Assembly (NCBI RefSeq): GCF_964204865.1
Contig: NC_135254.1
Span: forward strand, 15,939,001 to 16,003,000
Direction of reading: 5' to 3'
DNA length: 64,000 bases
Source of the DNA: Styela clava
Taxonomy: Eukaryota; Chordata; Ascidiacea; Stolidobranchia; Styelidae
Below are positions 1 to 64,000 of this stretch, one piece after another (within the stretch, counting starts at the first letter, position 1; each line of letters starts with the position of its first letter). A program made the position numbers and the translations under genes. The notes under the pieces are model-generated. The model worked only from the letters and a program-made list of their open reading frames with translations, did not search any database and was not told the DNA's origin.

Positions 1-325
1 GAATCTCAAGCCAAACACTGTCTCAGTGGCAAAAACATCACTGCCTTATCAGTCCTAAGCTTTCCTCACGAAAATTGCATAAAACCATTCCAATGAAAAA
101 AAAACTCAAAAATATTTTACACTTTTTGAGATATCGACTACATACTGAACTGAAGCAATCACAAACAAGACAGTATGATATCAGAAATCAAGAACTGTAT
201 AAAAACAATCATTTCATGTGATCATTTTTCACTATTCAAATTTTTGCCAAGAAAATTTCAAATAAATATCTGAAAATTCTAAACCAGACTGCCATTCCAT
301 ATATATTTAGTTTTTCATTACTTAC

Positions 326-452
326 CTTTTAATGTAGGATACATCTCATAAAGAGCATGAAAAAGCCACCTACGCAACTGTACTAAATGAAATAACTTTC
401 TGACAGCAGCAATAAACTTAAAACGAGCTTCAATATCATTTTGATGTGCCAT
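326..452 (-). CDS. candidate coding exon, unknown protein (partial)
   Basis: On the minus strand an ATG at 452 opens 42 codons that run into a strong donor (AAAAG|gtaagt) at 326, phase 1. The peptide is rich in basic and aromatic residues (for example FHLVQLRRWLFHALYEMYP) and does not look like random AT-rich sequence. An in-frame TGA lies directly before the ATG, so this is either a first coding exon or an exon entered through an internal AG such as the one after ATTGAAG. I recognise no family. The next exon would lie beyond the left edge or in the first 50 bases. Confidence 0.3.
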
Positions 453-453
453 T

Positions 454-2251
454 CAAAATATTAGCAACATGACTGAGTTTTTACAGATCATTAAAACAAG
501 ACCTTGTATAAGATAAGATTACAGAAATAAAAAACTTATGTAAAATCATTTGGATAACAAACGTCCATTTTTAAAATAAGTAAAAGGGGAATAGATGAAG
601 TCAAGAGAAAGGACAAATATATAACTATGTCATCAATGTGCTAACAGAATAATGTAAATCTAAGACATATATACAAAGACAAGGTCCCCCTATAAGAAAT
701 CTTGATAGGATTTTTCTTATTTACAAAAATGAAGAGAAGCCATTAAATAATCCTAATTATATGGTGAACGACTGCGTATCATCCAGCTTTTACTCCAAGT
801 AGTGTACAAGTATTTCTAAACAAGTAAACAATTGAAGATGCATAGACATGATGCATTTGATTTTGAAGACCATCAAGCAATTCCGAAAAACCATGGAGGG
901 AGTACAATTCTACTATAACAGACAAAAACAATATCTGTTTTTCGACCTTCACACATAATTCGCTGAACCGAAAAACAGATTCTTAATTAACAAATATTAC
1001 TATGTAAATCAAGATGGATACTCAACTATATAGTGAACATATTCTAGTCAACTAATAAGTGATTTCATCTAGGTTCTTAAATCATCAGTGCATTATTATC
1101 AAGTTATGAGATGATTCTAATAGGTTAACAAAACAACACGATAAAAGCATCAATATATAATTCCAGTCATTGAAACATGTTTAAAATAACTATTCCTGAA
1201 TCTTAACAATTCAACACACATCATCCTATCATCAGAAGAGTGAATAAATGCTTCTGTTATATGAATATATGCATATCATAATAATCAGTGCATTTTTATG
1301 AATGTGAGACAACAGTGCAAAGTGCAAACTTGCTGGGCTGTGACAATTTAAACATTAGTTAGCATTTAATAAACAGGAGTTTGTCAATGATTGTTAAAGA
1401 AACTGTAACTGTAAGATTGGCATACCAAGGCGACTAAAATATAGCTACGGTTCTTTAATTACTTTTAAGCATTCATTTATTTTAACCAAATGAAAAAAAT
1501 TGATTGGTAATAAAGAGAAAAAAAAAGAAATCATTAATAACCCCTTAGACTGTGACTATTTTAGAATATTTAAAAACAAGAGTTAATGATTTGACATCCA
1601 TATGTTTAGGAAATTGAATGATAGCACATATACATAGGAACATGGAGCATAATCTATCTATGGAGAAGATTTTGATGGCGAATCACATCATGAAGGCGGT
1701 ATATCAAAAATTAATTACCGGTAAGTAGTGATTGATACCGGTTCTGGCTCCTTTCTTTAAGATTGGATGGGAAATAATTATACAACTGAGACCAAACTGA
1801 ATTTGTGTAAATTGACATTCATTTGAAGCAATACTCATGTACAGTTTATTTTCAAAAGAATATAACACACCTGAAACTACTAAACACTGAATACTGATGA
1901 ATATAGCTTTCCTCTTTAAACTAGCCATGAAAAGGCCAAATGTAATCCATGTAAATGATTATACTCTTTTAGTGTGTTATGTTCCAACAAGAATACATAA
2001 AAATATACTTAGAAACCCTGGTACAAGTGACATCAAGTACTCGTATATAAAGACACACGCTTACTGAAATTATTATATAAGAATACCAAAAAATACCTCA
2101 TGGTGGATTTTAAAACTGATACTGGGAAACTATCTAGCAGCATTTCATCATTTTTTTTTCCAAATCAAAACAAAATAATAAGTAAAACAAAATAGATTTT
2201 ACGCATATAACAAAATATTCATTCCTGACATATGAAGTGATAAAAACTTAC
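454..2251. other. AT-rich non-coding stretch
   Basis: No open frame in this stretch has a recognisable motif or convincing splice pair. Short A-runs and T-runs dominate. If the exons at 326-452 and 2252-2299 belong to one minus-strand gene, this is intron. Confidence 0.5.
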
Positions 2252-2299
2252 CATGAAAATAAGGTTCCTTCTCTTCTGAAGACATTGTTCTTTACATCA
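2252..2299 (-). CDS. candidate short coding exon, unknown protein
   Basis: A 48-nt minus-strand segment has a good acceptor (ttaattttag|TG) and a good donor (TTTTCATG|gtaagt). It is open in two frames. One contains an ATG at 2285 giving MSSEEKEPYFH. The other gives DVKNNVFRREGTLFS and is phase-compatible with the candidate exon at 2557-2603. I cannot decide between them, and neither joins cleanly to 326-452 without a weak acceptor. Confidence 0.25.
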
Positions 2300-2556
2300 C
2301 TAAAATAAATTAACAAAGACATTTTAAGAATCACAAAAGAACAGTAAAAAATTATAAAAATTGTCCAGTCATTTGGAACAAGGGTCTGAATGCTCTATCG
2401 CATATCACTTTAATCATGAGTGTGCAACAGGCAGCCCACACCCTGGCGCGCCAAGCTATTCAGTGTCGCCTTGTCCACGCTCAAATTTTTCCCATCGGGC
2501 ATAAAATCCTAATCCGACATGTTAAAAAAGGCACTCAGATGGTTAGAAATACATAC

Positions 2557-2603
2557 CGTAATATTTGTTTGATCTTGTCGCTGCGTGCTTTTATTACTGA
2601 AGG
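2557..2603 (-). CDS. candidate short coding exon, unknown protein
   Basis: A 47-nt minus-strand segment lies between an acceptor (tgttgcttag|CC) and a donor (TTACG|gtatgt). It encodes PSVIKARSDKIKQILR and ends in phase 2, which matches the incoming phase of one reading of the exon at 2252-2299. It sits in a locally GC-richer patch (2400-2600) that is otherwise unexplained. Support is only from splice sites and phase. Confidence 0.2.
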
Positions 2604-4060
2604 CTAAGCAACAGCCACATTCTCTTCTCTTGCCTTTCCAGTTTGGAAAAACTAAATTTTATTACTGAAAACTTATAGATTGGAAATTGTTCGTTCACTC
2701 TTGTTAATAAACATAAAACTTGAAATTAATCAATATTATTTCTCTTCTAATACATTTATCAGTATATTAACACCGGTAATAATGTGAAACAATCCAATAC
2801 ATACCTCCACTGTATACTCTTTCCTGTTGAAATTTTGTGTGTGAAATTACAGCATTATTGAAATCAGATGTAATAAGATTCAGAACAAAGTAATGATATA
2901 CTAGGTAAAAGACTTAGGTATAATATGTTATTATCTGCTTAGAAGTTTTGAAAAATAAAATATAGAATTATGAAACGCTCAATATAAAATAATATATAAA
3001 CTTTATCTAGTATGAATCACTCTAAACAGTAAACAGAGTCTAATAATATTACAAAATTGATTGTGAACATTTTGAATTTTGACTCTATGAAGGCTGCCAA
3101 CACCACCTTGGTTGTATCACTTAGTTCAGTGATTGCCAAACTTTTTTTTCACGACCACAATTTTCATAAAATCGAGGCCTACAGATACTCGCGAGTCGCG
3201 ACCCCACAACTAGAAACGTTAATAAGCAACTTCAAAAATCAGTATATCAATTTAATTACCTGAAGGGGAAAAAATGTGTCAGTATATTGACTGCAAGTGA
3301 AAGTTGACGGTGAACATTGGCCCAAAAAATATATGAACGAGTCCGGCAATGAGCCGGAAAATCGGAGAAACTCAGAAGATTCAATAACATATGGAAATCT
3401 TTTAGATCAGAATCACAACCATTCTTTGGCGAGACATAGAGGCACTTGATAAAATGAGGTAGATTGAAGGAAGCGTACGATACTTCGGAAATAGTAAGAT
3501 TGCTTTTAGATATACATAAAATTCAAATCTTATTTTTATTTTTAGTTTAATATTACAGTACAGATTGCTCCATTATTAATTCGAAAGTAAAACAGAGAAT
3601 GAAAGTAAAATAGGAAAAACGTGTAACATATCACATCTTTTAAGTGCCTTTTATTATGCTAGAACTTAGAACTAAAATGCGGCAACAAACAACGAAGTTA
3701 CGACTAAAAACCAACCGAAGAAAAAAAAGCGGACCCTTTTTTCATGTCACTAACTACCGGTACCACTGTAGGATAGCTTGAAAATCCATAGAAATATAAA
3801 AGATGAAACTTGTCAGGTGGGTAGCATTCTTATTCTTACTACTTACTGAATACAGTGCAAAACAGAAAAAAATTCTGCAATGAGTTGGGGTACCTTTTTT
3901 TTGTGTGTTGGGGAGGTACCACAGCTTATACAGTTATAATTTCTGAATATATTTTCATTTGTTGATATCGAGAACTAATACTGTAATAAACAACATACAC
4001 CAACACACACCATATGCCATAATCTACCCCTCTTTCTTCATACACTTAAGTTATCTACTC
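2604..4060. other. non-coding stretch with a hAT-like terminus
   Basis: AT-rich DNA without credible exons. Near 3128 the sequence CAGTGATTGCCAAACTTTTT looks like the left terminus of a hAT-type non-autonomous element; its other end was not found. Otherwise I see nothing here. Confidence 0.4.
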
Positions 4061-4541
4061 AACAAAACTTTTTTTTTTGCCAAATTTGAATCCATTGCCA
4101 AATTGGATCAAATCTACCGGTACCGGTACTTAAAAAAACAATCGGTACGGTACCGGTATAGCATAATTGCCACCAGGTAAACTCATGTTGATAATAAATA
4201 AAGCACAACCGGTGTTAGCAAAACAAAACTTTTTTTTTTGCCAAATTTGAATCCATTGCCAAATTGGATCAAATCTACCGGTACTTAAAAAAACAATCGG
4301 TACGGTATAGCATAATTCTGTAATTGCCACCAGGTAAACTCATGTTGATAATAAATAAAGCACAACCGGTGCTAGCAAAACGATGTAATTTGCCCACGTT
4401 TCGAATTTCTATACAGAAAGTTTTTCGAATTTCTATACAGAAAGTTTTTCTGTATAGAAATTCGAAACGTCGGGAAATTACATCGTTCAGTTTTGCTAAC
4501 ACCGGTTGTGCTTTATTTATTATCGACCTGGTATAGCACGT
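4061..4541. repeat. direct plus inverted (foldback) repeat with CCGGTA motifs
   Basis: Two direct copies of a unit of about 160 bp (4061-4221 and 4222-4380) share a T-run, duplicated CCGGTA steps and a conserved end near AGCACAACCGGTG. The end of the second copy then forms the left arm of an inverted repeat. The right arm (about 4450-4541) reads back through the same sequence, lacking some 11 bases and with scattered changes. Between the arms lies a 24-bp tandem duplication (4402-4425 and 4426-4449). Single-stranded, the region would fold into a long hairpin. It has no coding content. Confidence 0.75.
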
Positions 4542-4708
4542 CGCCAGCTCCAGTCAAAACTACGTGTACTTGAGCCTGCAACTGCACTAAAACACGGCAT
4601 GTCCTACCGACCGAACTCTAAAATATAAAATCGTGCTGTGAACAGGTAGCGCTAACGGTAGAGAAAAAGATTTATTTTCACGAAACAATGTTAAAATAAG
4701 TGAGTAGT

Positions 4709-6141
4709 ATATATATATAAAATACATATAAAATAGGTGGAAAAATTACGGTAATCAAATCCCTAATGTTGAGTACACTAGTATACGTATTATCGACCTT
4801 ACCAATGAGACTTCCCAATAGTTTTATAAAGGAAGCTAATCAAATATGCTATGAATTTTTGTGGGGTTCAAAATGGGAGAGAATAAAACGTAACACGTTA
4901 ATTGCACCTATAGGGGAAGGGGGGGGGGGGGGGGGTTAATATGATAGATATTGAATCATTTTCCATTGGTCTTAAATTAAGATGGGTTAAAATTTTAGTA
5001 AATGATGAATTTGATGCTTCGTGGAAATCTATAGAATTTTTTTTCCTAAATTTATATGTTCCATGGAAATGTATATCCATTTGGAATATTTATTAAAAAC
5101 ATTAAGTCGAGATGTTTAAGAGATACTCTATACTATTGGCATATTTTTAAATCTAAAGTTGTTACTGATGTAAGTCACTTGCATGAACCACTGTGGTTCA
5201 ATAAAAAGATATCAAGTAAAGGGAAAATGTTATATATTGAAGATTGGAATAGAAATTGTATTTGTTTTATTGAAGATATCTGTGATTCAAAACACCAAAT
5301 TGCAATGTTTCCAATCATTTTTCATCATTATTGCTTTTCTGATTTTCATAATGACATGCAATCATATTTAAAAGCCCAAGCTTGCAAAAACAATTTAGTA
5401 AAAACTGCTCAAGCCAATCCACATCTTAGTCTATTGGAAGATATTAGAAGCATCGTTAAAACTTCCAGATACATATATGATAAGCTTCGTAATGTAAAAA
5501 TCTTGATGCCTAAGGAGAAAATAGAAAAATGGTCAAATGAACTGTGCAAGAACTTGGATAATTGGTTGACGCAGTATGAAAAAGTTTTTTATTGCACTAT
5601 TGAATCGAGACTTCGATCTTTCCATGTTAAATTTGCTTTGCGAGCAGTACCTACAAATGACCTATTATTTAGGATAAATAAGACATCAAGTCCGAAATGT
5701 ACATTTTGTGAAAGGAATGTTGAAACCGTGTCACATTTATTTTATTTCTGTGAATTTGTGCAACAATTTTGGGAAATAGTTAATGCATGGCTAACTGTTG
5801 AATATGGTTTAAATCTTAATCTGACATATAGAGGAATTTTAATGGGGGTAGAGCAAAACCAAGGTATAAACTGTGTTTTATTGAGTGCAAGATATTATAT
5901 CTATAAATGTAAACTACCGAATGAAAGGCCTCAATTTGATCAATTTTTATATATGATAAAAAGTATATTTAACTGTGAAAAAATTATTGCAACTAGAAAA
6001 TGTAAACTGTCGAACCACATTAAGAAGTGGAAAGTTATCATGAACTCATTTTTTTTAAAGTGCAATTGTGTTTATGTGTTATATCGTGTGGATAAAAAGT
6101 GATGTTTTTATTAATAAAAAAAAAAAAATAAAAAAAAATAA
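4709..6141 (+). mobile_element. 5'-truncated non-LTR retrotransposon (L1/Tx1-like) with TSD
   Basis: The insertion is bounded by a 16-bp target duplication (aaaataagtgagtagt at 4693-4708 and 6142-6157). It ends in an A-rich tail (about 6108-6141), as expected of target-primed reverse transcription. It carries only the 3' third of ORF2: the segment after the reverse transcriptase core plus the zinc-binding end. The frame is broken near the G17 tract at 4919 and again near 5050, so the copy is dead. A related fragment lies at 53199-53990. Confidence 0.85.
4727..6102 (+). pseudogene. LINE ORF2 C-terminal fragment with zf-RVT domain
   Basis: Translation from 4727 shows conserved blocks of invertebrate L1/Tx1 ORF2: IGGKITVIKSL, then FLW, then an LI.P..GGL block and SLKLRW-like text. 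The frame shifts at the G17 tract (4919-4935) and again around 5050. From 5056 an uninterrupted 348-codon frame follows. It holds the zinc-binding reverse transcriptase motif as C215-x2-C218-x8-H227-x4-C232 followed by QQFWE. No endonuclease or catalytic YADD segment is present, because the insertion is 5'-truncated. In life the protein would nick DNA and copy LINE RNA; this copy cannot. Confidence 0.85.
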
Positions 6142-6157
6142 AAAATAAGTGAGTAGT

Positions 6158-7219
6158 GAGTCAAAAAATCCTCAGTCACAACTCAAAGCAAGAAAGGCAA
6201 TTGGATAATATTGTAATTAAATGCGAACGGGACGTAACAAAACACAAATCTTCAAAACAAGCTGTACATTATAACATGTGTACATTGTGACTCTGTAAGC
6301 CAGCGTTTCCCAAACTGTGTTCTGCGAGTTTCTTCCGAGTGTTCCGTGGGAGAGGGAGCAAAATTGCGAATAAAGTGGGCGCCATGGCTATCTCGGGATC
6401 GTGAAGTTGTCGCCCAACTGACGACCATTCAATATCGCGTCACCGTCGGCCTAAATCGGACAAACTTTTTGAGGGTGGTGGCATTTTCGTTAACCGTTGG
6501 CCTAGCTTTTTGACTGTCAAGTACTCAAGTAGTTCATTATCAAGTTTACAGCAATCTTTTTGGTTTTTCTATAGGCGAACGTGTAGGCCTAAAGCAGTGG
6601 ATCTCAAACTTCTTTGTACTGTGACGCCCTCCAAAACAATATGCTCAAGTTACTACTCCTCATTAAAAAAAACGTCTTATGACCTTTCAATAAAAGACCT
6701 CTTTTTGCAATGAGTTTCATTTAAACGAGCAAACAAAACTCAACGAAAGTCAGAAAAATCGCATCTTTTTACAATTCTTATAGGTTATTGAACCTTGGAC
6801 TTGGAGTAAATTGAGAGAGCCACACGCATTTTCCATCATTTACTCAAAATCGATATTTTTACTCTATTACGGCCACGGTAGAAAAGCCAGCTTCACATGA
6901 ATACGAATAAGAGGATGAGAGTACGCACTTTTATTACCAAGGAAGGATAACCTTTATCCAAGGAAATCCAAAAACTCGTTAAATTTCAAGAATTATAAAT
7001 AATTTTTATATCGATACCGTTTAACAGAATGACAACGAAGAACCGCAATGTGTTGTTTGTAGCAAGTTTTTTTTGTCCAGTGAAACCAAGTTACCTAACA
7101 AAAACGACGTAACCTTTTTACTCGAAACTTCAACGAAGTCTAAGTAGCGCGCATCTCCAAACCTTATATGAAGATTTTCATGATTTTCATCTCAATTTGC
7201 TTCTAGCTGATTTTTATTT
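6158..7219. other. non-coding stretch with two hAT-like termini
   Basis: Two hAT-like left termini are visible: CAGCGTTTCCCAAACTGTG near 6302 and CAGTGGATCTCAAACTTC near 6594. Neither has a confident right end or target duplication, so they are probably truncated copies. No gene is seen in the rest. Confidence 0.45.
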
Positions 7220-9195
7220 TTGTCCCGAATGCCGATTTCACTTTTTGGCTTGCGCGGGTCTGGGGGACCAGCCTCGCAGATCCATTTTTTTAACTTCCTT
7301 TTATCTGCTCGCCTGTTAACTCCGCCCTGCCTCTTCGCTGAATCCATCTGCTTGCTCACTTTTCCTTTTGTTTCTGCTCTCGCCTGTCCGCCCTGATGCC
7401 TTTCGGTTTATTATTTCCTTTCCGTTTCTGCTCTCGCCTGTTGTTATCCCGCCCTGATGATTGGCCTTTTTTGGCTGATTTCTATTTCCTTCTTTCTTCT
7501 TTTGCACTTTCTATTTCCTTCCGGCCGATCCTGTTATTCCGCTCTGCCTTTTTGTTGATCTATTTTTGCTCACTTCTTTCTTTCTTCTTTGCACTTTCTA
7601 TTTTCTTTCCGGCCGTCCTGTTATTCCGACCTTGCGTTGTTGATTGATTGATCTATTTTCTCACTCACTTCGATTTCCTTTCGATTCTGCTCCGCCCTGA
7701 CCCGCTCACTCCCATCTCGACCCCATGCCGATCTCACATTTTTTGGGCTTGGGCGGGTCTGGGATGGCCTTTCTTCTTCTTTGTCCCGAATGCCGATTTC
7801 ACTTTTTACCTTGGGGCTTGCGCGGGTGGGATGGCCTTTCTTCTTAACCAGCCTCGCAGATCTATTTTTTAACTTCCTTTCTCTGCTCGCCTGTTTAGCC
7901 TTATTGGCTGATCTGTTTTGCTCTCCTGTAAACTCCGCCCTGATGATGATGGCCTTTCCGGTTTACTTCCTTTCCGTTTTCTGCTCTCCTGCCGCTCTCG
8001 CCTGTTATTCCGTCCATTGATGATGGCCTTTTTTTGACTAATTTGTATTCCTTTGCACTTTTTCCGGCCGATCCTGTTATTCCGCGCTCTGCCCTATTTT
8101 TGCTTACTTCTTACTTTCCCGCTTGTTACTCCGCCCCCGCTTTCCTTTTGTTCTGCTCTCGCCTGTAAACTCCGGGGCCCTGATGCCTTTCCGTTTCCGC
8201 CCTGATGCCTTTTGGCTGATTTCTCTGTTTCCTTCTTTCTTTTTGTAATTGATATTTCCTTCCGGCCGATCCTGTTATTCCGCTCTGCCTTTTTGTTGAT
8301 CTATTTTTGCTCACTTCTTTCTTTCTTATTTGCACTTTTATTTCTTCCCGGCCGTCCTGTTATTCCGCCCTGCCTTTTTTGTTGTTGATCTCTAATTTTT
8401 TTGCTCACTTCGATTTCCTTTCGATTCTGCTCCGGCCCTGATCCGCCTACTCCCATCTTGACCCATCCCGCTTTCACCCTTTCGACAATCGGACTTGTCT
8501 TGTCCATTCGATTTCCTTTCGATTCTGCTCCGGCCCTGATCCGCCTACTCCCATCTTGACCCATCCCGCTTTCACCCTTTCGACAATCGGACTTGTCTTG
8601 TCCACTGGTCCACCTCCGCAACTTAATCCTACCAGTTTTTTTTATTTCCTTTCCGTATCTGCTTTCTCCTTGGCTGCCCTGATTGATGTTCCGTATCTGC
8701 TCTCTCCTTGGCTGCCCTGATTTATCTCCTTTCCGTATCTGCTCTCTCCTTAGCTGCCCTGATTGATGTTCCGTATCTGCTCTCTCCTTGGCTGCCCTGA
8801 TTGATTTTATTTCCTTTCCGTATCTGCTCTCTCCTTAGCTGCCCTGATTGATGTTCCGTATCTGCTCTCTCCTTGGCTGCCCTGATTGATGGGCTTTCCG
8901 TATCTGCTCTCTCCTTGGCTGCCCTGATTGATGTTCCGTATCTGCTCTCTCCTTGGCTGCCCTGATTGATGGGCTTTCCGTATCTGCTCTCTCCTTGGCT
9001 GCCCTGATTGATGATTTATTTCCTTTCCGTATCTGCTCTCTCCTTAGCTGCCCTGATTGATGTTCCGTATCTGCTCTCTCCTTGGCTGCCCTGATTGATG
9101 GGCTTTCCGTATCTGCTCTCTCCTTGGCTGCCCTGATTGATGATTTATTTCCTTTCCGTATCTGCTCTCTCCTTGGCTGCCCTGATTGATGGGCT
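7220..9195. repeat. CT-rich complex tandem-repeat block
   Basis: About 2 kb of plus-strand pyrimidine-rich sequence stands out from the AT-rich surroundings by its C content. Related modules recur in different order: GCCGATTTCACTTTTT, CTCGCCTGTTACTCCGCCC and TTCCGGCCGATCCTGTTATT each appear several times between 7220 and 8400. A 98-bp unit is directly duplicated (8409-8506 and 8507-8604). The right part (8652-9195) is a minisatellite. Open frames on both strands here are low-complexity translations of the repeat, not genes. Confidence 0.85.
8652..9195. repeat. minisatellite, about 13 units of roughly 37-50 bp
   Basis: The core CCGTATCTGCTCTCTCCTTG followed by GCTGCCCTGATTGATG repeats about 13 times. 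Spacers of three kinds follow the core (TT, GGGCTTT, or ATTTATTTCCTTT-like) and recur in a partly regular order, so there is a higher-order repeat. A G/A difference in CCTTGGC versus CCTTAGC also marks particular unit types. This is what unequal exchange of multi-unit blocks produces. Confidence 0.85.
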
Positions 9196-9417
9196 TGGCT
9201 CCCATGTCGCCTGTCCTTTTGTCTTGTCTGCTGGTTCACCCTCATAACTATCTCTGTTCTCCTTGGCTGCTGCTCTCACCTGTTACTCCGCGGCTATTTT
9301 TGCTCACTCCAATGCTGTCTTCCATTTTCTTTTCATTTCTGCTCTCTTTGTACTTCCTTTCCCCTCGACCGTCTGCATTGCCTGCTGACCCACGCCCACA
9401 ACCTACAACTCAATCTA

Positions 9418-9485
9418 TCATGTGGGTTCGAACCACGGTCCTAATGTTTGATCATGTCCCAACGCTTCCCCTGAGCTACCGCCAC
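9418..9485 (-). repeat. tRNA-like SINE head (A and B boxes)
   Basis: On the minus strand, GTAGCTCAGGGGAAGC (A box) and GTGGTTCGAACCCAC (B box) have the spacing of an internal RNA polymerase III promoter. The 5' bases GTGGCGG do not pair with the sequence after the T-arm, and the anticodon arm does not fold well. It is therefore not a functional tRNA gene but a tRNA-derived SINE head or relic. Its downstream side faces the CT-rich repeat block. Confidence 0.55.
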
Positions 9486-9754
9486 TGGTGAAGATCGGGT
9501 GGATTAGAATCTTACTTAATTAACGGCGTCACGCTTGGCAGCCCGTGACGAAGCTAATTAACTCCAAAAAATTACATTGAACATGCTTCGTTGATTCGAA
9601 GCAGGTGTATTCATACCTCAATTGAAAGCGTTCATCTGGGAGTATCGTGTGCGCTGCCTCAACTATTGAATGTGTGAATATCCCGTTTTAAATTCGTGGT
9701 TCATTTTAGTTTAGTTTTTAAGGAAAATGCTAAGATAAATCAAATTAGTGAATA

Positions 9755-9900
9755 TGTTATTAATTAATTAGTGATGAGACACGTGGTGTCGCTATTAAGT
9801 CAAAGCAAGGAATCGAAACCGCAGTTTCTGTTTTGGGGGATCACCTAACTTTCGTCGCTGCGAACGATCGACAAGTAGGCGGTCTTCGTTCGCTATCTAG
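9755..9900 (+). repeat. dispersed repeat, partial copy A
   Basis: The segment shares an ordered set of words with 33428-33730 and (reverse strand) 51059-51362: TTAGTGATGAGACAC, GTGTCGCTAT, GAATCGAAACCGCAGTTTC and CACCTAACTTTCGTC. It corresponds only to the second half of the other copies and is the most diverged of the three. Confidence 0.55.
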
Positions 9901-11372
9901 TTATAGATTTATTGAGATTTGAATATTCTTGTTGTGACAGTGAAAACGAAATAGGCACGTTTGGTCACTGTATTGCACCTACATAACGATCATAATCAAG
10001 GGCATTGGTTTAAATTTGCAGTTTTACTAGTTCCGGTACTAAGGACGGCCGATGTTGCACTTAGTGATTATTCTGAATAAAGGTGCTAAAGGTGTTTCCC
10101 AGGTTTTAACATTTTTCAAAAGTTTTGTTCGCCCTCCAGAATTCTCCATTTCAAATTTGTGTATATTATGAAGTATTCGAATAATCTATCTATCTATCTA
10201 TCTTGAACAGTCTGACAGTCGTTTAACAAAATTATATACCGGTACTGTTAAGCTTAAACTTTTCACATGCTGGGCGTCGCCAAAAGCTCCTTGTGTAATG
10301 TGAACCATTAATGGAAAAATGAGTATACAATATATTTGGAACGTGTAGGCAGGAATTTAGCTAAATGCAAACATCCCTAAATGAGAGGTAAACGGAGATA
10401 AAGATAAAAAATTCTGTTCTTCTCAGCTGAACCACATCATGGCTTATATATCAATTTAGAAACGACGTGGAAGTAAACAATTTTCATGGCTTACGACTTA
10501 CGTGATGTAAGTTCATGCTTGAAGTACACTTAATAAATCGCTCAGATTTATGTTATCTTATGCGTTGTGCTCAAAATGCAGCATTTTTCTGGGATTTTTC
10601 AATAAATTTTCACAACGCTGGTGTAGAGACTATATTAAATGGTTTTCATCCCGATCGGTTTTTATTCCCGATTTATTTTTATTTTTGACGGCATGTTGTA
10701 GATATATAGGCCCACTTGTTTGTGAGTGATTTCGATAGAGGGGCAGATGTCACCACACCGATAGATAAAAATGTTTCCTTATCAACCTAGTAAATAAATG
10801 TGAGAACATTACCGGTAGATTGAAAATTACTGCTGCGATATGATACCTTATCAAAACAGAAGGCGAGGGCAAAATGATGACGTTGGACAAGTAGTTTACG
10901 TGTTTCACGCATTGTTGCGTGATGATAGTGGGGATCGGTGCGGCATTTGTTTCCTAACATACACGCTGGAAGAACTTTCAAACGCAGAACAATGGCTTCA
11001 AATTTGAACTTCGTTTTTCTTGCATATAAATCTAGATAATATCATTAAAAAACACTTTTAATTTAAAAACATATGATCATAAAAATAACTTTTACAGCTG
11101 ACAAATAAAAATCGTTCAACACGCATTTCAGACGATAGATCAACTAATCATAAATTACAACACCCATATCTTAAATTAATTTTGTTTATTATAAATAAAA
11201 CCCCACGAAAAATATAATGAAAATTATAATGCCTTGCAGGATATATCATAGTATAATTTCTACATAAAAAAAAAATGCCATTAACGAAATTACTTGCTCC
11301 ATTTATTGTCATTGTGTATTACCATATTAAACTTGATATGCGCACAGCGGTTATATATATAGAATCTCAGTC
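9901..11372. other. non-coding spacer with CTAT microsatellite
   Basis: No gene is recognised. A short (CTAT)n tract lies at about 10186-10203. The rest is AT-rich spacer downstream of the 7TM gene. Confidence 0.5.
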
Positions 11373-11378
11373 TTTATT
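11373..11378 (-). terminator. candidate poly(A) signal of the 7TM gene
   Basis: AATAAA on the minus strand about 45 nt after the stop codon at 11422. It is the nearest canonical signal downstream of this gene. Confidence 0.5.
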
Positions 11379-11421
11379 TAAAATGAAAAAGTATAAATAA
11401 CAAAAAAGATTTTTATGGATT

Positions 11422-12333
11422 TTAGTTCATTCTGAATGGAAATAATCGGTTTTTCCAATCAGAAAATGAAAGTATAGGCCCGAGTATTATAAGCATGGTA
11501 GCGCAGTCGGTCGTCATGCTGGAAGCGTCATCAAAATATTCATTTATTGCGAAAAATGTTACCCAACCCATGAAAATTACAATGATCGATATTAGTGCTG
11601 ACGTACTTGCTCTTTTTATTAAAGGCATCAAGTTGTCTTCCAAAGCTCCTCTCCGAAGTGCCTGCACATTTCTTCGATGTTTCATTAGTGGATAAACAAA
11701 TAAACCAAGAAGAATAAGTTGCATAAATACTGTTGTGGCTGTGACAATTGTTACTGGTAAATAATCCTGGGTATCAGCACATCCATACGGAGGCAATGAT
11801 TCGAATCCCATATTTTTGACAAGATAATATGGTAAAAGGCCGACAAAAAGTGTCATCAAAAATGGTAGTATTACAACACTGAGAATTCGCGTCACTTTGT
11901 TGCTCAAATGGTGCAGGCTTGGATTCATGTACAATATTCTTTGTCTGAGCCAGTACGCGATGCACACAAAACATACACTAAAAAGTCCCAAGGATATCTT
12001 GATTTTTTTCATTGTAATGCAGTTGAATTTACTGTAGTGTCTCCATGCCCAGATGGAACTAACTTCAAGAAAGTAACGCATAAAGGCACACAAAATCGAA
12101 GTGAAAATCGCTATATTCATCCCAACTACCTTCCATATTGTTGTAGTTTCTAGTCGGATACTTTTCCACGTCTTTATGTGATATATTAACAAAGATAATA
12201 GTAGATATACTGATGCAATTACAAAAATAATTGACAGAATTTCACGCGCCACGAATATTTGCATTGGATAGTAAATGTTCGATACGTTATAAGTTTTCCT
12301 TTCCGAATTTGCTTCCGAACTTGTGTTTTCCAT
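11422..12333 (-). CDS. intronless orphan seven-transmembrane receptor
   Basis: The single exon encodes 303 residues with seven hydrophobic segments at roughly 26-50, 68-92, 109-131, 148-172, 190-215, 243-263 and 274-296. The N-terminus carries glycosylation sites (NTSS, NVSN), placing it outside the cell. No canonical DRY follows TM3; WLRQR occupies that area. TM7 ends in SFSDWKNRLFPF instead of NPxxY. A short basic loop (KHRRNVQALRR) precedes TM6. It is likely a plasma-membrane signalling receptor of a divergent family; I cannot name a ligand or subfamily. The start is the first ATG after an in-frame stop. Length is short for a receptor but complete. Confidence 0.75.
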   Translation of the reverse strand: MENTSSEANSERKTYNVSNIYYPMQIFVAREILSIIFVIASVYLLLSLLIYHIKTWKSIRLETTTIWKVVGMNIAIFTSILCAFMRYFLEVSSIWAWRHYSKFNCITMKKIKISLGLFSVCFVCIAYWLRQRILYMNPSLHHLSNKVTRILSVVILPFLMTLFVGLLPYYLVKNMGFESLPPYGCADTQDYLPVTIVTATTVFMQLILLGLFVYPLMKHRRNVQALRRGALEDNLMPLIKRASTSALISIIVIFMGWVTFFAINEYFDDASSMTTDCATMLIILGPILSFSDWKNRLFPFRMN

Positions 12334-14424
12334 TGGTATGATTGCTTCGGAATGACAGGAAAATAGATGCTAAAACGCTAAGTTGAATTTTGAAACCTTG
12401 TCGTTTAAAATTTCCTCTATGTCAAAAGCATATACTGCGGTCAACTGCCGCGCAGCCGACAAAAACTTCCTTGTACTTATGAAATATGACTTAACAACAA
12501 GTTTATTGGGTAAATATTTTGCTTTGAAAATTGACTCATTTCCTATTCAGAATTTCTTCTTTTCTCAATGGATTTATGTACGGACCTTGGTTTTCTGAAG
12601 AACCGTTGATATCAGACAACAATCGAATATTTAATTGATGTTTATACTATATATATATAGTTCATATAAAATCAGAACCAAATCACGATTGTGGTATGTT
12701 CAAGGTTTAAATGTTTCTCTATAACACAATTTCAAGAACACGTATTTCGCGAACATTGAAACATCCGCCTTTAAATGAACGGAATAGTAAGTAAACGTGG
12801 ATAGTATACACTTGACAGGGTAAGCTTGTAGCTCGTTATTTCTGAGTCCCGGTGAAACCACGACAACCTTCTCATCCAAGAATTTGGGTTAGGTTATATG
12901 ATTTACGATACATGCAATTTTTTTTTTGGACCACGCTAAATGCATTAAGTATGGAAAGTCGATCGATTATCTGAAGGCTTTCTCATAGCATACATCTCAT
13001 CAAATTATGCAAAATATGACGACAGGTCATATAGCATGATATTACTTCACAAAAAGCACCGTATTACAAACAACAACAAACTCCACGCGTTGCGGATATA
13101 CTTCTCATTCGAAATCAACCTACTTTGTATTTAGATGGTTAAAACTATATCGCACAAAATTTTTTAATATTGACAATTCATTCTAAATGTTACGTCACTA
13201 TTAGGCATTTACTCATTCAATGAATTTTGTGACGTTGATTTTGGTTTTATATGACAATCGATGAATATTTTATTTCGCTGACCTGTCATTTCAAAAATAC
13301 GCTTTTTATCCGTGCTTTTACTATCTCATCACGCGACCAGTTTCATGTATTCAAGGCTGGTCTGGGCATCGAGACAACTTGAGCCTTGCTGAAGGGGTAA
13401 ATCGCTCAAGCATTCGTTTTTATTCACACTTTGCTCATTTCCAATAATTTTCTTTCATACCAATTACACGCACAAGCGATAAGAAGCCAACGATGTAGTC
13501 TCGTCAATGCTTCAGCTGGATGTACATGTACACTCTGAAAAGCCAATGCATGTACTTGAATACAAGTGCTACAGCTGCAGGTCTGGTAGAAAAGAAACCA
13601 CTCTTATTCCCTTTACTTCTGTATCTTACGAATTCTGCAATTTATATGATTCAAATTCGACCCAAATGAAGGAAATACTATACTATAATGAAGGGGGGTA
13701 TTAACATAAATGTATCCGGAAATTAGACCAGTAGCACATCACAACTAAACTACAACGACCAAGGTAGTTTCATATTTTTATTGCTGTATTGTAAAAGATT
13801 TTGAAAGAGGCAAAATTGTTATCGCTTCAGCTATATATATAGAGATTTAAAAAATATAAAAATAACATGTGGGAAATTATAAAATCATCTGTGTGAATAT
13901 ACACTCTAGGAAAATTGACGAAAAAGAATGTATACAATAGTATGTGGCCTAAAAAAGAAAAAAAGCTTATCATAATTATCACATCATGTGCAAAACGTTA
14001 ATGGACTTGGGACTATACTGTAGTCGAAGGCTTATATTCCAATTTAATCATTGTAGCCTACAACATTCAATCCTAATTGAAATATATAAACGAAGTATAT
14101 ACTGGGAAATCGAACGTTTTCTTGATTTACGCAAAGCAAAGCTGTTAGTAGTATCCTAAGTCTACATTTTTTTCTAAATTCGTTTTCAATAAATTAACTG
14201 GTGGTTAAACGAAAAGCAGATCGAATATAACCTCGGAAACATTTTTTTTGATTACTTCACTGCGTCGTTATTGACATCAGCCACAAGAGTGTCGTTTACA
14301 CTAGTTAACATCTCCATTCATATTTGATGAGTAACTCATCCGCTTTAGAACTCGAACATCGTCACAAAGCTCTGGTCCATTGGTATTTCGGGTACATGAC
14401 TCAATGACATTTTTTCATTGCAGA
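12334..14424. other. non-coding spacer
   Basis: AT-rich spacer upstream of the 7TM gene and downstream of the LINE ORF1 relic. The short frames here have no motif, no codon bias and no splice support. Short AT microsatellites occur near 12647 and 13833. I see nothing else. Confidence 0.5.
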
Positions 14425-15404
14425 TCAGAACGGCATATTTACTGAGTAACTAAGAAATTTCCGACGGGGCTTAAACCCACTTGCATCTTGTTGACCATAG
14501 ATCTTACGTGGTTTGATCGTAGCTCCATAATTATGTCTCCGAAATGATACATTCCCACGTCTTATCAGTTTCTGCTAATTCCAATCTTATTAATCATTTC
14601 TTTGTTTTCGTCGGTCAAATTCTCACGAATAAATATGTCAGGATGATTATAAATTCCGTTAAAAAGTTTCAGTTTATGTCGATTTCTGATTATTTGTTCC
14701 CTTATTTTCCTTGTTGTAAACTTGACTACTATTGGATCAATAGCACCAATTGTGCTGGATAGCCTATAAGCCGTTGATATATCAGAAGACTGTAGCTGAA
14801 CTCCAAGAGACGTTGCAACATTTATGATATGCTGATCTGTGTCCTCATCTATCTGGTAGGGTACACCATGAAATTCGAGATTATAGAGTTTTTCTTTTCG
14901 TTCGTTTTCATCTAACTTAGAAACCATATTATCATATTCGTCTTCTAGATCGAAAACTCGTTCTTTTAAATCTGCGGTCATTTTCGTCAGATTTTCAACT
15001 TCCAAATCTGCATTTTCAACTGTCTGAGTTAGCATTTGGAATTTCTCAGTATATCCTAGATGAAATTCTTTATATTGATCAATCTCATTTTGCAGTTTCA
15101 AAATCTTCAGACGTTGAAGTTCATTTTCACTTTCAAGTCGATTTAACACCTTGGAAGTGTCTTCATTCCTCGTATCTATTCCACAATCCAAGTTTCGTAA
15201 ATACGTATTTATAATTTGAGGAATCTGTAACTTGATTCGTTTTATAATGGTATCGTATATATCAGATATCAGTTGATCTTGATGGAAACAGGAAAAGGCC
15301 GACTTCATATTATTTCCAAGTACTTCTTTGCTAGTATCAAGTTTGACAGACATTTTATGTTTTAATATAGCTACAGAGTGTAAAAAACAAGAGTAAACAG
15401 TCAA
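14425..15404 (-). pseudogene. LINE ORF1-like protein, C-terminus frameshifted
   Basis: A 279-codon minus-strand frame begins at 15404; an internal ATG at MSVKLDTSKE is an equally good start. A long heptad-like coiled coil (about residues 90-185) is followed by an RRM-like block: NLEFHGVPYQ, then DISTAYRLS, IVVKF and IFIRENLTDENK. This order is typical of LINE ORF1 nucleic-acid-binding proteins. The frame stops just after MINKIG. The expected continuation (KLIRRGNVSFRRHNYGA) is present in another frame down to about 14425, so a one-base change broke it. No ORF2 follows. A domesticated host gene is possible but less likely. Confidence 0.65.
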
Positions 15405-16602
15405 TTATTTTGATCTGTAAACCCACCAGGTATAAAATTCCGGCCGTATATGAAGATGTTTGCTGCACAAAACACTTTGAAAATTAAGATTGGAGGAATA
15501 CAATTTTTCTACTCTGGTTAAGTCGGCACTCAAAAAAGTGAGAAATATGCTCACAAAAACATCTATGCGTCTTAAGTCTTTATAGTTAATTCTGAAGGTG
15601 TAATTTTTTAATTCTTAATTCTTAGAAACGATTCCTGAGTCACATTTCTTCCTCATAACGCCAGTCTTTAATGAGATTTTGTACTTATCCAAGACTCCCT
15701 CTCACTCGTCCTATTTTATAGAAATAAATTTTCGCAGTTCCAATTCTTGCTCATGCATTGTTAATGCTTGTGATTCACTTCCTTATATGAAGTGAATACT
15801 TGGAATGTCGGGTCATCAACTCATCATCGATGTATGTAAATAAAATTCCCAGACGCTTGGCTTGAATGACGAAACTCATCGTGTGTGTTGAATATAATTA
15901 TAGAAACAAGTTCATCAGTATTTTGTTGTGATAAAAATAATAACAAACTTTGCCAACGCTTGGAGTTTGCCATAGATCGGATCGGATTAATGATCAACAA
16001 AATTTTCAGTTTTATTATACCTTGTATGTACTTGTTTTTTGTAGGTCAGCCCCTTACATATTGTTAGAATGGCGACCATACGAAGTTTCTCATTCAGATT
16101 CGCCTACTTCTAGTAGGACGTATACTGCAAGATGGAATAACCCCCCGGATGACAAGCGTTTATATTTAGAGATTTTGGAATTTTGACGTAATAAGCTAAT
16201 TTATTACGTATAATATGCGCAATAATTTCACGTTCAAAAATTTTACGCACTGATTCGTGAGTTCAGTCCTGAACTAAAAAAAAAATGAACGCTGCCGTTT
16301 CTATTTATAAGGAAATAAAAATTTTAATCTAATTTTATAGTGCTTGTCTAAACTGCTGCTTATTATATTGTAATATGTATGTGACGTTGATGTATTTCAT
16401 TTATTGAGTAAGAGGAGAGCTTATGAATAGCTTTACTCAATTGTTGCTATTGTCTTTTCAAACTACTAAAGAAATCGGTTTCAAATTTTTTTGATCCAAA
16501 ATGGAGATATAATTACATCAGTACTGATAAGGACATCATATGTACCAGTAACACTCATTTATAAGCTCTTGTACGTTTTACCGAACTACCTTTTAAATGT
16601 TG
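15405..16602. other. non-coding spacer
   Basis: AT-rich spacer with no recognisable gene, element end or RNA. The overlapping short frames near 15885-16186 show no protein signature. Confidence 0.45.
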
Positions 16603-16610
16603 GCTTAAAT

Positions 16611-17699
16611 CAGGCCTGCCCAACCTTTTTCGTCTCTCGGGCCACTTTCACGTGACAAAATTCGTTGCGGGCCGCAACGTTTGTACCAAACATTAATACC
16701 AGCTAAGTCCTGATTTTCTGTGCAGGGCTGGCAAATTATCCGAATATCAAGTCGAATATTAGAATAGCAGTTTACTATTCGAATATCTGGTAACACGGGC
16801 GTGAACATGACACTCGCGGGCCGTCGGATCAAAGAATCATTCATTAGATTCATTATACAACACACTTGCGGGTTTTTAACGCACACACATATCACGTCAA
16901 AATTGAGTGTTACATTTGCGTTATAGTGTTTTTTGATTCATTAATTTTCAGTAGCTATGATACTGCCTCAATGTTTAAATGAGCATAATGTGCGCCAATG
17001 TCGCGGTAATATCAAGTTTGGTTGGGTCGTTTTGTAAAATTTGAAACACCAGTACAAGTATTTAATGAAATGACTTTACAAAGATTTTTGGACGTATATA
17101 TATACTGATTTGTGACTAATATGTAGCAATGCAATTAAGTTAATATCATCAGAATTATTGACGGATACCACATTAGTCACGACATTTCCAAAATCCTATT
17201 TAACGCAAACATAACATAAACTAAAATACAAACAAAAAAGGGCAACGAGTCCCGGAACCAGTACCAAAGATATTGTTGACTTTTTATTTTACGTTGGCGA
17301 TAAAGACGATCAGAGCCGACACGAAAGAAAGCAATCAGAATGAAACTAATTTGCAAATTTTCTGGCTAAATTCATTCATATAATTGTGCTCAGCGTTCGT
17401 CCCCAGTGATCGCACAATATTTTTTGTGTTCGTCGACCAGAACGTACAGTTTTGCGAGAGAAAAAAAAAAACTGGCTTCGACGTCTACCAGGGTACAAGA
17501 CTTGACACATACGTAATAATATGAACCGGCATTTGAATGTGGATAGATAGCAGAAATGATCACACCAAAATCATGAAACACACCTAAGCCTATATATATA
17601 TCGATATATAACAGAGTAAAAATTTAAAAAGTCTGCTTACAAACTTTATTGGGCGGGCCGCAAAAACCAGTCTGCCGGGCCGCGGGTTGGGCAGCCTTG
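16611..17699. mobile_element. non-autonomous hAT-type transposon with perfect 8-bp TSD
   Basis: The element starts CAGGCCTGCCCAACC and ends GGTTGGGCAGCCTTG, an imperfect terminal inverted repeat. It is flanked by identical 8-bp copies of gcttaaat (16603-16610 and 17700-17707), the duplication length of hAT transposons. Sub-terminal GGGCCGC-rich segments are also inverted. At 1089 bp it has no transposase frame, so it would need a transposase supplied in trans. Confidence 0.9.
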
Positions 17700-17707
17700 G
17701 CTTAAAT

Positions 17708-20700
17708 GGTTGGTAGAATATAGGGTTAGCTGTTGTATACAGCATTTTTAGAGCCGTGTTTCTGCAGCAACATTGAAGGTTATTTACAGTGCTCGACCTT
17801 TTTGAGATTGCGTAGTCAAATCATTAAAATAAATTTTTTTTGACTCATTTGTGAGAACATCTGACAAAAGCATTTCATAGCCCCTACGTACTGAATATTG
17901 CATTTCTGAAACTCCGGTCAGAATGAAGATGTGAGAGAAAAACTCCATATAAAGGGTCGCGACTTTGCCTTAATTAACTCGTTTCTCCAAAAAAATAGAA
18001 AAAAAATAAACAAAAGGTATAGCCAGGACTGACGTTAATCGAAATTAAACACATTACTTTCGATTATTATCGTGGCATATCGTCGCAGGGGAGATTCTGG
18101 CATCGTCGATAATTTCAGCACTGTGAAAAATACCAATTACTGCTTCACGTAATGTCTCATATGTTGAACTCATATTCGTTCAAAATGCCTTCTCTCTTCA
18201 TCATACACACGTCTGGTAGTCATACATCGTTTGAGACAACAATCATTTGACTCAAATATAACTGGATATGAAACTGAAACTGCGGTATATTAGCAGCAGG
18301 AAGACTTTGGACCCACAGCACGTCGTTCCGGTAGTGTTGGCTCCAAGTCATTTATTCTCAAAAATCCATTTCACCACATTCCATCTGAAATGAGTCATCG
18401 TCGTTTTCTCAAGTCAAGTTTAAGAGCTTCGTGTACAAAGTCCTGGCCTTATTGAACCACCTACAATTCGTGACTTGATTCCAGTTTACGAGCAGAAGAT
18501 TTTGTAAATACGAACATATATATCAGGACAAGATTTTCTCCATTTTGACAGTATCCCCGTTTAGATGTTTCATCATTGCCAAATAGCGTGGAGTTATTAT
18601 GCGCAAAACCGCATAGTGTCACCGATGATGTATCTATCTAATATACATTACATTTATTTGCAGCTATTGGCGCATTTATGTTTGTTTATAATACTTCAAT
18701 CAATGATTTTATATAGCTGGTCTTACCTTATTGATTTGAGCGATCCTCTTAAAAATATACGCACACACTATTATATATTAATTTCATGAGTGATTTACAT
18801 GCAAAGTGTATAATGCATGACATTTACTTAATTGTTAAAAGGCTGGAAATTTCATCGTAAACGCCGTTAACCAGATAAAATTTACCGATCAACCGCTGTT
18901 GGTGTCAAATGTAAAGTTTGAAACAACGTGGCCTCAATTTATGTATGATGTTGAAAATTAGGCTTGTTTATGTTTAGGGATGGCGGAATTGAGTCCGGAT
19001 TCGATTACAGAATCGATTCTTCGCGGAATCGAATAGAATCGATTTCGATGCATTGGAATCGATTCTCGAGGTTAAAACTTGGATTGAAAAGAATGTGTAA
19101 AGTTTGGTGGTAATTCCTTCACATATATGTATAAATTGCTTCACTGCTATGTTGAGTTGATACGACGACGCAAACTTCACTATATATCATATTTCGATTG
19201 AATGCTTTAACGTTTATTTATTTTTCAAATCTCTGTGGGTTCTGAGGGATTCGTTTTTTTGTGCGATTTTGTCTCCTGTGACAGATTGAATACCCATACT
19301 ACTTAGTTCCGGCCTTCTTGGCAGTCCAGAATTTGAACATCGTGCTCTTGTTTGATTTCATATGGTATTGCTGAGGTGTGTATGTGTTGTCGTAAGATAT
19401 GTCGAGGAATCGAGATTCGAAAATTTAGGAATCGGATAAGAATCAAATACCTGTAAGTACTCATACTTGGCATCCTTATTTATGTTACGGTTCTGCCCTG
19501 ATGTTGCTCAAAATTGTCAACGAATCGAAATATTCTAGAATCTAGATGACTGATGTAAATGGCTGAGGTGTCTTCTCAATTTTTCAATAGAGAATAATAG
19601 AGATATTATAATCAAAACAATTTGGAAATTGGACGTTACTGTATTCGGTGCAACTCTGAATATTGTGATAAAAGGTCATGCAATTGTATGTGAAACATTG
19701 GCAATATACTCGACTGGACGCAGTCATATGTGTATGTACATACGGATCGACATGAAGTTTCATATGGATCGTTTTGTTATTATCTCATTGGAGACGAAAG
19801 ATACATAGGATACGTTTTGTTATTATGGTATTGTTAGATTTCTTTTTCATGTTCTCATTCGTCTTCCTGTTCATGTTCCTGTTGTTAAGAAAAAATCGCT
19901 TTTCTCATTAACTTCCGGACCAATTGCTTTGAAATTTTCAGTGAATAAATATTGTATGTGTCGCTAGAAGGCTATTACAGTACTTTTATTTTTAATCACA
20001 CATTTATGTGGCATCTATGAAGTTGTTTTTGTGTGCGATGACGCCGTCATCAAAATTAAAACTTGCGCCCCTTGTGGGGTTTTCGCGTTCTTTCCGCTGT
20101 AGTGGAGACTTCGGTACTGGCAGTCTACAATGAAAAGTTGTATCCCTGTACTACTTCGATTTCTCATTGGTGTTAATATATTTGATCATTGCTCTCTTGT
20201 TTTTTTTATTATTATGTTAAGAGGAAGACAATACATGCGCATTAGTTTTTATTCGCTGAGTATGCAATATTAAAGGGATTGCCAGGAATAATAGTTAACG
20301 GCCGAACTTAACTGAAACCGTCAAACCACCTAAGAACAGTCAATCAATTAACAGGCCAACTATTGTCAGCAATTGAGGAATGGATTGGTGATAAAAACTT
20401 TTAAATAACCCTTAAGTATGTATAATTAATTATCCATTCATAAAAAATTTAGTCGGGGTAATAGGGCAATAGCCAAGTCTATAGTTGACATCGCAGATTG
20501 GGAATGTGGCTAAATTATGGCTATTCCTAACTATTGTGCCATATTCTTTTTGTTTTTCTGTCAGTGGATCCCATACCCACTGACTGCAAGAATAGCATAG
20601 GAAGAATCAAAACGGTATAATATTATGTTCAAGAATCTTACATTACGTTTTCACAATTTTTATTCTGTGACGTTTTGTTTGGTCAAAGTCAGGCTGTTGC

Positions 20701-21059
20701 TGTCAGACTGTCCAGATATAGATGATTCCTCTTGGTAATTATCGTAATAATAATAAGCCATATGTGAAAAAAATGGTTGTTTAGAGTCCTGTTCCGAGAG
20801 ATAGTGACACGAAAATATCACGTATTGAGAAAAACGTGTTCTGAATCATAGAACGTCAGAGAAATTATATCCGATAATAGTGTGACGAGTATAGTTATTT
20901 TCACATGCGTGAATCGAATTAGCACTTTTTCCAAATTTGGAAATAATTTTTTATAAAAAAAATAGACCCAGTGCAAGGTCACTCGCACTCAGTCAGAAAT
21001 AAATATGATTGATCTCTGAGCGAAGTTACGCGCGACACTGAAATGTCAAGAATACAGAA
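17708..21059. other. long non-coding spacer with degenerate repeats
   Basis: No gene is supported. Near 18980-19080 there is a cluster of GAATCGATTC-type words, with more at 19400-19450, which looks like a decayed interspersed repeat similar in character to the MITE at 49678. The segment 19880-20240 has mixed-composition, repeat-like text without identifiable ends. Confidence 0.45.
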
Positions 21060-22745
21060 ACTATAAATCATTATAGTGTAGAGGTAAATACTGATCGACG
21101 CGAAACCTGAAACAGTTCATGTCAATGCGATCAAAAACAGCTGTGTGGTAGTAAATACCACATAACTGAAGATATTGGGAAAAATTTTTGGCATAAAATT
21201 TCTTTTACTTAGTAGGTATACTGACAGTGAACGAGCGAGAGCTCACAAACAGCCGAGTTTGATAACTGAAAACTTTTTTGGAACAAGTTCATGAAGTTCG
21301 ACAACAATGAGTTTGCAGCTCGGGCGCCAATCGGAAGCCAATCATATTTGATATTCCTTTCTAAATTCGAACATCAAGGTTAATAGCACCAAGCCCAAAT
21401 ATGACAACAATACTCCATGCGTGGAGGTATCAGTGATTTGTACAAGTAAGGTATGCGCCCACGGGACTAATAACGACAAGAACTATAGAGAGATTCAACT
21501 TTCATTTACGCGTTTCGAGCCACTGGACGTTATATATTAATTCCAACTAAAATCCTTCGAGATAGTTTTCCAACCAGACAAAATTTGGGTGAATCATCTA
21601 TAATTTCCTCGGACATTTAAATTAGAGCAGCATCAGGATCAATGTAACGATTGATAGATAAGAGTTTTAGTTCAGAGAGGCTTACCGCTGCTCCCCCCAA
21701 GCAAGTCCGTTTCCAAAGATTTAGCAGGTTTCAAACGTCCGTATTTATTGGACTTCCTATCAGGACAAGAATGAAGAGTTGTGTCGTCAGCATAAAAGAG
21801 TAATTAGATCATTAGACGAATCAAATCATCTGTAAGATCAATTATAAATATTAGGAACAATATAGGTCCGATCACTGAGCCCTGAGAAACTTCAGTTAGA
21901 GAGAAATGATTCAATGATGGGAAAAATTTCACCAAATATACCATATAGGTTCGCGATCGACCTTTCTCCTCTTTTTGGAACTCCGGAACTGTGCGACCAG
22001 CGTAAAAAACTTAGTATTATGCGATTATCTGTGACGAGACGCTTCACATAATCATAGGAGTGAATCCGCTGAAGTTGAGTTTAACTAAATTTAGATCACT
22101 CAATCGTAAATTATTAAATTATAACTTAGTCGCACTTGACTTTTCCCCAGATATAAGCTAATTAATGTAAAGTATGCCTAATGCATTTTTTTATCGCACA
22201 ATCAGCATTTTATCGCTAACCTAGATATTTTTCTAACAGCGATATCTTGGAAATAAATGGCAATCAGTGTTGCAAGATAAGATCAAATATGACGAATTCC
22301 TAAGATCGGAAAAATACCAATCGAATATGATCATAATCGGGCAGTTTACCACGTATTTTATGTACTCCGTTTGCCCAAGTATTGCCAAGGGTAGTAATGC
22401 TTTATCGTAATGAATTGTACGCTTTGGATTTTATCGTCAGCCTTGGGATTTAGTTTGACAAAAGATTAATAGAGCGATTAAGATTCATAAAATCACGAAC
22501 GTTTTTGATTTTTTATTTGAATATAATTTCGCAAACAAATCAGCTTTGTCCTCGGGTGAGTGTACAATTTCAAATTCGTGAATGAGAGGAGGAATGGAAA
22601 ATCGAAGCACGAACCACGAAGCGCAAGATCCGGCGGGTAGCGAGCGTATAGAACGACGAGGTAATACAATTCGACAATAGTGTGACAAGTATAGTTTTCA
22701 CAAATGTGGATCAAACTAGTAATATTTCTTAATATGGAAATCATT
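21060..22745 (-). pseudogene. decayed LINE reverse transcriptase (CR1/L2/Jockey type)
   Basis: Read on the minus strand, hallmark reverse transcriptase blocks appear in order: VSQGSVIGPILFLIF (about 21850-21895), then the catalytic FYADDTTLHS (YADD at 21783-21794). Thumb-like text with SLETDL and INR-IDP remnants follows. Past 21600 lie traces of the post-RT region (RxxMEYCCHIW-like, then FTVSIP). Stops and shifts interrupt every block. At 22495-22600 the phrase VHSPEDKADLFAKLYSN resembles the linker before the RT in such LINEs, which suggests the relic extends to about 22745. The copy is old and dead. Confidence 0.75.
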
Positions 22746-23865
22746 TTTACTTCCGAATATACCCTAATGTAGCGTTTACAGCATACATTTTATATTTAAA
22801 TCGACAAAGAATTAAATAAAACAAACTGCCATTTAATCGTCGCAGCTCACCCTGACGACTGAAAAATCTTTTTCGACATACCGGATCATGCAACATTTAC
22901 GATATAATGAAGAAGGATTATGTGTAAGATCGGCATTTCGACAAGTTGTATAAGTTTAAAGTGTGGAAAAAAGAATGGGTACTTGTGGGATCCAAACGAA
23001 AAAGACGTGACAAATCATGTCTATTTCTTGTTTGCATTTTTTGCGCATAGTTTTATTAACCAATTAACCATGCATATGACTAATATCTTGCATCGGAAGT
23101 CTCCATATTAGAGGAATCTCATTGCAATATTAAACTAAGTCATTGTGATGCAATATATCACGATTTTTTTCTAACGCATGGTTTCAGCTACGTCACTTTG
23201 GAAGCGGACGGAAGTCTAACATATGAAGGCGTAATTATTAAAGTCACGATAAAACGAAATTAAGACAAAAAAATTTCTGTTTTCGTAAACTGAGTTGGAG
23301 CAGACTTCATATACATATGTAATATACAATGAATCCATAATTGCAAACATTCGTTGGCGCAAAATGATGTTGTAAATTCTAGTTGAAGGTTTAGATATAA
23401 TAACCTTGGTTTAGAAGTAATATACAGCAATAGAGGAAGCTGCAAGAAAATTGGAGGAGGTTAAACTCTGTTATGTTCATTCGTCTATGCGTTTAACATG
23501 TAGGTATGAGTTATATTGGAATCATTCGTGGACCTATGGAATAAGAATGAAAATCGAAAATTGGGATTTTGCGAAAAAAAAATGAAATCTCATTTGCATT
23601 TAACTACGTTTTAACAATAAGTACAAAATCATGATTCAGTAACTTTACCATGTGTGTATTTTATGAAAAATAAATCATTTCAGAAGAACTTGAAAAATGA
23701 TAAAAAATGAAGTATGGTATAGCGATGTAGTACATTATAAGTATTCCATCAAAATTATGTATACATCAAAATTATAGTTGATAATTTTTGAATATATTAA
23801 TTTACACATATAGTTAGCGCGAGTTAGCGAGCTTTTCAATGAATATCGCAAGAAGATTTAGCAAT
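22746..23865. other. non-coding spacer
   Basis: AT-rich sequence with no recognisable coding, RNA or transposon signal. Confidence 0.45.
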
Positions 23866-23873
23866 CATTTACC

Positions 23874-24366
23874 GCAGGGGTGTGCAACTTTTATTACAGG
23901 CGGGCCAGATACGAGTAACTGGGTGAAGCCACGGACCGCACTTTTATTTAAGATAACTTTTCTGGTAATTTCAGGCACACAAATTGTTTCTTTTTGTTAT
24001 TGATCTTACGAAATTGTTGTGGGTCCTTGCAGATATGATGGGTTAAAACGCAAAAATTCTTAAAGAAAACTGCTATTCAAATTTATTGTCACACCGACTT
24101 TAAAAGAATTTAGTAACAAACGCGTTTTTATAACATTGTGTATTTTACAACATGAATCTGCTAGCTATTTTTGCTAATATGACAGTGGAACTCAGGTACT
24201 GGTATAGACATCGCAACGAAAAGGGGTTGGAATTGCTCGCACGTACAAGATTAACTAAACTAAAATCTCGTTTCGCGGGCACCATTCAAAATGGCACTTC
24301 TCCGCGGACCGCACAATTTGTCCTTGCGGCCGCATTTGACCCGCGGGCTGCGGTTTGCACATCCCT
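23874..24366. mobile_element. hAT-type MITE with near-perfect TSD
   Basis: Left end GCAGGGGTGTGCAACTTTT and right end GGTTTGCACATCCCT form an inverted repeat. Flanks catttacc (23866-23873) and catttaac (24367-24374) match at 7 of 8 positions. The 493-bp interior has paired GGGCC/GGACCGC patches and no transposase. Confidence 0.75.
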
Positions 24367-24374
24367 CATTTAAC

Positions 24375-25905
24375 ATACAATAGTAGCTGATTGTCTCGTA
24401 GCGTAGAGATAGAATATCATAAATTTTTACATAGGTATAAGCGGGTCGTTATTTCGGATCGTAATTTAAAAATTGATTTCCCGATGCTATCGAGTTGAAA
24501 CAATTCAAATAATCATATTGACATACGCAGTGATTTTGACTTGCTTTGTTTGACGAATCTTTGACAAATGCGTCGAAATATTGTTGAATGTTAATATGAG
24601 ACGAGTTCAGTAACCTTGCTTTTCGTGAGTTGTAGTTGGACGGGACTGTTCCCCTTCCTTTAAGTGGATCGATATTGGTATGCAAAGATGCTGTGTCAAG
24701 AATTAACTATTTTAATTTGTTATTAGTCTGTTTTTAGATGTAACTTTTACACTTACACGGTAATTCTTGAAAGCGTGCCTCGTCGCTTGTTTGGGAAAAT
24801 CCTTATGTATAAGTTTTGCGTTTTTACCAACTAAATCTTTTTCGAAATCACGAAATTCAGTGTTCACGAATCATGAATATTATATTAAATGACTATTATT
24901 GTAATTGTGATGCTACCTTGAAACGAAATAGCTCCAGTTATAATTATAGTCCTCGGATATAATTGGTCAATTACGAAGAGATTTACGTCGTCATTGACGG
25001 AATCTGCGTTGAAACAATATTAATTACAAACAGTAGTACGAGAAAATTGTGTTTGTTTGGTACTAAATCCTCACACTTTTCCGCAAGGTCAGATTTAAGA
25101 ACAGAACAGAAAAATAAAATTTATGTTTTGATAGTTTGACTAAAAAATAGTTGCGAGTAAATTATAAGTTTATAAATTTCAGCTCCACTTATAATAAATA
25201 GCCAACATATTGCCTGGATATCAAAAAAAAAAAAAATTTGACTAACACATCAGAATTTGGTATTTACTATTTTGTGATGTAATTAACAGTCATTCTTAGC
25301 AAACTGTGGTATTACAGAAAGTGAGTGTAAGGCTTGATGGAGCGTAGATAAGTTTGTAATCAAGTTTCACAATAGATACTGTAATTTGATTGCTTTTATC
25401 TGCGCAACTAAGAATTTGCCAATAGTCATCATCAATAAGATGTTTAAAAAGAAGGGATGAATAAAGACCGATCATAGCAAAATATTTCTCTGAGCCCTGA
25501 AGTTACCTAAAAATTTTAAAGAGCCTGAAAATGCATTGAGATCGAACGCAAATTAAACATTAGGTATATAATAATATCGTTTAATAATTTAGAATATTTT
25601 GTGGAAAAATTAGTTCTGTGCGACGGACAAAGTTTTAAAACCTTTTATTTAAATAAAATACTCGTATTAGTGTGCAACAAGTTTTATCACGTAGAATGTA
25701 TTTCCACGTTCGCCAAAAATATTGTTATTCACTTTTACAATATATATGTTCTAAATTCATTGCCGTTTTCTCACTCTTTACGCAATGAGTACATGTTTCA
25801 TTCTGTTTCTTTATTTCGAATTGGATTAGCTTCAAAATGTTTTTGTTACGAGTACAAACTCACTGAGTATTTAACATACGTACACAATGAATTGTCTAAT
25901 ATAAA
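24375..25905. other. non-coding spacer and 5' flank of the receptor gene
   Basis: No exon is identified before the receptor start at 25906. The open frame at 25601-25909 overlaps the receptor start in another frame, lacks motifs and is read as chance. Confidence 0.45.
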
Positions 25906-28900
25906 ATGAAATTTTTTTTTCAAGTTATTATTTTACTCAAAATGAGCGTTTCCGTGGTAGAAACTAAAATTTATGGAGATTACGACGTTCCTTTTAATGG
26001 GAGTGACGGATGGCCGGCAAATTCGTCAATTGTCTTGACTGAACATCATTGGTGGATTCCACAGTTTGAAATACCTTTTCTTATTATTGTTATTTTACTC
26101 GGGATTGTTGGCAATATAAGCATAATTGGAGCAATTTTATTGGAGAAAAAATTAAAGGTAAATTTTTAGATAGTAAAATTTGAAATTCTAAAATATAATG
26201 TTTTAAAAAGGCATATGATAACGAGAAACAATTGAAACATGTTCTGTCTGTTATATTATATTTGAGAGGATATATTTGTGTTTTTTATTGAACAATTTGT
26301 TAATTCCTTTCATTTATCATTTTATCATATATACGAGCTAAACTTTTAATATTTTAAATTCAGTTTGCAGGAAACGCCTTCATTGTTAACCTAGCTGTTG
26401 CAGATCTAGTTGTTACGTCCTATGTTCTTCCTGGAGTACTTGCTAATGTGATTTCAAATAAAAATCTATTTCCTACGGCACTTTGTAGTTTTACCGCTGT
26501 TGTTCTATCCGTCAGTTGCATCGGATCTATGTACAGCTTGATGTTTGTCGCAATAAACAGGTGAAATTGAATATATATTTTTCTAGCTACCCTACACTGA
26601 GTATCTTGTAACAAAATTAAAATTGCAAAATGATTCAATCGCAATCGCACAATCAGATTTAAAGTCATATTTCCATGGTATGTTTAGATTCAATAAATGA
26701 GCATACAAGTTGATAAAGTGACATAGAATATGCATAATATTATCCCGTTAAACGTTTTCTCGACTTAATATAATTTGATTTTTGGAAAGGCTAATTTGCT
26801 AATTTACAAAGTCTCAATGTATTATTTATTCACAGATACGTGGCTGTAGTTCACAATAACAAATACACGAAGATATTCAGCAATAAGAAAATCGCGGGAA
26901 TGATAGCCGGACTTTGGATTTGGTAATTTTATATATTTTTTGCTTAAGGTTTCTTTGTTCTGCAGAGCAAGGTATATGCATTCACTCCGCCGTACATAGC
27001 CAATAGCAACAAAAAATGGAATCCCCTCAATTTGGCGTGGCCCATTTTATACACCATGGTTAAGACGGTAAAAATGGGTGGAAGAATGGACGCCAACCAC
27101 TAAAGGTAATCTGACTCAGAACTTGTTCATATTGTGTTACATTCTAAATTAAATAAAAGATTATTATCGAGCCACGAGTAAGTTTCATTCCTATTTGTGA
27201 TGCGCATCTGTAATCCAATGCACAATTCTCCATCGTGACTGAATTTCAAATGCGGACGTAGAAAATTAATATCACGATTTTTGCATTATGTAAATTTAGG
27301 AATTTTGCTAAAAAATCATGAATTTTACATGGTCGCGTTGTTCTTATTTTGAGTGATCAAGCGCATGTGCGGATAATATCGTGCATTGACACGTTTTGGT
27401 GCTTTAAAATTCATGAAATATCGTGACAAATGGTTTGCAATAGGATTATAATTCCAATCATCCAGACTTATCAAAAATCAGTATGTACTCATATACAGGG
27501 AGCCATTATGTCTCACTATAATTTAAAAAAATCATCTTTTAACTTAAGGCTCTCCAAACTGGGGCACATTAGATATTGAGTATATATAAGAATTCATCTT
27601 TCAACCTCACTTAAGAAAAATTTATTACCTGATATTAATAATTTAAAGACATGAGTGTAAGGACTCTCACGGTATAAGCTTTAACTACAACTAGAGTAAC
27701 TACCAAGTCTACATGACTTATTTTGTCCAATTACAGCACGCAAAGCAGTTTGGGGGTTACACGAGCGATGTATGAATTGCCCAAAAGGTACCTATTAACA
27801 CAGAGTTTGTGGAACCCTGACTTAAATGAACAAATTTCAATTATGAACAACGTGTCCTTATATCATTCATTTGGTACGATATTGAAAATACAATCTGCCT
27901 TTAGTATCCCATCCCATGGGGTATCCCATCGAGACAGCCGGAAAAAATAAAAATATGCAAATATATAAAGTCCATAAATTTAAATTTTTAAAATCCAAAT
28001 CTTTACTCCAGGTCTGTCATAGTTACGATACCACCAGCGTTTGGTTGGGGAGACTACAGATATCACAAGAAGATTCACGTTTGCATGTACGATTGCAATG
28101 CGGAGTGAGTACTCAATACTTGTAAAATAGTTTTTTTCTGGTATGCCCTTTGCTTGATCAAATTTTAACCTCAAATTAAGAAAATAGAAAATGAATCAAA
28201 TAGTAGAAATAAAGAATGTTTAACCCGCACTTTTATGTTATATTTATATGCAAGGGGTCTCAAAGCATTATTCTATCAGATTCAGCTGCAATTATTTTAT
28301 CTATCAATTAAAAATGTAAAAGACTCGCTTATGAATGTATCATTATGTTGTTGTCTAGCACAGTGGTTCCCAAACTTTTTTGATCATCGCCCCCCTAAAG
28401 TAGTTTATACAACTTCATCGCCCCCCTGTACTACAAAAAAATATAAAGCCAGAAACGAATATATTACAGACCAAATAAGAAGACAAATCATAGTTTATAG
28501 TGTTTTTTAATGAGATAGATGAGCTTGGTGTTCTTCAGCGAGTTTTTTATTATATCTAAAATTACCCCGTTTACTGATGGAAAGGTGATTTCGTTGTTTT
28601 AATAGCAATAGTAGCACGGCTGAAAACCCCCTTTTTACCATATAATAGGTCGGAAATGAAAGAATCCAGAGTTCTACCATCTCAAAAACCGCCGTGTACT
28701 CTTGCCTTATAGCATTTCACTCCCTAAATTCACCCCATTTCACATTAAAATAATAAAACCAAAGTTAATTTCCCCAAACTTATAATAATGATTTTCGTAC
28801 ATCTCATTCATTCGTACAGCCTGATGACCTGCACCAAAAAAATTCGGAAAAATTCATCCCCGATTCCTCATCCTATCACGGCCTCCAGTCCGATCACCAG

Positions 28901-31900
28901 TCCATAATTAACCAGCCATTTGTTTTTGGATTCATAGACTCGGATGTGGAAAAAGCCGTGACTAACTGTCAGCTACGGCCCAGGGGTCGGCAAATTTTAT
29001 GTCGCTCGCAGGACAAAATTCAGGGTTGCTAGTATTTTGCGGGTCGCATATATTTTTCGAAAGTTAAAAATGGAACAGCGCGCAAAAACTGCGACAATTC
29101 GTGAACTCAACTCAGTCGTCTTATTAAAAAAATATTACAATGACATTTAATGTGACACTGTCTTATTGCTGCATCACGCTGGATAGCTTTACGACGCCAA
29201 GATTGAAACATTTTCTAAATGGGCATCACCAAACCCACTTCTTTGCTTGTTCTTTGTAATGTTCATTTTCGAAAATAATGGTTTGCACAAATACGTACTT
29301 TCAAACATCGAAGTGAATATTTCCGCATGATTTGTGAAATTTTGATAAATATTTTCTTTAAGAAGATACATTCTTACAAAAATTAAGCAGTGATCAATCT
29401 CTCGAATAGGATATGTATTTTATTTCCTTATTGCTTTGCAATATATTCGAATATTTACTGCGCTATTGAACCCCTGCACTCAGCATCAACTTTTCTGCGT
29501 GTTTCCATTTGTCTAATTATAATTAAATTGTAGGCTCGTTAAACGAGTGGCTGTTCACTACATTGTTAGGATATAGTATAATTCAGTATAAACGTGTCTC
29601 ACGATAAATTCTGTTACGTAAAAAATGTAATTTACTCCTCGTAATTTACTCCAAACCGCCGTTTGGATATTTCCCCGGGCATAGACTTCCTTGTTTACTT
29701 CGTGACATTGGCCAATCAGCAAGATGCAAAAAACGTAACAATGCCCCCTTTCGCATCCGCTCAGACACTCTCACTCAGGCAGATTTTCAGAAATGGTCGT
29801 GAACATTACCTCATTTTCGCGTTTTTGAGTTATATTCGTTAGTTTTTAGTTGTTTTTTGGAAATTTGAATATAAATCAAATAAGTCAATGATTACTTTGT
29901 CTTTCTATGAGTTTCAGTTTAAATACAGCAATCAAAAATTAGTGTAGAAATAGCTGTGATAGACTAGGCTAAAATTCTTTATCGGTACTTTTAAAAAACA
30001 GATTGTTAAATGGTGTGTATTAGAATGATAGTTTGAAACAGATACCCCATTTTACAGGCAACAACTCGCGAAACCACACTTAAAAATGGGTATCGAAAAT
30101 TTCAAAATGGTAAAGTATGGGAAGAATTTTCCGCGGTCAAAGGTCGGGGAAAGGTCCATTCAGTGAATCGTCCCGGGTCAGATTATTTTGTTCCGGCCGT
30201 ATTTTGCCGACCACTGGGATACGCAAACTACCTTGCCTTACTGCGAAGACTAGACCACAAATCCTTTCGCGTGTGATAATCGCCCACGTGATTCAAGCCT
30301 GCGAATGCACACAGAGTACAGAATCAAGTGCGCCGAACGTAAAACAGGTTTCGCAAAATCGCCCCCTTAGACTTTTTCGCCCCCCTCTGTATCGTTTTCG
30401 CCCACTGGGGGGCGATATCGCCCACTTTGGGAATCACTGGTCTAGCACATTCCCTCTAGTCAATTAGAACGATCTATAGAACTCCATAATTATGGATGAT
30501 AGAAAATGTGAAATAATGAATCTAATGTATAAATATATTGTTTCAGGAAATTTCTCTCTTTTACTGTGTCATACGTTTGCATTTCAATAATCTTACCCTT
30601 CTTGGTGACGTGTTTTTGTTATCGAGGTGTATTCGTGGCGTTCAATGAAAACAGGTAAATAGAAATAAACGATTTTTAAAAAGGAAGCCACTTTTGTGCA
30701 CATACCTAACTTATGTATGATTGAATTGAAAAATAATCTCGCAGAAGGGCTTCGTTTTAAATAATACAGTGTTGTTGGAAACATTTTTGAACGTCGGTAA
30801 TATTTTGTGTATTGTAGATAACAAGTGTAGATAGCAAATACACAGTATATAGTGTATAAATGAATAAAAATCACTTCTACAGATCAAATGTTCGCAGCAT
30901 GTCAGAAACTAATACCACAACCACAACTACCAACGTAACAATGGATAAAACCAAACCTAAAACTAAGTAAGAATTAAATAAATATTAAATGTATATAATT
31001 GTATATATGTTAAGTATACAAATTTGTATTTGAGCCTCTGTTTAACCATCGCATCAATATGAAGTTGCATTTTTAATATTGCTCGTTAGTTCTCATTTAT
31101 TGGTAATAATCATAAAATTAAATGAGGTCGATACACTTTTGCAGAAAACTAACAGAACGACAAATTCGTGAGCGTCGTCTTGTTATAACATTATTGGCTG
31201 CAGTTTCCCTTTTCACTATCTGCTGGCTGCCGTATGCACTCATCATATTGATAAATCATCACGCTCCAGCATTCTACAAACGCAGTGCTGCGTGGCTGGC
31301 TTTCACAAACAGGTATGTCAATTTTGAAACATTATGGTAATCTGTTTGCCTCTTGTAAGAAAATAAAATCATGTATATATACCGGATTCTTGTCAGAAAA
31401 TTATCAATATATATATACAAGAAACTGAGGTCGCTAACGTTACCGGCACCATGAATCAAAAAAGCAAAACTTGAGCAGAAATATTAGACCTCATACGACT
31501 CGGATAAATTTCATTAGAAATTGATAAAAGGCCTTCTAGCATTTATTACAATTTTCACATCTTTAAATTTGATTGGTCTATTAGGTGTGAAAAAATGCCC
31601 TCAGCAGCAACAACAATAATCACCCCAACGATCCATAGGTTCACTTCGTCACCAAACATAAAATGTGATTTTAAGCAACTAAAACCAGCTAAGGGATCAG
31701 CCTGTAGGAGTTGCCCATTCTTTTATGGCATTTTTAATTGAAATTGCTTCATATTTACTTTTACATTTTGCTATTTTAGTTCGATGAATAGTGTTCTGTA
31801 TGGTGTGTTGAATCGTAACTTCAGAAATGGATACAAAAAATTGTGGGGAACATTATTTTCGTGTTGTGGATGTTGTGCGAATCTTACTAAAAAACTATTG

Positions 31901-32319
31901 TCAACGGCCAACATTTCTTCAACTAACGGAACTACTGCGGTGAGTCAAGAATGTCTAAACATTGATTCTAGAATACAAACGATGAACAACTCTTAAGGTT
32001 CTTGGGATGACTCGCTCTGTGTGCGTCAAGTTCCTTCCGGAAATACTAACGACTTCAACAAGCTATCGAAATCAAATCATTATTCATTCATGCTTTGTAC
32101 ATAGTATCTTAATATGCGCGGGTAGCGATGGATACAAAAGTTGTTCTTGGTAACACGCGCAAGCTTTCATTCCATCTGATAATAACGACAATGAAAAATT
32201 TACAGGCCACCAAGGATCTGTCAAATGAGAAATCATCAGCTCAGGGATACACGAATTTAACGAATATTTCTACAGCGATGCAGCATACAACGGAAATCCG
32301 AAAAACTTCGATTGAATAA
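25906..32319 (+). CDS. melatonin-receptor-like class A GPCR
   Basis: Exons 25906-26157, 26364-26560, 26836-26922, 28012-28104, 30547-30654, 30883-30966, 31145-31312 and 31780-31996 join in phase to 401 residues. A donor at 31939 can instead splice to 32206-32319, giving 420. Seven TM segments are present. Class A landmarks are D98 in NLAVADL, the C125-C203 pair, N149-R150-Y151 in place of DRY, C300-W-x-P, and N333-S-V-L-Y in place of NPxxY. NRY plus a non-proline TM7 motif followed by G, and the GNAFIVNLAVADLVV block, are characters of melatonin receptors, which signal mainly through Gi. NGS and NSS sites suit an outside N-terminus. ATG 25942 is an alternative start without the hydrophobic leader. 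Other amine/orphan relatives remain possible. One intron holds a 2.1-kb hAT element. Confidence 0.75.
28361..30439. mobile_element. 2.1-kb non-autonomous hAT element in receptor intron
   Basis: Termini CAGTGGTTCCCAAA and TTTGGGAATCACTG form an inverted repeat, with perfect 8-bp duplications gtctagca at 28353-28360 and 30440-30447. Sub-terminal CGCCCCCC tracts are also inverted. The element fills most of the intron between receptor exons 4 and 5. Near 28982 a second hAT-like start (CAGGGGTCGGCAAATTTT) suggests a nested insertion. No transposase domain is recognisable; the 116-codon frame at 30117 is a chance reading. Confidence 0.9.
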
Positions 32320-32998
32320 GCATATTTAAAGCGTTAAATGATGCACTGCACAAAAGGTGTTTGCACAATAACAACAGCGTTCTATTCCAACTTCGTTATT
32401 TGGCGGTCCAACTTTTTATTATTCTGTGAATATAAATCAATAACACAATCTAACGAATGGCACTGACGAACAGCAGGCCGGATTTACCAACAGACAAAGC
32501 AGGTTGGAGCCGACGGACCTCATGCTCAAACGGAAATTCAATTTTGAACTAACGTTTCCTTTTAACCTCCGTTTTTTTAATTTAAAGACTTCAAAAGGGA
32601 AATTTGCTTCCTTTAGTAATCAGGGTAATTATTCTTGTTCCAAATATTCATGTTTAAAAGATTGAAAATAAAAAATTAAATACGATCGAATGAATTACCG
32701 GTATATATATTTTTATAATATTCAAGGAGATTTTTATCGTAAACCTGTTCATTTTAAGGAATGGAATGCTTCGCATGCGGTAAAGTATCTCGTAGCACCC
32801 ACGATTTTCTGGTGTGCTTTGATGTCTAACTTACAGCCTTCAGCTTTATTTTTAAAATTTCTTATTATATAGCAACTTTGACATTTGCAGCACCCTGATA
32901 TTTTTATTGTTTACATAAACATTAGTATGTTTTTCAATACATTTTAAATCATATTCTTCATTTTATTATGCGTTTCGAAATACGTGTTTAGAAATACT
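32320..32998. other. 3' flank of the receptor gene
   Basis: AT-rich sequence after the receptor stops. No canonical AATAAA was found at a convincing distance, so the 3' end is unmapped. Confidence 0.4.
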
Positions 32999-33006
32999 GT
33001 TTAGAA

Positions 33007-33327
33007 CAGGGGTCATAAACATTTATAAAGCCGAGGGCTACTTCCTGGGTACCGATAAGCTAAGGGCTCTCAGTGGGATGCACAATTTTTAAAATCCAAT
33101 TTGCTCGATCAAACGTTGACTATTGCTATTAATAGTATTTAGCAACTAGGAGACACTGATGATGTTAACAATTATTTAGCAAAATTATTAACGACTATAA
33201 CAACATAGGGAATAAATTATCATCAATACCACCTGTATTTTAGCTAGATTTATAACAGACCTGCGGGCGACTCATGTGGTCCATGTGGGCGACTTTGTGC
33301 CCACGGGAACCGCGTTGGTGCCCCCTA
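33007..33327. mobile_element. hAT-type MITE, 321 bp
   Basis: Starts CAGGGGTCATAAAC and ends GGTGCCCCCTA. Flanks gtttagaa (32999-33006) and gtttggaa (33328-33335) match at 7 of 8 positions. The interior has GAGGGC / GCGGGCGACTC text common to this class. No coding capacity. Confidence 0.6.
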
Positions 33328-33427
33328 GTTTGGAACATCCAGATAGAAAGTTTCAATTTTACAGAAAAAGGGAATGGGTTGATTGAAAATTTATACTGAT
33401 TTTATTATGACTGAAAATTCTTTTTTA

Positions 33428-33730
33428 CTTATCGGTCTTAAGATCGGTAAGTATGTTGATAGGTAATTGTTTGTCTGTCTGTATGTCTGTTTGTTTGTCT
33501 GTTAGATGAACGCGATATCTCACGGGGGCGAGGTTGAATCTGCTCCAAATTTTGCATGTGCATTCATCATATCTCGGACCAGAAGCCTATTGATTTTGGA
33601 TGAATTGTGCCGTATAACTAGCGAGTTAATTAATAATTAATGATGAAACATGCGGTGTCATTATAGAGTCATGAATCGAAACCGCAGTTTCGATCGATAA
33701 GTCTTCGGTCTCCGACCGATATTCTCGTTT
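33428..33730 (+). repeat. dispersed repeat, copy B (about 300 bp)
   Basis: The copy begins at CTTATCGGTC with a TGTC/TTTG-rich tract. It continues through GATATCTCACG, GAATCTGCTCCA and CATATCTCGGACCA, and ends at GACCGATATTCTCGTTT. It aligns along its whole length to the reverse strand of 51059-51362. No terminal inverted repeats or poly(A) tail are evident, so the class is unknown. Confidence 0.7.
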
Positions 33731-33740
33731 ACTAATTTAC

Positions 33741-34702
33741 TTACTTTATTCTTGAATGTAATTTTCCAGTTTTGCATTATTTGTTATATATACCGTCACA
33801 AATATAACATTATACTGTAGTTGTGAAGCTTTGTGTCATCCATTCCAATAAACTTTCGTAAAAACTGTCATTGCTTATGAATAAGGACCAAATTCCAATT
33901 TTCGCCGAGTCTACCAATTTCGAAGTTGAACAATTTTTGGATGATGTTCGGGCAGTTGTTTTGTAAATATATATACAAGATGAATATAAGGTACTGGTTT
34001 ACCTATAAAAATTACTATTTTTCTACTGGACTAAGATGTGATATACGCTTTTGCTGAAACTATAATCGGGCGAATTGACATAAGCATGGAAGTACATTCG
34101 ATTGAATAATCTTATCACTTTTTTTTTCATTTGATAAATGCTTTGCGATGACATAGTACTAGGAATATTACCACACCAGTCCTAATGGTCACGCAAATCA
34201 CGCATCACCAACGTTTTATTGATTGTATTTAATTGATTATTGTGAATTGTTTCAAATTTTGAATACCACCGACTTCAATTTGGTGCATACCAGCTTACAT
34301 TCAAAAGTCTGCCGTGAGCGCTGTGAAGTTTTACTCGACGGCGATGCGATGTGGTTACGCATCGTCGTCCGTCGTCAGCTTTTTTGTCGACAGCAAACTT
34401 TATTTATTCTGGGCAACAAGCTTCAGCTAGCATATCGTGTGAAGGCAGATTACGGTTATAGATGGGTTGCTGTTCGCTTAGTCTGAGAGTAAAAGCAGAA
34501 AGCGTTGTCAAAAAGTAGCGGCTAATGTGTTCCAGATTGCATAACAATTTCCATGAATCAATGCTAAGGTCACTGTACTGAGACTGTACTGAATTATAAC
34601 TGTATTGACCTTTGTCACAATATGATTTTGCAGCGATATCGATAATCAACCGCTAAATAAACTTCTAGTTGTGGAGTATATTACATACATAGATAAGCAA
34701 GT
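33741..34702. other. 5' flank of sulfotransferase-like gene 1
   Basis: No gene. A GC-richer patch at 34300-34440 contains a hairpin: GACGGCGATGCG (34337-34348) pairs with CGCATCGTCGTC (34358-34369) with one G-T position. The open frames across it lack motifs. Confidence 0.45.
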
Positions 34703-36718
34703 ATGAAGGTTATAGTTGCAGGCTTACCCAATACTGGTACTGAGGCCGTAGAAGCAGCCTTGAGTTCACTGGGCTACAATGTTTATGGCCGTGGCGAACA
34801 TGTACTTTTACTTGGCAATGGCTGGGGAAAGATTTTAAATGAACACAGCACAATTGATGATGTTCGAGAAATGTACAAAGATGTTGATGCGGTTGCTGAT
34901 GTGCCTGCATGTTACTTTTGGGAAGAAATTCTAATGGCTTACCCCGATTCTAAAGTAAGAATACTGGTTACTTGTTGTTGTATATTTGGTTCTCCTTGCT
35001 CAGAGCGAGCAAAAGTGACTTCAAAATCTAAATTATTGTCCATTTTGGACTCTGCGGTCCGTATGTGAGCTCGTAAATCGCTGAAATTTGTAAATTGGAT
35101 CGAACAAGAACCATTGATTATGAGAATATATAAGATTGAACCTAGGAATTATACACGGCGCTTCATTCATCATTCATGTTGAAATATTATGCGGTCGGCC
35201 GTGACCGATTACGAAACCGGTTTGCGAAATAAAGTATATTATGTTTTATGTTCTGCCGGTTGTCAATACCAATCAAGTTCGTTCCATACCACATATCGCA
35301 TTTAGGCCGTGCGGAATCCAATTCATATCTAGTAGGTGAACTTTATATGCTAGCATCGAAGCGAGTTAAATAAGACCTAGTCACCTTTTTCCAGTTGTTT
35401 GAATTAAGTAAAAAATGAATCATACGGCAATGACCGAACAGCTTTTCCTAAGGTATTTTGCTGCAATGGAGAGCTGAATCTGCCGATGCGCCCTCGATCA
35501 AGTGTGCATAAAACACATGACATTTTTCTAAATTAACTGATTTTTTTAGATAATTTTCACGAAGCACACAGATGAAAATGTTTGGGCAGATGGGATTGCG
35601 GACCTAATTAAGAAAGGACACAGTGATTGCGACAAAGATTTTCTTACGATGACGTCACCAACAATGCGTAGAATAAGTAACAGGGTTGAAATTCCCATGG
35701 GTAATTATTGAGTACTGCAATATGATTATTCTAGGTAAAGTTTATTAGACTGATATCCGAAATGAATAAAATAGGGCTGGTTGGTTGTTCGCTGTCAAAT
35801 TAAGATATTTTGAATTCAGCATAAGTACAAGTCACATGCACTCATACATTCATCAATGTGCGGGATTTTTGTTAATTCGAAGTTCACAGCATTTGGTTAA
35901 GTCTTCTGCCACTACCCAATTCTGGTAGATCAGGGGTGGGCAAGATTTTTGAATCAGGGGTCCAAATTTTTGCCCACCTAGACTGGCGGGCCATGTAAGT
36001 GTGCCGTAAAAAGTAACATTTTAAGAACAATATTTACAGTGTTACAAAGCAAAGGGGGAAAACAATAAGCCTGAAATGAATATATAGAATCCAAAAGAAT
36101 ATTTACATTGGGCTTCGGAGTGATATTTGGTGACCATAAGAGAAAATGGAATAAATAGATCACTATTTCCTCAACAATTATACCATTATAAAGTTTATTC
36201 AATTTAGAGCGATTGGTGTACGGATTTTCTCCGCCAGGTATGTTTTCTAAATTGTATGTCAACAAGAGTCTTGCCAAGAAAAGATACAGAGCTCATAATG
36301 CACATGTATTGGAAGTAAGTATATATTTTATTCATGGTGGGCTAACGGGCGAATATTTATTTTAAAGTCACTAACTTTAATATAAAAATCATAATCTGTT
36401 TTTACGCAGAATTCCCCGAAAGATCAATTACTAGAATATAAAGTATCGGATGGCTGGAAACCATTGTGCGAATTTCTTGGCGTAGATGTACCCAATGTAA
36501 GATTTCCCAGCGTGGAGGAAGGGCAGTCTCTGATAAAGAATCGTTTAAAGGATAATCCGGTGCTTCTAAGGTCTAAGTTGGAACAAAAAGTTGCGGTTTC
36601 TCTCTTTGGTGTTGCAATGGCGTGTTTGGTATACAAACTAGCGAAGGACCCGCCAACTGCTCTTCAAAATGCTTGTGACTGGGTGCAGGAAACATTCTCT
36701 TCCATGCTCAAAAAATAA
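34703..36718 (+). CDS. Sulfotransfer_4-like protein 1, membrane-anchored
   Basis: Exons 34703-34954, 35550-35700, 36208-36314 and 36410-36718 give 272 residues. The order matches the bacterial/eukaryotic P-loop family Pfam Sulfotransfer_4: VAGLPNTGTEAVEAAL (5-20), VADVPACYFWEEI, then AKKRYRAHNAHV and DGWKPLCEFLGVDVP. Such proteins are expected to move sulfate from PAPS, but activity is unproven for most. Two motif changes stand out. The cofactor loop has N10 where relatives have R or K, and the second loop reads TKHTDENVWADG without the usual Arg and Ser. Residues 231-248 form a C-terminal membrane segment. A possible AATAAA overlaps the stop, with another at 37059. The paralogue lies 3 kb downstream with the same exon plan. 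Confidence 0.8.
35935..36010. mobile_element. hAT-like terminus in intron 2 (partial)
   Basis: CAGGGGTGGGCAAGATTTTT followed by TTGCCCACC and GGCGGGCCATG resembles the left end of the local hAT families. No right end or target duplication was found before the next exon at 36208, so this is a truncated copy. Confidence 0.4.
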
Positions 36719-37281
36719 TAAAACCGGATTGAAACACATTTAATTCGATACAATTAAGCAGTTGACGGCACTGTACTGCATTTCAATTGCATGTGCATGT
36801 TTATGGTATAATTTGTATGAAGCACGAGTGTACGAATCGCTATATTATGGTGTCTATAACAGTAAAATGTTATATGTTAATATTTTAGTTTTAATTTAAA
36901 TCTTCATACGAATTATTTCGTGAATCGCTTCGTTGTCGATGAAAATTCGAGATGTTATCAGCTGTTCATGTCCTTTCTCTATGAAGTCTTTCATAATTAT
37001 AAATGTTACAATGATCAATTTACTTTATTTGGTCTTGTGAACTCATATATATTATACTAATAAAAGTGAAAATATATGTCTTATGGCAAGTACATATATA
37101 TATATGTATGTGCAATTTAAAACGTATTTCAAATTTTTCACAAAATGTGAAGTTCATTTAATCATGGAAACATTAGTTCTTGATATTTTTGAGTTTTGAA
37201 TAATGGCTTTCCAGTGTGGATTCAATACGAATGCGAGGAAAACACGCCAAGACGATGAAATCGTGTAGAAATGGGCTACCA
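36719..37281. other. 3' flank of sulfotransferase-like gene 1
   Basis: AT-rich 3' region with an AATAAA at 37059-37064 and an AT-rich simple tract near 37090. No gene. Confidence 0.4.
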
Positions 37282-37865
37282 CAGCGATTCCCAAACTTTA
37301 GGTTCGTGCGGCGCTAAATTATCAGCGACTTACACGAAAAATAATTGCTGCCTTCAAATATAATTCAATTTTGTGATCGTTAATGTGTAACTTTATGTCT
37401 TTTAAAGTTTGTAAACATATTTCGATCTGTCTAATAAGAAATAAAGGAAAAAGATCAAGACTGCTTCTTTATCTCTGACTGATTTTCCTTTAAAATACTA
37501 AAACATCACTCATGTTTGCTAAACTCTGTTCGGAAGATAAAGAAACTTCAGCTCGCAAAATAGCGAGTGCAAAAAGTAGTGCACCCCTCAATTATTCCGT
37601 AACAATCACATAACAATACTGTAAAGGCGAACTCTATGATGACAAAAAGTAAGCGGCAGAAAAACGTAAAATTTATTATTAAAATTTATTGATTCATATA
37701 CACAGCGTTTAAAATAAGAAACAATAGATCAAATATAATAATAACATTATGTATACAATAAATATCCAATCATATTAGTTATGTTCAACACAGGTCTGAT
37801 AATTTTCAAGGCGCACTTGCAAATCGCGCACTAGTGCGCCGCGGCGCACCCTTTCAAAACCGCTG
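37282..37865. mobile_element. hAT-type MITE, 584 bp
   Basis: Left end CAGCGATTCCCAAACTTTAG and right end CTTTCAAAACCGCTG are inverted relatives, each followed inward by a GCGGCGC patch. Flanks ggctacca (37274-37281) and ggccacga (37866-37873) agree at 6 of 8 positions, so the duplication has decayed or the boundary is slightly off. Confidence 0.65.
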
Positions 37866-38357
37866 GGCCACGAGGTGTACGACAAGACTCGAAAACACGA
37901 TAGTCAATAGATTTCAATCAAACAATCGTTTTTTGTTAGCCATTCTGACACACTATGAAAGCACAATGAGTAATCGAAAAGAGTTTATTTGCAACTACTA
38001 TCTAGCAGGGTTATCAACTGTGCTGGGACTAGCATGGGTTCCCTAAGCCTAGGACAATTTGGAAAGTCGATGTTAAAGGATGTTACTTTGTGCAGATTCC
38101 TCTTGAAAAAGGAAATCTGTATTTTGGCAAAAATGAAATTGGAGGCTTCAAAGTATAGGCTATTGCTGACATCTGTAACATATTCGGTTCATCGCCAAAA
38201 TTAATTAGGCAAAGTGATAAGTTCTGTTTGGTGTCTAAATATACACATACATCATCGAACCGGCCACACTACCATAGGAATTTTCGTTTTCTATCACAAT
38301 ACGTTTCTTGACCCAACGCATCCTCTGTTTACCTTTCTTTAAAAAGTCGGTCGGAAC

Positions 38358-38628
38358 CAATGTTCCCTCTAATTTTTTGTAGTATGCGCATAAAGTTTGG
38401 TGTGTGCACACTTTTTTGGAAATGACTTATATTTGTGCAAAAACCTATGAAGAAATTTTGGGGTTCCAACCGGGGAATGGGTGGGTCAACAACAAACTTT
38501 GTCAACCTGCCAACCGAGAACATTGTTACATTACATCGAAATACGTCTTTGCACTGTAAATCTATGCGTGTGCGCAGCCCCTGAAAACTGTGTGCGCGCG
38601 CACACTTTAGACTTTAGAGGGAACACTG
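38358..38628. mobile_element. hAT-type MITE with perfect 8-bp TSD, 271 bp
   Basis: CAATGTTCCCTCTAA at the left mirrors TTTAGAGGGAACACTG at the right. Identical flanks gtcggaac lie at 38350-38357 and 38629-38636. Alternating TGTGCGC/GCGCGCACAC text inside both ends extends the inverted repeat. No coding capacity. Confidence 0.9.
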
Positions 38629-38636
38629 GTCGGAAC

Positions 38637-39696
38637 TGATCAATATTTACACCGATCGTAGTACCAATATACTGTGTTGAAATGTCGCAATACGCTACTG
38701 ATTGTAGAAATACCTATATTTTCCTGGCAGTGTTCAATAGGGCTGATTTCTAGGCGACGGTACCGAGGCACCCACAGGCTTATGGTTTACTAATCGTGAT
38801 AAGGCAATTTCAGTTTCAGACGCTTTTTCGCATATATATCATGTGTAATGCCATATAATGTTTGTGATGGCATGTGCTTGTTAATTTTATCCAAATATTA
38901 AAAGACTATAAGTCGTAAAATAATGATGAGCTAATTAATAATGCATAAAGTATAATATGGAAAACTATATTTATCGTATGTATGACATGACTCGTCAATT
39001 ATTATTATTAGTAATAGTTTATTTGGTCAACATTGTAAGGTAAGACAAATCATGATGCACAGATATATATATATATATGTTTATTTGCAATCAATACCTA
39101 TTTTTAAGGTAAGATTTTTTATAAAGCAATTACGTTTGAAATATAGGCCAACTTAATTTCTTTGGCCTCACCATTTGTGCGAAAATGCGAAATGGTTACG
39201 AGCAAAACCTCTCAGATTTATGTGAACGAAGATTCAGATATTCATGCTGTTCTGTATACAGATTTAGAGAGGAGTTGATCGATACTTTACTATGCCCAGT
39301 AGTAACGTGTTAATCGTTTTTAAAGAATCGAGGATCACGCAGAATTGCTTCTAATTCATTTTAATTGACGTAATATGAATCGATTTGGAGTTCTAAAACT
39401 TACATCCTCAATAGTCAATGTTTAACAGCGGTTTCGCATCGAATTAATTGGGTACAATATTCTCAAGAAAAGTAGGTTAAACCTTTCAAGTAGAACAACA
39501 TACAGATTTAGGAGGTTTGTTGATCTTTTCATCTTCCGAATTCAAGCATTCCGATTCGTATCACTATTTGGAAGATGCTAGTAAAATGTCGACTCAATTA
39601 ACTAAATTTTACTGTACAACTGCGCATGTTATATGTCATTAAATTATACGTTCCGTTCATAGAGCTAGATGTTGTAGCGATTAGGTCTGATCAGCC
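38637..39696. other. spacer between the two sulfotransferase paralogues
   Basis: AT-rich with an (AT)n tract near 39063-39079. No exon or element end is recognised. Confidence 0.45.
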
Positions 39697-41224
39697 ATGA
39701 AAATAATTGTAGCAGGATTCCCTAAAACAGGGACAAAGTCAATGGATGAAGCGTTGACACAGCTTGGGTACAAAGTTTATGGGCACACCGAAAATTTACT
39801 TATATTGGAAAAAGAATGGACCAAGGTCTTCTACGAAGGTGCAACAATAGAAGATTTTCGAAAAATGTACGAGGACGTTGACGCGGTGTCGGACGTACCC
39901 GCATGTTATTTCTGGGAAGAAATTTTGTGGGCTTTTCCTGACTCAAAGGTCTAACTTGCCTATAAAAATCTTATCCGTAGCCTATTACAAAAATCTTTAA
40001 GTAGATGAAGTTAGTCACTGGGCAAAAATAATGCCAGGGATAGCTAACATCGAAAATCGGTGATGTTTGTATACATGATTAACTTCTGTAAATGGAAAAA
40101 TTGGCCCTAATGCTTTATGAAAAATTGTGGTGTTCAAAATCGAAACTTTACTCAAATTTGTTATTGAAGTTGTTGAGCACTATTGTAAAATTGTGGATTT
40201 GCTCATGTTTTATATATATACACCAAAGAGAAACTGATAATTGTATTCACGTCAGTAATCAAGTATCACAACGTCTAGTGTATCGACAATAATGAATTAT
40301 TACTATTTGAAATGATTTTTCAGATAATATTCATGAGAAGAAAAAACGAGGATGAATGGTTTAACAGTTTGAAAAATCAAATAGAAAATTTTCATAAGAA
40401 TTTTGCAATAAGACTGTTGAAAACTACTTCTCCAACTCAGTGGAGAATAGAAAAAAACGTTGCTTCTCCAACAGGTTAATATTCTTTATGATTTGTGATT
40501 TACCTTGATTTTATTCTGTGACTTGGAGGTACCTGACAAGAAAAAGATCGAGATTCTTTGCTCTATCGAATTTAAAAACAAATATCTTAACAAATCTTTA
40601 CCTAAATCTTTACAATAACAATTTTAGCACGTTTGGCTCTGGGCTATGTTCCACCGGCAATATGGTCGAACAACATCCGAATCAACGAAGCTTTAGCAAA
40701 AAAGAAATACAGAGCTCACAATGCACACGTTCTTCAGGTACATTTATGTTGCATCGTACTAAAATCCCCTTAATTTCAAGAATAAGCGTAGTTCACATAA
40801 CACTATTAAACGTGTGTGAAATCCTAATTAAGTTAACGAATGTAACTGATGAAATAATTGAGATTGTATGATTTATCGACAAGCTAATATGATTTATATT
40901 TTCAAACAGAACGCACCTAAGGATCAACTGCTAATATATAACGTTTCTGAAGGCTGGGAACCTCTGTGTGCATTTTTGAAAGTTCCTGTTCCCAACTCTC
41001 CATTTCCACATAAAAACGTGAGAGGCAATATTAGCAAGGAATGGTTGGCAACAGATCCATTGTTGATAAAAATGCAACGTGAAATGTATTTTTCAATTTC
41101 AGCAGCCGCAATTTTATTGTCTTATGGTATTTATAAAGTTGTAAAGAATCCTCCATCAGCGGCATTGTCTTCAGGTTACACTTGGTTAAAAGATGCATTT
41201 ATGAACTTGTTGTCTAAGAGTTGA
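39697..41224 (+). CDS. Sulfotransfer_4-like protein 2, membrane-anchored
   Basis: Exons 39697-39948, 40324-40474, 40628-40737 and 40910-41224 give 275 residues. The first two exon lengths (252 and 151 nt) equal those of the upstream paralogue, so this is a tandem duplicate. The cofactor loop VAGFPKTGTKSMDEAL keeps a basic residue (K10), and the second loop MRRKNEDEWFNS keeps Arg and Ser where paralogue 1 has lost them. This copy is therefore the better candidate for an active PAPS-dependent enzyme. AKKKYRAHNAHV and GWEPLCAFLKVPVP mark the C-terminal half, and residues about 230-249 form a membrane segment near the end. The exon 1 donor (AAG|gtctaa) is weak. A poly(A) signal lies at 41452. Confidence 0.8.
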
Positions 41225-42631
41225 ATAAAAATGTATTAGTATTCAATGATTCTCAATGATTCACAAGATTTTACTTTGAAAATATATGAACAATCAAAAC
41301 AAGTAATATACTATGTTATTAACTGCACAGTTGTGCATACTGCATACGACAGTACAGGGTATAGATTTATAGCTTTTTGTAGAATAGTAAATGATGAATA
41401 TTTAATTAACTGATTATAATTTAATATTCATTTGCTGTGAAATAGAATCGTAATAAAGCAACATTGTTATGTAAACTCGCGAATCGCGATGGCTAGCTTC
41501 AGTCTTTTAAGTTTGGGCTATTTGATAGATCAGTGCTAGTCAGACTAGAGCGGAATGATTACAGCCTACTGAATGTGAAAAAGATTCAAATAGGCCAAAG
41601 TAGTATTTCAGATTTCACGACGTTAAGCTTTGGAATTATCAAATGCTCTTAAAGTCGAATGCTCATTTTTGAAATGTGCTGAAAATAGTAAACACAAGTA
41701 GCAAGGCCACAAGTAAACAACTCTTTGACCCTTGGAAGTCTCGGTCTGGTGTTTCATCGATAGTTTTATATTGCTTCAAATGCATGTGAATGGTTTCATA
41801 AAAGCGGTTCACACTCAATATATATCGCCTATTGTTTTTTTCCAAAGAGTTTTAATTAATAAAGTAAAGCCGTTTTTCCGACGCTCGGCGAAACATAAAT
41901 GTCGTAATCCAAGCTATCTGGTTTTTCGGCGATGATTTGCTGCGGTGTTGGGTACAAGCCCTCAAAATCGGATACGGGCGTCGATTCTCGGCCAGGCCTA
42001 CTTTTAGTTTCAAATCAAGTATGCAGTTCCAGCCACTTTTCAATTTTAGTGCCCCGGGTCGGATCGCTGCATAAGATGTTTGGAAAGACTCTCTTTTGGT
42101 TAGTTGTCATTTTCTTTAGATTACTCGAGACTTTAGGACATTTGACACGATTATTTTCGTCGCTGTTTTAAAAAGTTTTCTTCTTGAAAACTAATATCAG
42201 TATTTTTCTATCCTTATTTATCCTAATTTGCATCATAAAGTTTAATTTTTGAAATATTTCTGAATGAACATTGTTCTTACCGTTGTGCAAAAATAGCAAT
42301 TTGTGATCACGCGACGTCGTATGAAATAACAAGTTTTCGCCAATTCTATTTTTAATTTCATCTGTGTGCGCAATTACTCATTTTTTTCTAGCTAATTATT
42401 ACTTTGAAATATATATACTTGTAAGTTTATACACCTAGCAAAAATAGACACTATTTTTAATTTTTGCACAGGAATAAAGTTTCTGTTTCATATATTCATA
42501 ATAAAAAAAACAGTAACACACGAATTTACAACATAATCAAAAACGAAAATTCCTATATTCACAGTGAAAACAGAAATATATTTTTTTAGTGTTATCCCAA
42601 TATGGGAAATAAATACAAATCAAACGTGCAA
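41225..42631. other. convergent 3' spacer
   Basis: 3' regions of two convergent genes, sulfotransferase-like 2 (+) and Gal3ST-like (-). It contains AATAAA (+) at 41452-41457. Short frames near 41650-42170 have no protein signature. Confidence 0.45.
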
Positions 42632-45600
42632 TCAAAAATTGCAACCACCCGAATTTGATTGCATATATTCAGCCATATTCATAATTTCTTGTAGATGTGG
42701 GTCAAAGCCGCTCTCCTTTGCTAATCTTGTCGCCAGCTTTGTTGCGGTATCAAGCGAATAGTGACTTTCTACAAGCTTCTCTGATGGTATGAAGTCCTCT
42801 TTATGTTTTCTACTTTTTTTCTTGGTGGATATTCGGCTGTATTGTATCTTTTTAATCTGTTCTGCCATCCGTTCTCTTCCATAAGCGTCAATTTTTTTCC
42901 ATAGTGTGCGATTGAAATAATCATATAAAGCATAATCCTATTATATACGAATAAAAAAAACAAAAATCCATTATTTAACGGGTGTAGGAATCGTTTTTTT
43001 ATGTAGCGTTCGTTCGAGAATATAAACGTGATAATTGAACTATATTTATGGAACAGGAGAACAATGTCTAAGACATAGTTTCTCAAAGTGCTCCATAGGG
43101 AGCTCAGGGATCCGCGAGCTATTCGTTTACTTATAAAAATACTGACTTGGCTAATTTTGTGACTGTCCAAAGTAGCAATAGCGGCATTTATAAAATTCAA
43201 CAACAGTAGCGTTAATAAGTTCTGAAAGATAGTGCCATATTTTAATTACCGCCATGTTTCCATAATTCGACACTACGTTAAGGATATGTTTGTCAAGTGT
43301 CAAACTTGTGGGGCTCTGTCAGTATGTTCCCCAGCTGTTTCAAAATTTAGGGGGTGGTAAATAATTTGCTATTAGAGATAAAACTAGGCTATTTGTATTC
43401 TTAAAAAAATGGTATGTATTTAAGAAACGATGTACATGGGGGCCCCCCAAGTTGATTGACGGCTAGCCAAAATACACAGCAGAATGAAATTGTAGGGCCA
43501 GAAAAGGGGAGCGAGGAAAAGTGCGGGACGACACGGCTGGGGTTCAAATTTTGAGAAATAGGCACCAAAATAGGCTCTAAGCTTGATTTTAGATACACCT
43601 AGCATCGCAGTTTGTTATGCAATAAAATCAATATTTATAAAATTTAGCTGATAGAATTCCCGAAGAAAAGATAACAAGCACGGCTTTCAACCGTAAATAT
43701 ATACTACTACGTTTCAACAAGTAATTTGCAACTGATAGTGACTAATGAAGTTACTTGCTCATCTGGCATTGTATGAATGGCTACTTATGGCTTGTTTTGT
43801 TACACATTTCTAATTTTTTTGAACATGTTTGTTTGACTTTTGTATGAATTAAATTTTGAAATACGCTCGTCAACTGATCATAATGTCGCATAATGTTGTA
43901 TTCCTTCAGAACTGAAATATTTTGTAAGAAGACAAATCGCTGAAGTTTGATTCTTTTCAATAAAGAAATAAAAACGATGTCATTCATCTAAAAAACGTCT
44001 GTTTTCAGTGCCTAGTTTTCGTTTTGTGACATCTTTAAGCTTTCTTAATATATGGCTGATATCTAAAATACTGCAGTGTGTAATCATAATACCCATACCT
44101 ATACATAAGATACCGGAATAATCCAATTGTTACGAAATAAACGTGCTTAAACTGTGATAATGATGTAACAATAGACGGTATCTAAAACTGGAAAGGTACC
44201 ACATGAGGGGTTAAACTATTTCACTCAAGTTCGGCGGGCTATTTTAAATCGTCACGCGGGCCGTAGTTGGCCCGCAGACTGCGGTTTAGAACCCCTCAGT
44301 GTGGAATCGCACCTCAAAATTAGGGGGGGGTGTTTGAAATTTTAGGGGGGGTGTTCACCCCATATAGGGGGGTGGGGTGTAGGGAAATCACTGGGCTCTG
44401 TAAATAATAGTCACCCTCTTCACGGGCTCCATAACGCCAGAAGTGTGAGATCTTTTGCTCTGAGATATGGTCACGAAGGTCGCAAGACTCGGTTGGTCCA
44501 TTAGTTGCGGGAAAAGGCAATTGGTTGTCGCCAACAACAATAATTTAGCAACAGGATATATAATATGTAGGCTACATTTCGTGTGCAACGAGAAAACGCG
44601 GTCTTTAGTGGTAGTTCCTTTATTAATAACTCAACTCTTATGACGTATACCTGCTTGTGAAGACTTCTGATGAGGCTCATTTCTGTTTTGGTAAATATCC
44701 TTTTCCCGTGCTTTCCCTTATTTGTTATATCTCGAGATAAAATCGACTTACTCAGGCATAATTCTTCCTAAAAGGAAAAAGAATTTGAGTTTTTATATGA
44801 TAACTTGAATACCTTCACATTTATACATTGATCAACTTATTTGTACAATCTATGAGACAAATTGTATATAAGCGCATTGACGCGCAAATCGGACAGAAAG
44901 TTGTTGTGAGGTAAAAGTATATATATATATATGTTATTAAAAATGGAAGCTCTTCTAACAGTTATTTGAAAAGAACAAAGCACTTTACTATTCGGCAATG
45001 ATACAAAAAGTTTCAAACTTCTTCATTTTATTCGCTCAGAAAAAATAGAAACGTACCTTCAAAAGAACGAGAGATTCTAAATAGTAGTCCGATATCATAA
45101 CTAAGTCAAAGGTCTCTGCAAGTTGACGTATTTGATCTGAGATATACCCTTGGTCGTCCACGCTTGGGTCCATCCCCAAATCATGAGATTGATAATTCAT
45201 ACCCCTGAATAAAACGAGATTTGTAGGATATACAGATGAGGAAAATTACATAACCCACGGTTGATAGCGGGCAGCAAATTAATCTTGCAAATATTTTACA
45301 TTATAATTCAATACAGAAATCAAATCTTACCTGAAATACCAAGGGACAGATGGGTTCAGTTTTGTTGAAGCAGTTTCTAAAAACTGCTCAAAAGAAGCAT
45401 TGAAGCGCCCAAGTAAATCTAGATAGGGAGAGTACCTGCAGTTGGTCTATGCAACAAAGAAATAATCATGTTAAAACTGTTTTTATTGTAATGACAGGAA
45501 GTTACGGAGACGCTATTTAAACGCAGGCAAAGTTGAGAAAACATGTTCGGCTGATTTGTACCATTAACGAATATGAAAAGCATCCTGATATATACTTTTA

Positions 45601-47628
45601 AATATTGCATTCTACAATCATGTATACCAGGTCAATGCTATATGCTTCTTCATAATACCGCAATATTTTCCGACCTCTTTAGTTCACAAATAAACACCTG
45701 CACATCGACCGGAGTTTAAATACTCGACTGAGGCAACTACAAATCTGGAATTCACACTAAATGAAATTTATTTCAGTATTTACTCCAATTTTATGAACGA
45801 CATTATATATAAAAGTATTTAAGAAATATATATTTAAATACAAACCTTCATTCTTGTCAGATTGGCGTAGTATAGATCCCCATAGTAGTAATTAAATGCA
45901 GAATAGAACGCGTCAGCAGGATTTCTCAAAATCGTTATGTACCTAAAACCAGTACAATTTCGAGAATAAAAATGGTTTTCCAAACGACAAAAAAAGGAAA
46001 AAAAATTGTGACGTTTAAACTTTTAAAACACATGATATATATATATATATATGTAATCAGGTATGTACGATACCTAGACTTTTCTGGAATTTCCAATTGA
46101 AATTTCCAAATTTTTGTTGCATTGAAAAAATCATAAATAACTTGCAATAGTATCAGTAGAAAATTTACTTTGTTCCTGGTGGCATCAATTTTTTAAAAGC
46201 TGTTGCATTAAACCTCAAGTGACCTGCAACAACATTTGGCTTAATATCGGATGATCCAATTTGAGTTTTATTCTCATTGAGTAGAAATTTGGAGTCAAAA
46301 TGTCCTGGGTATCCTCCAATGAACGGTAATGGAAACATGTTCTGCTGCAGAAAAAATTTACAAAATGATTTTATTTTTCGTTGTCAAATAAAAAATTTTG
46401 ATGTTAAAATTTTTTTATTCCTCCACTAGTCGTACCTTTTTTCCACGAAACATCCACAAATGTTTGATCAGGATACCAAATACGCTGCTTGATGCCGTTT
46501 TGTGAGTTTTTACATAAACTATTTTCTTATGAGGTGAGCAACGTTTCAATAGTTTATTTATGACAGGATACAATTGAGTGAGAGAATTCCACTGCTGTTT
46601 TGATGTTGTCAAAGTTGTTGTCGAGCTTGATGAAGTTTTCACTGTTGTTGGTTTCCCCTAATAAAAATAGGATGATATTTAATTAGTACGCTTAATATGA
46701 AAATCTTGGAGTTATTTTTGATATGTGATTGTTTGTCAAAAAACGATTTGAACGTTAGTATCAGTTACAGAATGCACAGAACGATATTAAGAAAATGTTG
46801 AAGATATTCAATTTTGGGCGCATGTTCACTAAACGGCGCAAGTTCTTCTATTTGGCGTGGCACAACCATTTTTGCAAATGGTATTCCTAACCCCCACCTG
46901 GCTCTGTTATCCAAAGAATATGTCACTACGACCTCACAATCACGTCAAAGATCTTGCCAAAAGTATGGCTACGATCGCCCAAAGTGGTATCTTCGTCAAC
47001 GATAACGAACTCACTAACGCCTGCGATCTCTGTCATATCGGAATCGTTACGACGAGAAAACGAGAGAAATATCTTGCTCGATTTCGGGTGATCGTTTGCG
47101 CGTCCTGGATGACGGTTAGTATAGTTTGGGGGCCTTACTACGTTACTGTGATGTCGTAGTGACGTAGTTTTTGAATGACGTAATCAGGTGGGGGTTAGGA
47201 ATAACATATGCAAAAATGGTTGTGCCACGCCAACTAGAAATAATTAAGTCGTTTTGTGAACATGGCCCCAATTTTGTTATAGGATAGGTACATGAAATGT
47301 TGATTATCACTATAGCATCATTAGAACATTTTTTAACACAATTTATCTATTAATAAAGATAAAAGAACAGATCCATTGAATGGAATTATTTGTAACAATA
47401 TTTGAAGGAGAATAATTTAAGAGCGTGAAACACTTTCCACTACTTACTTACCTCTAATTCAGTGTGAGGCGTTGCTTCAATTTTAATATAATTACTCGTC
47501 GGAGCGATAAAATCGTGATATGTTTGAACATTGCGTAAAGATGGAGACATGGTGTTCCTGGCCCAAATGTATGCCACCACAAAAATTGCCGGGATTACTA
47601 TATAAATTGCCTTTACTTCAAAACCCAT
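42632..47628 (-). CDS. galactose 3-O-sulfotransferase-like enzyme (Gal3ST family)
   Basis: Minus-strand exons 47628-47452, 46657-46436, 46344-46169, 45942-45846, 45446-45331, 45204-45057, 44767-44651 and 42937-42632 join in phase to 452 residues, a usual length for the family. It is a type II Golgi protein: a short cytosolic tail, signal-anchor at about 7-24, then a Ser/Thr-rich stem (60-90). The PAPS-binding loop YVKTHKTASSSV (107-118) and the 3'-phosphate motif ILRNPADAFYS with R198 and S206 are intact. SDYYLESLVLLK and ALYDYFNRTLWKKI are further Gal3ST signatures. The expected reaction is sulfation of the 3-OH of galactose on glycolipid (cerebroside type) or glycoprotein chains; the acceptor cannot be told. 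Introns hold a MITE (46816-47268) and a hAT element (43320-44393). Confidence 0.85.
43320..44393. mobile_element. hAT-type element with perfect TSD, carrying a nested MITE
   Basis: Starts CAGTATGTTCCCCAGC and ends GGGAAATCACTG, with G-rich sub-terminal tracts. Flanks ggctctgt are identical at 43312-43319 and 44394-44401. It sits in the last intron of the Gal3ST-like gene. Inside it, 44205-44297 is a second small inverted-repeat element (GAGGGGTTAAAC to GTTTAGAACCCCTC). No transposase. Confidence 0.85.
46035..46052. repeat. (AT)n microsatellite in Gal3ST-like intron 3
   Basis: An uninterrupted alternating AT tract of about 18 bp in the intron between exons 3 and 4 of the Gal3ST-like gene. Confidence 0.8.
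46816..47268. mobile_element. MITE with long (about 85 bp) terminal inverted repeats
   Basis: The first 85 bases and the last 85 bases are reverse complements with few mismatches. Landmarks are CATGTTCAC, GGCGTGGCACAACCATTTTT and CCTAACCCCCACCTG. Flanks caatttt (46809-46815 and 47269-47275) form a 7-bp duplication, 8 bp if the boundary shifts by one. The 453-bp element lies in intron 1 of the Gal3ST-like gene. Superfamily is uncertain. Internal frames of 63 and 100 codons have no known domain. Confidence 0.85.
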
Positions 47629-48559
47629 CTTGTACTTGAAAAAGTTGTTGTTGCTGAATTCTACATGTTATTACTAATAGTAATGCATTACTGCTGCACA
47701 AAAAAAACGAAATGCTGACAGCTTACATGACAATCCAGCCATGTATCACCTACAACTAGCATATGTAGGAATACACATAATATATTTCTCCTGATGCGCA
47801 TAAAAGCCTTTCTATCACCGTGTGATATATATATATGTATAGCGCAAAACAGAACTAACGATCATTTATAAAACCAACGTTGACGCAACTAATTTATTCC
47901 GTGAAACCATTTAAACAGAGCAAGCTTCGAAAGAAATCCTTCTTAAATCGAACTGCTCTGAATACATCGATGCACACACACATATACGAAAGATTACAAC
48001 GTGTTACGTTCATCGGCTGCTAAACCCCCCCAGGCAATAGCGAAATTAATGTTATGAAATTTGAGATTGTGCCCCTATCAGTTGATAATCCCAATCACCT
48101 GAAATATCTCGCAGGATAACTGATAACACCATTTTAGCCCCTCAATTTTGGAGTTTATGTAACAATGCAATTTCCCACTTATTTTTTTGTTTTGTTTCGA
48201 AATGTCAATACGCGCACAAGTGACGTCACAAAAGCTGTTTTGGCAAGATGGATAGGAAAATATGCGCGAGTTCATTAGCTGATTTTCCTTTTGAACGCAG
48301 AAAAACTCGATTTTTTTTTTGAATTTGTTTAGACTCGTGCGCACAAATTTCAACCAGACTAAATTTAGACTAGGCCACAAATGGATCTGCACAAACCAGA
48401 TATATATTTAGTGGCCCGTGTTATAAAAGAATTAAGAACTCCTGTTCTATTTCAACCCGCTAACAGACAGAATCACATAACGTTTTGTAATATGCTATAT
48501 TTAATACATATAGTTTGTATTCTTAACAAAAAAGAAAAGAAAAAGATATGTCGGATTTA
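47629..48559. other. spacer between the Gal3ST-like and lectin-like genes
   Basis: Both flanking genes run on the minus strand, so this holds the 5' flank of the Gal3ST-like gene and the 3' region of the lectin-like gene. A short AT tract lies near 47826. No canonical minus-strand AATAAA was noticed close to the lectin-like stop. Confidence 0.45.
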
Positions 48560-51500
48560 TCAAACATTTCTGAACATCATTTTCGTTTCTTTCATAGGAT
48601 AATATCGACTATCACCACCGATCCTGGGCCACGTAGCCCAGAAATCGACAGGAAGTCTTTCATACTTGTAGTCTCCATTTTCGATATAACTCAGAGACTT
48701 ATAAGGACCATTCAAATTTGACAAGCCACAGTTTTCTTTTCCGAACCACCATCCACCTTTATATGTTTTAGAGCAAACATCGTCGCCTCCCGCACGAAAT
48801 TTATATCCGACGTCACACATCAGGGAATCTCCTGCATTTCCATAGAATTGTGATGAATCAACGTTAAGTTTGAATTTGTTTTCAGGTGAATCCAACGAGA
48901 ACCAACTGTAGAATGAATTGTAGATATTATTTTTCTCTAAATTTATTACCTCTTGAATACTTTTACTACTTTAACATCCACATCTTTTGATACTTTTACC
49001 TTTATACTTTGATGTGACTTGAAAGTCACAAATCTGCCTGTCAAAATGACCGTCGCTAAAAGATGCTCCAGAAATGGATTAATCTTTTTTTTTATTGCGT
49101 TGTCGACTACTATTTGAAGTTGATTATCGCACAAGTTATGAATCATAGCTTTTAAATTTTTTGGAATAAGGGATAAGGGCAAATGTATTAAAATCAACAC
49201 ATATACTTTTTATACAAAAACTCCAACATAAGCTTTAACAATATGACATAACGATTCGTTGGTTCATTTTGTATTCAAAGAGTGCGGTGCGACATCACAA
49301 AAAGTCCAGTCTCTTTGAATAGTGGTGCAGCGAGGCTCATGTTGATAATTTGTTTCTCTTCGTGCGCCGTACCGGAATTTGCTTGAGATTGTTTATTTGA
49401 ATTCTAATCATTGACTTCTATAGCCTGAGGATATACGATATTTAACAACACTTCATATAAGAATTGTAATATAGGTTCGAGTATATACGATATTCGATTT
49501 AAATTAAAAGAAACTTTTGTCTGAAACGTAAATTTAAGACACCAGTTTTATAGAGCAACTATCATACACTCTAACATTTATGCATGTATTTTGTGGTCTA
49601 CTTCAGGGTTTTAAACAAATATTTAAATTTTTAATTGTATTTTTGAATTCAGTTTGAGTATATATACCACTTTCGACTAGGGTTGGGCGTTTTCGAATAC
49701 CTGATGATTTCAGAATCGAATCGAATATTTTTTCGAATCGAATCCCGAATACCTGGAAGATATCTAATTGTATGTGACTCTTTTTAGAAAAATGCCCAGC
49801 CCTACTTACGACTCAATATTTAGGCATGTGAAGCATCATTATATTTCACCAAAACTTATCTGAAATGTTCAATATTCGTCATAATCGTTTGTTGATCTTT
49901 TTGGAATGTATGTTAAATATTTTACTTTAAAATAAAGTCAACTTACTAATATAATGCATATCTTTTCAAACCACCCCAATCCGTTAGTTCGATGAGTAGT
50001 TCATTATGTCTTCCGTTTGTAAGTTCATAGATTTTCTGTAAACCTGTTCATCAGTAAAAATATTCAACTAAGCTAAAAATATCAGAACTCAATGTTTAGT
50101 GATTGATAACAATTTCCACTTGGGCCTAATTATTTACTTTTTCTGTACTTGGAACTAGTGCCAACAGTGAGTACGATAACGTGCAACTGATCACTGTAAT
50201 ATAAATGGAACTTCTTCGTTACTATGTCAACAAACGGAACTAATTCCATTTCATTTCACACTATTTTTGGCACTTTATCGCTCACCACTCAATAAAGTCT
50301 TATAAGTATTATTTATTTTTATAAATTTTCGTATGAAACGCTCAAGTTGAGTATTTTTTGAGTGAATTGAATATTTTTAGGTTTCGGCAAAGATGTGTAA
50401 CGTTTTCCTTTTATTTTTCGATACCAAGAAGAAGAGGTTTGGCCTGACCTTTCCTCTAGATTCGCTGCTGTACACTTTTCCTAAAAAGCTTTCTGTGGTC
50501 AGCGACCTGTTATATACAAAAGTTTGATGCAAAAGTATTATTATCAAATATATATATACCGAGCCACATTTCTCCGGTTAGAACTCCAAATCCTTCAACA
50601 TATTTTTCATAATCAACATCAAAATCAACCTGAGTCTCTTGCTCAAATCGCCGCTGGAATACCTTCAAAATATGTAAATCAAAAAATTTCGAACATTATC
50701 CCTCTATATGACGATTGTTGTGCACGCGTTGGGCTCGGCTTAGGAAACAAGAAAGCAATGCTAAAATATGTGGACACGGAAGCTAAAACAAAGTATAGTA
50801 AGGTATCGGTATATGATCTTTCACAGCACGGGTACTGAACGCGACGAGCGAGAAACCGCCACAAGTTGCGCAAATATTTTTTTTATTTTGATGACAACAT
50901 CACAGACAAAAACAGATCCCATAATATTCACAGAAATTTGCGAAATAAATGAAAGTCATATCTTTCTCGTGACAACAACAGTTTTTACCACCGAAAATTT
51001 CAAAGCAATTGGTCCAGTATTTGGAGACGAAAGGGATATTTTCATATCAATATGAAAAACGAGAATATCGGTCAGAGACCGAAGACTTATCGATCCAAAG
51101 TTAGGGGCTCTTACAAAAACAGCGCTCTTACTCCATAGTGACACCTTGTGTCCGATCACTAATTGATCAATAACTCGCTAATTATACGACATAACTTCCC
51201 CAAAAGTAATAGGCATTTGGTCCGAGATATGATGAATGCAACTGCAGAATCTGGAGCAGATTCAATCTTGTTTTCGTGAGATATCGCGTGCATCTAACAG
51301 ACATACACACAGACAGACAGAAAAATCCCCTTCAACATACTTACCGATTAAAATCGATAAGCCATCATCCTAACAACAACAATATACCACCAAATTGATC
51401 TATAAGGTCCACTTCGTGTAGAACAAGATTACATGCACTACATATATATATATATATATATAATACTTTATGATTGAAAGTATTATATTATACATATACA

Positions 51501-54500
51501 AATCCAAGCTAAATAATTTTGTGTAACACAGAATTTAACACTACTTACGACCCAGCCATCACCAAAATCGGGATCCGTATAGCAACAAACTTCATAACAA
51601 GAGGTTCTATGTTTTGTGCATATAATGTAAATTCCCGCTTGACCCTCTTTAGCGAGGTCCATATCAGTGACGTCAGAACAGCTGGTAGGGAGACCTGTCA
51701 TGTAAATCGGAAGTCACTGAGCAAACAAGTTTCATGAACCGTAATATTTCCATTGATATTTTTATATGATCGATACCTTACGTTAAATTTACAGTGTTTG
51801 AAAAGTAATTTTTTGACTAATTGAGATTCAATATGGAAAAACTTCACAAGTGCTCATGCAGCGAAACACAGTAAAAGTAAAACAGCGGGATTTCGTAGTG
51901 GTGCTTAAAACACAAACAGCATTTAATCCAACCTTCCTCACAAAGTGTTCCTCTGTATCCTACTGTACAGGTACACGAGAATTCATTCACTCCATCGATG
52001 CAGATTCCTCCGTTTTGACATGGATTCGATGAACAATCATCAATATCTGGAAACGCAATCAATGCGATAGTTCTATGAAGCATTCGCTCAACTTATATGT
52101 CTAGGAAAGCTATACAGAAAATGGCTATTCGACTATAGCATTGCATTACCAGGACAAAGTACCATTGGTACTACATCGCGATAGATGCCGTTTGCACAGA
52201 GAAGTTACCCATTATAGTACATGGTTTTCATGACAATCTCGACTGCTTTCGTTTTCACGAATCTCCAATTTTTCAATGAACTTTTATAACGAGTGTTTTT
52301 AAACAATGTCAATCAATGTCCTTTTTATGTCGTCATTTCACCGTATATTTACTACCATATTCAGGAAACTTTTTCAGTTCGCTTATTGCTATGTCGTGGT
52401 GGTAAGACTATCGCCGATTGCAGGGATCTTATCACAATTCGATGCTGTCTTTCAGAAATCCACATGATATGCAGTCAAAAAACAATCTTTCGAACGAATT
52501 CGGATGGTTATTATAGTATATGGTTATTGACGCGCGAGGAAACTCTATACTTATATATATATATATATATAGTTACGGTATACATACTAAATTCGCATTG
52601 TCGTCCAGTATATCCCTCAAGACAAGTGCACAAGAAATCGTTGTCTCCTACGGTTGTACAAAAGCCTCCGTTGCTGCATGTGAAAGCATCACAATTGACT
52701 GTTATCTCTGCCAAGATAATAAATCAATCAGACGTGCTTATTATAAAGTATTTGTTTGGGTACTGATCCTTCAATAACCCCTAATTTATGAGGTGAAATT
52801 TTGCATTTTAAAGTTCCATATTTTCAATACTTCAAAATTCCTGGAATTCAGGCTTCACGTCGGTAATGAACGGTCACAGCTAAATATAGAGCCCTCTGTC
52901 GTATGCATTACAATTACAACTGTTGGTAACTTTTAAAAATACTCCAGCTGAACATTGTTAGTCACTTATTTTATATCGTTAGGTTCATACTCACTGTCAC
53001 ACGATTCCACAAAATTCTGAAATACGCAATAATTTAGCTCTGGATCAAAAGCACAATTGTCTTGGCAGGTTATTTTCACGACTTCACCTGTATGGAATAT
53101 TAAAATGATGTAATCGAGGTAGGTATTGTTATATTTCTTCTTCTAGATGGGGTGGGCATATTTTCTCTCAACGTTTCTCATAACAACGGTTTGTAGTTGT
53201 ATTAAGTGTTGTAGTTGTATTAAGTGACCCCAAGAAAAATTTATCTCATTTTATTTCTGAAACATTTGAGTCAGAAAAAGTAAATAAAAGTATCTATGAA
53301 AGGTTGAACCTGATCAAATTTATATTCCCTGAAAAATCAAGGAAAAAATGGGCAGATCTTATTTTTTTAGAGAGTGATTTTAATTGGAATAAACTGTATA
53401 TGGATATCTTTTATTGTACTATTGAAACTAAATTGCAATCTTTTCATGTAAAAATGTTCCATGGTGCCATAGTACTAAACGATAGATTGTATAAATTTAA
53501 ACTTGTTTCATCAGAGTCATGTGATTTCTGTCATTCAAATGTTGAAACTACCAGCCACCTTTTCTATGAATGTATAGTTGTTCAACAGTTTTGGGAAACA
53601 CTAAACATGTGGATATACTCAAAAACAGAGATTAATTTTAACTTTTCAAAGAGAGATTGCTTGTTGGGATATAGTTATAATTTTTATAATAAATTGTGTA
53701 ACTGTATACTTCTTGTTGCCCGGTTTTATCTATATCGTTGTAAGATACAGAAAAAGAAACCACTGTTTAATGTTTTTACCTCATATCTGTATGAAGTGAG
53801 GAAAATTGAACGGTTCATTGCATATAAAAAATGGAAAATGAAGAAACATGATCAAAAATGGAAAATTTTATGATACATTTACTGATTATTTTATATGATG
53901 AACTGTGTATTGTCCATGATTAGTGATTGTTGTAGATGTATCGATCTACTGTGTTTCATATATTAATAAATATATACAAGAAGAAAAAAAAACGGTTTGT
54001 AGTTTGACTACTCTAAAGTAAATTTTTTTGAAGGTTTCATAATTTCGAATTAGTATATGGTTGAAAATCCTCCAACTCCATAATTGCTCTGTTGCGTATT
54101 CATTCAGACTGGGCCGAACGCAGGGAGTTAAAATTGGGTGTGGTGCTTACAATCTTTCCAACGGAATTTCTACTTGTATCTAAACATTTATTTGTACAAA
54201 GATTCGCGAAGATCGATATCGAAGCAACTCACCGTTTTCGCACCAATAGAATACCGAAGAACAATATGGAGCATCCAATTTGAAAACTGTGTTTTCCTCG
54301 TATTGGTTACATGTCGTGATAACTGAATATAAAGGATAATTAAAGATTACATATTTACCCCGGGGGAGAGTAAAGTTGATAAGACGGCATAACTATATAT
54401 ATATATATATATGACGAACCACGATCTCTCGTCCGGTTACCAGTTCGTGTCCGGTATGGGATAAGTTAGTCAGTTATTTGTTCCAGATTCATGGACATGA

Positions 54501-57500
54501 AGGTGGAGTAAGCTGGAACCGACCAGAGGTTACATCAACCATCTCACAACGTATTCATAGGCATTCATATGCTCAAATTGCCAACAATATTACAAGGAAA
54601 GTATATTCATTCATAAATCCAAAAAAATTGTTTTATCTACGCGTTGAATAACACATATAGGAATAATTACTTATTTTGAACTGTTTATTTTTATGAATTC
54701 TTCAATCTTCATATTTGAGCATAGACTTTTAACAATTTTATTCCTCATTCGTTAATGACTTTAGTGTTACAAGCGCCGAAAATAACAACAAATGTGTCCG
54801 CATTTCCTCCCTGCTATTTTATTAAACATACTGAAAATAAGTTTGTATATATATAGACTACATTCAGATGCTAGATCATCTTGAGGAGAGAACTATCAAT
54901 TCTAGCTGCACTTTTATTTCATTCTAGGTTCTATCTATAAATACAAGTATATAACTTACCAGAGCACGTTTCTATGAAATTTTGGAAAATGCATCTTTGC
55001 GTTGTAGGGTCGTACGCGCAATTTAAGGGGCATGTATGTTTCACAAGTGCACCTGAATGGAAATTTGATTACTTTTCTCGATTTATGACAAAGTAATGGG
55101 TTATTCTGGTAAATTGAAGCTGGTATCATCATATTCAAAATAATTGTTTCTCCCAGAAAATACAGATCAATCGAAATAAGTTTGATGGCATATTACTCCC
55201 GCTCAAGATTTTTTTTTTTTTTATTGTTTTCGACGTTGTTGTAATTTGAAATTCCATCCGTATACTTGCATTATCTATTATTTTTAAAAGATCAATTCGT
55301 TCGTGCAACTTAACGATAGTCATTTGGCAACACAGACGTTGCACCTTTGAAGAGTCAGGTTGGAGATATTACGCTGCGTACGTCATACTGTACAAGATTA
55401 AGAAAACGCAGAGCAGAGATAGATGTGCGGATTGTTCGATTGTTTTTCTCTTGTTTGAAATAGGGTGGCAATATTTATGAGACTATATTTATGAACTTAC
55501 CTTCTTCACAAGTGTAATACTCTGAAGTACAAGTGTCTCTAGGCAGCGAAATAACGCCGTCTGTAGTTAGTTGGTCACATTCATCGATTTCTTGAAAAGC
55601 TGTAATGACTGCAATAAAAGAACGATAACATGTACTGTTTTTATTAAATATGTATTTGTTGTTTTATAATATATATAATTGGTTACGTTATATTTTTGGG
55701 CAATTTTTTTAGTAAAAGGGCCGCATGCGGCAAGTCAAAACTATGTGAGAGTCGCATAATTTTTTTTTAAATTAATAATATTAGAGCTCATTAAATCATT
55801 TTGAATTGTAACTGTTACATTGATACTAATTTGGGATATGCGTGTAGTTTGTGTGCGACGCGAAATCGTCGTCTGTTTAGCACGAGCAATATTTCACCAA
55901 ACTAGCTTCAGTGGTTGCATCGGATTCCTTGCCAACTTATATAATATCACAGATTTATACTGTCCTTCCAGTAATAATTTAATTTCATTTACATTCATTT
56001 CCTTACAGCTGATTTACAAGGGTAGTCTCGTACGAAGTTTTTGTGATTCGTTTCATGGTGCCGTTTAATATTGCTGACTTAGTAGCTTATGAGAGATTAA
56101 GCACAAAGGTTTATTTTCTTGATTAATGAATATTCTTCTTTTTATTCTGACTTGACACCTCTATTCTCCTCTTCGTATTTTCGCTTCTTATACTCTTGAG
56201 GTCATATCGCACCGCAACTGAGACTAACGAGCAAGATACAACGCCGCACGCAGGGACATACATTTGACCATTGTTACGTGCAAGATTTATCACTTGACTA
56301 ATTTAAAATTCCACGCTACAACTAAATTTTTCATACTAAAATATATTTTGCCTTAATCATTGATGAAAACTTCTTCTACCGCTCATTAATTTAAAAAAAA
56401 TGTTACACTACTGTTTCTTTCAGTTCAATTTGGATAATAATTAATGCTAATGAGAAGAGCCACATAAAAACTCTCGCCGCGGTTTATCCACCGTTGGGCT
56501 GTGCTATCATATTCTGAGTCTAGATTCAGATTCAGATAGTTATTTTCATCGTGCAAGAAACAATGCGGAACAATAAACACACATAAAATTAAAAAAACAA
56601 AAACAGAACACAACAGAATCTATGTATATGCATTATGAAGTCACATATAGAACTGTGAAATTTAAAGTATATACTTACCAGGGCATAACGGGTTAAAATT
56701 TTGAAACGTGCAGCCTTTAGTTTCTGGATTGTATGCTTGATATGTAGGACATTGTTGTATGGATACTTGAAAATAAATAAGTTGTTTTGTATATTACTAT
56801 ATATATGAGTAATATAGAACTTACTTTAAGTTAATACCAAAGTATTTAGAAAGTAACCAAAACATCTTTTCCATCTGTAATTAGCGATAAAAACATAATT
56901 CTGTTGTTCGTTCATTAAAAACTTATTCTAAATTGAAGTATAACTTAAAATGAATGAATGTAAATAAAAAAAATAGTATATTCGTTTGCCAATGGTTCAA
57001 AAATTTACGGAATTTAATGTTTAGACTTTGGAATATGAATATGTTATACATATTTTCTGATATCATTAATTCAATGCCTTTTCGAGATGATTAAAGTTCA
57101 TTTTTGTTTTTTTCTACACTTACATGAATCTGTACAGTCATAATAGATTGTCATACATTGGTCTTCATGCAATACGTATACATCATCAGAATGTCTGCAA
57201 TCGGAGATAGCTATCAAAAAATAAAATAAGCAATCATAAAACTTTTTCGTATAAATTGCACAAACTTCCCTTTTTTTTCGATTTCTTTTTTTTTACAAAC
57301 AAGAATTGGATAACTATGAATTAAACTTTCGGTTCCTATGATTTTGAAAACGAAATTATTTTTTTTTATTATGTCTTCACACTTTATATTTACTCAGAGG
57401 AGTCAACCAGGAGTCCTACGACAACAACTTCGGGAAACAATGCACAAGACTGCACGCTAGGAAATCAGAATTCACGTTTTCGTGTGTTCTATATACGAGG

Positions 57501-60500
57501 CTGACATCGGTACGAACCCATAAATAAGTACATCACTGAAACATGATAATAGGATAACAGAGAACGAATTGTGTCTAATTACACCTTCACTAGGAAGGAT
57601 TTGCTATAGCAGTCACTTATTCTTATCAAACCTATCAGATCTCAAATCTAGTCGTCAACTGCAAACTCTCATTCACTACTGTATTTTGATTTTAAGTTCC
57701 ACGAACTGATCTTTGCCGGTAGGCTATTGTTTTGTTATTGTGGCAATTAATTTTCTGTTATTATGCCATGAATGCGCAAAGTAGTCAGTGAGGTTTTAAT
57801 TAATTTCTAGCAGATCAATTATTCGAATTGACCAATCCAAGTGCCCGGCCTACGCATATAATAAAACACAAATAAGGACACATGTAAAAATAAGGAAGTT
57901 TCTTAGAAATAAGGACAAAAAATAAGTCAAAACCTTCGAAATGAGGACAAAACTTAGGAATAAGAACGTTATTGCAGCCCTGCCTATATATAAAGCAACA
58001 TGGGTACATCCTGGGCACAGTTTCATTCCCCCACATTGACGGCATTTCAATATCGTAAAGGGCTAAAATTTTGATCACGTTATAACGTTATGGCACGGAC
58101 AATTATGATTCTTACCATCGCATTCATCCACGTAGTTCTGATAAACACATCGATTAGTTTTTGGATCAAACGCAAAATACAGACCACAATCCATCTTTTC
58201 AATTATTCCTAGGAAAGTATGAAAATGTGTTACAAAGTATATGATTGTACCAGTACTATTATAGATATTTAATATATTTGGTATAAATTTCAAGCCTTTA
58301 AACCTGACTGATTATTCAAATGACTTGTTATATTTTTATTTAAAATTATGTTACAATTTTATTTCACATATAAAACTAATTCTCGACTCATTTAGCAACG
58401 GAAAAAGCATACCATCTATGCATTGATAATAAGTTGAAGAGCATGTCGAATCATAAAAAATTGTACCACTCTCCATCTCTTCGCAATTTTGAATTTCTGT
58501 GAATTATAATATTGATACCTGATATAAATCATTTGAAAACACATCATATGTGAAATAAACACCCATTGTGACGTCAAGCATGCATGCCTTATTTTTTGAA
58601 TGCGTCTAGTCAGAACAATTCCAAAAACGGGATTCATCAAATTCATATTGGGAAAGGATAGGAAATACAAAGTTATTTGTTATTACAAAGTTATGTGACA
58701 ATTTACTGTGACAAGGTGAAAACTCTGGCTTTGATATTCAGAATGGTCTTAAATTAGGTATTTACTTAATTTAATTAATATAATCTTGTATACTAACTCA
58801 CCTGGGCAACCGTCAACAAAATTCTGAAAAACGCACTCATGTTCCGAATTAAATGCTCGCGGGTAGCTGCAATAAACACCAACAGCATTTTCTGTAATTT
58901 AAATAATGTAATCAATGTTTATGTGGGAGTGTTTTGAGAAGGTATATTGAAAAGTGGTTTCACATAAACAGTTGTGGTTATGTTCCTCAAATTGTTCTTA
59001 TATTTTACATTTTGACCCTCTGGCAAAGATCATAATGACTACCGGACAAATTTTTTCGAAAAATATGTTTTAGATATTAGCGCCATTCTGACACTACAAG
59101 ATTTGTTTCGGAAAATCCTTTTTGATTATTTTATTAAATTACGAATATTATATATATGTATATTATGTATATTCTCACTCATCTGTAACGTTTTTAAAGA
59201 AATTTGTTAGAAGGAAGGTCTCACAGAGTATAAGAGATTCAAATCTGAGCGACATTGCGGTAGACCGAGAGTTGATGAAATTATAAAGAATTATATATGG
59301 TATAGATATAGAATTGCGCGATGGTAATACTAATATTAATTTATACGAGGAATATAGCCGTTCTTTCCAATACGAAGTGGAAAACTGCTACTTAGTGGTA
59401 AATTCCACATAGCTGTCGTTGTTGCTTCGGGAACAGGATATCATATCAGCAACAGATTTGGGGTTAATTGGGTCAAAGATGGGTTCAAAATTCATATACA
59501 AATTTGATTTGGCTCATTCTAAAAGTTGATGGCATATTACCTTTAAAAATCGATGTCGTTTCGTTAAAATAAATTGAATATATAGATTGGTAGTACCCCT
59601 GAATACATTCACTCACTATTTGAACAGCTGATCCCTGTTGTCACATCTGTTCCAATACACCCATCGCAATAGTATGTATACGTGGGACATTTTTCATAGA
59701 ATGGCGTGAAAAATATAGTATCCTCTTTGCCGCAAATCCCATTCAAATAGGCACTTTTTATTCCAAAATCTTGACCGAAAATAAAACCATTGAAAATACT
59801 TGAATTTTTAGGCGAGCAAGGAGTATGGGAATTCTTTTTAACCACTTATTAAAAATTCGGGTTTGCTTAAAGTAAGTCATGAGTAAAAGTGTAGTAGGGC
59901 AAAGAGAAATACACAAGTGTTTTTACTATTTGAGACTAGAGTATTTCAGCTTATTCTACTGCACTTGAAACGATACAAGTGAAGCGTAAAAGGAAAAGCT
60001 CGATAGAAAGGTCCAAACAAGCATGGAACAGGTAACATAGAAATATTCATTCCATGTTGACTTTATAGGTCAATTAAATACCAATTTTTTTTTTAATTTT
60101 ATCGATTTTTGTATCAATATTAGAAATAAGAATAATTGAAAATGTCAAAAATCTGCAGTTGAATTATTTACTACCGTTGAAACAGTTTATTGGATGATTG
60201 TGAATATTTTTTCGATGTTTTTAATTAATTAATTTTAATTAATATTAAACTTTTTTTACTATATTTATTCTGCGAATAACTAAAACTTATGTTTCATGAA
60301 AATAAAATAGAAGCACACGTAACTTACAATCACATACGCCTAATAAAACTGAATTCACACATTGGTATTCCGTATCATACACATATGATTGTGAACAAGC
60401 TTGCTCTTCATACGTTCCACCTAAGGAAAATCAGAAGTTTTGTGTGAATTCAAAAAAGTCGAGATCGTTCAATATTTATGATAAGTCGATTATAACTGCT

Positions 60501-63500
60501 ACCAGAATCGTTGTAACGTTGAAATTGGTAGTCCTGAATACCTACAGTTTAATTTTACTAGATCACTTGTTCACGTGTTCACCAAATCTGAAGAAATATT
60601 TGTATACAAGTGAGGAATCACCAAAGTGTTCAATTTAAATATCATCATCATTGCTATCAAATGGAATCGAGAATTGCAGATATGCCAATATAGGGGTAAT
60701 TGACCATACTCTGCGTTTTCACACTCCCGTGTTTTTAAACACGTTCGCTGAGTAAACTCCGATCTGCACTCCCGCGGCCGCAGAGGTCAATAAGCACACA
60801 GTGTATTGTAATGCTAAATGTTCGTATATTGTAAAGTTGCATGATCGAATTGAAGCTCGATACAAAGAAATATTGCTAAGACTTGTGACCTATTCATTAA
60901 ATTCATATACTATTAATACAAAGGTTAAATAACATTAAAGTCCACAGTTACAATCTACATTCGCAACACCAGAATTAAATACAGAAGAAATTAGCGCGGG
61001 CTAATAAACTACCGTATTTAAATTCTTGCAAGAAATCCCTGTTTTATATACTCACCAGTAGACGGACATTCGTAATAACTTTTTGAGCAAAGGGTTGAAG
61101 CTACCGATCCAGCGGTACAATCATCTGAAAATTCATCTGAAACATCATCTGAAACATTTAAATACAATCCAAAATTAGTAGTTGAATTGCAACTAACATG
61201 TTTTTACTTAAAACACTCGCTTTAACAGAACTACAATTTGCCAGCACAGTCGTGCCAGGAATGAGCTTGTAAAAAGAATAGGCTATAAAAGGAAAAGTTC
61301 CATGACGCCACGAAATGTACTGTCGTTTAAAGTTCATTATGATTACATAACTGTATGGGAACGCGTTAGTTAAAAAAATGGTATTATCGTGGTTCATAAC
61401 GTCAACAAACCGTGTTTTGTGTCTCTGGGTTCGATCTTTCATTAATATATGGATTTAGCCAAACAGCGTGGACGTCGCAAGTCAGAGATCCAGATTAAAC
61501 AGTGCAATGTTCACGGGGAGAATTAAATATCATAAATGCTGTATTTGTAGAGGACACTGAAAATGCATTGTTATTGCTTCAAAAATAAAAGTATGAACAC
61601 CAATACACCCACATTTAAGCGATTATTTTAATACCTGCATTATATTATATATTTCCGTGAGTTGTGAAACACAAAATTAAGAAAGGATAATTTAATATAC
61701 GAGGTAAGGCTAAAAAGAAACGGGACTGACGTCACAGATTGCGCAACATGATTTACCACCGGTAATCAGCACTTTTACAGTGTGGCGTAATATGTGTTCT
61801 TTGTTTAACAGCTGTTTTGACACAATATCGCAATTATTTTTGCCTTAGGTGAATGTGATTAATGGCTTGTTGAAAAAAATTGCTTTGCGAGATCTGATTG
61901 AGTTTTTTGGCGATAGGGGGTTCAATTGCAGAATGACGATTGAGCGAAGAATTAACATTACATTTTGTGTCAAACTCGGAAAAAACGGCGAATGAGACTT
62001 TGCAGATGTTGCGTGATGTTTAAATGGAGATTTTTCCATGTCCAGAACAAGAGCTTTTAAATGGCACAAGCGATTTGTGAAAGGCAGGGAAGATGTTGAG
62101 AATGATCCAAAGTCAGGGAGGCCCTGCACTTCCACAACTGATACCAACATGAAAAGGTTCGGCAGTTGGTTCGCAGTGACCGTCGCTTAACAATTCGCGT
62201 CATTGCCAAAGAAGTTGGGAAGGACAAAGAAACGGTCCGCACCATTTTGGTTGACACTTTGGGAATGCGAAAGGTGTGTGCCAAAATGATGCCAAAGGCT
62301 CTTGAGTTGACTGAGGAGCAGAAAGCTCAACGATTGAATGCATGCCGAGTTGACATGCATTTTTCCAAGTTTGACACAAAATTTAATGTTAATTCTTTGC
62401 TCAATCATCATTCTGCAATTGAACCCCATATCACCAAAAAACTCAATCAGACCTCGCACAGAATTTTTTTTCAACAAGCAATTTATCACATTCACTTATG
62501 GATCCTGAAAAGCAAAAATAATTGCGATATTGTGTTAAAACAGCCGTTAAACAAAGAACACATGTTACGCCACACTGCAAAAGTGTTGATTACCGATGGT
62601 TAATCGTGTTGCGCAATCTGTGACGTCAGACCCGTTTCATTTTAGGCGCACCTCGCACGTCGGGGTCACCAAAATTGATGGGCAAAAGTTTTGTCCCAAA
62701 ATCGTTAACTCAAGTTATCAACCTGAGGATAGCCGACGGTAATACAGAATAGACAGTCTTAAATATGGTATGTAGCAATTATGTACTTCATCATATGAAA
62801 TACCACAAACCCTATTCAGGAATATACTCATTAAAAGAAAACTAGCATGGTATAAACTCCAACAGAAGAATTGTTGTAATTTTATTCTATATTCTATAAA
62901 GTTGATGCTGTTTTACTTACCACTGAGGCATGAAAGGCCACCACCTTTATCGATTTCGAACAATCGGTAGTACACACATCCATTGACATCTGGGTCAAAC
63001 GCCAAATTTTCATCGCATGCAAATTTTTTTGTAACACCTGCGATAAAATGCGATAAAAAGTATTTTCATATTTCTGCTTTTTAAACATTGAATTGAAATA
63101 TTGAATACTCAATCATTTAGAATCATTGGTACTGTGGCCTTTAAATGGTCGCCATCGTTAGTGGACCTTTTATTCTATATCCAGGCGAGTCTCAAATGCT
63201 TTAATAAATAACTTACTCTATATAACCTATGCATATCTGAGTTGAAAAATGGTGACCTAGTCGCGGATGATACTGTTGTGAACAAATTACTATTTTGGAT
63301 ACGAAATGGAGTTATGGATTATTTTTTTACTATGTTTTTTGTTGTGAACAAGTCGCTGTTCTGTTAAACTACAGCTGCTTTTAAATTTTAGTGGTGCCGG
63401 TAGAAGATTATTTGTTCTATTTATTCAAACAATTTCTGTGGGCTCTATAGGTTCGTATTCACTTCGATGTTTTGTGTGATAACGTCATCAAAAATAAAAA

Positions 63501-63738
63501 ATCGAAATATCTAAAAGTCACGGATACTCACCATATTACTATACTACTATCGTAGCTGCGTACAATTATATGAATAAATCGTTCGTATTAGAAAAATAAA
63601 TGAGTATATCAGAAAAATATTGATCAATCACAGGCAACAATTAAAACAACTCACTTCCTCTACATTCGTAATATTCTGTAGGGCAGGTACCTACGCCAAA
63701 TTGCCATCCCCAATATTTGACTCCAGAACAACCATCAA
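48560..63738 (-). CDS. CBM14(7+)-EGF(2)-fibrinogen-domain secreted protein (5' incomplete)
   Basis: Twenty minus-strand exons join without a phase break to 787 residues: 63738-63655, 63037-62921, 61148-61056, 60420-60328, 59844-59617, 58891-58802, 58496-58413, 58208-58116, 57210-57124, 56765-56679, 55608-55501, 55052-54960, 54322-54233, 53087-52995, 52707-52588, 52046-51933, 51694-51549, 50662-50560, 50043-49947, 48905-48560. Domain order is seven peritrophin-A/CBM14 repeats, two EGF domains (the second DIDDCSSNPCQNGG, calcium-binding type), then a complete fibrinogen C-terminal domain ending MMFRNV. CBM14 binds chitin or similar polymers and fibrinogen domains often bind acetylated sugars or microbes, so an extracellular lectin or matrix/immune role is inferred. 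The start and signal peptide lie beyond the right edge. Introns carry a LINE fragment, a mariner derivative and a MITE. Confidence 0.85.
49678..49804. mobile_element. 127-bp hAT-type MITE in lectin-like gene intron
   Basis: Ends TAGGGTTGGGCGTTTT and AAAATGCCCAGCCCTA are inverted repeats. Flanks ctttcgac (49670-49677) and cttacgac (49805-49812) match at 7 of 8. The interior is mostly GAATCGAAT-type repeats, like the degenerate sequence near 18980. Confidence 0.75.
51059..51362 (-). repeat. dispersed repeat, copy C (about 300 bp)
   Basis: The minus strand reads like copy B at 33428: TTATCGAT, then a GTCTGTCTG tract, GATATCTCACG, GAATCTGCTCCAGA, CATATCTCGGACCA, GTCTTCGGTCTCTGACCG and ATATTCTCGTTTTTC. 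It lies in the intron between the first and second fibrinogen-domain exons. Its ends coincide with those of copy B, which defines the unit. Confidence 0.7.
51442..51462. repeat. (AT)n microsatellite
   Basis: About 21 bp of uninterrupted alternating AT in the intron downstream of the first fibrinogen-domain exon. Confidence 0.8.
51933..52707 (-). other. two EGF-like domains, one exon each
   Basis: Exon 52707-52588 encodes a six-cysteine EGF (CDAFTCSNGGFC ... CTCLEGYTGRQC). Exon 52046-51933 encodes a second that starts DIDDC and has the C-x-D-G-x4-F-x-C-x-C pattern of calcium-binding, hydroxylatable EGFs. Both exons are phase 1-1, so they can be skipped or duplicated without a frameshift. The donor after the second is weak (GAAG|gttgga). 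An (AT)n tract (52552-52571) lies just 16 nt beyond the first exon's donor. Confidence 0.85.
53199..53990 (+). mobile_element. 5'-truncated LINE fragment (L1/Tx1-like) with TSD
   Basis: Inserted antisense into the intron between the last A exon (52995-53087) and B exon 54233. The 14-bp duplication aacggtttgtagtt is at 53185-53198 and 53991-54004, and the 3' end is A-rich. An 18-bp stretch at the 5' junction is directly doubled (53191-53226). The 189-codon frame 53304-53873 ends the ORF2 protein, with the zinc knuckle C73-x2-C76-x8-H85-x4-C90 and QQFWE. It is the same family as the copy at 4709. Confidence 0.85.
54394..54412. repeat. (AT)n microsatellite
   Basis: About 19 bp of alternating AT in an intron of the lectin-like gene. 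Confidence 0.75.
61700..62655. mobile_element. palindromic (foldback) mariner derivative
   Basis: Both ends derive from the same 5' end of a mariner. The left 280 bases (from CGAGGTAAGGCTAAAAAG) and the last 300 bases are inverted copies, including GACGTCACAGATTGCGCAAC and the start of the transposase gene. Between them, 62000-62350 encodes the helix-turn-helix part: WHKRFVKGREDVENDPKSG, then RSDRRLTIRVIA and LGMRKVCAKM. The reading then switches to antisense near 62350. The catalytic DDE domain is absent and the left-arm frame has stops. A TA lies before the left end, not after the right. Confidence 0.8.
62000..62350 (+). pseudogene. mariner transposase N-terminal fragment
   Basis: This is the paired helix-turn-helix DNA-binding region of a Tc1/mariner transposase (SxSRTxAFKWHKRF, EDVENDP.SGRP, then RSDRRLTIRVIA..VG..KETVR.IL). 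Frame shifts separate the two halves. It lacks the DDE catalytic domain and is interrupted by the inverted duplication at its 3' side, so it is not functional. Confidence 0.8.
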
Positions 63739-64000
63739 CTGAATCAATGATTTGACATGATTCATAACACAAAAAATCAACAATTCAAATAAAGGTATTC
63801 TATTCGCAGTGACGGTAATGAAGTAATTCAGTAGAGAAAGCTTATGAAGTGCTGTATGCTTGAAGTAAAATCATTATATTTCCAAAATCATAATTGAGAT
63901 TGTATTTATTTTTCGTGTGCAAACTAAAATGCAATGCAATGCAATCATCACGGGATGGTAAAATTGGGCAATGGGGGCTCTTTTGCAGAAATTAGGTCTA

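Follow-up and report, generated by a model that had tools for sequence, protein, structure and literature searches.

The minus strand of the window, that is, the whole 64,000-nt stretch of Styela clava DNA analyzed here, carries 20 coding exons that join a CBM14 array, two EGF domains, and a fibrinogen domain (FReD) in a single open frame. They most likely form one intact gene, whose splicing is predicted from the DNA. Each of these domains is familiar, and the single chain combining them looks new: the preliminary description had recognized no such family, and no description of a CBM14, EGF, and fibrinogen combination turned up in searches of the open-licence PMC literature. We consider it somewhat better than an even bet that the gene encodes a single secreted acidic protein, consisting of a leader, seven CBM14 units, two EGFs, and the FReD, which would have arisen by exon shuffling and would act as a matrix or barrier adaptor with diverged ligand sites.

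A Chain of 20 Phase-Compatible Exons

The exons run from E1 (63738) to E20 (48560), with GT-AG at all junctions and a TGA stop codon at 48562-48560. Fourteen are CBM14 half-exons forming seven units (D1 to D7), two encode the EGFs, and four the FReD:

63655..63738, minus: E1, most 5' exon within the window, encoding the first half of CBM14 unit D1; phase 1 on both sides (Pfam)
62921..63037, minus: E2, second half of D1 (D1 CBM_14 3.2e-6)
61056..61148, minus: E3, first half of the divergent D2 (assigned from its cysteines and exon structure; D2 without Pfam match)
60328..60420, minus: E4, second half of D2 (exon chain)
59617..59769, minus: E5, first half of D3, lengthened, two extra Cys (D3 without Pfam CBM_14 match)
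58802..58891, minus: E6, second half of D3 (exon chain)
58413..58496, minus: E7, first half of D4, donor GTATGC (D4 CBM_14 4.8e-11)
58116..58208, minus: E8, second half of D4 (exon chain, Pfam)
57124..57210, minus: E9, first half of D5 (D5 CBM_14 7.8e-6)
56679..56765, minus: E10, second half of D5 (exon chain, Pfam)
55501..55608, minus: E11, first half of D6 (D6 CBM_14 8.9e-9)
54960..55052, minus: E12, second half of D6, a unit with a seventh Cys (exon chain, Pfam)
54233..54322, minus: E13, first half of D7 (D7 CBM_14 2.5e-6)
52995..53087, minus: E14, second half of D7, a unit with a seventh Cys (exon chain, Pfam)
52588..52707, minus: E15, EGF1 (exon chain, Pfam)
51933..52046, minus: E16, EGF2, donor GTTGGA (exon chain, Pfam)
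51549..51694, minus: E17, fibrinogen domain part 1 (exon chain, Pfam)
50560..50662, minus: E18, fibrinogen domain part 2, donor GTATAT (exon chain, Pfam)
49947..50043, minus: E19, fibrinogen domain part 3 (exon chain, Pfam)
48560..48905, minus: E20, fibrinogen domain part 4 and TGA stop (exon chain, Pfam)
48500..48505, minus: ATTAAA, poly-A-signal-like hexamer 3' of the stop (hexamer scan)

Exons E1 to E16 are all of phase 1-1, followed by E17 (1-0), E18 (0-1), E19 (1-2), and E20 (2-stop). The donors of E7, E16, and E18 are weak and non-consensus. For E3, the frame is kept with either of two acceptors, at 61136 or 61124.

Domain Content

Searched with Pfam, the joined protein contains EGF twice (1.6e-18) and a full-length Fibrinogen_C domain (PF00147, 1.7e-33, profile positions 7-219 of 221). 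We take EGF2, from its sequence, to be of the calcium-binding type. With the units tested singly, CBM_14 (PF01607) exceeds its curated cut-off in five of seven (D1, D4, D5, D6, and D7); D2 and D3 gave no Pfam CBM_14 match and were assigned from their cysteine pattern and exon structure only. The six-cysteine framework is present in all seven units, with six cysteines in D1, D2, D4, and D5, seven in D6 and D7, and eight in D3. The preliminary description had placed these exons in one phase-consistent minus-strand frame and read them as at least seven peritrophin-A repeats, two EGF domains, and a C-terminal fibrinogen domain, all of which was borne out.

Pfam is the independent test of these domains, as models built from the exons of the gene are circular for the exons they came from. 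Scored with such models, the second half-exons reach 48.9-66.0 bits and the FReD exons 61-271 bits; when 48001-64000 was shuffled 50 times with its dinucleotide composition kept, the half-exon and EGF models peaked at 15.3 bits and the FReD models at 7.9. Models from the half-exons found no further CBM14 exon in the 20 kb upstream, and the unit count is probably exactly seven. Neither the second half-exon nor the FReD models detected further copies within the window. No Ig or collagen domain was matched by Pfam in the joined protein. Rfam and tRNA scans of the whole window returned nothing, and the last-exon ORF, run against viral contigs, returned no relative.

Ligand Residues and Possible Functions

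In the CBM14 of human CHIT1, Trp465, a conserved residue at the surface, has the strongest effect on chitin binding (PMC5459812, PMC4844120). Its equivalent, two residues after the fifth cysteine, is not a Trp in any of the seven units but Phe (D3, D5, D6, and D7), Tyr (D1 and D4), or Asn (D2). A Phe/Tyr-type motif, CxFQNFVxxC, is seen in the array. Chitin binding is still conceivable, since stacking on sugars is, in principle, also open to Phe and Tyr.

The best solved match of the FReD is that of FIBCD1 (3.8e-25). The domain belongs to the same family as those of FIBCD1, the ficolins, and tachylectin 5A, and shares with them the equivalent of Tyr405 in the S1 pocket. Unlike them, it lacks the Ca2+ site aspartates (FIBCD1 Asp393 and Asp395) in a shortened loop without DxD, it has Gly in place of His415, and it is accompanied by no collagen domain match. 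This pocket comparison rests on Tyr405 and His415, the equivalents of Tyr431, Ala432, and Trp443 being aligned without confidence. Among 40 FReD exons sampled from the genome, DxD is kept inside the loop in 34 (32 by script, L061 and L062 by eye), whereas the more specific DxD[ND] occurs there in 25 and anywhere in the piece in 27; the pocket His is absent too in 22. In a tree of 47 FReDs, the terminal branch of the one studied here is the longest (3.97), too long for reliable placement.

These substitutions weaken the dual-specificity pattern recognition put forward in the preliminary description. Such a role would be analogous to that of the VCBPs of Ciona: the array would sit on endogenous gut chitin and the FReD would capture microbes through acetylated or other sugars. 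According to PMC6109156 and PMC4757023, Ciona gut membranes are framed by chitin, and the C-terminal CBM14 of VCBP-C binds chitin and tethers bacteria to chitin beads; VCBPs are, as described there, secreted protochordate proteins in which a recognition domain is coupled to CBM14. However, they have two Ig V domains and one C-terminal CBM14, whereas a FReD and seven N-terminal CBM14 units are found here, separated by two EGFs and with the CBM14 Trp lost. CBM14 profile scores in five of the seven units, and the frequency in the genome of FReDs with a DxD loop and a pocket His, would suit a VCBP-like protein; the loss from 7/7 units of the CHIT1 tryptophan that matters most (PMC5459812), together with the lack in the FReD of a pocket His and of the Ca2+ aspartates, argues against it. 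We regard this reading as possible but doubtful.

The diverged FReD, with its changed sugar site, would also suit a protein ligand, as expected of a protein of the egg (vitelline) coat, or of another that mediates recognition by gametes or cells, analogous to v-Themis. In passages of PMC9265791 and PMC7018956, v-Themis is described as a fibrinogen-like component of the Ciona vitelline coat, and several coat proteins carry EGF-like repeats. The v-Themis genes sit in the first intron of a polycystin-like s-Themis gene. The likeness is that of an ascidian protein with a fibrinogen-like domain; these passages mention no CBM14 array, and the gene setting appears different. Pfam found no polycystin-like domain in any of the 20 ORFs or joined pieces searched, ten of them from the introns of the gene. 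An egg-coat role seems unlikely.

Secreted CBM14 arrays are known from insect peritrophins. The resemblance to these proteins, several CBM14 units in a secreted protein (PMC6109156 for insect membranes), stops at the added EGFs and FReD and at the replacement of Trp by Phe, Tyr, or Asn.

For the matrix or barrier adaptor that we favor, the CBM14 units would form a disulfide-rich rod that holds the molecule within the extracellular matrix or a barrier, through many weak aromatic contacts or through protein contacts. The EGF pair would be a spacer, partly stiffened by calcium, and the ligand of the FReD head might be a non-acetyl glycan or a protein. In D6 and D7, the odd seventh cysteine could bond with its counterpart in the other unit or serve as an intermolecular cross-link. 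A gut or tunic barrier role is possible.

Likely Leader Exon and Integrity of the Gene

The likely first exon lies beyond the right edge of the window (G000:C5:16004648-16004591). It encodes a 19-residue signal-peptide-like leader, recognized by a hydrophobic-core rule, that is, by hydropathy and not by a trained predictor; its donor is GTAAGT and its phase fits E1. Within 2 kb upstream of E1, it is the one leader candidate with a strong donor. As controls, six 20-kb strands of the window gave no candidate in the same scan, and the other strand of the 20 kb upstream gave one; a looser donor rule yields zero to seven matches per 20-kb control strand. With this exon, the gene model comprises 21 exons and 782 amino acids over about 17 kb, and its product is predicted to be secreted. 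TIR-like ORFs are located farther upstream than the leader exon.

Phase 1-1 is frequent among secreted modules. Phase agreement alone is therefore no proof that two modules belong to one gene, and two neighboring genes, one CBM14-only and one EGF-FReD, could share merely strand and phase if phase 1-1 modules had been joined by chance. The preliminary description had singled out the gap between 52707 and 52995, the 287-bp E14-E15 intron, as the place where they would separate. AATAAA and ATTAAA are both absent from this short, AT-rich intron, which is weak evidence, as the adjoining intron likewise lacks them. Eight ATG frames start in this intron or in E15 and none resembles a leader: four are shorter than nine residues, and the best nine-residue mean hydropathy of the remaining four is 0.53. 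An internal promoter with its own leader farther up, in an intron of the array, is conceivable. The sole strong-donor leader exon found upstream precedes the array. Two genes are very improbable. A decaying or unexpressed gene with drifted ligand sites is scarcely credible: the FReD branch is long, D2 and D3 are divergent, canonical residues are lost, and the introns hold transposon pieces, but 782 codons are open with no stop or frameshift and GT-AG at each junction, each CBM14 and EGF unit retains at least six cysteines, and intron pieces joined at random to the same exon lengths gave no open frame in 5000 trials (mean 50.5 stops).

Relatives in the Genome and Origin

The 377-Mb genome contains no paralog of D4-D7, all eight matches at E<=0.1 being the exons of the gene itself, and we found no second near-identical copy of the gene by sequence search. 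Fibrinogen-domain matches number at least 161. Since PF01607 at E<=0.001 missed the gene's own split exons, the absence of other CBM14-FReD genes holds only as far as genes closely related to D4-D7 and to the FReD are concerned. A canonical CBM14-only array on C16 has 15 units, with Trp in 15/15 Pfam-matched units, although Trp-less units could escape both scans. Like the gene described here, it consists of numerous split CBM14 units interrupted by a phase-1 intron at the corresponding position; our script saw an acceptor in 12 of the units, and in all 12 it is of phase 1 and falls at that same point in mid-domain. In contrast, the C16 units carry Trp, and no FReD exon was found in the surrounding 50 kb, nor within 30 kb around a CBM14 cluster on C4. 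Conversely, narrow models from the gene itself and an EGF pattern revealed no CBM14 or EGF exon at four FReD clusters (two on C6, one each on C16 and C10; 80 kb). GH6 has one match in the genome, in keeping with a tunicate source, since GH6 in an animal genome is a tunicate hallmark.

The gene probably originated by phase 1-1 exon shuffling, in which a split-CBM14 array was joined to EGF-FReD exons. If transcripts bear out the chain and it is conserved, it would be a clean case, because the plausible sources, a split CBM14 array and a large FReD family, share the genome.

The absence of Trp from the CBM14 units and of the calcium aspartates from the FReD cautions against inferring a "chitin-binding lectin" from domain names. 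Tentatively, the protein may represent a new class of chordate barrier proteins that parallels the VCBPs but is built around a FReD. Its N-terminal Phe/Tyr-type array, with a new polysaccharide or protein specificity, would place the FReD as a recognition head on a host matrix such as gut chitin, tunic, or egg coat. If found in transcripts and conserved, the gene would provide a clean example of exon shuffling and a second protochordate way, besides the VCBPs, to couple CBM14 to a recognition domain.

Gene structure and coding frame

The window corresponds to G000:C5:15939001-16003000. The studied gene comprises 20 minus-strand exons (E1 to E20, from 63738-63655 through 48905-48560), with AG acceptors and GT donors at all junctions. 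When joined, they form a single frame of a split first codon, 762 complete codons and a TGA stop. The joined exons and Pfam confirmed the continuous exon-by-exon frame, with a CBM14 array, EGFs and a fibrinogen domain, claimed in the preliminary description. None of 5,000 random joins of intron pieces of the same exon lengths was open (mean of 50.5 stops, minimum 29). The GC content is 0.392 in the CDS versus 0.326 in the introns, and composition is unequal across codon positions. Exons E1 to E16 all have phases 1-1, and the four fibrinogen exons 1-0, 0-1, 1-2 and 2-stop. Counting a candidate leader exon, 15 of the 20 introns have GTAAGT or GTGAGT donors; those of E7, E8, E15, E16 and E18 differ. 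Two of the introns harbor repeats, and other genes and ORFs lie in the window:

53184-53870, plus strand: tail of a LINE reverse transcriptase (zf-RVT, Pfam, 1.3e-10), in the E13-E14 intron between the two halves of the seventh CBM14 unit
5050-6099, plus strand: longer ORF with the same zf-RVT domain
61700-62655: inverted-repeat element in the E2-E3 intron, whose two neighboring arm pairs measure 147 and 142 nt and are 90% complementary
~46160-47630, minus strand: downstream neighbor, a Gal-3-O-sulfotransferase-like gene (PF06990, 2.4e-13)
34697-41221, plus strand: Sulfotransfer_4 exons (Pfam) at 34697, 39691 and 40862, probably two tandem genes
8304-9275, minus strand: low-complexity ORFs with repeated RAAKERADTE-like units

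On the plus strand, the middle of the inverted-repeat element resembles a piece of a mariner-type transposase; it has no Pfam match.

Likely start and unity of the gene

The 20 kb past the right edge of the window were scanned for ATG-initiated peptides that have a hydrophobic core and end at a phase-1 donor. Of the five candidates, the one closest to E1 is also the only one whose donor is a full GTAAGT. This candidate leader exon (G000:C5:16004648-16004591, on the contig of the window) has 19 codons and lies 1.85 kb ahead of E1. As controls, the strong-donor rule was applied to both strands of three 20-kb window stretches, without a hit, and to the other strand of the 20 kb upstream, where it gave one; with a looser donor, the window stretches gave 4, 2 and 7 hits on the minus strand and 0, 3 and 1 on the plus strand. 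Extended by the leader exon, the gene is likely complete. The predicted protein has 782 aa and 67 cysteines, one within the leader; for residues 20-782, the calculated mass is 86.1 kDa and the pI 4.2. Farther upstream than the leader exon, on the same strand, TIR_2 matches occur in two ORFs (L009:3977-4288 and L010:5908-6252, both minus), presumably parts of other genes.

If the CBM14 exons and the EGF-fibrinogen exons belonged to two genes, an internal stop or a separate start could lie between 52707 and 52995. None of the eight ATG frames beginning in the E14-E15 intron or in E15 is leader-like. This 287-bp intron also contains neither AATAAA nor ATTAAA, one or the other of which occurs in 18 of the 19 other introns; the E15-E16 intron likewise lacks them. 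Modules of secreted proteins are commonly of phase 1-1, so phase agreement alone is weak evidence for one gene.

Domains and the probable origin of the CBM14 array

All three domain types were found by Pfam over its cut-off on the joined protein, as had been anticipated: Fibrinogen_C, CBM_14 (five stretches) and EGF (two). Of the seven CBM14 units (D1 to D7), each built from two half-exons, D1, D4, D5, D6 and D7 also pass when run singly; D2 and D3 give no CBM_14 match over the cut-off. D2 has six cysteines, D3 eight and a longer first exon, and D6 and D7 seven each. The second EGF has an N-terminus of the calcium-binding type and a CxSxPC motif of the O-glucose type.

An array on another contig (G000:C16:15954446-15966741, minus strand) contains 15 similar canonical Pfam-matched units, and a Trp pattern recovers the same 15. 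A phase-1 acceptor lies six residues ahead of Cys4 in 12 of them, and the script's rule found none in the other three; a single first-half exon, ending in a phase-1 donor, was recognized. In the studied gene, this spacing is six residues in D1, D3, D4, D6 and D7, seven in D2 and four in D5. Because the phase-1 introns occupy matching mid-unit positions, the split units of the two arrays likely share an origin. The C16 array is possibly a source or a cousin of the studied one.

Relatives in the genome

In the 376.6-Mb assembly (379 contigs), a D4-D7 protein (four of the seven units, without D1-D3) gave eight matches at E<=0.1, all of them its own exons. With 150 of 190 candidates scored, the fibrinogen-related domain (FReD) gave at least 29 matches at E<=0.001: four own exons and 25 others of 29-51% identity. 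The Fibrinogen_C family is very large, numbering at least 161 matches when 150 of 718 candidates were scored, and forms tandem clusters on contigs such as C6, C10, C13, C14, C18 and C19. None of the 28 PF01607 matches at E<=0.001 lies on C5. This search thus misses the gene's own split exons, so other split CBM14-FReD genes may be missed as well. Among the matches listed, with positions compared by eye, the closest other CBM14-FReD pair is ~99 kb apart, on C8. A single GH6 match, on C9, exceeds the Pfam cut-off; in animals GH6 is a mark of tunicates, so this match fits a genome of that group.

Ligand sites and function

In passages of PMC5459812 and PMC4844120, alanine scanning of human CHIT1 has its strongest effect at Trp465, with high effects also at Pro451 and Leu454. 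The Trp465 position is occupied in the studied units by Phe (four), Tyr (two) and Asn (one), and five of the seven share C-x-[FY]-Q-N-[FY]. For FIBCD1, PMC3908420 includes Asp393 and Asp395 among the calcium ligands and places Tyr405, His415, Tyr431 and Trp443 in the acetyl pocket, with Ala432 at its base. Aligned to FIBCD1, the studied FReD retains Tyr405, has Gly for His415 and shows a shorter calcium loop, without DxD. Among 40 FReD matches hand-picked across clusters from those listed, a non-random sample, 34 have DxD in the loop (32 by script, plus L061 and L062, mis-anchored pieces read by eye) and 18 a His at the pocket position. Loss of the pocket His is thus common among the FReDs of this genome, but the calcium motif is seldom lost. 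A tree built from 47 last exons gives the studied FReD the longest end branch (3.97) and an unreliable placement.

The earlier proposal of dual-specificity pattern recognition or a barrier role is only partly supported, as these residue losses count against dual specificity. A bolder reading takes the protein as a FReD counterpart of the VCBPs, its Phe/Tyr-type CBM14 array placing a recognition head on host matrix. The model is the VCBP itself, a chordate CBM14 protein described in PMC4757023 and PMC6109156 as able to tether bacteria to chitin. The losses at both the CBM14 and the FReD ligand sites counter this reading.

No protein combining CBM14, EGF and FReD was found in the open literature searched, and the architecture appears new within that literature and this genome. 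Solved-structure relatives of the studied FReD include angiopoietins and tenascins, and angiopoietin FReDs have protein ligands. The encoded protein would most likely be an adaptor bound to matrix, and its FReD head may, like those of angiopoietins, have a protein ligand.
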